A DNA stretch of 64,000 nt from Salvelinus alpinus (lineage: Eukaryota; Chordata; Actinopteri; Salmoniformes; Salmonidae). Made by a program: the position numbers and the translations under genes. Below are positions 1-64,000 of this stretch, piece after piece (positions within the stretch are counted from its first letter, which is position 1; the number at the start of each line of letters is the position of its first letter). Below the pieces are notes generated by a model. It made no database searches and was not told the DNA's origin. It saw nothing but the letters and a program-made list of their open reading frames with translations. The stretch is from the NCBI RefSeq assembly GCF_045679555.1, contig NC_092089.1, positions 6,184,679 to 6,248,678 of the forward strand, read 5' to 3'.

Positions 1-1830
1 TGCCACATCTCTAATGGTACCATACCACATCTCTAAAGGTACCATACCACATCTCTAATGGTACCATACCACATCTCTAAAGGTACCATTCCACATCACT
101 AATGGTACCATACCACATCTCTAATGGTACCATACCACATCTCTAAAGGTACCATACCACATCTCTAAAGGTACCATACCACATCTCTAATGGTACCATA
201 CCACATCTCTAAAGGTACCATACCACATCTCTAATGGTACCATACCACATCTCTAATGGTACCATACCACATCTCTAATGGTACCATACCACATCTCTAA
301 TGGTACCATACCACATCTCTAAAGGTACCATACCACATCTCTAATGGTACCATACCACATCTCTAATGGTACCATACCACATCTCTAAATGTACCATACC
401 ACATCTCTAAAGGTACCATACCACATCTCTAAAGGTACCATACCACATCTCTAATGGTACCATACCACACCTCTAAAGGTACCATACCACATCTCTAAAG
501 GTACCATATCACATCTCTAATGGTACCATACCACATCTCTAATGGTACCATACCACATCTCTAAAGGTACCATACCACATCTCTAAAGGTACCATACCAC
601 ATCTCTAATGGTACCATACCACATCTCTAAAGGTACCATACCACATCTCTAAAGGTACCATACCACATCTCTAAAGGTACCATACCACATCTCTAAAGGT
701 ACCATGCCACATCTCTAATGGTACCATACCACATCTCTAAAGGTACCATACCACATCTCTAAAGGTACCATACCACATCTCTAATGGTACCATACCACAT
801 CTCTAATGGTACCATACCACATCTCTAATGGTACCATACCACATCTCTAATGGTACCATACCACATCTCTAAAGGTACCATACCACATCTCTAAAGGTAC
901 CATACCACATCTCTAATGGTACCATACCACATCTCTAAAGGTACCATACCACATCTCTAATGGTACCATACCACATCTCTAAAGGTACCATTCCACATCA
1001 CTAATGGTACCATACCACATCTCTAATGGTACCATACCACATCTCTAAAGGTACCATACCACATCTCTAAAGGTACCATACCACATCTCTAATGGTACCA
1101 TACCACATCTCTAAAGGTACCATACCACATCTCTAATGGTACCATACCACATCTCTAATGGCACCATACCACATCTCTAAAGGTACCATACCACATCTCT
1201 AATGGTACCATACCACATCTCTAATGGTACCATACCACATCTCTAATGGTACCATACCACATCTCTAATGGTACCATACCACATCTCTAAAGGTACCATA
1301 CCACATCTCTAAAGGTACCATACCACATCTCTAAAGGTACCATACCACATCTCTAAAGGTACCATACCACATCTCTAAAGGTACCATACCACATCTCTAA
1401 AGGTACCATACCACATCTCTAAAGGTACCATACCACATCTCTAATGGTACCATACCACATCTCTAAAGGTACCATACCACATCTCTAAAGGTACCATACC
1501 ACATCTCTAATGGTACCATACCACATCTCTAAAGGTACCATACCACATCTCTAATGGTACCATACCACATCTCTAAAGGTACCATACCACATCTCTAATG
1601 GTACCATACCACATCTCTAAAGGTACCATACCACATCTCTAAAGGTACCATACCACATCTCTAATGGTACCATACCACATCTCTAAAGGTACCATACCAC
1701 ATCTCTAATGGTACCATACCACATCTCTAATGGTACCATACCACATCTCTAAAGGTACCATACCACATCTCTAAAGGTACCATACCACATCTCTAAAGGT
1801 ACCATACCACATCTCTAAAGGTACCATACC
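1..1830. repeat. 22-bp minisatellite in a vps13b intron
   Basis: About 83 head-to-tail copies of a 22-bp unit built around ACCATACCACATCTCTAA, followed by AGG or TGG. Each junction makes the palindrome GGTACC. Two unit types (AAAGG and AATGG) alternate irregularly. A rare variant containing TTCCACATCAC occurs at 89 and again at 991, which is 902 bp or 41 units apart, with a similar order of unit types after each, so blocks of units were duplicated. The array continues off the left end of the window. It lies in the intron upstream of the first visible vps13b exon. No coding potential is seen. Confidence 0.97.
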
Positions 1831-1958
1831 TAGTGGCGAGGCATCGGTTGGTCTGAAATATAAACCCAGGATTGTGCCTTTAAATCCTGTATATCTTTAA
1901 ACAGGTCTGGGAACAGGGTAGTCAGTTAAAAGGTTAATTCTCCTGTCTCTTCCTATAG
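1831..1958 (+). other. vps13b: Intron end and 3' splice site before vps13b exon A
   Basis: This is non-repetitive intron sequence ending in a pyrimidine-rich tract (CTCCTGTCTCTTCCTATAG). The AG at 1957-1958 is the acceptor. The next exon opens with GC, which completes a glycine codon begun in an exon outside the window. Confidence 0.85.
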
Positions 1959-2129
1959 GCACGCTGACGTCCATCACCAACCTGGCGACCAGCCTGGCCA
2001 GAAACATGGACCGGCTGTCCCTGGATGAGGAGCACTATACCAGGCAGGAGGAGTGGAGGAGACAGCTACCTGAGAGCCTGGGGGACGGACTCAGACAGGG
2101 CCTGTCTAGACTGGGCATCAGCCTACTGG
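1959..2129 (+). CDS. vps13b: vps13b exon A (C-terminal region, first visible exon)
   Basis: This 171-nt exon encodes TLTSITNLATSLARNMDRLS and continues through EEWRRQLPES to GLSRLGISLLG. I recognise it as the conserved region near the C-terminus of VPS13B (COH1), which is about 4,000 residues long in vertebrates. VPS13 proteins are bridge-like lipid-transfer proteins at membrane contact sites; VPS13B acts at the Golgi and in endosomal sorting. The exon starts after TATAG and ends CTACTGG before the donor GTGGGT, leaving a one-base phase that joins the next exon to read LLGAIAGIVD. The reading frame stays open past the donor into the CAGTCACTCAGC repeat, but that extension is intron. The upstream exons lie outside the window. 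Confidence 0.94.
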
Positions 2130-2141
2130 GTGGGTGGAGTA

Positions 2142-2886
2142 TAGACAGTCAGTCAGTCAGTCAGCTAGTCACTCAGCCAGACAGTCAGCCAGTCACTCAG
2201 TCAGTTAGCCAGACAGTCAGCCATACAGTCAGTCAGCCAGTCAGTCAGTTAGCCAGACAGTCAGCCATACAGTCAGTTAGCCAGACAGTCAGTCAGTCAC
2301 GCAGCCAGTCACTCAGCCAGTCACTCAGTCAGTCACTCAGCCAGTCACTCAGTCACTCAGCCAGTCACTCAGCCAGTCACTCAGTCACTCAGCCAGTCAG
2401 TCACTCAGCCAGTCACTCAGCCAGCCAGTCACTCAGCCAGTCAGTCAGACAGTTAGCCAGACAGTCAGCCATACAGTCAGTTAGCCAGACAGTCAGCCAG
2501 TCACTCAGCCAGTCAGTCAGTTAGCCATACAGTCACTCAGCCAGTCAGTCAGCTAGTCAGTCAGTTAGCCAGACAGTCAGTCACGCAGCCAGTCACTCAG
2601 CCAGTCACTCAGTCAGTCCCTCAGTCACTCAGCCAGTCACTCAGTCACTCAGCCAGTCACTCAGTCAGTCACTCAGCCAGTCACTGTCACTCAGCCAGTC
2701 ACTCAGTCAGTCACTCAGCCAGTCACTCAGCCAGTCACTCAGCCAGTCACTCAGCCAGTCAGTCAGACAGTTAGCCAGACAGTCAGTTAGCCAGACAGTC
2801 AGTCAGTTAGTCAGTCACGCAGCCAGTCACTCAGCCAGCCAGTCACTCAGACAGTTAGCCAGTCACTCAGCCAGTCACTCAGCCAT
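2142..2886. repeat. CAGTCA/CACTCAGC minisatellite
   Basis: About 745 bp of short, imperfect repeats built from CAGT, CACTCAGC and CAGACAGTTAGC blocks. The array starts only about 12 bp after the exon A donor. Read in one frame it gives a long Ser/Gln-rich open frame, which is a by-product of repeat units divisible by three and not a gene. Confidence 0.95.
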
Positions 2887-2936
2887 ACATGATACTCTTT
2901 TATAATACATGATACTATGTTGTAATACGTGACACT

Positions 2937-3116
2937 CTGTTGTCTCCAGGAGCGATCGCTGGCATCGTGGACCAACCCATGTTATGATACTATGTTATGA
3001 TCCTCTGTTGTCTCCAGGAGCGATCGCTGGCATCGTGGACCAACCCATGTTATGATACTATGTTATGATCCTCTGTTGTCTCCAGGAGCGATCGCTGGCA
3101 TCGTGGACCAACCCAT
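2937..3116 (+). repeat. vps13b: 68-bp triplication of the exon B 3' splice site and exon start
   Basis: Three tandem copies with a 68-bp period carry the acceptor TTGTCTCCAG followed by the first roughly 30 bases of exon B, beginning GAGCGATCGCTGGCATCG. TCTCCAG starts at 2943, 3011 and 3079. The first two copies break into GTTATGATACTATGTTATG after CAACCCATG. Only the third continues into CAGAACTTCCAGCG and the full exon. The first two copies are therefore decoy acceptors with truncated exon starts. Confidence 0.93.
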
Positions 3117-3262
3117 GCAGAACTTCCAGCGTGGTTCAGAGATGCAGAGTTCAGCAAGCAGCAAGGCCAAAGGGGTCATCTCTGGGGTGGGGAAAGGCAT
3201 CGTGGGGGTCTTTACCAAACCTATAGGGGGCGCCGCAGAGCTGGTCTCTCAGACGGGATACG
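3086..3262 (+). CDS. vps13b: vps13b exon B
   Basis: This 177-nt exon encodes AIAGIVDQPMQNFQ, then SSKAKGVISGVGKGIVGVFT and KPIGGAAELVSQTGYG. This is among the best conserved stretches of VPS13B and of VPS13-family C-termini, where a glycine-rich amphipathic region precedes the PH-like end. The acceptor is the third of three tandem TCTCCAG copies, at 3079-3085, and is the only one leading into the complete exon. The donor is CG|GTGGGT at 3263. The phase is one base in and one base out: TAC G joins GT ATC CTT CAT of the next exon. Confidence 0.95.
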
Positions 3263-3569
3263 GTGGGTTCACACACTTCACTGTTTATGTTTGAAAACAT
3301 TTAATTTGAGCTTTTTATTTTACCACTGGCAGGTCAACTCAGAACAAATTCTTTATTTACAACGACGGTCCTGATCGGTTGTTAACACATTACTGTTCGA
3401 CAGTAGTGGACACACATCCAACACAACCGGTTTATTGTCACTCAGGCCTGACGACCTTCTGGTCGAAACGTTACACATTAAACGTTATGGGACGATTCCA
3501 GCGCTTTTCCACTGAACTACAAGTCCCCTGTTAAGCAATTGTTGCTTTTCTTTACGAGCCTCCCACTCC
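3263..3569. other. vps13b intron, non-tandem stretch with dispersed-repeat fragments
   Basis: This is intron DNA after exon B. The segment around 3310-3370 (GTCAACTCAGAACAAATTC, then TTTATTTACAACGACGG) resembles a fragment of a dispersed repeat very common in salmonid genomes. No exon is seen in it. Confidence 0.55.
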
Positions 3570-4337
3570 AAGTAGCACAGATTACTCCCTCAACAGTACT
3601 GTAGGCCTGCTGTATTGTCCTGGCAGTATGCTAACACACAGATTACTCCCTCAACAGTACTGTAGGCCTGCTGTATTGTCCTGGCAGTATGCTAACACAC
3701 AGATTACTCCCTCAACAGTACTGTAGGCCTGCTGTATTGTCCTGGCAGTATGCTAACGCACAGATTACTCCCTCAACAGTACTGTAGGCCTGCTGTATTG
3801 TCCTGGCAATATGCTAACACACAGATTACTCCCTCAACAGTACTGTAGGCCTGCTGTATTGTCCTGGCAATATGCTAACACACAGATTACTCCCTCAACA
3901 GTACTGTAGGCCTGCTGTATTGTCCTGCCAATATGCTAACACACAGATTACTCCCTCAACAGTGCTGTAGGCCTGCTGTAGTGTTCTGGCCTGGGGGGTC
4001 CTGGCAGTATGTTAACACACAGATTACTCCCTCAACAGTACTGTAGGCCTGCTGTAGTGTCCTGGCAGTATGCTAACACACAGATTACTCCCTCAACAGT
4101 ACTGTAGGCCTGATGTATTGTCCTGGCAGTATGCTAACACACAGATTACTCCCTCAACAGTACTGTAGGCCTGCTGTATTGTCCTGGCAGTATGCTAACA
4201 CACAGATTACTCCCTCAACAGTACTGTAGGCCTGCTGTATTGTCCTGGCAGTATGCTAACACACAGATTACTCCCTCAACAGTACTGTAGGCCTGCTGTA
4301 GTGTCCTGGGGGGTCCTGGCAGTATGCTAACACACAG
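3570..4337. repeat. 61-bp minisatellite
   Basis: About 12 tandem copies of a 61-bp unit carrying CAGATTACTCCCTCAACAGT and GTAGGCCTGCTGTATTGTCC. GTAGGCC starts at 3601, 3662 and 3723, which sets the period. Two copies carry an inserted GGGGGGTCCTGG-type stretch. The array lies inside the vps13b intron between exons B and C. Confidence 0.95.
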
Positions 4338-4339
4338 TA

Positions 4340-4828
4340 GTAATGCTCCCTCCAAGGAGCCCTAGCGGTCCTACCGTAGCGGTATGCTAACAGGCTGTAA
4401 TACCCAGTCTATGAGGTGGTAGCGGTCCTAGCGTAGCGGTATGCTAACAGGCTGTAATACCCAGTCTATGAGGTGGTAGCGGTCCTACCGTAGCGGTATG
4501 CTAACAGGCTGTAATACCCAGTCTATGAGGTGGTAGCGGTCCTAGCGTAGCGGTATGCTAACAGGCTGTAATACCCAGTCTATGGGGTGGTAGCAGTTCC
4601 AGCGTAGCGGTATGCTAACATGCGGTCATTCCCAGTCTATGGGGTGGTAGCAGTTCCAGCGTAGCGGTATGCTAACATGCGGTCATGCCCAGTCTATGGG
4701 GTGGTAGCAGTTCCAGCGTAGCGGTATGCTAACATGCTGTAATACCCAGTCTATGGGGTGGTAGCAGTTCCAGCGTAGCGGTATGCTAACATGCTGTAAT
4801 ACCCAGTCTATGGGGTCCTACCGTAGCG
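4340..4828. repeat. 57-bp minisatellite
   Basis: About eight copies of a 57-bp unit containing AGCGGTATGCTAACAGGCTG and CCCAGTCTATGAGGTGGTAG; GGTATGCTAAC recurs at 4381 and 4438. It shares GTATGCTAACA with the preceding 61-bp unit, so the two arrays probably derive from one another. Confidence 0.93.
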
Positions 4829-4829
4829 T

Positions 4830-5115
4830 GTTAGTGTTTATTACCTGGGCCCTGGAGGGTTTATTAACTGGGCCCTGGAGTGTTTATTACCTGGGCCCTG
4901 GAGTGTTTATTACCTGGGCCCTGGAGGGTTTATTACCTGGGCCCTGGAGTGTTTATTACCTGGGCCCTGGAGTGTTTATTACCTGGGCCCTGGAGTGTTT
5001 ATTACCTGGGCCCTGGAGTGTTTATTACCTGGGCCCTGGAGTGTTTATTACCTGGGCCCTGGAGTGTTTATTAACCGGGCCCTGGAGTGTTTATTAACTG
5101 GGCCCTGGAGTGTTT
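4830..5115. repeat. 23-bp minisatellite
   Basis: About 12 copies of a 23-bp unit containing GTGTTTATTACCTGGGCCCT, with the palindrome GGGCCC in each. Open frames across it read as FITWALE and YYLGPG repeats and are artefacts of the repeat. Confidence 0.94.
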
Positions 5116-5200
5116 ATCAACTGATGCTAATCTAGCTCCCCTAGCTAGCTACACACACAACTGATGCTAATCTAGCTCCCCTAGCTAGCTACACACACAA
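5116..5200. repeat. 40-bp direct repeat, two copies
   Basis: Two adjacent near-identical copies start with ACTGATGCTAATCTAGCTCC and each ends in a short ACACACA run. They link the 23-bp array to the G-rich array that follows. Confidence 0.9.
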
Positions 5201-5390
5201 ACACAGGTTCTACAACACACAGGGTGGGGGGGGGGGGGGTGGGGACAGGTTCCACAACACACAGGGTGGGGGGGGGGGGGACAGGTTCCACAACACACAG
5301 GGTGGGGGGGGTAGGTTCTACAACGTGGGGGGGGGGGCAGGTTCCACAACACACAGGGTGGTGGGGGGGGGTAGGTTCCAGAGTGCCAGA
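5201..5390 (+). repeat. G-run minisatellite with quadruplex potential
   Basis: Four to five copies of a roughly 40-50 bp unit contain ACAGGTTCCACAACACACAG followed by uninterrupted G runs of 7 to 13 bases. Five long G tracts within 190 bp on the sense strand of vps13b could form G-quadruplexes in DNA or pre-mRNA. Opposite-strand open frames rich in Pro and Cys are repeat by-products. Confidence 0.9.
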
Positions 5391-5615
5391 GCAGTGACAT
5401 CATCAGCAGTAGGATGTTTTATGACTTGTTTTAAAATGCATGACGTCATCAAGTCACTTCACGGCTGACAGGAAGACGAGGCAACAAGCTGCATATGTAG
5501 ACATACACACACACAGTAACACATACACACACAGGAACACACACACATCCTGTGGGTCTTGGGGACTGAGTAGGGGCTAGTCTACTGTACACTGAACCTT
5601 TCTGCTTTGGTCTAC

Positions 5616-5619
<4 letters not shown>
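5391..5619. other. vps13b intron, mixed sequence with CA-rich patches
   Basis: This stretch is largely unique intron sequence. Interrupted CA patches lie between about 5500 and 5550 (ACACACACACAGTAACACAT). No exon signal is seen before the acceptor at 5724-5725. Confidence 0.6.

Positions 5620-5709
<90 letters not shown>
5620..5709 (+). repeat. vps13b: (TG)45 microsatellite next to the exon C acceptor
   Basis: An uninterrupted run of about 45 TG dinucleotides ends 16 bases before the exon C start. The splice acceptor region is only TTGTTGTCCTGAGCAG. UG-rich tracts just upstream of an acceptor are known TDP-43 binding sites and can cause exon skipping, as in CFTR exon 9. Confidence 0.97.
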
Positions 5710-5711
<2 letters not shown>

Positions 5712-5725
5712 GTTGTCCTGAGCAG

Positions 5726-5828
5726 GTATCCTTCATGGGGCTGGTCTCTGGCAGCTCCCCAAACAGCTGTACCTCCCAGCAGACCAGAAGTCAGCCCTCG
5801 CCCCCAACAGCCACGTCAAATACGTCTG
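5726..5828 (+). CDS. vps13b: vps13b exon C
   Basis: This 103-nt exon encodes ILHGAGLWQLPKQLYLPADQ followed by KSALAPNSHVKYV, matching VPS13B in order and position. The start follows GAGCAG at 5720-5725 and the donor is TCTG|GTAAGA at 5829. The incoming phase completes TAC G|GT (YG) and the outgoing phase leaves TG, which joins the G of the next exon to give Trp in VWKMLQSL. Because 103 is not a multiple of three, skipping this exon would shift the frame and remove the C-terminal PH-like region. Another frame across the exon is also open but gives no family match. Confidence 0.93.
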
Positions 5829-5840
5829 GTAAGAGCTGAA

Positions 5841-5842
<2 letters not shown>

Positions 5843-5871
<29 letters not shown>
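5843..5871 (+). repeat. vps13b: CA microsatellite after the exon C donor
   Basis: About 13 AC dinucleotides start roughly 16 bases after the exon C donor. The tract is complementary to the (TG)45 tract on the other side of the exon. Shortly after it, at about 5880-5896, CCCCAACAGCCACGTCA repeats 17 bases from the end of exon C, so a small exon fragment was copied into the intron. Confidence 0.93.
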
Positions 5872-6470
5872 GCTCAGGTCCCCAACAGCCACGTCACCTT
5901 TATGAAAGGGATCCCTGCTGCTCATTTGCTTCCCCACCAAGCTGCAGGAACGGAGGAGCAAACTGAAGTAGAAGAAGAGATTCAGAAACTCTTGGAGGAC
6001 CGTGGAATGTATTTAGTAATTAGACAGGAACAGTGTACATTAAACACATCATCAATATTACAGTCATGAAACATCCATGTAAATGTGTCCTGGGAAAGTC
6101 AGGGTAAATACACATACTCACTACAAACCACATTACATCCCAATACAATAGGATTCTAACGACGACAATAATCTGTTAAAACCCACTGTCGTCAGCTGTC
6201 CTCTGACATATGAGGAGACACAGGTAACTCAGGTGTACAGGCTTCGGGTTTGATTTGGGCCGGGATTTAAAAAGGTCAAAGTGCACAGTAAATAATCAGT
6301 TCAGTTTGTCAAGTCTATGAGCAGTGTATTCCAGTATGTTGTAGCTGTTACTGAGAGGGCTGATTGGTTGAGTTCACTGTGTCTGAAATGGACAACGCAG
6401 TCCCCTGTAGTTACTGTCCTTTGTTATCCTGGAACTGGTTTCCTTCAGCATGGCCAGCAGGACCACCTTG
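5872..6470. other. vps13b intron, no recognised gene
   Basis: This is mostly unique sequence following the CA tract and exon-fragment copy. Between 5938 and 6000 there is a short purine-rich stretch (AAGCTGCAGGAACGGAGGAG) with no splice sites I trust. I see no further coding evidence up to the 49-bp array. Confidence 0.5.
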
Positions 6471-6479
6471 CATCCCACT

Positions 6480-7994
6480 GCTGGCTTGGTTCTGGTCGGT
6501 CTGAGAGACCCGATGCTGCTGGAACTAACCAGGTTTGGTCCTGGTCGGTCTGGGAGACCAGGTGCTGCTGGAACTAACCAGGTTTGGTCCTGGTCGGTCT
6601 GGGAGACCCGATGCTGCTGGAACTAACCAGGTTTGGTCCTGGTCGGTCTGGGAGACCAGGTGGTGCTGGAACTAACCAGGTTTGGTCCTGGTCGGTCTGG
6701 GAGACCAGATGCTGCTGGAACTAACCAGGTTTGGTCCTGGTCGGTCTGGGAGACCAGGTGCTGCTGGAACTAACCAGGTTTGGTTCTGGTCGGTCTGGGA
6801 GACCCGATGCTGCTGGAACTAACCAGGTTTGGTTCTGGTCGGTCTGGGAGACCAGGTGCTGCTGGAACTAACCAGGTTTGGTTCTGGTCGGTCTGGGAGA
6901 CCCGATGCTGCTGGAACTAACCAGGTTTGGTCCTGGTCGGTCTGGGAGACCCGATGCTGCTGGAACTAACCAGGTTTGGTTCTGGTCGGTCTGGGAGACC
7001 CGATGCTGCTGGAACTAACCAGGTTTGGTCCTGGTCGGTCTGGGAGACCAGATGCTGCTGGAACTAACCAGGTTTGGTCCTGGTCGGTCTGGGAGACCAG
7101 GTGGTGCTGGAACTAACCAGGTTTGGTCCTGGTCGGTCTGGGAGACCCGATGCTGCTGGAACTAACCAGGTTTGGTCCTGGTCGGTCTGGGAGACCAGGT
7201 GGTGCTGGAACTAACCAGGTTTGGTCCTGGTCGGTCTGGGAGACCCGATGCTGCTGGAACTAACCAGGTTTGGTCCTGGTCGGTCTGGGAGACCAGGTGG
7301 TGCTGGAACTAACCAGGTTTGGTCCTGGTCGGTCTGGGAGACCAGATGCTGCTGGAACTAACCAGGTTTGGTCCTGGTCGGTCTGGGAGACCAGGTGCTG
7401 CTGGAACTAACCAGGTTTGGTTCTGGTCGGTCTGGGAGACCCGATGCTGCTGGAACTAACCAGGTTTGGTTCTGGTCGGTCTGGGAGACCAGGTGCTGCT
7501 GGAACTAACCAGGTTTGGTTCTGGTCGGTCTGGGAGACCCGATGCTGCTGGAACTAACCAGGTTTGGTCCTGGTCGGTCTGGGAGACCCGATGCTGCTGG
7601 AACTAACCAGGTTTGGTCCTGGTCGGTCTGGGAGACCCGATGCTGCTGGAACTAACCAGGTTTGGTCCTGGTCGGTCTGGGAGACCAGATGCTGCTGGAA
7701 CTAACCAGGTTTGGTCCTGGTCGGTCTGGGAGACCAGATGCTGCTGGAACTAACCAGGTTTGGTTCTGGTCGGTCTGGGAGACCCGATGCTGCTGGAACT
7801 AACCAGGTTTGGTCCTGGTCGGTCTGGGAGACCAGGTGCTGCTGGAACTAACCAGGTTTGGTCCTGGTCGGTCTGGGAGACCCGATGCTGCTGGAACTAA
7901 CCAGGTTTGGTCCTGGTCGGTCTGGGAGACCAGGTGGTGCTGGAACTAACCAGGTTTGGTCCTGGTCGGTCTGGGAGACCCGATGCTGCTGGAA
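6480..7994. repeat. 49-bp minisatellite
   Basis: About 31 copies of a 49-bp unit contain CTGCTGGAACTAACCAGGTT and TCCTGGTCGGTCTGGGAGAC. GGGAGACC recurs at 6601 and 6650. Units end in CCGATG, CAGATG, CAGGTG or CAGGTGGTG, and the order of these variants recurs in blocks, which points to block duplication. The last unit breaks into GGAAGTGGTTTTGGAGG at about 7992. Confidence 0.95.
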
Positions 7995-8040
7995 GTGGTT
8001 TTGGAGGGCCAGTAGGAGGCTACTCTTTCCTCTGGTCTAA

Positions 8041-8360
8041 AAAAGAAAATCCCAACGCCCCGGTGCAGTGATTGGGGACATTGCCCTGTGTAGGGTTGGA
8101 TGGGATGTTAAACGGGTGTCCTGACTGTCTGTGGTCACTACAGATCACATGGCCCTTATCGTCAGAGTAGGGGTGTTAACCCCGCTGTCCTGGTTAAATC
8201 CCCGATCTGGCCCTCTGTCATGGCCACCTAATCGTCATCAGCTTCCTGTTGGCTCTTCCATCCCCCCTCCTCTCCCCTGTAACTACTCCCCAGGTGGTTA
8301 CTGTAAATGAGAATGTGTTCTCAGTCAACTGACCTGGTAGAATAAGGAATAGATTAAAAT
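8041..8360 (+). repeat. Dispersed salmonid repeat ending TCAGTCAACTGACCTGGTAG
   Basis: The segment contains CCCGGTGCAGTGA-like, GATTGGGGACATTGCCCTG, GGGTGTTAACCCCGC and the tail GAATGTGTTCTCAGTCAACT. I recognise these as parts of a very common dispersed element in salmonid genomes. It carries no open frame of note. The family name is uncertain. Confidence 0.6.
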
Positions 8361-8394
8361 CTGCTGCCATGGAGGGGAAAGGCCGTGCAAGATC

Positions 8395-8730
8395 CTTTTT
8401 ATTTTTATTTATTATTTATTTCACCTTTATTTAACCAGGTAGGCTAGTTGAGAACAAGTTCTCATTTACAACTGTGACCTGGTAAAGATAAGGTCGACAC
8501 AAACAACAACACAGAGTTACACATGGAGTAAACAAACATACAGTCAATAATACAATAGAACAAAAGAAAACCAAAAGTCTATATACAGTGAGTGCAAATG
8601 AGGTAAGTTAAGGGATGTAAGGCAATAAATAGACCATGGTCTAGACCATAGACCATTACAATATAGCAATTAAAACACTGGAATGGTAGATGTGCAGAAG
8701 ATGAATGTGCAAGTAAAGTCTTTAAGCTCT
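8395..8730 (+). repeat. Dispersed salmonid repeat (TTATTTAACCAGGTAGGC type)
   Basis: It begins with T-rich sequence, then TTTATTTAACCAGGTAGGCT and GAGAACAAGTTCTCATTTAC, and continues with ACAGAGTTACACATGGAGTA and GATGTGCAGAAGATGAATGT. These blocks occur together in a high-copy salmonid element, probably the end of a retroelement. The 46-bp satellite starts directly after it. Confidence 0.6.
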
Positions 8731-8762
8731 GTGTACTGCTTAAAGCTGTCCAGACTGAATGA

Positions 8763-10398
8763 TCTAGTGACTTAACATGTGTGGTAGTGTTTGAATAGGT
8801 ACAGCACATCTAGTGACTTAACGGTCCCGTGTGGCTCAGTTGGTAGAGCATGGCGCTTGCAACGCCAGGGTTGTGGGTTCATTCCCCACGGGGGGACCAG
8901 GATGAATATGTATGAACTTTCCAATTTGTAAGTCGCTCTGGATAAGAGCGTCTGCTAAATGACTTAAATGTAAATGTAAACATGTGTGGTAGTGTTTGAA
9001 TAGGTACAACATATCTAGTGACTTAACATGTGTGGTAGTGTTTGAATAGGTACAACATATCTAGTGACTTAACATGTGTGGTAGTGTTTGAATAGGTACA
9101 ACACATCTAGTGACTTAACATGTGTGGTAGTGTTTGAATAGGTACAACATATCTAGTGACTTAACATGTGTGGTAGTGTTTGAATAGGTACAACACATCT
9201 AGTGACTTAACATGTGTGGTAGTGTTTGAATAGGTACAACATATCTAGTGACTTAACATGTGTGGTAGTGTTTGAATAGGTACAACAAATCTAGTGACTT
9301 AACATGTGTGGTAGTGTTTGAATAGGTACAGCATATCTAGTGACTTAACATGTGTGGTAGTGTTTGAATAGGTACAACACATCTAGTGACTTAACATGTG
9401 TGGTGGTAGTGTTTGAATAGGTACAACATATCTAGTGACTTAACATGTGTGGTAGTGTTTGAATAGGTACAACACATCTAGTGACTTAACATGTGTGGTA
9501 GTGTTTGAATAGGTACAGTATATCTAGTGACTTAACATGTGTGGTAGTGTTTGAATAGGTACAGTATATCTAGTGACTTAACATGTGTGGTAGTGTTTGA
9601 ATAGGTACAACATATCTAGTGACTTAACATGTGTGGTAGTGTTTGAATAGGTACAACACATCTAGTGACTTAACATGTGTGGTGGTAGTGTTTGAATACA
9701 TACAACACATCTAGTGACTTAACATGTGTGGTAGTGTTTGAATAGGTACAACACATCTAGTGACTTAACATGTGTGGTAGTGTTTGAATAGGTACAACAT
9801 ATCTAGTGACTTAACATGTGTGGTAGTGTTTGAATAGGTACAACATATCTAGTGACTTAACATGTGTGGTAGTGTTTGAATAGGTACAACACATCTAGTG
9901 ACTTAACATGTGTGGTAGTGTTTGAATAGGTACAGTATATCTAGTGACTTAACATGTGTGGTAGTGTTTGAATAGGTACAGTATATCTAGTGACTTAACA
10001 TGTGTGGTAGTGTTTGAATAGGTACAACATATCTAGTGACTTAACATGTGTGGTAGTGTTTGAATAGGTACAACATATCTAGTGACTTAACATGTGTGGT
10101 AGCGTTTGAATAGGTACAGTATATCTAGTGACTTAACATGTGTGGTAGTGTTTGAATAGGTATAACATATCTAGTGACTTAACATCTGTGGTAGTGTTTG
10201 AATAGGTACAACATATCTACAACATATCTAGTGACTTAACATGTGTGGTAGTGTTTGAATAGGTACAACATATCTACAACATATCTAGTGACTTAACATG
10301 TGTGGTAGTGTTTGAATAGGTACAACACATCTAGTGACTTAACATGTGTGGTAGTGTTTGAATAGGTACAACACATCTAGTGACTTAACATGTGTGTA
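8763..10398. repeat. 46-bp satellite, first copy (short, interrupted by a SINE)
   Basis: About 32 units of a 46-bp repeat contain TCTAGTGACTTAACATGTGT and GGTAGTGTTTGAATAGGTAC, followed by ACAACAC, ACAACAT or ACAGTAT. One unit precedes the SINE at 8823-8980 and the rest follow it. Some units carry an extra GTG. Near 10210 and 10270 a short ATCTACAACAT duplication appears. The same family forms the 20-kb array at 15607-35500. It lies in the last long intron of vps13b. Confidence 0.96.
8823..8980 (+). mobile_element. tRNA-derived SINE, HpaI/SmaI type
   Basis: The tRNA-related head begins GGTCCCGTGTGGCTCAGTTG. It has a pol III A-box match (TGGCTCAGTTGG) and a B-box region (GGGTTCATTCCCC). The body AAGTCGCTCTGGATAAGAGC and tail CTGCTAAATGACTTAAATGT are typical of salmonid HpaI/SmaI SINEs, whose tail is shared with a partner LINE. 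It ends in TAAATGTAAATGTAAA and is inserted in a unit of the 46-bp satellite. Target-site duplication limits are unclear because the satellite flank resembles the tail. It is not a functional tRNA gene. Confidence 0.9.
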
Positions 10399-10465
10399 TA
10401 CATTTGTATGGACATACTGGTCACCTATGGCCATGTGGTCTAATGGGATTCTTGTATATTCATCT

Positions 10466-11081
10466 GTCGGCTGACCTCTCTCTGTCTCCTCTTCCTCCCG
10501 GCTGACCTCTCTCTGTCTCCTCTTCCTCCCGGCTGACCTCTCTGCGCTGTGTGTCTGTCTCCTCTTCCTCCCGGCTGACCTCTCTCTGTGCTGTGTGTCT
10601 GTCTCCTCTTCCTCCTGGCTGACCTCTCTCTGTGCTGCGTATCTGTCTCCTCTTCCTCCCGACTGACCTCTCTCTGTCTCCTCTTCCTCCCGGCTGACCT
10701 CTCTCTGTCTCCTCTTCCTCCCGGCTGACCTCTCTGCGCTGTGTGTCTGTCTCCTCTTCCTCCCGGCTGACCTCTCTCTGTGCTGTGTGTCTGTCTCCTC
10801 TTCCTCCTGGCTGACCTCTCTCTGTGCTGCGTATCTGTCTCCTCTTCCTCCCGGCTGACCTCTCTCTGTCTCCTCTTCCTCCCGGCTGACCTCTCTCTGT
10901 CTCCTCTTCCTCCCGGCTGACCTCTCTCTGTCTCCTCTTCCTCCCGGCGGACCTCTCTCTGTGCTGTGTGTCTGTCTCCTCTTCCTCCCGGCTGACCTCT
11001 CTGTGCTGTGTGTCTGTCTCCTCTTCCTCCCGGCTGACCTATCTCTGTGCTGTGTGTCTGTCTCCTCTTCCTCCCTCCCCA
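10466..11081 (+). repeat. vps13b: Pyrimidine-tract minisatellite before the exon D acceptor
   Basis: Repeated modules of 29 to 45 bp contain GGCTGACCTCTCTCTG, an optional TGCTGTGTGTCTG, and TCTCCTCTTCCTCCC. The last module runs straight into the acceptor CTTCCTCCCTCCCCAG of exon D. The array is thus a tandem expansion of the exon's own polypyrimidine tract. Opposite-strand frames rich in Arg/Glu (GRKRRQ, REEEE) are by-products. Confidence 0.93.
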
Positions 11082-11082
11082 G

Positions 11083-11332
11083 GAAGATGCTCCAGTCCCT
11101 GGGTCGTCCAGAGGTGCACATGTCCCTGGAGGTGGTGATCGTGTCCGGGTCGGGTCAGGAGCATGCTGGGTGTCTGCTGCTGACAGGGGAGGTGGTGTTT
11201 GTGGTCAGTCTGTCTGAGGACACACAACAGCAGGCCTTCCCCATCACTGAGGTGGCCTGTCAACAAGACCCCCACCACCTGGGGGCGCTGACCCTCACGC
11301 TGCAGCAGCAGAGACTCACCAACGATGTAGAG
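11083..11332 (+). CDS. vps13b: vps13b exon D (PH-like C-terminal domain, part 1)
   Basis: This 250-nt exon encodes KMLQSLGRPEVHMSLEVVIV, SGSGQEHAGCLLLTGEVVFV, VSLSEDTQQQAFPITEVACQ and ends RLTNDVE. It matches the alternating beta-strand region near the end of VPS13B, the part of VPS13 proteins that folds as a PH-like module. The acceptor is CTCCCTCCCCAG at 11071-11082. The first base completes the Trp codon from exon C. The donor is GTAGAG|GTAGGG at 11333, leaving a complete codon. A near-identical copy lies at 35906-36155 with one synonymous change. Confidence 0.95.
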
Positions 11333-11475
11333 GTAGGGGTGAGGGAGGTAGGGGTGGGGGGTGGTGAGGGTGAGATAGGGTAGGGGTGAGGGAGATAGGG
11401 GTGGAGGGTGAGGGAGGGGTGGTGAGGTAGGGGTGGGGGGGGTGGGGGGTGAGGGAGGGTGAGGGAGGGGTGATC
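11333..11475 (+). repeat. G-rich repeat at the start of the last intron
   Basis: Irregular repeats of GGTAGGGGTGAGGGA and GGGGTGGGGGGTG begin at the donor and fill about 140 bp. G triplets near a donor can act as splicing enhancers and could form quadruplexes. The counterpart at 36156-36210 is shorter. Confidence 0.85.
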
Positions 11476-11559
11476 ATCATATGGTCATTTAGCAGACGTG
11501 TTTATCCTTAGCCAACTACAGTGAACAAAAATATTAAGATTTCAGAACATGCAGGAAAC

Positions 11560-11642
11560 ATCACTAAACCTCCTCCCCTCTCTTCCTCCTCCTCCTCCTC
11601 TCCTCCTCCCCTCTTCCTCCCCCCTCCCCTCCCCCTCCTCAG
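11560..11642 (+). promoter_or_regulatory. vps13b: Pyrimidine tract and acceptor of exon E
   Basis: A CT-rich tract of about 65-70 bases ends in CCCCTCCTCAG, with the AG at 11641-11642. In the second copy of this region the same tract is about 410 bases long. Confidence 0.85.
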
Positions 11643-11888
11643 GGTGACAGTGGGAGGGAGTTGTCAGAGCAGCAGTATGGTCGCCTGGTGGACTATGTGA
11701 CTCGTGCGTCTGCGTTCCTCTCCCCCTCGGCCTCGTCCCTCCAGCAGGCTCCTCCCATCACCCCGGCCGAGCCTCCGCCCGCCGTCACCAAGACCTACCG
11801 TTACCTGGTCGACCCCGCCCACGCCGCCGTGTTCGTCTCCAAGTTCACCATGGTCAAGAACAAGGCTCTGCGCATCGGCTTCCACTGA
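11643..11888 (+). CDS. vps13b: vps13b exon E (terminal coding exon)
   Basis: This 246-nt exon encodes [20 protein letters not shown], then [17 protein letters not shown] and the C-terminus [18 protein letters not shown], followed by TGA at 11886-11888. The SEQQY.RLVDY block and the KTY.YLVDP and [12 protein letters not shown] motifs are the conserved end of VPS13B. The frame joins exon D without a split codon (NDVE then GDSG). The five visible exons together encode about 314 residues, so over 90 percent of the protein lies upstream of the window. A copy at 36718-36963 differs by one synonymous base. Confidence 0.96.
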   Translation, partial: GDSGRELSEQQYGRLVDYVTRASAFLSPSASSLQQAPPITPAEPPPAVTKTYRYLVDPAHAAVFVSKFTMVKNKALRIGFH

Positions 11889-11904
11889 CTCACCTGTACA
11901 GAGA

Positions 11905-11917
11905 CGCTGACACACCT

Positions 11918-11951
<34 letters not shown>

Positions 11952-12053
11952 GTACACACACCTGTACACACACACCTGTACACACACACACCTGTACACA
12001 CACACCTGTACACACACACCTGTACACACACACACCTGTACACACACTCGTAC
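11905..12053. repeat. CACCTGTACACACA minisatellite in the 3' UTR
   Basis: A (CA)n tract of about 28 bases is followed by about eight units of ACACACCTGTACAC with variable CA length. The corresponding array at 36964-37206 is longer and contains interspersed AGAGACCCTGAC units. Confidence 0.93.
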
Positions 12054-12254
12054 AGAGACACACCTGTTGTCCTCTCTCTTTAGGTTGAACATCCACAAAC
12101 TGCCTTTAATGTCCTCTATGCATTATGAAACGTTGCACCCCATCATAGATTAAAGGGAAGAGGGTTTAAACTTTGATTTACTCTTAAACATTTCAAGAAA
12201 ACACCTGCGACAGTGAACACTAATGTTGAGGAGACTGGAGGGGTTACAGTACGT

Positions 12255-12470
12255 CCCAATGCCACCCTAATCCATATATAGTGCACTACTATAGACCAGG
12301 CCCCACCCTAATCCCTATATAGTGCACTACTATAGACCAGGCCCCACCCTAATCCCTATATAGTGCACTACTATAGACCAGGCCCCACCCTAATCCCTAT
12401 ATAGTGCACTACTTTAGACCAGGCCCCACCCTAATCCCTATATAGTGCACTACTTTAGCCCAGGCCCCAT
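12255..12470. repeat. 41-bp repeat, five copies
   Basis: Copies of CCCTAATCCCTATATAGTGC followed by ACTACTATAGACCAGGCCCC recur with a 41-bp period. This is a motif commonly seen in salmonid non-coding DNA. The second copy of the region has only two units. Confidence 0.92.
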
Positions 12471-12584
12471 AGGCCCCTGTGTTGGGAATAGGTTTCCATT
12501 TGGTCGTTTCACCCGTCATATTGTCCTTAACCGAGTTTCTCTGTATAACTGAGCTGTTTAAAGCCGAGAGCCTCTCTGACTGGG

Positions 12585-13055
12585 TCACGGTGCCAGTGGT
12601 GTCACGGTGCCAGTGGTGTCAAGGTGCCAGTGGTGTCAAGGTGCCAGTGGTGTCACGGTGCCAGTGGTGTCACGGTGCCAGTGGTGTCAAGGTGCCAGTG
12701 GTGTCATGGTGCCAGTGGTGCCGGTGGTGCCAGTGGGGTCAGTGGTGTCACGGTGCCAGTGAGGTCACGGTGCCAGTGGTGCCGGTGGTGTCACGGTGCC
12801 AGTGGTGTCGGTGGTGTCACGGTGCCAGTGGTGTCGGTGGTGTCACGGTGCCAGTGGTGTCACGGTGCCAGTGGTGTCAGTGGTGTCAAGGTGCCAGTGG
12901 TGTCACGGTGCCAGTGGTGTCAGTGGTGTCAAGGTGCCAGTGGTGTCACGGTGCCAGTGGTGTCACGGTGCCAGTGGGGTCACGGTGCCAGTGGGGTCAC
13001 GGTGCCAGTGGGGTCACGGTGCCAGTGGTGTCACGGTGCCAGTGGTGGTGGAGTT
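12585..13055. repeat. 17-bp minisatellite in the 3' UTR
   Basis: About 27 copies of GGTGCCAGTGGTGTCAC and variants (GTCAAG, GGGGTCAC, GTCGGTGGTGTC). Units ending GTCAAGG are present only in this copy of the region. The array is open in all three forward frames and reads as SRCQWCHGASGV; this is a repeat artefact, not a cysteine-rich protein. Confidence 0.95.
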
Positions 13056-13345
13056 GAACAACGTCGGACGAGTCAGACGAATGCTCAGGAGAAATGGTTC
13101 ATATCCAAAAGCTGTCGACCAAAATGTGGTTGTGGGATTCGTCGCTTTTCAAATGTATTTTTTTTTCTTCTAGAAAACGTAACACATTACGATGAGATGT
13201 TTTTAACATCAAATCGTTTAGTTCTGTGTATTTTGAGTTCATGCCCAATATCATTACCTTGTTTATTAAATTCTGTTATAACACAGCTTTATGGAATTAA
13301 AAACACCGTTTTTGTACTCTAATGCTTTAGATGGTCTACGTCATG

Positions 13346-13567
13346 TGTCCAACTCCATTCCACGGAGGTCTGAGTGTCTGAGGGGTTTTTCCCTCCTCCC
13401 TTTGTACTTGATTGATTAATTAAGGTCACTAATTAGTAAAGAACTCCCCCTCACCTGGTTGGCTAGGAGTTAATTGCAACAGGTCCAACCATGATGGCTG
13501 AATGACCAATTAACTGAGAGGAAGGCCCTGCAGACGCCAGGCCCTCCGTGGACAGAGTTGGACCCCC
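13346..13567. mobile_element. Palindromic MITE-like dispersed element
   Basis: Its ends form an imperfect inverted repeat: GTCCAACTCCATTCCACGGA on the left and GGCCCTCCGTGGACAGAGTT on the right. Between them lie TTGTACTTGATTGATTAATT and AAGGTCACTAATTAGTAAAG. I recognise this as a short non-autonomous element very common in teleosts. It has no coding capacity. The same insertion is present in the second copy at 38393-38604. Confidence 0.75.
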
Positions 13568-13608
13568 TCTGGGTCTACCTGGATAATATATTGTATTAAT
13601 GACATTCT

Positions 13609-13614
13609 AATAAA
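13609..13614 (+). promoter_or_regulatory. vps13b: Candidate vps13b poly(A) signal AATAAA
   Basis: AATAAA lies in CATTCTAATAAAATATTG, just before the 35-bp satellite. The equivalent in the second copy is at 38647-38652. Earlier ATTAAA hexamers at 13265 and 13296 are alternatives. Confidence 0.5.
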
Positions 13615-13721
13615 ATATTGAAGTTGTGATGTCACGTGTTTCCTTGACCAATAGTACATGCTCAGGTTATTAAAGTTAGTCGATCTACTATGTATTGTTC
13701 AGTGTTGGATAGCCAGCCAAT

Positions 13722-13900
13722 AGGAGGTGACATTAGGGCTCAGTATTATCCTGACTAGGAGGTGACATTAGGGCTCAGTATTATCCTGACTAGGAGGTGA
13801 CATTAGGGCTCAGTATTATCCTGACTAGGAGGTGACATTAGGGCTCAGTATTATCCTGACTAGGAGGTGACATTAGGGCTCAGTATTATCCTGACTAGGA
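13722..13900. repeat. 35-bp satellite, first copy, cut by the gap
   Basis: About five units containing AGGAGGTGACATTAGGGCTC and AGTATTATCCTGACT run directly into the gap. The same family fills 38762-45233 after the second exon copy. Confidence 0.96.
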
Positions 13901-14000
13901 NNNNNNNNNNNNNNNNNNNNNNNNNNNNNNNNNNNNNNNNNNNNNNNNNNNNNNNNNNNNNNNNNNNNNNNNNNNNNNNNNNNNNNNNNNNNNNNNNNNN
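13901..14000. other. Assembly gap of 100 N
   Basis: Exactly 100 unknown bases separate the downstream 35-bp satellite from a Tc1 element sitting in the upstream 46-bp satellite. A round length of 100 is the usual placeholder for a scaffold join of unknown size, so distances across it mean nothing. Confidence 0.99.
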
Positions 14001-14198
14001 CAGTGGGGAGAACAAGTATTTGATACACTGCCGATTTTGCAGGTTTTCCTACTTACAAAGCATGTAGAGGTCTGTAATTTTTATCATAGGTACACTTCAA
14101 CTGTGAGAGACGGAATCTAAAACAAAAATCCAGAAAATCACATTGTATGATTTTTAAATAATTAATTTGCATTTTATTGCATGACATAAGTATTTGAT
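14001..14198 (+). repeat. Left terminal inverted repeat of the Tc1 element
   Basis: It pairs with 15407-15604 along about 198 bases with few mismatches; for example, TTTTTAAATAATTAATTTGC here corresponds to TTTTTAAGTAATTAATTTGC on the other side. Confidence 0.95.
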
Positions 14199-14366
14199 CA
14201 CCTACCAACCAGTAAGAATTCCGGCTCTCACAGACCTGTTAGTTTTTCTTTAAGAAGCCCTCCTGTTCTCCACTCATTACCTGTATTAACTGCACCTGTT
14301 TGAACTCGTTACCTGTATAAAAGACACCTGTCCACACACAATCAAACAGATTCCAACCTCTCCACA

Positions 14367-15388
14367 ATGGCCAAGACCAGAGAGCTGTGTAAGGACATCA
14401 GGGATAAAATTGTAGACCTGCACAAGGCTGGGATGGGCTACAGGACAATAGGCAAGCAGCTTGGTGAGAAGGAAACAACTGTTGGCGCAATTATTAGAAA
14501 ATGGAAGAAGTTCAAGATGACGGTCAATCACCCTCGGTCTGGGGCTCCATGCAAGATTTCACCTCGTGGGGCATCAATGATCATGAGGAAGGTGAGGGAT
14601 CAGCCCAGAACTACACGGCAGGACCTGGTCAATGACCTGAAGAGAGCTGGGACCACAGTCTCAAAGAAAACCATTAGTAACACACTACGCCGTCATGGAT
14701 TAAAATCCTGCAGCGCACGCAAGGTCCCCCTGCTTAAGCCAGTGCATGTCCAGGCCTGTCTGAAGTTTGCCAATGACCATCTGGATGATCCAGAGGAGGA
14801 ATGGGAGAAGGTCATGTGGTCTGATGAGACAAAAATAGAGCTTTTTGGTCTAACTCCACTCGCCGTGTTTGGAGGAAGAAGAAGTATGAGTACAACCCCA
14901 AGAACACCATCCCAACCGTGAAGCATGGAGGTGGAAACATCATTCTTTGGGGATGCTTTTCTGCAAAGGGGACAGGACGACTGCACCGTATTGAGGGGAG
15001 GATGGATGGGGCCATGTATTGCGAGATCTTGGCCAACAACCTCCTTCCCTCAGTAAGAGCATTGAAGATGGGTCGTGGCTGGGTCTTCCAGCATGACAAC
15101 GACACGAAGCACACAGCCATGGCAACTAAGGAGTGGCTCCGTAAGAAGCATCTCAAGGTCCTGGAGTGGCCTAGCCAGTCTCCAGACCTGAACCCAATAG
15201 AAAATCTTTGGAGGGAGCTGAAAGTCCGTATTGCCCAGCGACAGCCCCGAAACCTGAAGGATCTGGAGAAGATCTGTAGGGAGGAGTGGGCCAAAATCCC
15301 TGCTGCAGTGTGTGCAAACCTAGTCAAGAACTACAGGAAACGTATGATCTCTGTAATTGCAAACAAAGGTTTCTGTACCAAATATTAA
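14367..15388 (+). pseudogene. Tc1-like transposase, DD34E, one frameshift
   Basis: The protein starts [20 protein letters not shown]. Residues 1-110 form the paired-like helix-turn-helix DNA-binding region with the linker NHPRSGAP. The catalytic triad is visible: Asp in WSDETKIE (codon 14823-14825), Asp in FQHDND (15095-15097) and Glu in NPIENLW (15200-15202), the last two separated by 34 residues. The first frame runs to a stop at 14921; the second frame carries the rest to AAA-rich ANKGFCTKY and TAA at 15386-15388. The frames switch near 14851-14855 (GGTCTAACTCC), consistent with loss of one A in the AA run. Total length would be about 340 residues, normal for Tc1. As it stands the product is truncated before two of three catalytic residues. 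Confidence 0.93.
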
Positions 15389-15406
15389 GTTCTGCTTTTC
15401 TGATGT

Positions 15407-15604
15407 ATCAAATACTTATGTCATGCAATAAAATGCAAATTAATTACTTAAAAATCATACAATGTGATTTTCTGGATTTTTGTTTTAGATTCCGTCTCTC
15501 ATAGTTGAAGTGTACCTATGATAAAAATTACAGACCTCTACATGCTTTGTAAGTAGGAAAACCTGCAAAATCGGCAGTGTATCAAATACTTGTTCTCCCC
15601 ACTG
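15407..15604 (-). repeat. Right terminal inverted repeat of the Tc1 element
   Basis: Reverse complement of 14001-14198. The outer end CCCCACTG is followed by the target TA. Confidence 0.95.
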
Positions 15605-15606
15605 TA

Positions 15607-18600
15607 TCTAGTGACTTAACATGTGTGGTAGTGTTTGAATAGGTACAACACATCTAGTGACTTAACATGTGTGGTAGTGTTTGAATAGGTACAGTATATC
15701 TAGTGACTTAACATGTGTGGTAGTGTTTGAATAGGTACAGTATATCTAGTGACTTAACATGTGTGGTAGTGTTTGAATAGGTACAACACATCTAGTGACT
15801 TAACATGTGTGGTAGTGTTTGAATAGGTACAGTATATCTAGTGACTTAACATGTGTGGTAGTGTTTGAATAGGTACAGTATATCTAGTGACTTAACATGT
15901 GTGGTAGTGTTTGAATAGGTACAACATATCTAGTGACTTAACATGTGTGGTAGTGTTTGAATAGGTACAACATATCTAGTGACTTAACATGTGTGGTAGT
16001 GTTTGAATAGGTACAACATATCTAGTAACTTAACATGTGTGGTAGTGTTTGAATAGGTACAACATATCTAGTGACTTAACATGTGTGGTAGTGTTTGAAT
16101 AGGTACAACACATCTAGTGACTTAACATGTGTGGTAGTGTTTGAATAGGTACAGTATATCTAGTGACTTAACATGTGTGGTAGTGTTTGAATAGGTACAA
16201 CACATCTAGTGACTTAACATGTGTGGTAGTGTTTGAATAGGTACAGTATATCTAGTGACTTAACATGTGTGGTAGTGTTTGAATAGGTACAGTATATCTA
16301 GTGACTTAACATGTGTGGTAGTGTTTGAATAGGTACAGTATATCTAGTGACTTAACATGTGTGGTAGTGTTTGAATAGGTACAACACATCTAGTGACTTA
16401 ACATGTGTGGTAGTGTTTGAATAGGTACAGTATATCTAGTGACTTAACATGTGTGGTAGTGTTTGAATAGGTACAACACATCTAGTGACTTAACATGTGT
16501 GGTAGTGTTTGAATAGGTACAACATATCTAGTAACTTAACATGTGTGGTAGTGTTTGAATAGGTACAACACATCTAGTGACTTAACATGTGTGGTAGTGT
16601 TTGAATAGGTACAACACATCTAGTGACTTAACATGTGTGGTAGTGTTTGAATAGGTACAACACATCTAGTGACTTAACATGTGTGGTAGTGTTTGAATAG
16701 GTACAGTATATCTAGTGACTTAACATGTGTGGTAGTGTTTGAATAGGTACAGTATATCTAGTGACTTAACATGTGTGGTAGTGTTTGAATAGGTACAACA
16801 CATCTAGTGACTTAACATGTGTGGTAGTGTTTGAATAGGTACAGTATATCTAGTGACTTAACATGTGTGGTAGTGTTTGAATAGGTACAGTATATCTAGT
16901 GACTTAACATGTGTGGTAGTGTTTGAATAGGTACAACATATCTAGTGACTTAACATGTGTGGTAGTGTTTGAATAGGTACAACATATCTAGTGACTTAAC
17001 ATGTGTGGTAGTGTTTGAATAGGTACAACATATCTAGTAACTTAACATGTGTGGTAGTGTTTGAATAGGTACAACATATCTAGTGACTTAACATGTGTGG
17101 TAGTGTTTGAATAGGTACAACACATCTAGTGACTTAACATGTGTGGTAGTGTTTGAATAGGTACAGTATATCTAGTGACTTAACATGTGTGGTAGTGTTT
17201 GAATAGGTACAACACATCTAGTGACTTAACATGTGTGGTAGTGTTTGAATAGGTACAGTATATCTAGTGACTTAACATGTGTGGTAGTGTTTGAATAGGT
17301 ACAGTATATCTAGTGACTTAACATGTGTGGTAGTGTTTGAATAGGTACAGTATATCTAGTGACTTAACATGTGTGGTAGTGTTTGAATAGGTACAACACA
17401 TCTAGTGACTTAACATGTGTGGTAGTGTTTGAATAGGTACAACATATCTAGTGACTTAACATGTGTGGTAGTGTTTGAATAGGTACAACACATCTAGTGA
17501 CTTAACATGTGTGGTAGTGTTTGAATAGGTACAACATATCTAGTAACTTAACATGTGTGGTAGTGTTTGAATAGGTACAACATATCTAGTGACTTAACAT
17601 GTGTGGTAGTGTTTGAATAGGTACAACACATCTAGTGACTTAACATGTGTGGTAGTGTTTGAATAGGTACAACACATCTAGTGACTTAACATGTGTGGTA
17701 GTGTTTGAATAGGTACAACACATCTAGTGACTTAACATGTGTGGTAGTGTTTGAATAGGTACAACATATCTAGTGACTTAACATGTGTGGTAGTGTTTGA
17801 ATAGGTACAACACATCTAGTGACTTAACATGTGTGGTAGTGTTTGAATAGGTACAACATATCTAGTAACTTAACATGTGTGGTAGTGTTTGAATAGGTAC
17901 AACATATCTAGTGACTTAACATGTGTGGTAGTGTTTGAATAGGTACAACACATCTAGTGACTTAACATGTGTGGTAGTGTTTGAATAGGTACAACACATC
18001 TAGTGACTTAACATGTGTGGTAGTGTTTGAATAGGTACAACACATCTAGTGACTTAACATGTGTGGTAGTGTTTGAATAGGTACAACACATCTAGTGACT
18101 TAACATGTGTGGTAGTGTTTGAATAGGTACAACACATCTAGTGACTTAACATGTGTGGTAGTGTTTGAATAGGTACAACACATCTAGTGACTTAACATGT
18201 GTGGTAGTGTTTGAATAGGTACAACACATCTAGTGACTTAACATGTGTGGTAGTGTTTGAATAGGTACAACACATCTAGTGACTTAACATGTGTGGTAGT
18301 GTTTGAATAGGTACAACACATCTAGTGACTTAACATGTGTGGTAGTGTTTGAATAGGTACAACATATCTAGTAACTTAACATGTGTGGTAGTGTTTGAAT
18401 AGGTACAACACATCTAGTGACTTAACATGTGTGGTAGTGTTTGAATAGGTACAACACATCTAGTGACTTAACATGTGTGGTAGTGTTTGAATAGGTACAA
18501 CACATCTAGTGACTTAACATGTGTGGTAGTGTTTGAATAGGTACAACACATCTAGTGACTTAACATGTGTGGTAGTGTTTGAATAGGTACAACACATCTA

Positions 18601-21600
18601 GTGACTTAACATGTGTGGTAGTGTTTGAATAGGTACAACACATCTAGTGACTTAACATGTGTGGTAGTGTTTGAATAGGTACAACACATCTAGTGACTTA
18701 ACATGTGTGGTAGTGTTTGAATAGGTACAACACATCTAGTGACTTAACATGTGTGGTAGTGTTTGAATAGGTACAACACATCTAGTGACTTAACATGTGT
18801 GGTAGTGTTTGAATAGGTACAACATATCTAGTAACTTAACATGTGTGGTAGTGTTTGAATAGGTACAACACATCTAGTGACTTAACATGTGTGGTAGTGT
18901 TTGAATAGGTACAACACATCTAGTGACTTAACATGTGTGGTAGTGTTTGAATAGGTACAACACATCTAGTGACTTAACATGTGTGGTAGTGTTTGAATAG
19001 GTACAACACATCTAGTGACTTAACATGTGTGGTAGTGTTTGAATAGGTACAACACATCTAGTGACTTAACATGTGTGGTAGTGTTTGAATAGGTACAACA
19101 CATCTAGTGACTTAACATGTGTGGTAGTGTTTGAATAGGTACAACACATCTAGTGACTTAACATGTGTGGTAGTGTTTGAATAGGTACAACACATCTAGT
19201 GACTTAACATGTGTGGTAGTGTTTGAATAGGTACAACACATCTAGTGACTTAACATGTGTGGTAGTGTTTGAATAGGTACAACATATCTAGTAACTTAAC
19301 ATGTGTGGTAGTGTTTGAATAGGTACAACACATCTAGTGACTTAACATGTGTGGTAGTGTTTGAATAGGTACAACACATCTAGTGACTTAACATGTGTGG
19401 TAGTGTTTGAATAGGTACAACACATCTAGTGACTTAACATGTGTGGTAGTGTTTGAATAGGTACAACACATCTAGTGACTTAACATGTGTGGTAGTGTTT
19501 GAATAGGTACAACATATCTAGTGACTTAACATGTGTGGTAGCGTTTGAATAGGTACAGTATATCTAGTGACTTAACATGTGTGGTAGTGTTTGAATAGGT
19601 ACAACACATCTAGTGACTTAACATGTGTGGTAGTGTTTGAATAGGTACAGTATATCTAGTGACTTAACATGTGTGGTAGTGTTTGAATAGGTACAGTATA
19701 TCTAGTGACTTAACATGTGTGGTAGTGTTTGAATAGGTACAGTATATCTAGTGACTTAACATGTGTGGTAGTGTTTGAATAGGTACAACACATCTAGTGA
19801 CTTAACATGTGTGGTAGTGTTTGAATAGGTACAGTATATCTAGTGACTTAACATGTGTGGTAGTGTTTGAATAGGTACAACACATCTAGTGACTTAACAT
19901 GTGTGGTAGTGTTTGAATAGGTACAACATATCTAGTAACTTAACATGTGTGGTAGTGTTTGAATAGGTACAACACATCTAGTGACTTAACATGTGTGGTA
20001 GTGTTTGAATAGGTACAGTATATCTAGTGACTTAACATGTGTGGTAGTGTTTGAATAGGTACAGTATATCTAGTGACTTAACATGTGTGGTAGTGTTTGA
20101 ATAGGTACAACACATCTAGTGACTTAACATGTGTGGTAGTGTTTGAATAGGTACAGTATATCTAGTGACTTAACATGTGTGGTAGTGTTTGAATAGGTAC
20201 AACATATCTAGTGACTTAACATGTGTGGTAGTGTTTGAATAGGTACAACATATCTAGTGACTTAACATGTGTGGTAGTGTTTGAATAGGTACAACATATC
20301 TAGTAACTTAACATGTGTGGTAGTGTTTGAATAGGTACAACATATCTAGTGACTTAACATGTGTGGTAGTGTTTGAATAGGTACAACACATCTAGTGACT
20401 TAACATGTGTGGTAGTGTTTGAATAGGTACAGTATATCTAGTGACTTAACATGTGTGGTAGTGTTTGAATAGGTACAACACATCTAGTGACTTAACATGT
20501 GTGGTAGTGTTTGAATAGGTACAGTATATCTAGTGACTTAACATGTGTGGTAGTGTTTGAATAGGTACAGTATATCTAGTGACTTAACATGTGTGGTAGT
20601 GTTTGAATAGGTACAGTATATCTAGTGACTTAACATGTGTGGTAGTGTTTGAATAGGTACAACACATCTAGTGACTTAACATGTGTGGTAGTGTTTGAAT
20701 AGGTACAACATATCTAGTGACTTAACATGTGTGGTAGTGTTTGAATAGGTACAACACATCTAGTGACTTAACATGTGTGGTAGTGTTTGAATAGGTACAA
20801 CATATCTAGTAACTTAACATGTGTGGTAGTGTTTGAATAGGTACAACATATCTAGTGACTTAACATGTGTGGTAGTGTTTGAATAGGTACAACACATCTA
20901 GTGACTTAACATGTGTGGTAGTGTTTGAATAGGTACAGTATATCTAGTGACTTAACATGTGTGGTAGTGTTTGAATAGGTACAACACATCTAGTGACTTA
21001 ACATGTGTGGTAGTGTTTGAATAGGTACAGTATATCTAGTGACTTAACATGTGTGGTAGTGTTTGAATAGGTACAGTATATCTAGTGACTTAACATGTGT
21101 GGTAGTGTTTGAATAGGTACAGTATATCTAGTGACTTAACATGTGTGGTAGTGTTTGAATAGGTACAACACATCTAGTGACTTAACATGTGTGGTAGTGT
21201 TTGAATAGGTACAACATATCTAGTGACTTAACATGTGTGGTAGTGTTTGAATAGGTACAACACATCTAGTGACTTAACATGTGTGGTAGTGTTTGAATAG
21301 GTACAACACATCTAGTGACTTAACATGTGTGGTAGTGTTTGAATAGGTACAACATATCTAGTAACTTAACATGTGTGGTAGTGTTTGAATAGGTACAACA
21401 TATCTAGTGACTTAACATGTGTGGTAGTGTTTGAATAGGTACAACACATCTAGTGACTTAACATGTGTGGTAGTGTTTGAATAGGTACAGTATATCTAGT
21501 GACTTAACATGTGTGGTAGTGTTTGAATAGGTACAACACATCTAGTGACTTAACATGTGTGGTAGTGTTTGAATAGGTACAGTATATCTAGTGACTTAAC

Positions 21601-24600
21601 ATGTGTGGTAGTGTTTGAATAGGTACAGTATATCTAGTGACTTAACATGTGTGGTAGTGTTTGAATAGGTACAGTATATCTAGTGACTTAACATGTGTGG
21701 TAGTGTTTGAATAGGTACAACACATCTAGTGACTTAACATGTGTGGTAGTGTTTGAATAGGTACAACATATCTAGTGACTTAACATGTGTGGTAGTGTTT
21801 GAATAGGTACAACACATCTAGTGACTTAACATGTGTGGTAGTGTTTGAATAGGTACAACATATCTAGTAACTTAACATGTGTGGTAGTGTTTGAATAGGT
21901 ACAACATATCTAGTGACTTAACATGTGTGGTAGTGTTTGAATAGGTACAACACATCTAGTGACTTAACATGTGTGGTAGTGTTTGAATAGGTACAACACA
22001 TCTAGTGACTTAACATGTGTGGTAGTGTTTGAATAGGTACAACACATCTAGTGACTTAACATGTGTGGTAGTGTTTGAATAGGTACAACATATCTAGTGA
22101 CTTAACATGTGTGGTAGTGTTTGAATAGGTACAACACATCTAGTGACTTAACATGTGTGGTAGTGTTTGAATAGGTACAACACATCTAGTGACTTAACAT
22201 GTGTGGTAGTGTTTGAATAGGTACAACATATCTAGTAACTTAACATGTGTGGTAGTGTTTGAATAGGTACAACATATCTAGTGACTTAACATGTGTGGTA
22301 GTGTTTGAATAGGTACAACACATCTAGTGACTTAACATGTGTGGTAGTGTTTGAATAGGTACAACACATCTAGTGACTTAACATGTGTGGTAGTGTTTGA
22401 ATAGGTACAACACATCTAGTGACTTAACATGTGTGGTAGTGTTTGAATAGGTACAACACATCTAGTGACTTAACATGTGTGGTAGTGTTTGAATAGGTAC
22501 AACACATCTAGTGACTTAACATGTGTGGTAGTGTTTGAATAGGTACAACACATCTAGTGACTTAACATGTGTGGTAGTGTTTGAATAGGTACAACACATC
22601 TAGTGACTTAACATGTGTGGTAGTGTTTGAATAGGTACAACACATCTAGTGACTTAACATGTGTGGTAGTGTTTGAATAGGTACAACACATCTAGTGACT
22701 TAACATGTGTGGTAGTGTTTGAATAGGTACAACACATCTAGTGACTTAACATGTGTGGTAGTGTTTGAATAGGTACAACACATCTAGTGACTTAACATGT
22801 GTGGTAGTGTTTGAATAGGTACAACACATCTAGTGACTTAACATGTGTGGTAGTGTTTGAATAGGTACAACACATCTAGTGACTTAACATGTGTGGTAGT
22901 GTTTGAATAGGTACAACACATCTAGTGACTTAACATGTGTGGTAGTGTTTGAATAGGTACAACACATCTAGTGACTTAACATGTGTGGTAGTGTTTGAAT
23001 AGGTACAACACATCTAGTGACTTAACATGTGTGGTAGTGTTTGAATAGGTACAACACATCTAGTGACTTAACATGTGTGGTAGTGTTTGAATAGGTACAA
23101 CACATCTAGTGACTTAACATGTGTGGTAGTGTTTGAATAGGTACAACATATCTAGTAACTTAACATGTGTGGTAGTGTTTGAATAGGTACAACACATCTA
23201 GTGACTTAACATGTGTGGTAGTGTTTGAATAGGTACAACACATCTAGTGACTTAACATGTGTGGTAGTGTTTGAATAGGTACAACACATCTAGTGACTTA
23301 ACATGTGTGGTAGTGTTTGAATAGGTACAACACATCTAGTGACTTAACATGTGTGGTAGTGTTTGAATAGGTACAACACATCTAGTGACTTAACATGTGT
23401 GGTAGTGTTTGAATAGGTACAACACATCTAGTGACTTAACATGTGTGGTAGTGTTTGAATAGGTACAACATATCTAGTGACTTAACATGTGTGGTAGTGT
23501 TTGAATAGGTACAACACATCTAGTAACTTAACATGTGTGGTAGTGTTTGAATAGGTACAACACATCTAGTGACTTAACATGTGTGGTAGTGTTTGAATAG
23601 GTACAACACATCTAGTGACTTAACATGTGTGGTAGTGTTTGAATAGGTACAACACATCTAGTGACTTAACATGTGTGGTAGTGTTTGAATAGGTACAACA
23701 TATCTAGTGACTTAACATGTGTGGTAGTGTTTGAATAGGTACAACACATCTAGTGACTTAACATGTGTGGTAGTGTTTGAATAGGTACAGTATATCTAGT
23801 GACTTAACATGTGTGGTAGTGTTTGAATAGGTACAACATATCTAGTGACTTAACATGTGTGGTAGTGTTTGAATAGGTACAACATATCTAGTAACTTAAC
23901 ATGTGTGGTAGTGTTTGAATAGGTACAACATATCTAGTGACTTAACATGTGTGGTAGTGTTTGAATAGGTACAACACATCTAGTGACTTAACATGTGTGG
24001 TAGTGTTTGAATAGGTACAACATATCTAGTGACTTAACATGTGTGGTAGTGTTTGAATAGGTACAACACATCTAGTGACTTAACATGTGTGGTAGTGTTT
24101 GAATAGGTACAACACATCTAGTGACTTAACATGTGTGGTAGTGTTTGAATAGGTACAACACATCTAGTGACTTAACATGTGTGGTAGTGTTTGAATAGGT
24201 ACAACACATCTAGTGACTTAACATGTGTGGTAGTGTTTGAATAGGTACAACACATCTAGTGACTTAACATGTGTGGTAGTGTTTGAATAGGTACAACACA
24301 TCTAGTGACTTAACATGTGTGGTAGTGTTTGAATAGGTACAACATATCTAGTAACTTAACATGTGTGGTAGTGTTTGAATAGGTACAACACATCTAGTGA
24401 CTTAACATGTGTGGTAGTGTTTGAATAGGTACAACACATCTAGTGACTTAACATGTGTGGTAGTGTTTGAATAGGTACAACACATCTAGTGACTTAACAT
24501 GTGTGGTAGTGTTTGAATAGGTACAACACATCTAGTGACTTCACATGTGTGGTAGTGTTTGAATAGGTACAACACATCTAGTGACTTAACATGTGTGGTA

Positions 24601-27600
24601 GTGTTTGAATAGGTACAACACATCTAGTGACTTAACATGTGTGGTAGTGTTTGAATAGGTACAACATATCTAGTGACTTAACATGTGTGGTAGTGTTTGA
24701 ATAGGTACAACACATCTAGTAACTTAACATGTGTGGTAGTGTTTGAATAGGTACAACACATCTAGTGACTTAACATGTGTGGTAGTGTTTGAATAGGTAC
24801 AACACATCTAGTGACTTAACATGTGTGGTAGTGTTTGAATAGGTACAACACATCTAGTGACTTAACATGTGTGGTAGTGTTTGAATAGGTACAACATATC
24901 TAGTGACTTAACATGTGTGGTAGTGTTTGAATAGGTACAACACATCTAGTGACTTAACATGTGTGGTAGTGTTTGAATAGGTACAGTATATCTAGTGACT
25001 TAACATGTGTGGTAGTGTTTGAATAGGTACAACACATCTAGTGACTTAACATGTGTGGTAGTGTTTGAATAGGTACAGTATATCTAGTGACTTAACATGT
25101 GTGGTAGTGTTTGAATAGGTACAGTATATCTAGTGACTTAACATGTGTGGTAGTGTTTGAATAGGTACAGTATATCTAGTGACTTAACATGTGTGGTAGT
25201 GTTTGAATAGGTACAACACATCTAGTGACTTAACATGTGTGGTAGTGTTTGAATAGGTACAGTATATCTAGTGACTTAACATGTGTGGTAGTGTTTGAAT
25301 AGGTACAACACATCTAGTGACTTAACATGTGTGGTAGTGTTTGAATAGGTACAACATATCTAGTAACTTAACATGTGTGGTAGTGTTTGAATAGGTACAA
25401 CACATCTAGTGACTTAACATGTGTGGTAGTGTTTGAATAGGTACAACACATCTAGTGACTTAACATGTGTGGTAGTGTTTGAATAGGTACAACACATCTA
25501 GTGACTTAACATGTGTGGTAGTGTTTGAATAGGTACAGTATATCTAGTGACTTAACATGTGTGGTAGTGTTTGAATAGGTACAGTATATCTAGTGACTTA
25601 ACATGTGTGGTAGTGTTTGAATAGGTACAACACATCTAGTGACTTAACATGTGTGGTAGTGTTTGAATAGGTACAGTATATCTAGTGACTTAACATGTGT
25701 GGTAGTGTTTGAATAGGTACAGTATATCTAGTGACTTAACATGTGTGGTAGTGTTTGAATAGGTACAACATATCTAGTGACTTAACATGTGTGGTAGTGT
25801 TTGAATAGGTACAACATATCTAGTGACTTAACATGTGTGGTAGTGTTTGAATAGGTACAACATATCTAGTAACTTAACATGTGTGGTAGTGTTTGAATAG
25901 GTACAACATATCTAGTGACTTAACATGTGTGGTAGTGTTTGAATAGGTACAACACATCTAGTGACTTAACATGTGTGGTAGTGTTTGAATAGGTACAGTA
26001 TATCTAGTGACTTAACATGTGTGGTAGTGTTTGAATAGGTACAACACATCTAGTGACTTAACATGTGTGGTAGTGTTTGAATAGGTACAGTATATCTAGT
26101 GACTTAACATGTGTGGTAGTGTTTGAATAGGTACAGTATATCTAGTGACTTAACATGTGTGGTAGTGTTTGAATAGGTACAGTATATCTAGTGACTTAAC
26201 ATGTGTGGTAGTGTTTGAATAGGTACAACACATCTAGTGACTTAACATGTGTGGTAGTGTTTGAATAGGTACAACATATCTAGTGACTTAACATGTGTGG
26301 TAGTGTTTGAATAGGTACAACACATCTAGTGACTTAACATGTGTGGTAGTGTTTGAATAGGTACAACATATCTAGTAACTTAACATGTGTGGTAGTGTTT
26401 GAATAGGTACAACATATCTAGTGACTTAACATGTGTGGTAGTGTTTGAATAGGTACAACACATCTAGTGACTTAACATGTGTGGTAGTGTTTGAATAGGT
26501 ACAACACATCTAGTGACTTAACATGTGTGGTAGTGTTTGAATAGGTACAACACATCTAGTGACTTAACATGTGTGGTAGTGTTTGAATAGGTACAACATA
26601 TCTAGTGACTTAACATGTGTGGTAGTGTTTGAATAGGTACAACACATCTAGTGACTTAACATGTGTGGTAGTGTTTGAATAGGTACAACATATCTAGTAA
26701 CTTAACATGTGTGGTAGTGTTTGAATAGGTACAACATATCTAGTGACTTAACATGTGTGGTAGTGTTTGAATAGGTACAACACATCTAGTGACTTAACAT
26801 GTGTGGTAGTGTTTGAATAGGTACAACACATCTAGTGACTTAACATGTGTGGTAGTGTTTGAATAGGTACAACACATCTAGTGACTTAACATGTGTGGTA
26901 GTGTTTGAATAGGTACAACACATCTAGTGACTTAACATGTGTGGTAGTGTTTGAATAGGTACAACACATCTAGTGACTTAACATGTGTGGTAGTGTTTGA
27001 ATAGGTACAACACATCTAGTGACTTAACATGTGTGGTAGTGTTTGAATAGGTACAACACATCTAGTGACTTAACATGTGTGGTAGTGTTTGAATAGGTAC
27101 AACACATCTAGTGACTTAACATGTGTGGTAGTGTTTGAATAGGTACAACACATCTAGTGACTTAACATGTGTGGTAGTGTTTGAATAGGTACAACATATC
27201 TAGTAACTTAACATGTGTGGTAGTGTTTGAATAGGTACAACACATCTAGTGACTTAACATGTGTGGTAGTGTTTGAATAGGTACAACACATCTAGTGACT
27301 TAACATGTGTGGTAGTGTTTGAATAGGTACAACACATCTAGTGACTTAACATGTGTGGTAGTGTTTGAATAGGTACAACACATCTAGTGACTTAACATGT
27401 GTGGTAGTGTTTGAATAGGTACAACACATCTAGTGACTTAACATGTGTGGTAGTGTTTGAATAGGTACAACACATCTAGTGACTTAACATGTGTGGTAGT
27501 GTTTGAATAGGTACAACACATCTAGTGACTTAACATGTGTGGTAGTGTTTGAATAGGTACAACACATCTAGTGACTTAACATGTGTGGTAGTGTTTGAAT

Positions 27601-30600
27601 AGGTACAACACATCTAGTGACTTAACATGTGTGGTAGTGTTTGAATAGGTACAACATATCTAGTAACTTAACATGTGTGGTAGTGTTTGAATAGGTACAA
27701 CACATCTAGTGACTTAACATGTGTGGTAGTGTTTGAATAGGTACAACACATCTAGTGACTTAACATGTGTGGTAGTGTTTGAATAGGTACAACACATCTA
27801 GTGACTTAACATGTGTGGTAGTGTTTGAATAGGTACAACACATCTAGTGACTTAACATGTGTGGTAGTGTTTGAATAGGTACAACACATCTAGTGACTTA
27901 ACATGTGTGGTAGTGTTTGAATAGGTACAACACATCTAGTGACTTAACATGTGTGGTAGTGTTTGAATAGGTACAACACATCTAGTGACTTAACATGTGT
28001 GGTAGTGTTTGAATAGGTACAACACATCTAGTGACTTAACATGTGTGGTAGTGTTTGAATAGGTACAACACATCTAGTGACTTAACATGTGTGGTAGTGT
28101 TTGAATAGGTACAACATATCTAGTAACTTAACATGTGTGGTAGTGTTTGAATAGGTACAACACATCTAGTGACTTAACATGTGTGGTAGTGTTTGAATAG
28201 GTACAACACATCTAGTGACTTAACATGTGTGGTAGTGTTTGAATAGGTACAACACATCTAGTGACTTAACATGTGTGGTAGTGTTTGAATAGGTACAACA
28301 CATCTAGTGACTTAACATGTGTGGTAGTGTTTGAATAGGTACAACATATCTAGTGACTTAACATGTGTGGTAGCGTTTGAATAGGTACAGTATATCTAGT
28401 GACTTAACATGTGTGGTAGTGTTTGAATAGGTACAACACATCTAGTGACTTAACATGTGTGGTAGTGTTTGAATAGGTACAGTATATCTAGTGACTTAAC
28501 ATGTGTGGTAGTGTTTGAATAGGTACAGTATATCTAGTGACTTAACATGTGTGGTAGTGTTTGAATAGGTACAGTATATCTAGTGACTTAACATGTGTGG
28601 TAGTGTTTGAATAGGTACAACACATCTAGTGACTTAACATGTGTGGTAGTGTTTGAATAGGTACAGTATATCTAGTGACTTAACATGTGTGGTAGTGTTT
28701 GAATAGGTACAACACATCTAGTGACTTAACATGTGTGGTAGTGTTTGAATAGGTACAACATATCTAGTAACTTAACATGTGTGGTAGTGTTTGAATAGGT
28801 ACAACACATCTAGTGACTTAACATGTGTGGTAGTGTTTGAATAGGTACAGTATATCTAGTGACTTAACATGTGTGGTAGTGTTTGAATAGGTACAGTATA
28901 TCTAGTGACTTAACATGTGTGGTAGTGTTTGAATAGGTACAACACATCTAGTGACTTAACATGTGTGGTAGTGTTTGAATAGGTACAGTATATCTAGTGA
29001 CTTAACATGTGTGGTAGTGTTTGAATAGGTACAACATATCTAGTGACTTAACATGTGTGGTAGTGTTTGAATAGGTACAACATATCTAGTGACTTAACAT
29101 GTGTGGTAGTGTTTGAATAGGTACAACATATCTAGTAACTTAACATGTGTGGTAGTGTTTGAATAGGTACAACATATCTAGTGACTTAACATGTGTGGTA
29201 GTGTTTGAATAGGTACAACACATCTAGTGACTTAACATGTGTGGTAGTGTTTGAATAGGTACAGTATATCTAGTGACTTAACATGTGTGGTAGTGTTTGA
29301 ATAGGTACAACACATCTAGTGACTTAACATGTGTGGTAGTGTTTGAATAGGTACAGTATATCTAGTGACTTAACATGTGTGGTAGTGTTTGAATAGGTAC
29401 AGTATATCTAGTGACTTAACATGTGTGGTAGTGTTTGAATAGGTACAGTATATCTAGTGACTTAACATGTGTGGTAGTGTTTGAATAGGTACAACACATC
29501 TAGTGACTTAACATGTGTGGTAGTGTTTGAATAGGTACAACATATCTAGTGACTTAACATGTGTGGTAGTGTTTGAATAGGTACAACACATCTAGTGACT
29601 TAACATGTGTGGTAGTGTTTGAATAGGTACAACATATCTAGTAACTTAACATGTGTGGTAGTGTTTGAATAGGTACAACATATCTAGTGACTTAACATGT
29701 GTGGTAGTGTTTGAATAGGTACAACACATCTAGTGACTTAACATGTGTGGTAGTGTTTGAATAGGTACAGTATATCTAGTGACTTAACATGTGTGGTAGT
29801 GTTTGAATAGGTACAACACATCTAGTGACTTAACATGTGTGGTAGTGTTTGAATAGGTACAGTATATCTAGTGACTTAACATGTGTGGTAGTGTTTGAAT
29901 AGGTACAGTATATCTAGTGACTTAACATGTGTGGTAGTGTTTGAATAGGTACAGTATATCTAGTGACTTAACATGTGTGGTAGTGTTTGAATAGGTACAA
30001 CACATCTAGTGACTTAACATGTGTGGTAGTGTTTGAATAGGTACAACATATCTAGTGACTTAACATGTGTGGTAGTGTTTGAATAGGTACAACACATCTA
30101 GTGACTTAACATGTGTGGTAGTGTTTGAATAGGTACAACACATCTAGTGACTTAACATGTGTGGTAGTGTTTGAATAGGTACAACATATCTAGTAACTTA
30201 ACATGTGTGGTAGTGTTTGAATAGGTACAACATATCTAGTGACTTAACATGTGTGGTAGTGTTTGAATAGGTACAACACATCTAGTGACTTAACATGTGT
30301 GGTAGTGTTTGAATAGGTACAGTATATCTAGTGACTTAACATGTGTGGTAGTGTTTGAATAGGTACAACACATCTAGTGACTTAACATGTGTGGTAGTGT
30401 TTGAATAGGTACAGTATATCTAGTGACTTAACATGTGTGGTAGTGTTTGAATAGGTACAGTATATCTAGTGACTTAACATGTGTGGTAGTGTTTGAATAG
30501 GTACAGTATATCTAGTGACTTAACATGTGTGGTAGTGTTTGAATAGGTACAACACATCTAGTGACTTAACATGTGTGGTAGTGTTTGAATAGGTACAACA

Positions 30601-33600
30601 TATCTAGTGACTTAACATGTGTGGTAGTGTTTGAATAGGTACAACACATCTAGTGACTTAACATGTGTGGTAGTGTTTGAATAGGTACAACATATCTAGT
30701 AACTTAACATGTGTGGTAGTGTTTGAATAGGTACAACATATCTAGTGACTTAACATGTGTGGTAGTGTTTGAATAGGTACAACACATCTAGTGACTTAAC
30801 ATGTGTGGTAGTGTTTGAATAGGTACAACACATCTAGTGACTTAACATGTGTGGTAGTGTTTGAATAGGTACAACACATCTAGTGACTTAACATGTGTGG
30901 TAGTGTTTGAATAGGTACAACATATCTAGTGACTTAACATGTGTGGTAGTGTTTGAATAGGTACAACACATCTAGTGACTTAACATGTGTGGTAGTGTTT
31001 GAATAGGTACAACACATCTAGTGACTTAACATGTGTGGTAGTGTTTGAATAGGTACAACATATCTAGTAACTTAACATGTGTGGTAGTGTTTGAATAGGT
31101 ACAACATATCTAGTGACTTAACATGTGTGGTAGTGTTTGAATAGGTACAACACATCTAGTGACTTAACATGTGTGGTAGTGTTTGAATAGGTACAACACA
31201 TCTAGTGACTTAACATGTGTGGTAGTGTTTGAATAGGTACAACACATCTAGTGACTTAACATGTGTGGTAGTGTTTGAATAGGTACAACACATCTAGTGA
31301 CTTAACATGTGTGGTAGTGTTTGAATAGGTACAACACATCTAGTGACTTAACATGTGTGGTAGTGTTTGAATAGGTACAACACATCTAGTGACTTAACAT
31401 GTGTGGTAGTGTTTGAATAGGTACAACACATCTAGTGACTTAACATGTGTGGTAGTGTTTGAATAGGTACAACACATCTAGTGACTTAACATGTGTGGTA
31501 GTGTTTGAATAGGTACAACACATCTAGTGACTTAACATGTGTGGTAGTGTTTGAATAGGTACAACACATCTAGTGACTTAACATGTGTGGTAGTGTTTGA
31601 ATAGGTACAACACATCTAGTGACTTAACATGTGTGGTAGTGTTTGAATAGGTACAACATATCTAGTAACTTAACATGTGTGGTAGTGTTTGAATAGGTAC
31701 AACATATCTAGTGACTTAACATGTGTGGTAGTGTTTGAATAGGTACAACACATCTAGTGACTTAACATGTGTGGTAGTGTTTGAATAGGTACAGTATATC
31801 TAGTGACTTAACATGTGTGGTAGTGTTTGAATAGGTACAACACATCTAGTGACTTAACATGTGTGGTAGTGTTTGAATAGGTACAACATATCTAGTAACT
31901 TAACATGTGTGGTAGTGTTTGAATAGGTACAACACATCTAGTGACTTAACATGTGTGGTAGTGTTTGAATAGGTACAGTATATCTAGTGACTTAACATGT
32001 GTGGTAGTGTTTGAATAGGTACAGTATATCTAGTGACTTAACATGTGTGGTAGTGTTTGAATAGGTACAACACATCTAGTGACTTAACATGTGTGGTAGT
32101 GTTTGAATAGGTACAGTATATCTAGTGACTTAACATGTGTGGTAGTGTTTGAATAGGTACAACATATCTAGTGACTTAACATGTGTGGTAGTGTTTGAAT
32201 AGGTACAACATATCTAGTGACTTAACATGTGTGGTAGTGTTTGAATAGGTACAACATATCTAGTAACTTAACATGTGTGGTAGTGTTTGAATAGGTACAA
32301 CATATCTAGTGACTTAACATGTGTGGTAGTGTTTGAATAGGTACAACACATCTAGTGACTTAACATGTGTGGTAGTGTTTGAATAGGTACAGTATATCTA
32401 GTGACTTAACATGTGTGGTAGTGTTTGAATAGGTACAACACATCTAGTGACTTAACATGTGTGGTAGTGTTTGAATAGGTACAGTATATCTAGTGACTTA
32501 ACATGTGTGGTAGTGTTTGAATAGGTACAGTATATCTAGTGACTTAACATGTGTGGTAGTGTTTGAATAGGTACAGTATATCTAGTGACTTAACATGTGT
32601 GGTAGTGTTTGAATAGGTACAACACATCTAGTGACTTAACATGTGTGGTAGTGTTTGAATAGGTACAACATATCTAGTGACTTAACATGTGTGGTAGTGT
32701 TTGAATAGGTACAACACATCTAGTGACTTAACATGTGTGGTAGTGTTTGAATAGGTACAACATATCTAGTAACTTAACATGTGTGGTAGTGTTTGAATAG
32801 GTACAACATATCTAGTGACTTAACATGTGTGGTAGTGTTTGAATAGGTACAACACATCTAGTGACTTAACATGTGTGGTAGTGTTTGAATAGGTACAGTA
32901 TATCTAGTGACTTAACATGTGTGGTAGTGTTTGAATAGGTACAACACATCTAGTGACTTAACATGTGTGGTAGTGTTTGAATAGGTACAGTATATCTAGT
33001 GACTTAACATGTGTGGTAGTGTTTGAATAGGTACAGTATATCTAGTGACTTAACATGTGTGGTAGTGTTTGAATAGGTACAGTATATCTAGTGACTTAAC
33101 ATGTGTGGTAGTGTTTGAATAGGTACAACACATCTAGTGACTTAACATGTGTGGTAGTGTTTGAATAGGTACAACATATCTAGTGACTTAACATGTGTGG
33201 TAGTGTTTGAATAGGTACAACACATCTAGTGACTTAACATGTGTGGTAGTGTTTGAATAGGTACAACACATCTAGTGACTTAACATGTGTGGTAGTGTTT
33301 GAATAGGTACAACATATCTAGTAACTTAACATGTGTGGTAGTGTTTGAATAGGTACAACATATCTAGTGACTTAACATGTGTGGTAGTGTTTGAATAGGT
33401 ACAACACATCTAGTGACTTAACATGTGTGGTAGTGTTTGAATAGGTACAACACATCTAGTGACTTAACATGTGTGGTAGTGTTTGAATAGGTACAACATA
33501 TCTAGTAACTTAACATGTGTGGTAGTGTTTGAATAGGTACAACACATCTAGTGACTTAACATGTGTGGTAGTGTTTGAATAGGTACAACACATCTAGTGA

Positions 33601-35500
33601 CTTAACATGTGTGGTAGTGTTTGAATAGGTACAACACATCTAGTGACTTAACATGTGTGGTAGTGTTTGAATAGGTACAACACATCTAGTGACTTAACAT
33701 GTGTGGTAGTGTTTGAATAGGTACAACACATCTAGTGACTTAACATGTGTGGTAGTGTTTGAATAGGTACAACACATCTAGTGACTTAACATGTGTGGTA
33801 GTGTTTGAATAGGTACAACATATCTAGTGACTTAACATGTGTGGTAGTGTTTGAATAGGTACAACACATCTAGTAACTTAACATGTGTGGTAGTGTTTGA
33901 ATAGGTACAACACATCTAGTGACTTAACATGTGTGGTAGTGTTTGAATAGGTACAACACATCTAGTGACTTAACATGTGTGGTAGTGTTTGAATAGGTAC
34001 AACACATCTAGTGACTTAACATGTGTGGTAGTGTTTGAATAGGTACAACATATCTAGTGACTTAACATGTGTGGTAGTGTTTGAATAGGTACAACACATC
34101 TAGTGACTTAACATGTGTGGTAGTGTTTGAATAGGTACAGTATATCTAGTGACTTAACATGTGTGGTAGTGTTTGAATAGGTACAACATATCTAGTGACT
34201 TAACATGTGTGGTAGTGTTTGAATAGGTACAACATATCTAGTAACTTAACATGTGTGGTAGTGTTTGAATAGGTACAACATATCTAGTGACTTAACATGT
34301 GTGGTAGTGTTTGAATAGGTACAACACATCTAGTGACTTAACATGTGTGGTAGTGTTTGAATAGGTACAACATATCTAGTGACTTAACATGTGTGGTAGT
34401 GTTTGAATAGGTACAACACATCTAGTGACTTAACATGTGTGGTAGTGTTTGAATAGGTACAACACATCTAGTGACTTAACATGTGTGGTAGTGTTTGAAT
34501 AGGTACAACACATCTAGTGACTTAACATGTGTGGTAGTGTTTGAATAGGTACAACACATCTAGTGACTTAACATGTGTGGTAGTGTTTGAATAGGTACAA
34601 CACATCTAGTGACTTAACATGTGTGGTAGTGTTTGAATAGGTACAACACATCTAGTGACTTAACATGTGTGGTAGTGTTTGAATAGGTACAACATATCTA
34701 GTAACTTAACATGTGTGGTAGTGTTTGAATAGGTACAACACATCTAGTGACTTAACATGTGTGGTAGTGTTTGAATAGGTACAACACATCTAGTGACTTA
34801 ACATGTGTGGTAGTGTTTGAATAGGTACAACACATCTAGTGACTTAACATGTGTGGTAGTGTTTGAATAGGTACAACACATCTAGTGACTTAACATGTGT
34901 GGTAGTGTTTGAATAGGTACAACACATCTAGTGACTTAACATGTGTGGTAGTGTTTGAATAGGTACAACACATCTAGTGACTTAACATGTGTGGTAGTGT
35001 TTGAATAGGTACAACATATCTAGTGACTTAACATGTGTGGTAGTGTTTGAATAGGTACAACACATCTAGTAACTTAACATGTGTGGTAGTGTTTGAATAG
35101 GTACAACACATCTAGTGACTTAACATGTGTGGTAGTGTTTGAATAGGTACAACACATCTAGTGACTTAACATGTGTGGTAGTGTTTGAATAGGTACAACA
35201 CATCTAGTGACTTAACATGTGTGGTAGTGTTTGAATAGGTACAACATATCTAGTGACTTAACATGTGTGGTAGTGTTTGAATAGGTACAACACATCTAGT
35301 GACTTAACATGTGTGGTAGTGTTTGAATAGGTACAGTATATCTAGTGACTTAACATGTGTGGTAGTGTTTGAATAGGTACAACATATCTAGTGACTTAAC
35401 ATGTGTGGTAGTGTTTGAATAGGTACAACATATCTAGTAACTTAACATGTGTGGTAGTGTTTGAATAGGTACAACATATCTAGTGACTTAACATGTGTGT
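15607..35500. repeat. 46-bp satellite, second copy (about 432 units)
   Basis: A nearly uninterrupted 19.9-kb array of the 46-bp unit TCTAGTGACTTAACATGTGT + GGTAGTGTTTGAATAGGTAC + six-base variable end. Units differ mainly in that end (CAACAC, CAACAT, CAGTAT) and in GTGAC versus GTAAC; indels are almost absent. GTAAC units act as markers: those at 16527, 17033, 17539, 17861, 18367, 18827, 19287, 19931, 20299, 20805, 21357, 21863 and 22231 reappear exactly 8,832 bp (192 units) later, at 25359 through 31063. A rare GCGTTTG unit at 19541 also recurs at 28373. It lies in the last long vps13b intron and has no gene. Confidence 0.97.
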
Positions 35501-35550
35501 ACATTTGTATGGACATACTGGTCATCTATGGTCATGTGGTCTAATGGGAT

Positions 35551-35905
35551 TCTCCTCTTCCTCCCGGCTGACCTCTCTCTGTCTCCTCTTCCTCCCGGCT
35601 GACCTCTCTCTGTGCTGTGTGTCTGTCTCCTCTTCCTCCCGGCTGACCTCTCTCTGTGCTGTGTGTCTGTCTCCTCTTCCTCCCGGCTGACCTCTCTCTG
35701 TGCTGTGTGTCTGTCTCCTCTTCCTCCCGGCTGACCTCTCTCTGTGCTGTGTCTCTGTCTCCTCTTCCTCCCGGCTGACCTCTCTGTGCTGTGTGTCTGT
35801 CTCCTCTTCCTCCCGGCTGACCTCTCTGTGCTGTGTGTCTGTCTCCTCTTCCTCCCGGCTGACCTCTCTGTGCTGTGTGTCTGTCTCCTCTTCCTCCCTC
35901 CCCAG
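35551..35905 (+). repeat. Pyrimidine-tract minisatellite before the duplicated exon D
   Basis: Eight or so modules of GGCTGACCTCTCTCTG + TGCTGTGTGTCTG + TCTCCTCTTCCTCCC end in the acceptor CTCCCTCCCCAG at 35905. It is the same array as 10466-11081 but shorter, about 355 versus 616 bp. The preceding 35501-35550 is the unique ACATTTGTATGGACATACTG spacer also seen at 10400-10450. Confidence 0.93.
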
Positions 35906-36155
35906 GAAGATGCTCCAGTCCCTGGGTCGTCCAGAGGTGCACATGTCCCTGGAGGTGGTGATCGTGTCTGGGTCGGGTCAGGAGCATGCTGGGTGTCTGC
36001 TGCTGACAGGGGAGGTGGTGTTTGTGGTCAGTCTGTCTGAGGACACACAACAGCAGGCCTTCCCCATCACTGAGGTGGCCTGTCAACAAGACCCCCACCA
36101 CCTGGGGGCGCTGACCCTCACGCTGCAGCAGCAGAGACTCACCAACGATGTAGAG
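35906..36155 (+). CDS. vps13b: Second copy of vps13b exon D
   Basis: This 250-nt copy of the exon at 11083-11332 has intact splice sites (CCCCAG before it, GTAGAG|GTAGGG after it) and an identical predicted peptide from KMLQSLGRPEVHMSLEVVIV to RLTNDVE. The only coding difference I see is TCC to TCT (Ser) in VSGSGQ. No copy of exons A to C precedes it within this contig; the contig begins in the intron. It is therefore either the other allele placed in tandem by the assembler or a real partial gene duplication. It should not be counted as a separate gene without evidence. Confidence 0.9.
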
Positions 36156-36302
36156 GTAGGGGTAAGGGAGGTAGGGGTGGGGGGTGGTGAGGGAGGGTGA
36201 GGGAGGGGTGATCATCATATGGTCATTTAGCAGACGTGTTTATCCTTAGCCAACTACAGTGAACAATAATATTCCGATTTCAGAACATGCAGGAAACATC
36301 AC
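36156..36302 (+). other. Last intron of the second copy, first part
   Basis: It starts with a short G-rich repeat (GTAGGGGTAAGGGAGG, to about 36210), then sequence shared with the first copy, ATGGTCATTTAGCAGACGTG and AACATGCAGGAAACATCAC. The G-rich part is about 85 bp shorter than in the first copy. Confidence 0.8.
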
Positions 36303-36717
36303 TAAACCTCCTCCCCTCTCTCTTCCCCTCCTCCCCCCTCTCTCTTCCTCTCCTCCTCCCCCTCTCTCTTCCTCTCCTCCTCCCCTCTCTCTTCCCCTCC
36401 TCCCCCCTCTCTCTTCCTCTCCTCCTCCCCTCTCTCTTCCCCTCCTCCCCCCTCTCTCTTCCTCTCCTCCTCCTCTCTCTTCCTCTCCTCCTCCTCTCTC
36501 TCCTCCTCCCCCCTCTCTTCCTCCCCTCTCTCCTCTCCCCCTCCTCGCCCCTCCTCCCCTCTTTCCTCCTCCTCCTCCCCTCTCTCTTCCTCTGCTCCAC
36601 CTCTCCTCTCTTCATCTCCTCCTCTCCTCCTCCCCTCTCCCATCCCCTCCTCCTCCTCTCCTCCTCGTCCCCTCCTCATCCCCCCTCCTCCCCTCTTCCT
36701 CTCCTCCTCCCCCTCAG
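36303..36717 (+). repeat. Expanded pyrimidine minisatellite at the duplicated exon E acceptor
   Basis: About 410 bases of nearly pure C/T in imperfect units such as CCTCCCCTCTCTCTTCCTCT run directly into CCCCCTCAG at 36717. The first copy has only about 65-70 bases here. A long homopurine/homopyrimidine tract can form triplex (H-) DNA. Opposite-strand Arg/Glu/Gly frames and forward Pro/Leu/Ser frames are artefacts. Confidence 0.94.
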
Positions 36718-36963
36718 GGTGACAGTGGGAGGGAGTTGTCAGAGCAGCAGTATGGTCGCCTGGTGGACTATGTGACTCGTGCGTCTGCGTTCCTCTCCCC
36801 CTCGGCCTCGTCCCTCCAGCAGGCTCCTCCCATCACCCCGGCCGAGCCTCCGCCCGCCGTCACCAAGACCTACCGTTACCTGGTCGACCCCGCCCACGCC
36901 GCCGTGTTCGTCTCCAAGTTCACCATGGTCAAGAACAAGGCTCTACGCATCGGCTTCCACTGA
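36718..36963 (+). CDS. vps13b: Second copy of vps13b exon E with stop
   Basis: This 246-nt copy of 11643-11888 has the same peptide ending ([12 protein letters not shown]) and TGA at 36961-36963. The only coding difference seen is CTG to CTA (Leu) in KNKALRI. The acceptor CCCCCTCAG is intact. Together with 35906-36155 it encodes the last 164 residues or so of VPS13B. Preserved splice sites and purely synonymous change fit an allele or a very recent duplication. Confidence 0.9.
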
Positions 36964-37614
36964 CACACCTGTACACACACACACACACACACCTGTACAC
37001 ACACACACACCTGTACACACACACACCTGTACATACACACCTGTACACACACACACCTGTACACACACACCTGTACACACACACACCTGTACACACACAC
37101 CTTTACAGAGACCCTGACACACCTTTACAGAGACCCTGACACACCTGTACACACACACCTGTACAGAGACCCTGACACACCTGTACACACACACACCTTT
37201 ACAGAGATCCACCTGTTGTACTCTCTCTTTAGGTTGAACATCCACAAACTGCCTTTAAGGTTTAATGTCCTCTATGCATTATGACACGTTGCATCATAGA
37301 TTAAAGGGAAGAGGGTTTAAACTTAAACATTTCCAGAAAACACCTGTGGCAGTGAACACTAATGTTGAGGAGACTGGCGGGGTTACAGTACGTCCCAATG
37401 CCACCCTAATCCCTATATAGTGCACTACTATATACCAGGACCCAATGCCACCCTAATCCCTATATAGTGCACTACTATAGCCCAGGCCCCATAGGCCCCT
37501 GTGTTGGGAATAGGTTGCCATTTGGTCGTTTCACCCGTCATATTGTCCTGGTTTCTCTGTGCTCTTTATTCCTGTGTAACTGAGCTGTTTAAAGCCGAGA
37601 GCCTCTCTGACTGG

Positions 37615-38093
37615 GTCACGGTGCCGGTGGTGTCACGGTGCCAGTGGTGCCAGTGGTGTCACGGTGCCAGTGGTGTCACGGTGCCAGTGGTGTCACGGTG
37701 CCAGTGGGGTCACGGTGCCAGTGGTGTCACGGTGCCAGTGGTGTCAGTGGTGTCACGGTGCCGGTGGTGTCACGGTGCCAGTGGTGTCACGGTGCCAGTG
37801 GTGCCAGTGGTGTCACGGTGCCAGTGGGGTCACGGTGCCGGTGGTGTCACGGTGCCAGTGGTGTCACGGTGCCAGTGGTACCAGTGGTGTCACGGTGCCA
37901 GTGGTGCCAGTGGTGTCACGGTGCCAGTGGTGTCACGGTGCCGGTGGTGTCACGGTGCCAGTGGTGTCACGGTGCCAGTGGTGCCAGTGGTGTCACGGTG
38001 CCAGTGGGGTCACGGTGCCAGTGGGGTCACGGTGCCAGTGGGGTCACGGTGCCAGTGGGGTCACGGTGCCAGTGGGGTCACGGTGCCAGTGGT
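37615..38093. repeat. 17-bp minisatellite, second copy
   Basis: About 28 units of GGTGCCAGTGGTGTCAC and variants. The variant order differs from the first copy: the GTCAAGG units are missing and several GTGCCGGTGG units are present. Open frames across it are repeat artefacts. Confidence 0.95.
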
Positions 38094-38392
38094 GAACAAC
38101 GTCGAACGAGTCAGATGAATGCTCAGGAGAAATGGTTCATATCCAAAAGCTGTCGACCAAAATGTGGTTGTGGGATTCGTCGCTTTTCAAATGTATTTTA
38201 TTTTCTTCTAGAAAACGTAACACATTACGATGAGATGTTTTTAACATCAAATCGTTTAGTTCTGTGTATTTTGAGTTCATGCCCAATATCATTACCTTGT
38301 TTATTAAATTCTGTTATAACACAGCTTTATGGAATTAAAAACACCGTTTTTGTACTCTAATGCTTTAGATGGTCTACGTCATGTGTCCAACT

Positions 38393-38604
38393 CCATTCCA
38401 CGGAGGTCTGAGTGTCTGAACGGTTTTTCCCTCCTCCTTTTGTACTTGATTGATTAATTAAGGTCACTAATTAGTAAAGAACTCCCCCTCACCTGGTTGG
38501 CTAGGAGTTAATTGCAACAGGTCCAACCATGATGGCTGAATGACCAATTAACTGAGAGGAAGGCCCTGCAGACGCCAGGCCCTCCGTGGACAGAGTTGGA
38601 CCCC
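38393..38604. mobile_element. Palindromic MITE-like element, second copy
   Basis: Copy of 13346-13567 at the same place in the duplicated 3' region, with the same inverted ends GTCCAACTCCATTCCACGGA and CCTCCGTGGACAGAGTTGGA. It was inserted before the two copies separated. Confidence 0.75.
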
Positions 38605-38761
38605 CTCTGGGTCTACCGGGATAATATATTGTATTAATGACATTCTAATAAAATATTGAAGTTGTGATGTCACGTGGTTCCCTTGACCAATAGTACATGC
38701 TCAGGTTATTAAAGTTAGTCGATCTACTATGTATTGTTCAGTGTTGGATAGCCAGCCAATA

Positions 38762-41700
38762 GGAGGGGACATTAGGGCTCAGTATTATCCTGAGTAGGAG
38801 GTGACATTAGGGCTCAGTATTATCCTGACTAGGAGGTGACATTAGGGCTCAGTATTATCCTGACTAGGAGGTGACATTAGGGCTCAGTATTATCCTGACT
38901 AGGAGGTGACATTAGGGCTCAGTATTATCCTGACTAGGAGGTGACATTAGGGCTCAGTATTATCCTGACAAGGCCACAAGGAGGTGACATTAGGGCTCAG
39001 TATTATCCTGACTAGGAGGTGACATTAGGGCTCAGTATTATCCTGACTAGGAGCTGACATTAGGGCTCAGTATTATCCTGACTAGGAGGTGACATTAGGG
39101 CTCAGTATTATCCTGACTAGGAGGTGACATTAGGGCTCAGTATTATCCTGACTAGGAGGTGACATTAGGGCTCAGTATTATCCTGACAAGGCCACAAGGA
39201 GGTGACATTAGGGCTCAGTATTATCCTGACTAGGAGCTGACATTAGGGCTCAGTATTATCCTGACTAGGAGGTGACATTAGGGCTCAGTATTATCCTGAC
39301 AAGGAGGTGACATTAGGGTTCAGTATTATCCTGACTAGGAGCTGACATTAGGGCTCAGTATTATCCTGACTAGGAGGTGACATTAGGGCTCAGTATTATC
39401 CTGACAAGGAGGTGACATTAGGGCTCAGTATTAACCTGACAAGGAGGTGACATTAGGGCTCAGTATTATCCTGACAAGGAGGTGACATTAGGGCTCAGTA
39501 TTATCCTGACAAGGAGGTGACATTAGGGCTCAGTATTATCCTGACAAGGAGGTGACATTAGGGCTCAGTATTATCCTGACTAGGAGGTGACATTAGGGCT
39601 CAGTATTATCCTGACAAGGAGGTGACATTAGGGCTCAGTATTATCCTGACTAGGAGGTGACATTAGGACTCAGTATTATCCTGACTAGGAGGTGACATTA
39701 GGGCTCAGTATTATCCGGACAAAGACACTAGGAGGTGACATTAGTTCTCAGTATTATCCTGACAAGGAGGTGACATTAGGGCTCAGTATTATCCTGACTA
39801 GGAAGTGACATTAGGGCTCAGTATTATCCTGACTAAGAGGTGACATTAGGGCTCAGTATTATCCTGACAAGGAGGTGACATTAGGACTCAGTATTATCCT
39901 GACTAGGAGGTGACATTAGGGATCAGTATTATCCTGACAAAGCCACTAGGAGGTGACATTAGGGCTCAGTATTATCCTGACAAGGAGATGACATTAGGGC
40001 TCAGTATTATCCTGACTAGGAGGTGACATTAGGGCTCAGTATTATCCTGACAAGGAGGTGACATTAGGGCTCAGTATTATCCTGACTAGGAGTTGACATT
40101 AGGGCTCAGTATTATCCTGACTAGGAGGTGACATTAGGGATCAGTATTATCCTGACTAGGAGGTGACATTAGGGCTCAGTATTATCCTGACTAGGAGGTG
40201 ACATTAGGGCTCAGTATTACCCTGACAAAGCCACTAGGAGGTGACATTAGGGCTCAGTATTATCCTGACAAAGCCACTAGGAGGTGACATTAGGGCTCAG
40301 TATTATCCTGACTAGGAGGTGACATTAGGGCTCAGTATTACCCTGACAAAGCCACTAGGAGATGACATTAGGGCTCAGTATTATCCTCACTAGGAGGTGA
40401 CATTAGGGCTCAGTATTATCCTGACTAGGAGGTGACATTAGGGCTCAGTATTATCCTGACTAGGAGCTGACATTAGGGCTCAGTATTATCCTGACTAGGA
40501 GGTGACATTAGGGCTCAGTATTATCCTGACTAGGAGGTGACATTAGGGCTCAGTATTATCCTGACTAGGAGGTGACATTAGGGCTCAGTATTATCCTGAC
40601 AAGGCCACAAGGAGGTGACATTAGGGCTCAGTATTATCCTGACTAGGAGCTGACATTAGGGCTCAGTATTATCCTGACTAGGAGGTGACATTAGGGCTCA
40701 GTATTATCCTGACTAGGAGCTGACATTAGGGCTCAGTATTATCCTGACTAGGAGTTGACATTAGGGCTCAGTATTATCCTGACTAGGAGGTGACATTAGG
40801 GCTCAGTATTATCCTGACTAGGAGGTGACATTAGGGCTCAGTATTATCCTGACAAGGCCACAAGGAGGTGACATTAGGGCTCAGTATTATCCTGACTAGG
40901 AGCTGACATTAGGGCTCAGTATTATCCTGACTAGGAGGTGACATTAGGGCTCAGTATTATCCTGACAAGGAGGTGACATTAGGGTTCAGTATTATCCTGA
41001 CTAGGAGCTGACATTAGGGCTCAGTATTATCCTGACTAGGAGGTGACATTAGGGCTCAGTATTATCCTGACAAGGAGGTGACATTAGGGCTCAGTATTAT
41101 CCTGACAAGGAGGTGACATTAGGGCTCAGTAGTATCCTGACTAGGAGGTGACATTAGGGCTCAGTATTATCCTGACAAGGAGGTGACATTAGGGCTCAGT
41201 ATTATCCTGACTAGGAGGTGACATTAGGACTCAGTATTATCCTGACTAGGAGGTGACATTAGGGCTCAGTATTATCCGGACAAAGACACTAGGAGGTGAC
41301 ATTAGTGCTCAGTATTATCCTGACAAGGAGGTGACATTAGGGCTCAGTATTATCCTGACTAGGAAGTGACATTAGGGCTCAGTATTATCCTGACTAGGAG
41401 GTGACATTAGGGCTCAGTATTATCCTGACAAGGAGGTGACATTAGGACTCAGTATTATCCTGACTAGGAGGTGACATTAGGGATCAGTATTATCCTGACA
41501 AAGCCACTAGGAGGTGACATTAGGGCTCAGTATTATCCTGACAAGGAGATGACATTAGGGCTCAGTTTTATCCTGACTAGGAGGTGACATTAGGGCTCAG
41601 TATTATCCTGACAAGGAGGTGACATTAGGGCTCAGTATTATCCTGACTAGGAGTTGACATTAGGGCTCAGTATTATCCTGACTAGGAGGTGACATTAGGG

Positions 41701-44700
41701 ATCAGTATTATCCTGACTAGGAGGTGACATTAGGGCTCAGTATTATCCTGACTAGGAGGTGACATTAGGGCTCAGTATTACCCTGACAAAGCCACTAGGA
41801 GGTGACATTAGGGCTCAGTATTATCCTGACAAAGCCACTAGGAGGTGACATTAGGGCTCAGTATTATCCTGACTAGGAGGTGACATTAGGGCTCAGTATT
41901 ACCCTGACAAAGCCACTAGGAGATGACATTAGGGCTCAGTATTATCCTCACTAGGAGGTGACATTAGGGCTCAGTATTATCCTGACTAGGAGATGACATT
42001 AGGGCTCAGTATTATCCTGACTAGGAGGTGACATTAGGGCTCAGTATTACCCTGACAAAGCCACTAGGAGATGACATTAGGGCTCAGTATTATCCTCACT
42101 AGGAGGTGACATTAGGGCTCAGTATTATCCTGACTAGGAGATGACATTAGGGCTCAGTATTATCCTGACTAGGAGGTGACATTAGGGCTCAGTATTATCC
42201 TGACTAGGAGGTGACATTAGGGCTCAGTATTATCCTGACAAGGCCACTAGGAGGTGACTTTAGGGCTCAGTATTATCCTGACAAGGATGTGACATTAGTG
42301 CTCAGTATTATCCTGACTAGGAGCTGACATTAGGGCTCAGTATTATCCTGACTAGGAGGTGACATTAGGGCTCAGTATTATCCTGACAAGGAGGTGACAT
42401 TAGGGCTCAGTATTATCCGGACAAAGACACTAGGAGGTGACATTAGTGCTCAGTATTATCCTGACAAGGAGGTGACATTAGGGCTCAGTATTATCCTGAC
42501 AAAGCCACTAGGAGGTGACAGGGCTCAGTATTATCCTGACTAGGAGGTGACATTAGGGCTCAGTATTATCCTGACAAAGCCACTAGGAGGTGACAGTGCT
42601 CAGTATTATCCTGACTAGGAGGTGACATTAGGGCTCAGTATTATCCTGACTAGGAGGTGACATTAGGGCTCAGTATTATCCTCACTAGGAGATGACATTA
42701 GGGCTCAGTATTATCCTGACAAGGAGGTGACATTAGGGCTCAGTATTATCCTGACTAGGAGGTGACATTAGGGCTCAGTATTATCCTGACAAGGAGGTGA
42801 CATTAGGGCTCAGTATTATCCTGACAAGGAGGTGACATTAGGGCTCAGTATTATCCTGACAAGGAGGTGACATTAGGGCTCAGTATTATCCTGACTAGGA
42901 GGTGACATTAGGGCTCAGTATTATCCTGACAAGGAGGTGACATTAGGGCTCAGTATTATCCTGACTAGGAGGTGACATTAGGGCTCAGTATTATCCTGAC
43001 AAGGCCACAAGGAGGTGACATTAGGGCTCAGTATTATCCTGACTAGGAGCTGACATTAGGGCTCAGTATTATCCTGACTAGGAGGTGACATTAGGGCTCA
43101 GTATTATCCTGACTAGGAGCTGACATTAGGGCTCAGTATTATCCTGACTAGGAGGTGACATTAGGGCTCAGTATTATCCTGACTAGGAGGTGACATTAGG
43201 GCTCAGTATTATCCTGACAAGGAGGTGACATTAGGGCTCAGTATTATCCTGACTAGGAGGTGACATTAGGACTCAGTATTATCCTGACTAGGAGGTGACA
43301 TTAGGGCTCAGTATTATCCGGACAAAGACACTAGGAGGTGACATTAGTGCTCAGTATTATCCTGACAAGGAGGTGACATTAGGGCTCAGTATTATCCTGA
43401 CTAGGAAGTGACATTAGGGCTCAGTATTATCCTGACTAGGAGGTGACATTAGGACTCAGTATTATCCTGACTAGGAGGTGACATTAGGGCTCAGTATTAT
43501 CCGGACAAAGACACTAGGAGGTGACATTAGTGCTCAGTATTATCCTGACAAGGAGGTGACATTAGGGCTCAGTATTATCCTGACTAGGAAGTGACATTAG
43601 GGCTCAGTATTATCCTGACTAGGAGGTGACATTAGGGCTCAGTATTATCCTGACAAGGAGGTGACATTAGGACTCAGTATTATCCTGACTAGGAGGTGAC
43701 ATTAGGGATCAGTATTATCCTGACAAAGCCACTAGGAGGTGACATTAGGGCTCAGTATTATCCTGACAAGGAGATGACATTAGGGCTCAGTATTATCCTG
43801 ACTAGGAGGTGACATTAGGGCTCAGTATTATCCTGACAAGGAGGTGACATTAGGGCTCAGTATTATCCTGACTAGGAGTTGACATTAGGGCTCAGTATTA
43901 TCCTGACTAGGAGGTGACATTAGGGATCAGTATTATCCTGACTAGGAGGTGACATTAGGGCTCAGTATTATCCTGACTAGGAGGTGACATTAGGGCTCAG
44001 TATTACCCTGACAAAGCCACTAGGAGATGACATTAGGGCTCAGTATTATCCTCACTAGGAGGTGACATTAGGGCTCAGTATTATCCTGACTAGGAGATGA
44101 CATTAGGGCTCAGTATTATCCTGACTAGGAGGTGACATTAGGGCTCAGTATTATCCTGACTAGGAGGTGACATTAGGGCTCAGTATTATCCTGACAAGGC
44201 CACTAGGAGGTGACTTTAGGGCTCAGTATTATCCTGACAAGGATGTGACATTAGTGCTCAGTATTATCCTGACTAGGAGCTGACATTAGGGCTCAGTATT
44301 ATCCTGACTAGGAGGTGACATTAGGGCTCAGTATTATCCTGACAAGGAGGTGACATTAGGGCTCAGTATTATCCGGACAAAGACACTAGGAGGTGACATT
44401 AGTGCTCAGTATTATCCTGACAAGGAGGTGACATTAGGGCTCAGTATTATCCTGACTAGGAAGTGACAGGGCTCAGTATTATCCTGACTAGGAGGTGACA
44501 TTAGGGCTCAGTATTATCCTGACAAAGCCACTAGGAGGTGACAGTGCTCAGTATTATCCTGACTAGGAGGTGACATTAGGGCTCAGTATTATCCTGACTA
44601 GGAGGTGACATTAGGGCTCAGTATTATCCTGACTTGAGGTGACATTAGGGCTCAGTATTATCCTCACTAGGAGATGACATTAGGGCTCAGTATTATCCTG

Positions 44701-45233
44701 ACAAGGAGGTGACATTAGGGCTCAGTATTATCCTGACTAGGAGGTGACATTAGGGCTCAGTATTATCCTGACAAGGAGGTGACATTAGGGCTCAGTATTA
44801 TCCTGACAAGGAGGTGACATTAGGGCTCAGTATTATCCTGACAAGGAGGTGACATTAGGGCTCAGTATTATCCTGACTAGGAGGTGACATTAGGGCTCAG
44901 TATTATCCTGACAAGGAGGTGACATTAGGGCTCAGTATTATCCTGACAAGGAGGTGACATTAGGGCTCAGTATTATCCTGACAAGGAGGTGACATTAGGG
45001 CTCAGTATTATCCTGACAAGGAGGTGACATTAGGGCTCAGTATTATCCTGACAAGGAGGTGACATTAGGGCTCAGTATTATCCTGACTAGGAGGTGACAT
45101 TAGGGCTCAGTATTATCCTGACAAGGAGGTGACATTAGGGCTCAGTATTATCCTGACAAGGAGGTGACATTAGGGCTCAGTATTATCCTGACAAGGAGGT
45201 GACATTAGTGCTCAGTATTATCCTGACTAGGAG
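38762..45233. repeat. 35-bp satellite, second copy (about 180 units)
   Basis: A 6.5-kb array of AGGAGGTGACATTAGGGCTC + AGTATTATCCTGACT. Frequent variants replace ACTAGG with ACAAGG, or insert about nine bases (AAAGCCACTAGG). A marker variant CCGGACAAAGACACTAGG occurs at 39715, 41276 (1,561 bp apart), about 42418, 43319, 43502 and 44373. It is flanked by repeated patterns, so blocks of tens of units were duplicated. Each unit has one TTAGGG, but the array is not telomeric. Confidence 0.96.
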
Positions 45234-45715
45234 ACGACGGCATGTTGTGAGCACTTATCTGATTCATCTCTGTGGGACCCGTCTGTCTGTCTGTCTGTCT
45301 GTCTGCCTGCCACAGGGCGCCTTTGAGTAGGTCAAGTCTGTGACAATCATTGGTCGCTGCCTTTCAGAGTGTGTTGCATCATGGGGATCTAAATGGCTCC
45401 GACATATCGACTGCATGACCTTTACAACAACCATGTGATCGAAGGTTCATGACGTTGACTAAGACATTTCTGCAGTTTCTCCTCACCAACTGCAAACTTG
45501 ACAGACATCGCCTGCATTGTGGGAGGAACTATTTGTCAACCAATCAATTTGTGTTTTTATTTGACCCATGCGAACAGGACCAAAGAAGGTGACTAAACAG
45601 AAAGCAACTTTACCGAGATTCATGTATATAGTGGATATGTACAAATTAAATGTGATATTTGAGTCTCTCTCTCCCCAGTTCAATGTACAATGTAGGCTAC
45701 ACACATTTACAGGGG
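45234..45715. other. Intergenic DNA between two convergent genes
   Basis: This is the longest non-repetitive stretch in the right half. It holds a short (GTCT)n microsatellite at 45283-45305. Open frames here are short and lack family resemblance. It separates the vps13b 3' end from the minus-strand poly(A) signal at 45726. Confidence 0.6.
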
Positions 45716-45725
45716 GATAAAGACG

Positions 45726-45731
45726 TTTATT
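45726..45731 (-). promoter_or_regulatory. Poly(A) signal of the minus-strand gene
   Basis: TTTATT on the plus strand reads AATAAA on the minus strand, in TGAAATAAACGTC. It lies about 740 bases downstream of the predicted stop at 46468 on that strand. This gives the minus gene a plausible 3' UTR of 45.7-46.47 kb. Confidence 0.55.
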
Positions 45732-45924
45732 TCAACATTACAAACAAACAACTTTTCTGAAAAATGTCAACACTGCCGTGTTTGTACTGAGTCTTGCTGT
45801 TGGAAAGTCACGTCAGTATCAGACTTAACGATGAAAACAGATGCACCTTCCCAGAATTCATTTCTCCACGATCGTCTGCAGTCGGGTTTGCTTCAGGCTT
45901 ACCACTCAAACAAGCCCATTTCCT

Positions 45925-46467
45925 GTTCCTGGGGGAGACGATAGAGGTCTGCTGGGCCTGGTGTTGGCTCTGTCCTGGGGGGAGACGTTAGAGGTCCGCT
46001 GGGCCTGGTGTTGGCTCTGTCCTGGGGGAGACGATAGAGGTCTGCTGGGCCTGGCTCTGTCCTGGGGGAGACGATAGAGGTCCGCTGGGCCTGGTGTTGG
46101 CTCTGTCCTGGGGGAGACGATAGAGCTCTGCTGGGCCTGGTGTTGGTGATGTCCTGGGGGAGACGATAGAGCCCCACTGGGCTTGGCTCTGTTCTGGGGG
46201 AGACGATAGAGGTCTGCTGGGCCTGGTGTCGGCTCTGTCCTGGGGGAGACGATAGAGGTCTGCTGGGCCTGGTGTTGGCTCTGTCCTGGAGGAGACGATA
46301 GAGGTCTGCTGGGCCTGGTGTTGGCTCTGTCCTGGGGGAGACGATAGAGCTCTGCTGGGCCTGGTGTTAGCTCTGTCCTGGGGGAGACGATAGAGGTCCG
46401 CTGGGCCTGGTGTTGGCTCTGTCCTGGGGGAGACGATAGAGCTCTGCTGGGCCTGGTGTCGGCTCTG
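45925..46467. repeat. 46-bp minisatellite in the minus gene's 3' UTR
   Basis: About 12 units contain GGGGGAGACGATAGAGGTCT and GCTGGGCCTGGTGTTGGCTC; some units are shortened. The array abuts the predicted stop codon. It is unrelated in sequence to the TCTAGTGAC 46-bp satellite. On the minus strand each unit has CTATCGTCTCCCCCAG, which resembles a splice acceptor. Open frames in both directions are repeat artefacts. Confidence 0.93.
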
Positions 46468-46511
46468 TCAGGAGTGTCTGCTGCCCTTCAGACTGTGGGC
46501 AGAGGACGAGT
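46468..46511 (-). CDS. Last coding exon of an unidentified minus-strand gene
   Basis: On the minus strand, the acceptor CTCCCCTGTCCTCCAG is followed by ACTCGTCCTCTGCC. After joining to the G left by the exon at 47681-47780 it reads D-SSSAHSLKGSRHS and stops at TGA (plus-strand 46468-46470). The phase match, a good acceptor and a downstream AATAAA at 45726-45731 support a real terminal exon. The serine-rich tail gives no family clue to me. The gene is tail to tail with vps13b. Human VPS13B has COX6C in that position, but these residues do not resemble COX6C. Confidence 0.55.
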
Positions 46512-46599
46512 CTGGAGGACAGGGGAGAGGAGAAAAGACTTATTGTTGTGGTCGTTAAGCGCCGTCAGTCAGACTTCAGTCTACATGCTACAGGTGTGT
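46512..46599 (-). other. Intron end before the minus gene's last exon
   Basis: Unique sequence including the pyrimidine tract of the acceptor (minus strand TTTTCTCCTCTCCCCTGTCC). No other feature is seen. Confidence 0.5.
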
Positions 46600-47043
46600 T
46601 TTTACAACGTGAGGACAGACAGCGCTGACTGACTCTTCAACATGAGGACAGACAGCGCTGACTGACTCTTCAACATGAGGACAGACAGCGCTGACTGACC
46701 CTTCATTGTGAGGACAGACGGCGCTGACTGGTTCTTCAACGTGAGGACAGACGGCGCTGACTGAGTCTTCAACGTGAGGACAGACAGAGCTGACTGACTC
46801 TTCAACGTGAGGACAGACAGCGCTGACTGGTTCTTCAACGTGAGGACAGACAGCGCTGACTGGTTCTTCAACGTGAGGACAGACGGCGCTGACTGGTTCT
46901 TCAACGTGAGGACAGACAGCGCTGACTGGCTCTTCAACGTGAGGACAGACAGCGCTGACTGGTTCTTCAACGTGAGGACAGACGGCGCTGACTGGTTCTT
47001 CAACGTGAGGACAGACAGAGCTGACTGGTTCTTCAACGTGAGG
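46600..47043. repeat. 33-bp minisatellite in the minus gene's last intron
   Basis: About 13 units contain TTCTTCAACGTGAGGACAGA and CAGCGCTGACTGG, with variants CATGAGG, ACGGCGC and AGAGCTG. The period of 33 is divisible by three and no stop occurs, so both strands show long open frames (DSADWFFNVRT forward, VLTLKNQSALS reverse). These are not evidence of a gene. Confidence 0.95.
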
Positions 47044-47668
47044 ACAGCCACAAGGTCTGAGGTCATTACTACAGCCACAAGGTCTGAGATCATCATTACT
47101 ACAGCCACAAGGTCTGAGATCATTACTACAGCCACAAGGTCTGAGATCATTACTACAGCCACAAGGTCTGAGATCATTACTACAGCCACAAGGTCTGAGA
47201 TCATTACTACAGCCACACGGTCTGAGATCATTACTACAGCCACACGGTCTGAGATCATTACTACAGCCACAAGGTCTGAGATCATTACTACAGCCACACG
47301 GTCTGAGATCATTACTACAGCCACAAGGTCTGAGATCAATACTACAGCCACAAGGTCTGAGATCATCATTACTACAGCCACAAGGTCTGAGATCCTTACT
47401 ACAGCCACAAGGTCTGAGATCATTAATACAGCCACAAGGTCTGAGATCATTACTACAGCCACAAGGTCTGAGATCATCATTACTACAGCCACAAGGTCTG
47501 AGATCATTACTACAGCCACAAGGTCTGAGATCCTTACTACAGCCACAAGGTCTGAGATCCTTACTACAGCCACAAGGTCTGAGATCATTAATACAGCCAC
47601 AAGGTCTGAGATCATTACTACAGCCACAAGGTCTGAGATCATTACTACAGCCACAAGGTCTGAGATCT
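47044..47668. repeat. 27-bp minisatellite next to the minus gene's donor site
   Basis: About 23 units of ACAGCCACAAGGTCTGAGAT plus CATTACT, with some three-base insertions (CATCATTACT). It starts about 12 bases into the intron after the donor at 47680 (minus strand). A period of 27 keeps frames open in both directions (TTATRSEI forward, ISDLVAVVM reverse). Confidence 0.95.
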
Positions 47669-47680
47669 GTAGACTCCTAC

Positions 47681-47780
47681 CTGTCCCAGTGGAGGAGGTG
47701 AGTTCCAGCTGGGCCTGTCTCCTCAGCAGCACCTCCTCTCTCTCCAGGGCGACCATGTATTTAGAGTAGGACCAAGACAA
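47681..47780 (-). CDS. Penultimate coding exon of the unidentified minus-strand gene
   Basis: On the minus strand this 100-nt exon reads LSWSYSKYMVALEREE then VLLRRQAQLELTSSTGT and ends GGGACAG before the donor GTAGGAG. The predicted peptide is charged and helix-prone, possibly coiled coil, and continues into the exon at 46468-46511. The likely acceptor is CTATAACAG just beyond 47780, with TTCTAAC about 20 bases upstream of the AG as a branch-point candidate. The first bases of the exon (TTGTCTTGGTCCTACTCTAA) are nearly identical to the satellite unit that fills the upstream intron. I do not recognise the family. The exon could be longer or differ at its 5' edge because the acceptor lies inside the repeat. 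Confidence 0.55.
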
Positions 47781-50700
47781 CTGTTATAGAGACATGTAGT
47801 TAGAATAGGACCAAGACAACTGTTATAGAGACATGTAGTTAGAATAGGACCAAGACAACTGTTATAGAAGAGACATGTAGTTAGAATAGGACCAAGACAA
47901 CTGTTATAGAGACATGTAGTTAGAATAGGACCAAGACAACTGTTATAGAGACATGTAGTTAGAATAGGACCAAGACAATTGTTATAGAAGAGACATGTAG
48001 TTAGAATAGGACCAAGACAACTGTTATAGAAGAGACATGTAGTTAGAATAGGACCAAGACAACTGTTATAGAGACATGTAGTTAGAATAGGACCAAGACA
48101 ACTGTTATAGAGACATGTAGTTAGATTAGGACCAAGACAACTGTTATAGAGACATGTAGTTAGAATAGGACCAAGACAACTGTTATAGAGACATGTAGTT
48201 AGAATAGGACCAAGACAACTGTTATAGAGACATGTAGTTAGATTAGGACCAAGACAACTGTTATAGAGACATGCAGTTAGAATAGGACCAAGACAACTGT
48301 TATAGAGACATGTAGTTAGAATAGGACCAAGACAACTGTTATAGAAGAGACATGTAGTTAGATTAGGACCAAGACAACTGTTATAGAAGAGACATGTAGT
48401 TAGAATAGGACCCAGACAACTGTTATAGAAGAGACATGTAGTTAGAATAGGACCAAGACAACTGTTATAGAAGAGACATGTAGTTAGAATAGGACCAAGA
48501 CAACTGTTATAGAAGAGACATGTAGTTAGATTAGGACCAAGACAACTGTTATAGAAGAGACATGTAGTTAGAATAGGACCAAGACAACTGTTATAGAGAC
48601 ATGTAGTTAGAATAGGACCCAGACAACTGTTATAGAGACATGTAGTTAGAATAGGACCAAGACAACTGTTATAGAGACATGTAGTTAGAATAGGACCAAG
48701 ACAACTGTTATAGAGACATGTAGTTAGAATAGGACCCAGACAACTGTTATAGAGACATGTAGTTAGAATAGGACCAAGACAACTGTTATAGAGACATGTA
48801 GTTAGAATAGGACCAAGACAACTGATATAGAGACATGTAGTTAGAATAGTACCAAGACAACTGTTATAGAGACATGTATTTAGAATAGGACCAAGACAAC
48901 TGTTATAGAGACATGTAGTTAGAATAGGACCAAGACAACTGTTATAGAGACATGTAGTTAGAATAGGACCAAGACAACTGTTATAGAGACATGTAGTTAG
49001 AATAGGACCAAGACAACTGTTATAGAGACATGTAGTTAGAATAGTACCAAGACAACTGTTATAGAGACATGTAGTTAGAATAGGACCAAGACAACTGCTA
49101 TAGAGACATGTAGTTAGAATAGGACCAAGACAACTGTTATAGAGACATGTAGTTAGAATAGGACCAAGACAACTGTTATAGAAGAGACATGTAGTTAGAA
49201 TAGGACCAAGACAACTGTTATAGAGACATGTAGTTAGAATAGGACCAAGACAACTGTTATAGAGACATGTAGTTAGAATAGGACCAAGACAATTGTTATA
49301 GAAGAGACATGTAGTTAGAATAGGACCAAGACAACTGTTATAGAAGAGACATGTAGTTAGAATAGGACCAAGACAACTGTTATAGAGACATGTAGTTAGA
49401 ATAGGACCAAGACAACTGTTATAGAGACATGTAGTTAGAATAGGACCAAGACAACTGTTATAGAGACATGTAGTTAGATTAGGACCAAGACAACTGTTAT
49501 AGAGACATGTAGTTAGAATAGGACCAAGACAACTGTTATAGAGACATGTAGTTAGATTAGGACCAAGACAACTGTTATAGAGACATGTAGTTAGAATAGG
49601 ACCAATACAACTGTTATAGAGACATGTAGTTAGAATAGGACCAAGACAACTGTTATAGAAGAGACATGTAGTTAGATTAGGACCAAGACAACTGTTATAG
49701 AAGAGACATGTAGTTAGAATAGGACCCAGACAACTGTTATAGAAGAGACATGTAGTTAGAATAGGACCAAGACAACTGTTATAGAAGAGACATGTAGTTA
49801 GAATAGGACCAAGACAACTGTTATAGAAGAGACATGTAGTTAGAATAGGACCCAGACAACTGTTATAGAGACATGTAGTTAGAATAGGACCAAGACAACT
49901 GTTATAGAGACATGTAGTTAGAATAGGACCAAGACAACTGTTATAGAGACATGTAGTTAGAATAGTACCAAGACAACTGTTATAGAGACATGTAGTTAGA
50001 ATAGGACCAAGACAACTGCTATAGAGACATGTAGTTAGAATAGGACCAAGACAACTGTTATAGAGACATGTAGTTAGAATAGGACCAAGACAACTGTTAT
50101 AGAAGAGACATGTAGTTAGAATAGGACCAAGACAACTGTTATAGAGATATGTAGTTAGAATAGGACCAAGACAACTGTTATAGAGACATGTAGTTAGAAT
50201 AGGACCAAGACAATTGTTATAGAAGAGACATGTAGTTAGAATAGGACCAAGACAACTGTTATAGAAGAGACATGTAGTTAGAATAGGACCAAGACAACTG
50301 TTATAGAGACATGTAGTTAGAATAGGACCAAGACAACTGTTATAGAGACATGTAGTTAGAAGAGGACCAAGACAACTGTTATAGAGACATGTAGTTAGAT
50401 TAGGACCAAGACAACTGTTATAGAGACATGTAGTTAGAATAGGACCAAGACAACTGTTATAGAGACATGTAGTTAGATTAGGACCAAGACAACTGTTATA
50501 GAGACATGTAGTTAGAATAGGACCAATACAACTGTTATAGAGACATGTAGTTAGAATAGGACCAAGACAACTGTTATAGAAGAGACATGTAGTTAGATTA
50601 GGACCAAGACAACTGTTATAGAAGAGACATGTAGTTAGAATAGGACCCAGACAACTGTTATAGAAGAGACATGTAGTTAGAATAGGACCAAGACAACTGT

Positions 50701-53700
50701 TATAGAAGAGACATGTAGTTAGAATAGGACCAAGACAACTGTTATAGAAGAGACATGTAGTTAGAATAGGACCCAGACAACTGTTATAGAGACATGTAGT
50801 TAGAATAGGACCAAGACAACTGTTATAGAGACATGTAGTTAGAATAGGACCAAGACAACTGTTATAGAGACATGTAGTTAGAATAGGACCCAGACAACTG
50901 TTATAGAGACATGTAGTTAGAATAGGACCAAGACAACTGTTATAGAGACATGTAGTTAGAATAGGACCAAGACAACTGTTATAGAGACATGTAGTTAGAA
51001 TAGTACCAAGACAACTGTTATAGAGACATGTATTTAGAATAGGACCAAGACAACTGTTATAGAGACATGTAGTTAGAATAGGACCAAGACAACTGTTATA
51101 GAGACATGTAGTTAGAATAGGACCAAGACAACTGTTATAGAGACATGTAGTTAGAATAGGACCAAGACAACTGTTATAGAGACATGTAGTTAGAATAGTA
51201 CCAAGACAACTGTTATAGAGACATGTAGTTAGAATAGGACCAAGACAACTGTTATAGAGACATGTAGTTAGAATAGGACCAAGACAACTGTTATAGAGAC
51301 ATGTAGTTAGATTAGGACCAAGACAACTGTTATAGAGACATGTAGTTAGAATAGGACCAAGACAACTGTTATAGAGACATGTAGTTAGATTAGGACCAAG
51401 ACAACTGTTATAGAGACATGTAGTTAGAATAGGACCAAGACAACTGTTATAGAGACATGTAGTTAGAATAGGACCAAGACAACTGTTATAGAAGAGACAT
51501 GTAGTTAGATTAGGACCAAGACAACTGTTATAGAAGAGACATGTAGTTAGAATAGGACCCAGACAACTGTTATAGAAGAGACATGTAGTTAGAATAGGAC
51601 CAAGACAACTGTTATAGAAGAGACATGTAGTTAGAATAGGACCAAGACAACTGTTATAGAAGAGACATGTAGTTAGAATAGGACCAAGACAACTGTTATA
51701 GAAGAGACATGTAGTTAGATTAGGACCAAGACAACTGTTATAGAAGAGACATGTAGTTAGAATAGGACCAAGACAACTGTTATAGAGACATGTAGTTAGA
51801 ATAGGACCAAGACAACTGTTATAGAGACATGTAGTTAGAATAGGACCCAGACAACTGTTATAGAGACATGTAGTTAGAATAGGACCAAGACAACTGGTAT
51901 AGAGACATGTAGTTAGAATAGGACCAAGACAACTGTTATAGAGACATGTAGTTAGAATAGGACCCAGACAACTGTTATAGAGACATGTAGTTAGAATAGG
52001 ACCAAGACAACTGTTATAGAGACATGTAGTTAGATTAGGACCAAGACAACTGTTATAGAGACATGTAGTTAGAATAGGACCAAGACAATTGTTATAGAAG
52101 AGACATGTAGTTAGAATAGGACCAAGACAACTGTTATAGAAGAGACATGTAGTTAGAATAGGACCAAGACAACTGTTATAGAGACATGTAGTTAGAATAG
52201 GACCAAGACAACTGTTATAGAGACATGTAGTTAGAAGAGGACCAAGACAACTGTTATAGAGACATGTAGTTAGATTAGGACCAAGACAACTGTTATAGAG
52301 ACATGTAGTTAGAATAGGACCAAGACAACTGTTATAGAGACATGTAGTTAGATTAGGACCAAGACAACTGTTATAGAGACATGTAGTTAGAATAGGACCA
52401 ATACAACTGTTATAGAGACATGTAGTTAGAATAGGACCAAGACAACTGTTATAGAAGAGACATGTAGTTAGATTAGGACCAAGACAACTGTTATAGAAGA
52501 GACATGTAGTTAGAATAGGACCCAGACAACTGTTATAGAAGAGACATGTAGTTAGAATAGGACCAAGACAACTGTTATAGAAGAGACATGTAGTTAGAAT
52601 AGGACCAAGACAACTGTTATAGAAGAGACATGTAGTTAGAATAGGACCCAGACAACTGTTATAGAGACATGTAGTTAGAATAGGACCAAGACAACTGTTA
52701 TAGAGACATGTAGTTAGAATAGGACCAAGACAACTGTTATAGAGACATGTAGTTAGAATAGGACCCAGACAACTGTTATAGAGACATGTAGTTAGAATAG
52801 GACCAAGACAACTGTTATAGAGACATGTAGTTAGAATAGGACCAAGACAACTGTTATAGAGACATGTAGTTAGAATAGTACCAAGACAACTGTTATAGAG
52901 ACATGTATTTAGAATAGGACCAAGACAACTGTTATAGAGACATGTAGTTAGAATAGGACCAAGACAACTGTTATAGAGACATGTAGTTAGAATAGGACCA
53001 AGACAACTGTTATAGAGACATGTAGTTAGAATAGGACCAAGACAACTGTTATAGAGACATGTAGTTAGAATAGTACCAAGACAACTGTTATAGAGACATG
53101 TAGTTAGAATAGGACCAAGACAACTGTTATAGAGACATGTAGTTAGAATAGGACCAAGACAACTGTTATAGAGACATGTAGTTAGATTAGGACCAAGACA
53201 ACTGTTATAGAGACATGTAGTTAGAATAGGACCAAGACAACTGTTATAGAGACATGTAGTTAGATTAGGACCAAGACAACTGTTATAGAGACATGTAGTT
53301 AGAATAGGACCAAGACAACTGTTATAGAGACATGTAGTTAGAATAGGACCAAGACAACTGTTATAGAAGAGACATGTAGTTAGATTAGGACCAAGACAAC
53401 TGTTATAGAAGAGACATGTAGTTAGAATAGGACCCAGACAACTGTTATAGAAGAGACATGTAGTTAGAATAGGACCAAGACAACTGTTATAGAAGAGACA
53501 TGTAGTTAGAATAGGACCAAGACAACTGTTATAGAAGAGACATGTAGTTAGAATAGGACCAAGACAACTGTTATAGAAGAGACATGTAGTTAGATTAGGA
53601 CCAAGACAACTGTTATAGAAGAGACATGTAGTTAGAATAGGACCAAGACAACTGTTATAGAGACATGTAGTTAGAATAGGACCAAGACAACTGTTATAGA

Positions 53701-56700
53701 GACATGTAGTTAGAATAGGACCCAGACAACTGTTATAGAGACATGTAGTTAGAATAGGACCAAGACAACTGGTATAGAGACATGTAGTTAGAATAGGACC
53801 AAGACAACTGTTATAGAGACATGTAGTTAGAATAGGACCCAGACAACTGTTATAGAGACATGTAGTTAGAATAGGACCAAGACAACTGTTATAGAGACAT
53901 GTAGTTAGATTAGGACCAAGACAACTGTTATAGAGACATGTAGTTAGAATAGGACCAAGACAACTGTTATAGAAGAGACATGTAGTTAGATTAGGACCAA
54001 GACAACTGTTATAGAGACATGTAGTTAGAATAGGACCAAGACAACTGTTATAGAGACATGTAGTTAGAATAGGACCAAGACAACTGTTATAGAAGAGACA
54101 TGTAGTTAGATTAGGACCAAGACAACTGTTATAGAAGAGACATGTAGTTAGAATAGGACCCAGACAACTGTTATAGAAGAGACATGTAGTTAGAATAGGA
54201 CCAAGACAACTGTTATAGAAGAGACATGTAGTTAGAATAGGACCAAGACAACTGTTATAGAAGAGACATGTAGTTAGATTAGGACCAAGACAACTGTTAT
54301 AGAAGAGACATGTAGTTAGAATAGGACCAAGACAACTGTTATAGAGACATGTAGTTAGAATAGGACCAAGACAACTGTTATAGAGACATGTAGTTAGAAT
54401 AGGACCAAGACAACTGTTATAGAGACATGTAGTTAGAATAGGACCAAGACAACTGTTATAGAGACATGTAGTTAGAATAGGACCAAGACAACTGTTATAG
54501 AGACATGTAGTTAGAATAGGACCAAGACAACTGTTATAGAGACATGTAGTTAGATTGGGACCAAGACAACTGTTATAGAAGAGACATGTAGTTAGAATAG
54601 GACCAAGACAACTGTTATAGAAGAGACATGTAGTTAGAATAGGACCAAGACAACTGTTATAGAGACATGTAGTTAGAATAGGACCAAGACAACTGTTATA
54701 GAGACATGTAGTTAGAATAGGACCAAGACAACTGTTATAGAGACATGTAGTTAGAATAGGACCAAGACAACTGTTATAGATGAGACATGTAGTTAGAATA
54801 GGACCAAGACAACTGTTATAGAAGAGACATGTAGTTAGATTAGGACCAAGACAACTGTTATAGAAGAGACATGTAGTTAGAATAGGACCAAGACAACTGT
54901 TATAGAAGAGACATGTAGTTAGAATAGGACCAAGACAACTGTTATAGAAGAGACATGTAGTTAGAATAGGACCAAGACAACTGTTATAGAAGAGACATGT
55001 AGTTAGAATAGGACCAAGACAACTGTTATAGAGACATGTAGTTAGAATAGGACCAAGACAACTGTTATAGAGACATGTAGTTAGATTAGGACCAAGACAA
55101 CTGTTATAGAGACATGTAGTTAGAATAGGACCAAGACAACTGTTATAGAGACATGTAGTTAGAATAGGACCAAGACAACTGTTATAGAGACATGTAGTTA
55201 GAATAGGACCAAGACAACTGTTATAGAGACATGTAGTTAGATTAGGACCAAGACAACTGTTATAGAGACATGTAGTTAGAATAGGACCAAGACAACTGTT
55301 ATAGAGACATGTAGTTAGATTAGGACCAAGACAACTGTTATAGAGACATGTAGTTAGAATAGGACCAAGACAACTGTTATAGAGACATGTAGTTAGATTA
55401 GGACCAAGACAACTGTTATAGAAGAGACATGTAGTTAGATTAGGACCAAGACAACTGTTATAGAAGAGACATGTAGTTAGAATAGGACCCAGACAACTGT
55501 TATAGAAGAGACATGTAGTTAGAATAGGACCAAGACAACTGTTATAGAAGAGACATGTAGTTAGAATAGGACCAAGACAACTGTTATAGAAGAGACATGT
55601 AGTTAGAATAGGACCAAGACAACTGTTATAGAAGAGACATGTAGTTAGATTAGGACCAAGACAACTGTTATAGAAGAGACATGTAGTTAGAATAGGACCA
55701 AGACAACTGTTATAGAGACATGTAGTTAGAATAGGACCAAGACAACTGTTATAGAGACATGTAGTTAGAATAGGACCCAGACAACTGTTATAGAGACATG
55801 TAGTTAGAATAGGACCAAGACAACTGTTATAGAGACATGTAGTTAGAATAGGACCAAGACAACTGTTATAGAGACATGTAGTTAGAATAGGACCCAGACA
55901 ACTGTTATAGAGACATGTAGTTAGAATAGGACCAATACAACTGTTATAGAAGAGACATGTAGTTAGAATAGGACCAAGACAACTGTTATAGAGACATGTA
56001 GTTAGAATAGGACCAAGACAACTGTTATAGAGACATGTAGTTAGATTAGGACCAAGACAACTGTTATAGAGACATGTAGTTAGAATAGGACCAAGACAAC
56101 TGTTATAGAGACATGTAGTTAGAATAGGACCAAGACAACTGTTATAGAAGAGACATGTAGTTAGATTAGGACCAAGACAACTGTTATAGAAGAGACATGT
56201 AGTTAGAATAGGACCCAGACAACTGTTATAGAAGAGACATGTAGTTAGAATAGGACCAAGACAACTGTTATAGAAGAGACATGTAGTTAGAATAGGACCA
56301 AGACAACTGTTATAGAAGAGACATGTAGTTAGATTAGGACCAAGACAACTGTTATAGAAGAGACATGTAGTTAGAATAGGACCAAGACAACTGTTATAGA
56401 GACATGTAGTTAGAATAGGACCAAGACAACTGTTATAGAGACATGTAGTTAGATTAGGACCAAGACAACTGTTATAGAGACATGTAGTTAGAATAGGACC
56501 AAGACAACTGTTATAGAAGAGACATGTAGTTAGAATAGGACCAAGACAACTGTTATAGAGACATGTAGTTAGAATAGGACCAAGACAACTGTTATAGAGA
56601 CATGTAGTTAGATTAGGACCAAGACAACTGTTATAGAGACATGTAGTTAGAATAGGACCAAGACAACTGTTATAGAGACATGTAGTTAGAATAGGACCAA

Positions 56701-59700
56701 GACAACTGTTATAGAAGAGACATGTAGTTAGATTAGGACCAAGACAACTGTTATAGAAGAGACATGTAGTTAGAATAGGACCAAGACAACTGTTATAGAA
56801 GAGACATGTAGTTAGATTAGGACCAAGACAACTGTTATAGAAGAGACATGTAGTTAGAATAGGACCAAGACAACTGTTATAGAGACATGTAGTTAGAATA
56901 GGACCAAGACAACTGTTATAGAGACATGTAGTTAGAATAGGACCAAGACAACTGTTATAGAGACATGTAGTTAGATTAGGACCAAGACAACTGTTATAGA
57001 GACATGTAGTTAGAATAGGACCAAGACAACTGTTATAGAGACATGTAGTTAGAATAGGACCAAGACAACTGTTATAGAGACATGTAGTTAGAATAGGACC
57101 AAGACAACTGTTATAGAGACATGTAGTTAGAATAGGACCAAGACAACTGTTATAGAGACATGTAGTTAGATTAGGACCAAGACAACTGTTATAGAGACAT
57201 GTAGTTAGAATAGGACCAAGACAACTGTTATAGAGACATGTAGTTAGATTAGGACCAAGACAACTGTTATAGAGACATGTAGTTAGAATAGGACCAAGAC
57301 AACTGTTATAGAGACATGTAGTTAGATTAGGACCAAGACAACTGTTATAGAAGAGACATGTAGTTAGATTAGGACCAAGACAACTGTTATAGAAGAGACA
57401 TGTAGTTAGAATAGGACCCAGACAACTGTTATAGAAGAGACATGTAGTTAGAATAGGACCAAGACAACTGTTATAGAAGAGACATGTAGTTAGAATAGGA
57501 CCAAGACAACTGTTATAGAAGAGACATGTAGTTAGAATAGGACCAAGACAACTGTTATAGAAGAGACATGTAGTTAGATTAGGACCAAGACAACTGTTAT
57601 AGAAGAGACATGTAGTTAGAATAGGACCAAGACAACTGTTATAGAGACATGTAGTTAGAATAGGACCAAGACAACTGTTATAGAGACATGTAGTTAGAAT
57701 AGGACCCAGACAACTGTTATAGAGACATGTAGTTAGAATAAGACCAAGACAACTGTTATAGAGACATGTAGTTAGAATAGGACCAAGACAACTGTTATAG
57801 AAGAGACATGTAGTTAGAATAGGACCAAGACAACTGTTATAGAGACATGTAGTTAGAATAGGACCAAGACAACTGTTATAGAGACATGTAGTTAGATTAG
57901 GACCAAGACAACTGTTATAGAGACATGTAGTTAGAATAGGACCAAGACAACTGTTATAGAGACATGTAGTTAGAATAGGACCAAGACAACTGTTATAGAA
58001 GAGACATGTAGTTAGATTAGGACCAAGACAACTGTTATAGAAGAGACATGTAGTTAGAATAGGACCAAGACAACTGTTATAGAAGAGACATGTAGTTAGA
58101 GTAGGACCAAGACAACTGTTATAGAAGAGACATGTAGTTAGAATAGGACCAAGACAACTGTTATAGAAGAGACATGTAGTTAGAATAGGACCAAGACAAC
58201 TGTTATAGAGACATGTAGTTAGAATAGGACCAAGACAACTGTTATAGAGACATGTAGTTAGATTAGGACCAAGACAACTGTTATAGAGACATGTAGTTAG
58301 AATAGGACCAAGACAACTGTTATAGAGACATGTAGTTAGAATAGGACCAAGACAACTGTTATAGAGACATGTAGTTAGAATAGGACCAAGACAACTGTTA
58401 TAGAGACATGTAGTTAGAATAGGACCAAGACAACTGTTATAGAGACATGTAGTTAGATTAGGACCAAGACAACTGTTATAGAGACATGTAGTTAGAATAG
58501 GACCAAGACAACTGTTATAGAGACATGTAGTTAGATTAGGACCAAGACAACTGTTATAGAGACATGTAGTTAGAATAGGACCAAGACAACTGTTATAGAG
58601 ACATGTAGTTAGAATAGGACCAAGACAACTGTTATAGAAGAGACATGTAGTTAGATTAGGACCAAGACAACTGTTATAGAAGAGACATGTAGTTAGAATA
58701 GGACCCAGACAACTGTTATAGAAGAGACATGTAGTTAGAATAGGACCAAGACAACTGATATAGAAGAGACATGTAGTTAGAATAGGACCAAGACAACTGT
58801 TATAGAAGAGACATGTAGTTAGAATAGGACCAAGACAACTGTTATAGAAGAGACATGTAGTTAGATTAGGACCAAGACAACTGTTATAGAAGAGACATGT
58901 AGTTAGAATAGGACCAAGACAACTGTTATAGAGACATGTAGTTAGAATAGGACCAAGACAACTGTTATAGAGACATGTAGTTAGAATAGGACCCAGACAA
59001 CTGTTATAGAGACATGTAGTTAGAATAAGACCAAGACAACTGTTATAGAGACATGTAGTTAGAATAGGACCAAGACAACTGTTATAGAGACATGTAGTTA
59101 GAATAGGACCCAGACAACTGTTATAGAGACATGTAGTTAGAATAGGACCAAGACAACTGTTATAGAAGAGACATGTAGTTAGAATAGGACCAAGACAACT
59201 GTTATAGAAGAGACATGTAGTTAGAATAGGACCAAGACAACTGTTATAGAGACATGTAGTTAGATTAGGACCAAGACAACTGTTAGAGACATGTAGTTAG
59301 AATAGGACCAAGACAACTGTTATAGAGACATGTAGTTAGAATAGGACCAAGACAACTGATATAGAGACATGTAGTTAGAATAGTACCAAGACAACTGTTA
59401 TAGAGACATGTAGTTAGAATAGGACCAAGACAACTGTTATAGAGACATGTAGTTAGAATAGGACCAAGACAACTGTTATAGAGACATGTAGTTAGAATAG
59501 TACCAAGACAACTGTTATAGAGACATGTAGTTAGAATAGGACCAAGACAACTGTTATAGAGACATGTAGTTAGAATAGGACCAAGACAACTGTTATAGAA
59601 GAGACATGTAGTTAGAATAGGACCAAGACAACTGTTATAGAGACATGTAGTTAGAATAGGACCAAGACAACTGTTATAGAGACATGTAGTTAGAATAGGA

Positions 59701-62700
59701 CCAAGACAACTGTTATAGAGACATGTAGTTAGAATAGGACCAAGACAACTGTTATAGAGACATGTAGTTAGATTAGGACCAAGACAACTGTTATAGAAGA
59801 GACATGTAGTTAGAATAGGACCAAGACAACTGTTATAGAAGAGACATGTAGTTAGAATAGGACCAAGACAACTGTTATAGAGACATTTAGTTAGAATAGG
59901 ACCAAGACAACTGTTATAGAGACATGTAGTTAGAATAGGACCAAGACAACTGTTATAGAGACATGTAGTTAGAATAGGACCAAGACAACTGTTATAGATG
60001 AGACATGTAGTTAGAATAGGACCAAGACAACTGTTATAGAGACATGTAGTTAGAATAGGACCAAGACAACTGTTATAGATGAGACATGTAGTTAGAATAG
60101 GACCAAGACAACTGTTATAGAAGAGACATGTAGTTAGATTAGGACCAAGACAACTGTTATAGAAGAGACATGTAGTTAGAATAGGACCAAGACAACTGTT
60201 ATAGAGACATGTAGTTAGAATAGGACCAAGACAACTGTTATAGAAGAGACATGTAGTTAGATTAGGACCAAGACAACTGTTATAGAAGAGACATGTAGTT
60301 AGAATAGGACCCAGACAACTGTTATAGAAGAGACATGTAGTTAGAATAGGACCAAGACAACTGATATAGAAGAAACATGTAGTTAGAATAGGACCAAGAC
60401 AACTGTTATAGAAGAGACATGTAGTTAGATTAGGACCAAGACAACTGTTATAGAAGAGACATGTAGTTAGAATAGGACCAAGACAACTGTTATAGAGACA
60501 TGTAGTTAGAATAGGACCAAGACAACTGTTATAGAGACATGTAGTTAGAATAGGACCCAGACAACTGTTATAGAGACATGTAGTTAGAATAGGTCCAAGA
60601 CAACTGTTATAGAGACATGTAGTTAGAATAGGACCAAGACAACTGTTATAGAGACATGTAGTTAGATTAGGACCAAGACAACTGTTATAGAAGAGACATG
60701 TAGTTAGAATAGGACCAAGACAACTGTTATAGAAGAGACATGTAGTTAGAATAGGACCAAGACAACTGTTATAGAGACATTTAGTTAGAATAGGACCAAG
60801 ACAACTGTTATAGAGACATGTAGTTAGAATAGGACCAAGACAACTGTTATAGAGACATGTAGTTAGAATAGGACCAAGACAACTGTTATAGATGAGACAT
60901 GTAGTTAGAATAGGACCAAGACAACTGTTATAGAGACATGTAGTTAGAATAGGACCAAGACAACTGTTATAGATGAGACATGTAGTTAGAATAGGACCAA
61001 GACAACTGTTATAGAAGAGACATGTAGTTAGATTAGGACCAAGACAACTGTTATAGAAGAGACATGTAGTTAGAATAGGACCAAGACAACTGTTATAGAG
61101 ACATGTAGTTAGAATAGGACCAAGACAACTGTTATAGAGACATGTAGTTAGAATAGGACCAAGACAACTGTTATAGAGACATGTAGTTAGAATAGGACCA
61201 AGACAACTGTTATAGATGAGACATGTAGTTAGAATAGGACCAAGACAACTGTTATAGAGACATGTAGTTAGAATAGGACCAAGACAACTGTTATAGATGA
61301 GACATGTAGTTAGAATAGGACCAAGACAACTGTTATAGAAGAGACATGTAGTTAGATTAGGACCAAGACAACTGTTATAGAAGAGACATGTAGTTAGAAT
61401 AGGACCAAGACAACTGTTATAGAGACATGTAGTTAGAATAGGACCAAGACAACTGTTATAGAAGAGACATGTAGTTAGATTAGGACCAAGACAACTGTTA
61501 TAGAAGAGACATGTAGTTAGAATAGGACCCAGACAACTGTTATAGAAGAGACATGTAGTTAGAATAGGACCAAGACAACTGATATAGAAGAAACATGTAG
61601 TTAGAATAGGACCAAGACAACTGTTATAGAAGAGACATGTAGTTAGATTAGGACCAAGACAACTGTTATAGAAGAGACATGTAGTTAGAATAGGACCAAG
61701 ACAACTGTTATAGAGACATGTAGTTAGAATAGGACCAAGACAACTGTTATAGAGACATGTAGTTAGAATAGGACCCAGACAACTGTTATAGAGACATGTA
61801 GTTAGAATAGGTCCAAGACAACTGTTATAGAGACATGTAGTTAGAATAGGACCAAGACAACTGTTATAGAGACATGTAGTTAGATTAGGACCAAGACAAC
61901 TGTTATAGAAGAGACATGTAGTTAGAATAGGACCAAGACAACTGTTATAGAAGAGACATGTAGTTAGAATAGGACCAAGACAACTGTTATAGAGACATTT
62001 AGTTAGAATAGGACCAAGACAACTGTTATAGAGACATGTAGTTAGAATAGGACCAAGACAACTGTTATAGAGACATGTAGTTAGAATAGGACCAAGACAA
62101 CTGTTATAGATGAGACATGTAGTTAGAATAGGACCAAGACAACTGTTATAGAGACATGTAGTTAGAATAGGACCAAGACAACTGTTATAGATGAGACATG
62201 TAGTTAGAATAGGACCAAGACAACTGTTATAGAAGAGACATGTAGTTAGATTAGGACCAAGACAACTGTTATAGAAGAGACATGTAGTTAGAATAGGACC
62301 AAGACAACTGTTATAGAGACATGTAGTTAGAATAGGACCAAGACAACTGTTATAGAAGAGACATGTAGTTAGATTAGGACCAAGACAACTGTTATAGAAG
62401 AGACATGTAGTTAGAATAGGACCCAGACAACTGTTATAGAAGAGACATGTAGTTAGAATAGGACCAAGACAACTGATATAGAAGAGACATGTAGTTAGAA
62501 TAGGACCAAGACAACTGTTATAGAAGAGACATGTAGTTAGATTAGGACCAAGACAACTGTTATAGAAGAGACATGTAGTTAGAATAGGACCAAGACAACT
62601 GTTATAGAGACATGTAGTTAGAATAGGACCAAGACAACTGTTATAGAGACATGTAGTTAGAATAGGACCCAGACAACTGTTATAGAGACATGTAGTTAGA

Positions 62701-64000
62701 ATAGGTCCAAGACAACTGTTATAGAGACATGTAGTTAGAATAGGACCAAGACAACTGTTATAGAGACATGTAGTTAGAATAGGACCCAGACAACTGTTAT
62801 AGAGACATGTAGTTAGAATAGGACCAAGACAACTGTTATAGAAGAGACATGTAGTTAGAATAGGACCAAGACAACTGTTATAGAAGAGACATGTAGTTAG
62901 AATAGGACCAAGACAACTGTTATAGAGACATGTAGTTAGATTAGGACCAAGACAACTGTTAGAGACATGTAGTTAGAATAGGACCAAGACAACTGTTATA
63001 GAGACATGTAGTTAGAATAGGACCAAGACAACTGATATAGAGACATGTAGTTAGAATAGTACCAAGACAACTGTTATAGAGACATGTAGTTAGAATAGGA
63101 CCAAGACAACTGTTATAGAGACATGTAGTTAGAATAGGACCAAGACAACTGTTATAGAGACATGTAGTTAGAATAGTACCAAGACAACTGTTATAGAGAC
63201 ATGTAGTTAGAATAGGACCAAGACAACTGTTATAGAGACATGTAGTTAGAATAGGACCAAGACAACTGTTATAGAAGAGACATGTAGTTAGAATAGGACC
63301 AAGACAACTGTTATAGAGACATGTAGTTAGAATAGGACCAAGACAACTGTTATAGAGACATGTAGTTAGAATAGGACCAAGACAACTGTTATAGAGACAT
63401 GTAGTTAGAATAGGACCAAGACAACTGTTATAGAGACATGTAGTTAGATTAGGACCAAGACAACTGTTATAGAAGAGACATGTAGTTAGAATAGGACCAA
63501 GACAACTGTTATAGAAGAGACATGTAGTTAGACAGTAGGACTAAGACAACTGTTATAGAGACATGTAGTTAGAATAGGACCAAGACAACTGTTATAGAGA
63601 CATGTAGTTAGAATAGGACCAAGACAACTGTTATAGAGACATGTAGTTAGAATAGGACCAAGACAACTGTTATAGAGACATGTAGTTAGAATAGGACCAA
63701 GACAACTGTTATAGAGACATGTAGTTAGAATAGGACCAAGACAACTGTTATAGATGAGACATGTAGTTAGAATAGGACCAAGACAACTGTTATAGAAGAG
63801 ACATGTAGTTAGATTAGGACCAAGACAACTGTTATAGAAGAGACATGTAGTTAGAATAGGACCAAGACAACTGTTATAGAGACATGTAGTTAGAATAGGA
63901 CCAAGACAACTGTTATAGAAGAGACATGTAGTTAGATTAGGACCAAGACAACTGTTATAGAAGAGACATGTAGTTAGAATAGGACCAAGACAACTGTTAT
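47781..64000 (-). repeat. 39/42-bp satellite made of splice-acceptor-like units
   Basis: About 400 tandem units run to the right end of the window. On the plus strand a unit contains ATGTAGTTAGAATAGGACCA and AGACAACTGTTATAGAGAC; the 42-bp form has AGAAGAGAC or AGATGAGAC. Variants GATTAGG, ACCCAGAC, AGTACC and AGGTCC act as markers. Some recur at fixed distances: AGGTCC at 60591 and 61809, AAACATG at 60373 and 61591, and AGACATTTAG at 60775 and 61993, all 1,218 bp apart; GTTAGAG at 59282 and 62958 (3,676 bp). Read on the minus strand, each unit is TTCTAAC, about 19 bases, AACAG, then the first bases of the exon at 47681-47780. Confidence 0.96.

Follow-up and report, generated by a model that had tools for sequence, protein, structure and literature searches.

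Minisatellites can supply splice sites, as in the human interferon-induced gene G1P3/IFI6, where a 12-bp minisatellite provides several splice donors. In amphioxus, minisatellite-like tandem copies of exon-intron boundaries have been described as mirages in Adh3, BflGb6, BflGb9 and troponin C, and similar boundary repeats occur in PGBD5 (PMC3087553, PMC3902484). The term comes from Canestro 2002, as given in PMC3087553, and the amphioxus data suggest that regular splicing is undisturbed by mirages. In humans, the VNTR in intron 18 of ABCA7 ranges from about 12 to about 427 units, with the largest allele at 10,678 bp, and in longer versions the following exon is skipped more often and expression is lower (PMC5954066). 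A minisatellite of Caenorhabditis elegans has also been linked to alternative splicing, although not via boundary copying (PMC4039745).

The window examined here, the whole 64,000-nucleotide stretch of Salvelinus alpinus DNA, contains a repeat of this kind on its minus strand. A tandem minisatellite-like array abuts a real boundary, that of a predicted penultimate RGS22 exon, and ends 27 nt inside the exon; its unit combines the end of the intron (12 or 15 nt) with 27 nt of exon. We consider it probable that this is an acceptor mirage of more than 400 units, in which the true acceptor has been kept and the decoys are mostly ignored. The coordinates of the main features are collected in Table 1.

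Table 1. Features of the RGS22 acceptor array and its surroundings, in window coordinates
Feature	Position	Strand	Description	Basis
Satellite	47781..64000	-	403 units of 39/42 bp in the RGS22 intron preceding the predicted penultimate exon	TRF and unit count
Predicted penultimate RGS22 coding exon	47681..47780	-	100 nt, reads LSWSYSKYMVALEREEVLLRRQAQLELTSSTGT	phmmer match and splice sites
Putative seed	47754..47780	-	exon nt 1-27, 25/27 identical to unit consensus	TRF and comparison
Purine-rich, enhancer-like run	47732..47745	-	GGAGAGAGAGGAGG, within the exon	motif scan
27-bp minisatellite	47044..47667	-	starts 14 nt past the exon's donor, donor excluded	TRF
Predicted last RGS22 exon	45731..46511	-	acceptor CCTCCAG/ACTCG, stop TGA 46470-46468, AATAAA 45731	
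Second, young boundary repeat	2935..3117	+	68-bp unit, acceptor CTCTGTTGTCTCCAG plus 32 nt of exon edge	TRF
VPS13-family exon	3086..3262	+	5' edge seeded the 68-bp repeat	VPS13 match, repeat comparison

The exon lies between CTATAACAG on its 5' side and GTAGGA on its 3' side, and it has a single open frame. When its 33-aa translation was compared with PDB chains using phmmer, the only chain matched at E ≤10 was the RGS22 chain 9fqr_Ha (residues 1198-1223 of 1257; E 0.0082 for the sequence and 0.072 for the aligned stretch), a modest match. The alignment comprises 26 residues without gaps, from SWSYSKYM through QLEL, and crosses the end of the repeated part; a Pfam search with the exon found no family. 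The predicted last exon, defined solely by splice signals, frame and AATAAA, begins at 46511 after CCCTGTCCTCCAG with an in-frame junction; its 3' end was taken from the first AATAAA, and a second one lies at 45561. Joining both exons extended the match to 9fqr_Ha to residues 1198-1230 (E 0.011), but the predicted terminal peptide brought no real gain in homology score (19.3 versus 19.2 bits). The upstream exons of the gene lie outside the 64-kb window. Most likely, then, 47681-47780 is the penultimate exon of RGS22, a cilium protein that in bovine sperm is a radial-spoke protein (PMC11779644), and its treatment as an exon in a preliminary description of this DNA looks sound given the gapless match over the end of the repeats. 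The predicted 3' UTR holds an array of its own, with a 46-bp unit (45927-46469), which starts at the predicted stop codon and whose units contain the acceptor-like CTCCCCCAG.

On the plus strand, two pieces between 1922 and 3262 match VPS13A (E 6.3e-07) and VPS13C (E 1.3e-06), in each case in the C-terminal part of the protein. In the query, made by joining four pieces, the matches span residues 13-134, which correspond to the first two; Pfam found no family with the four pieces. Gene order suggests that this neighbor is VPS13B, with the exact order and strands of the human VPS13B and RGS22 neighbors taken as our assumption. The name was chosen because both genes are located in human 8q22.2 (PMC7954304). 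Together, the modest RGS22 match and the VPS13-family neighbor indicate that the boundary of the array belongs to a real gene.

Read on the minus strand, the array has 403 unit starts, the first at 63993 and the last at 47819 (counted across 47781-64000), a minimum, since it reaches the end of the window and continues past it. TRF reports a single array at 47754-64000 with period 39, 404.9 copies and 95% matches, the low end of which lies 27 bases inside the exon. Most of the 402 spacings between unit starts are 39 nt (n=247) or 42 nt (n=152), and the rest are 37 nt (n=2) or 83 nt (n=1, an irregular pair); the 42-bp form has three additional bases within its pyrimidine part. The most frequent unit, TTGTCTTGGTCCTATTCTAACTACATGTCTCTATAACAG, accounts for 161 of the 403, including the one adjoining the exon. 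The consensus differs from the exon start at two of 27 positions, 15 and 21, and an AG is retained ahead of 399 unit starts, the four losses all following one unit type. The preliminary description had seen a chain of about 400 copies of an acceptor and exon edge nearly identical to the exon start, and both points are borne out by these counts. It had also placed a branch-like TTCTAAC 19 bases before the AG; there are 327 copies of TTCTAAC and 72 of ATCTAAC, and the distance from the branch-like A to the G of the AG is 19 nt in 244 units and 22 nt in 153 (two further distances of 3 nt are false matches within two 37-bp units). The assertion that each unit carries an in-frame stop was slightly too strong, as this holds for 392 of the 403 units and fails for the rest. 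Over a window of 23 nt (20 intron and 3 exon bases), 232 of the 402 testable decoy sites are the same as the true acceptor, 135 represent the common 42-bp form and 35 contain variants. Within the 39-bp class, 13 of the 39 columns are variable. No further copies of the unit were found below 47740 in the window, allowing up to 7 errors, and its exact 23-base pattern was found in neither viral_contigs nor genome_contigs, collections of viral, bacterial and archaeal DNA with little bearing on fishes.

It seems likely that the exon edge is older than the array and that the acceptor and exon edge seeded it, as the preliminary description had proposed, because the RGS22 alignment continues past the end of the repeats with no gap. 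The exon has CTAAAT (the Lys of YSKY) where the units have CTAACT (Asn), and since the RGS22 chain shares the Lys with the exon, the state of the exon would be the ancestral one. The process could have started with a duplication of 39 nt, comprising 12 nt of the intron end and 27 nt of exon. In the founder of the array, CTAAA became CTAAC, which would have provided every unit with a branch-point-like sequence 19 or 22 nt ahead of an AG. Exon-like alleles at positions 15 and 21 show no clustering near the exon, being found in 4 of the 403 units, located 28, 82, 129 and 258 units away. Enlargement could have proceeded blockwise, with tens of units copied or exchanged at a time. The order of unit types is nonperiodic overall, but a string of 48 types recurs 47 units on and another of 30 types 30 units on. 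Such block repeats are the expected trace of unequal exchange or large-block copying and point to recent growth; coming from one sequence, they suggest length instability between alleles. We also considered whether the decoy splice signals are under constraint. With variable columns counted by hand, the 39-bp units vary at 12 of 27 exon-derived versus 1 of 12 intron-derived columns (Fisher p 0.034), but the 42-bp units vary at 2 of 27 versus 4 of 15, and the idea was dropped because the signs are inconsistent. In itself, the array is probably either neutral or slightly deleterious.

Judged by their sequence, the decoys equal the true acceptor locally, and given that 232 of 402 have an identical 23-nt acceptor window, local signals appear insufficient to single out the true site. 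The statement that the spliceosome would face hundreds of equivalent acceptors is thus right as to local identity but probably overstates the competition, considering that donor motifs are absent from the array (none of the eight searched was found there, although weak GT dinucleotides are present). Therefore, unless a weak GT were used, an exon starting at a decoy must extend to the true donor, which gives sizes of 139, 178, 220, 259, 298 nt and so on (139-499 nt for the ten nearest). The first five of these are ordinary by usual exon sizes, and perhaps 5 to 10 decoys would be real competitors. Of nine purine motifs, seven occur in the 100-nt exon and none in the 16,220 nt of array, which also lacks any purine run of 8 or more, although the absence of purine motifs and donors from the array amounts effectively to one observation on one repeated unit and not to 403. 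The true acceptor may be kept in use by two features that it alone has, a purine-rich run in its exon and a 5' splice site at a distance of 100 nt; we infer that exon definition, dependent on these putative purine-rich enhancers, picks the last acceptor and that the decoys would mostly be ignored. The true acceptor itself probably depends on a satellite-derived branch point, since the last unit occupies the place where the branch region of the intron would be expected.

The nearest decoy reads LSWSYSNYMSL and then a stop, which ends at nt 36, 103 nt before the end of the exon. NMD is the usual outcome for a stop located that far before an exon end, and use of this decoy would then produce an extended exon and loss of the mRNA. 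The stop derives from the intron's own end, CTATAACAG, and stays in frame along the array because both unit lengths, 39 and 42, are divisible by three. Recursive splicing was considered as well and rejected: the AG of the unit is followed by TTG instead of GT, so the units are no ratchet sites.

Against decoys that are mostly ignored, it could be argued that the nearest units are used appreciably and that RGS22 output is lowered in a length-dependent manner via the stop-bearing extension, NMD or exon skipping. The 232 of 402 sites that are locally identical to the true acceptor, the in-frame stops in 392 of 403 units and the ordinary exon sizes produced by the five nearest units (139-298 nt) would all fit such a scenario, and in ABCA7 the length of the donor-side VNTR increases skipping of exon 19 and one retained unit, i.e., use of a neighboring donor copy, appears among the isoforms (PMC5954066). 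However, that isoform is independent of VNTR length and rare, about 2% (PMC5954066), amphioxus mirages are reported to have no effect on regular splicing (PMC3087553), and here the purine run and the donor adjoin the true site only. Appreciable use of decoys thus seems unlikely, albeit a serious candidate, and considering the effect of ABCA7 length on both skipping and expression, "ignored decoys" may be too mild a description. A more speculative role for the array is that of a splice-factor sink, with at least 400 complete branch-point/AG modules in the transcript of every RGS22 allele loading SF1, U2AF and U2 snRNP without a donor. We regard it as improbable; if true, removal of the intron would be slower and RGS22 output, and with it cilium or sperm function, would be tied to array length.

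Two other explanations concern the array as such. A preexisting satellite could have supplied the 5' edge of the exon by exonization, and the shared 27 nt would appear identical under both directions of copying. However, the shared SWSYSKYM aligns without gaps to TWCYSKYI of the RGS22 chain, and if this chain is mammalian, as we take it to be, the stretch predates the split from fishes, which makes this origin hardly credible. The array, or its length, might instead be an assembly artifact, an idea favored by the gap of 100 N at 13901-14000 and by the near-identical second copy of a neighboring stretch. That gap, however, is the sole run of N in the window, and the variation at 13 of 39 columns of the 39-bp units and their overall nonperiodic order make an artifact very improbable, although the exact length of the array is still uncertain.

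Arrays cover about 55,339 of the 63,900 known bases of the window (TRF rows merged by hand). Out of eight predicted splice sites tested, two are inside an array (3086 and 47780), four are at 8, 14, 17 and 42 nt from one, and two at 129 and 145 nt. With six of the eight lying inside an array or no farther than 42 nt from one, nearness to splice sites alone means little here; nearness leaves the shared exon sequence unexplained. Just ahead of a predicted VPS13-family exon there are pyrimidine-rich arrays of 31/44-bp units (35551-35898 and 10468-11075), which represent amplified sequence resembling a polypyrimidine tract without an AG. The one with 44-bp units, in front of the exon at 35906, was examined as a boundary repeat and discarded, since it is pyrimidine-rich, lacks an AG and ends 8 nt short of the acceptor.

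Both pyrimidine-rich arrays lie within a stretch present twice in direct order (8979-13900 and about 34064-38939) next to the 100-N gap, with two predicted exons that were assigned to the VPS13-family gene and lie outside the span of the VPS13 match. Five compared pieces of the copies have identities of 245/246, 249/251, 657/665, 145/153 and 68/70, and the doubling reflects a recent tandem duplication or else the joining of two haplotypes during assembly. The satellites of the two copies are the same but differ greatly in length: the 46-bp array has about 30 units at 8979-10396 and 432 at 15606-35499, and the 35-bp array has about 5 units at 13721-13900, where it ends at the gap, and 179 at 38760-45233. 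Directly after the N gap, there is a Tc1/Sleeping Beauty-like element (14001-15604) with 198-bp inverted ends that are 99% identical and transposase domains HTH_SB and DDE_3.

The VPS13-family gene contains a second boundary repeat, whose AGs end at 2949, 3017 and 3085, giving three acceptors; its decoy reads GAIAGIVDQPML and then a stop. Hence, a boundary repeat with three acceptors and one with 400 are found in one window, on opposite strands. The three-copy case suggests that boundary amplification happens repeatedly and that its beginnings can be observed. The RGS22 locus would be a natural experiment on how the spliceosome settles on a single 3' splice site where local signals leave the choice open, and the array would directly test the reach of exon definition and of exonic enhancers. 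It also suggests one route to huge introns, the amplification of an intron's own end.

Boundary repeats are, as a kind, already known. The preliminary description mentioned neither this nor the second repeat in the window. Among the literature matches listed, from a search that left subscription papers largely outside, none was a vertebrate acceptor-side array of hundreds of units. In amphioxus BflGb6, the 3' end of an intron and the 5' part of an exon were copied as here, but in 3 or 6 units of 150-160 bp (PMC3087553), compared with at least 403 units of 39/42 bp. The units of amphioxus Adh3 measure 10-72 bp. The units described here carry a branch-like CTAAC each and belong to a vertebrate gene. 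In amphioxus mirages, the AG or GT is retained in many, although not all, copies (PMC3087553, PMC3902484). The human ABCA7 VNTR is likewise a minisatellite containing a real splice site; however, it is on the donor side, with a 25-bp unit that begins with the GT of exon 18 (PMC5954066), whereas the array at RGS22 is on the acceptor side and its unit holds exon sequence and a branch-like site. Variable internal tandem repeats of human segmentally duplicated genes are mostly minisatellites, some at exon-intron boundaries, and can alter splicing; those altering gene structure have on average a 30-bp unit, 4 copies and a length of 160 bp (PMC2812944), so that the array described here is about 100 times longer. 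The Drosophila genes kl-3 and kl-5 encode axonemal dyneins. Their gigantic introns contain satellite DNA within transcribed introns, as here, but in the form of megabases of simple repeats instead of kilobases of a gene's own acceptor (PMC6508621). Compared with the known small versions of boundary repeats, the RGS22 case is unusually large and complete, and what is new in it is the size together with a complete acceptor module in each unit, on the acceptor side of the exon.
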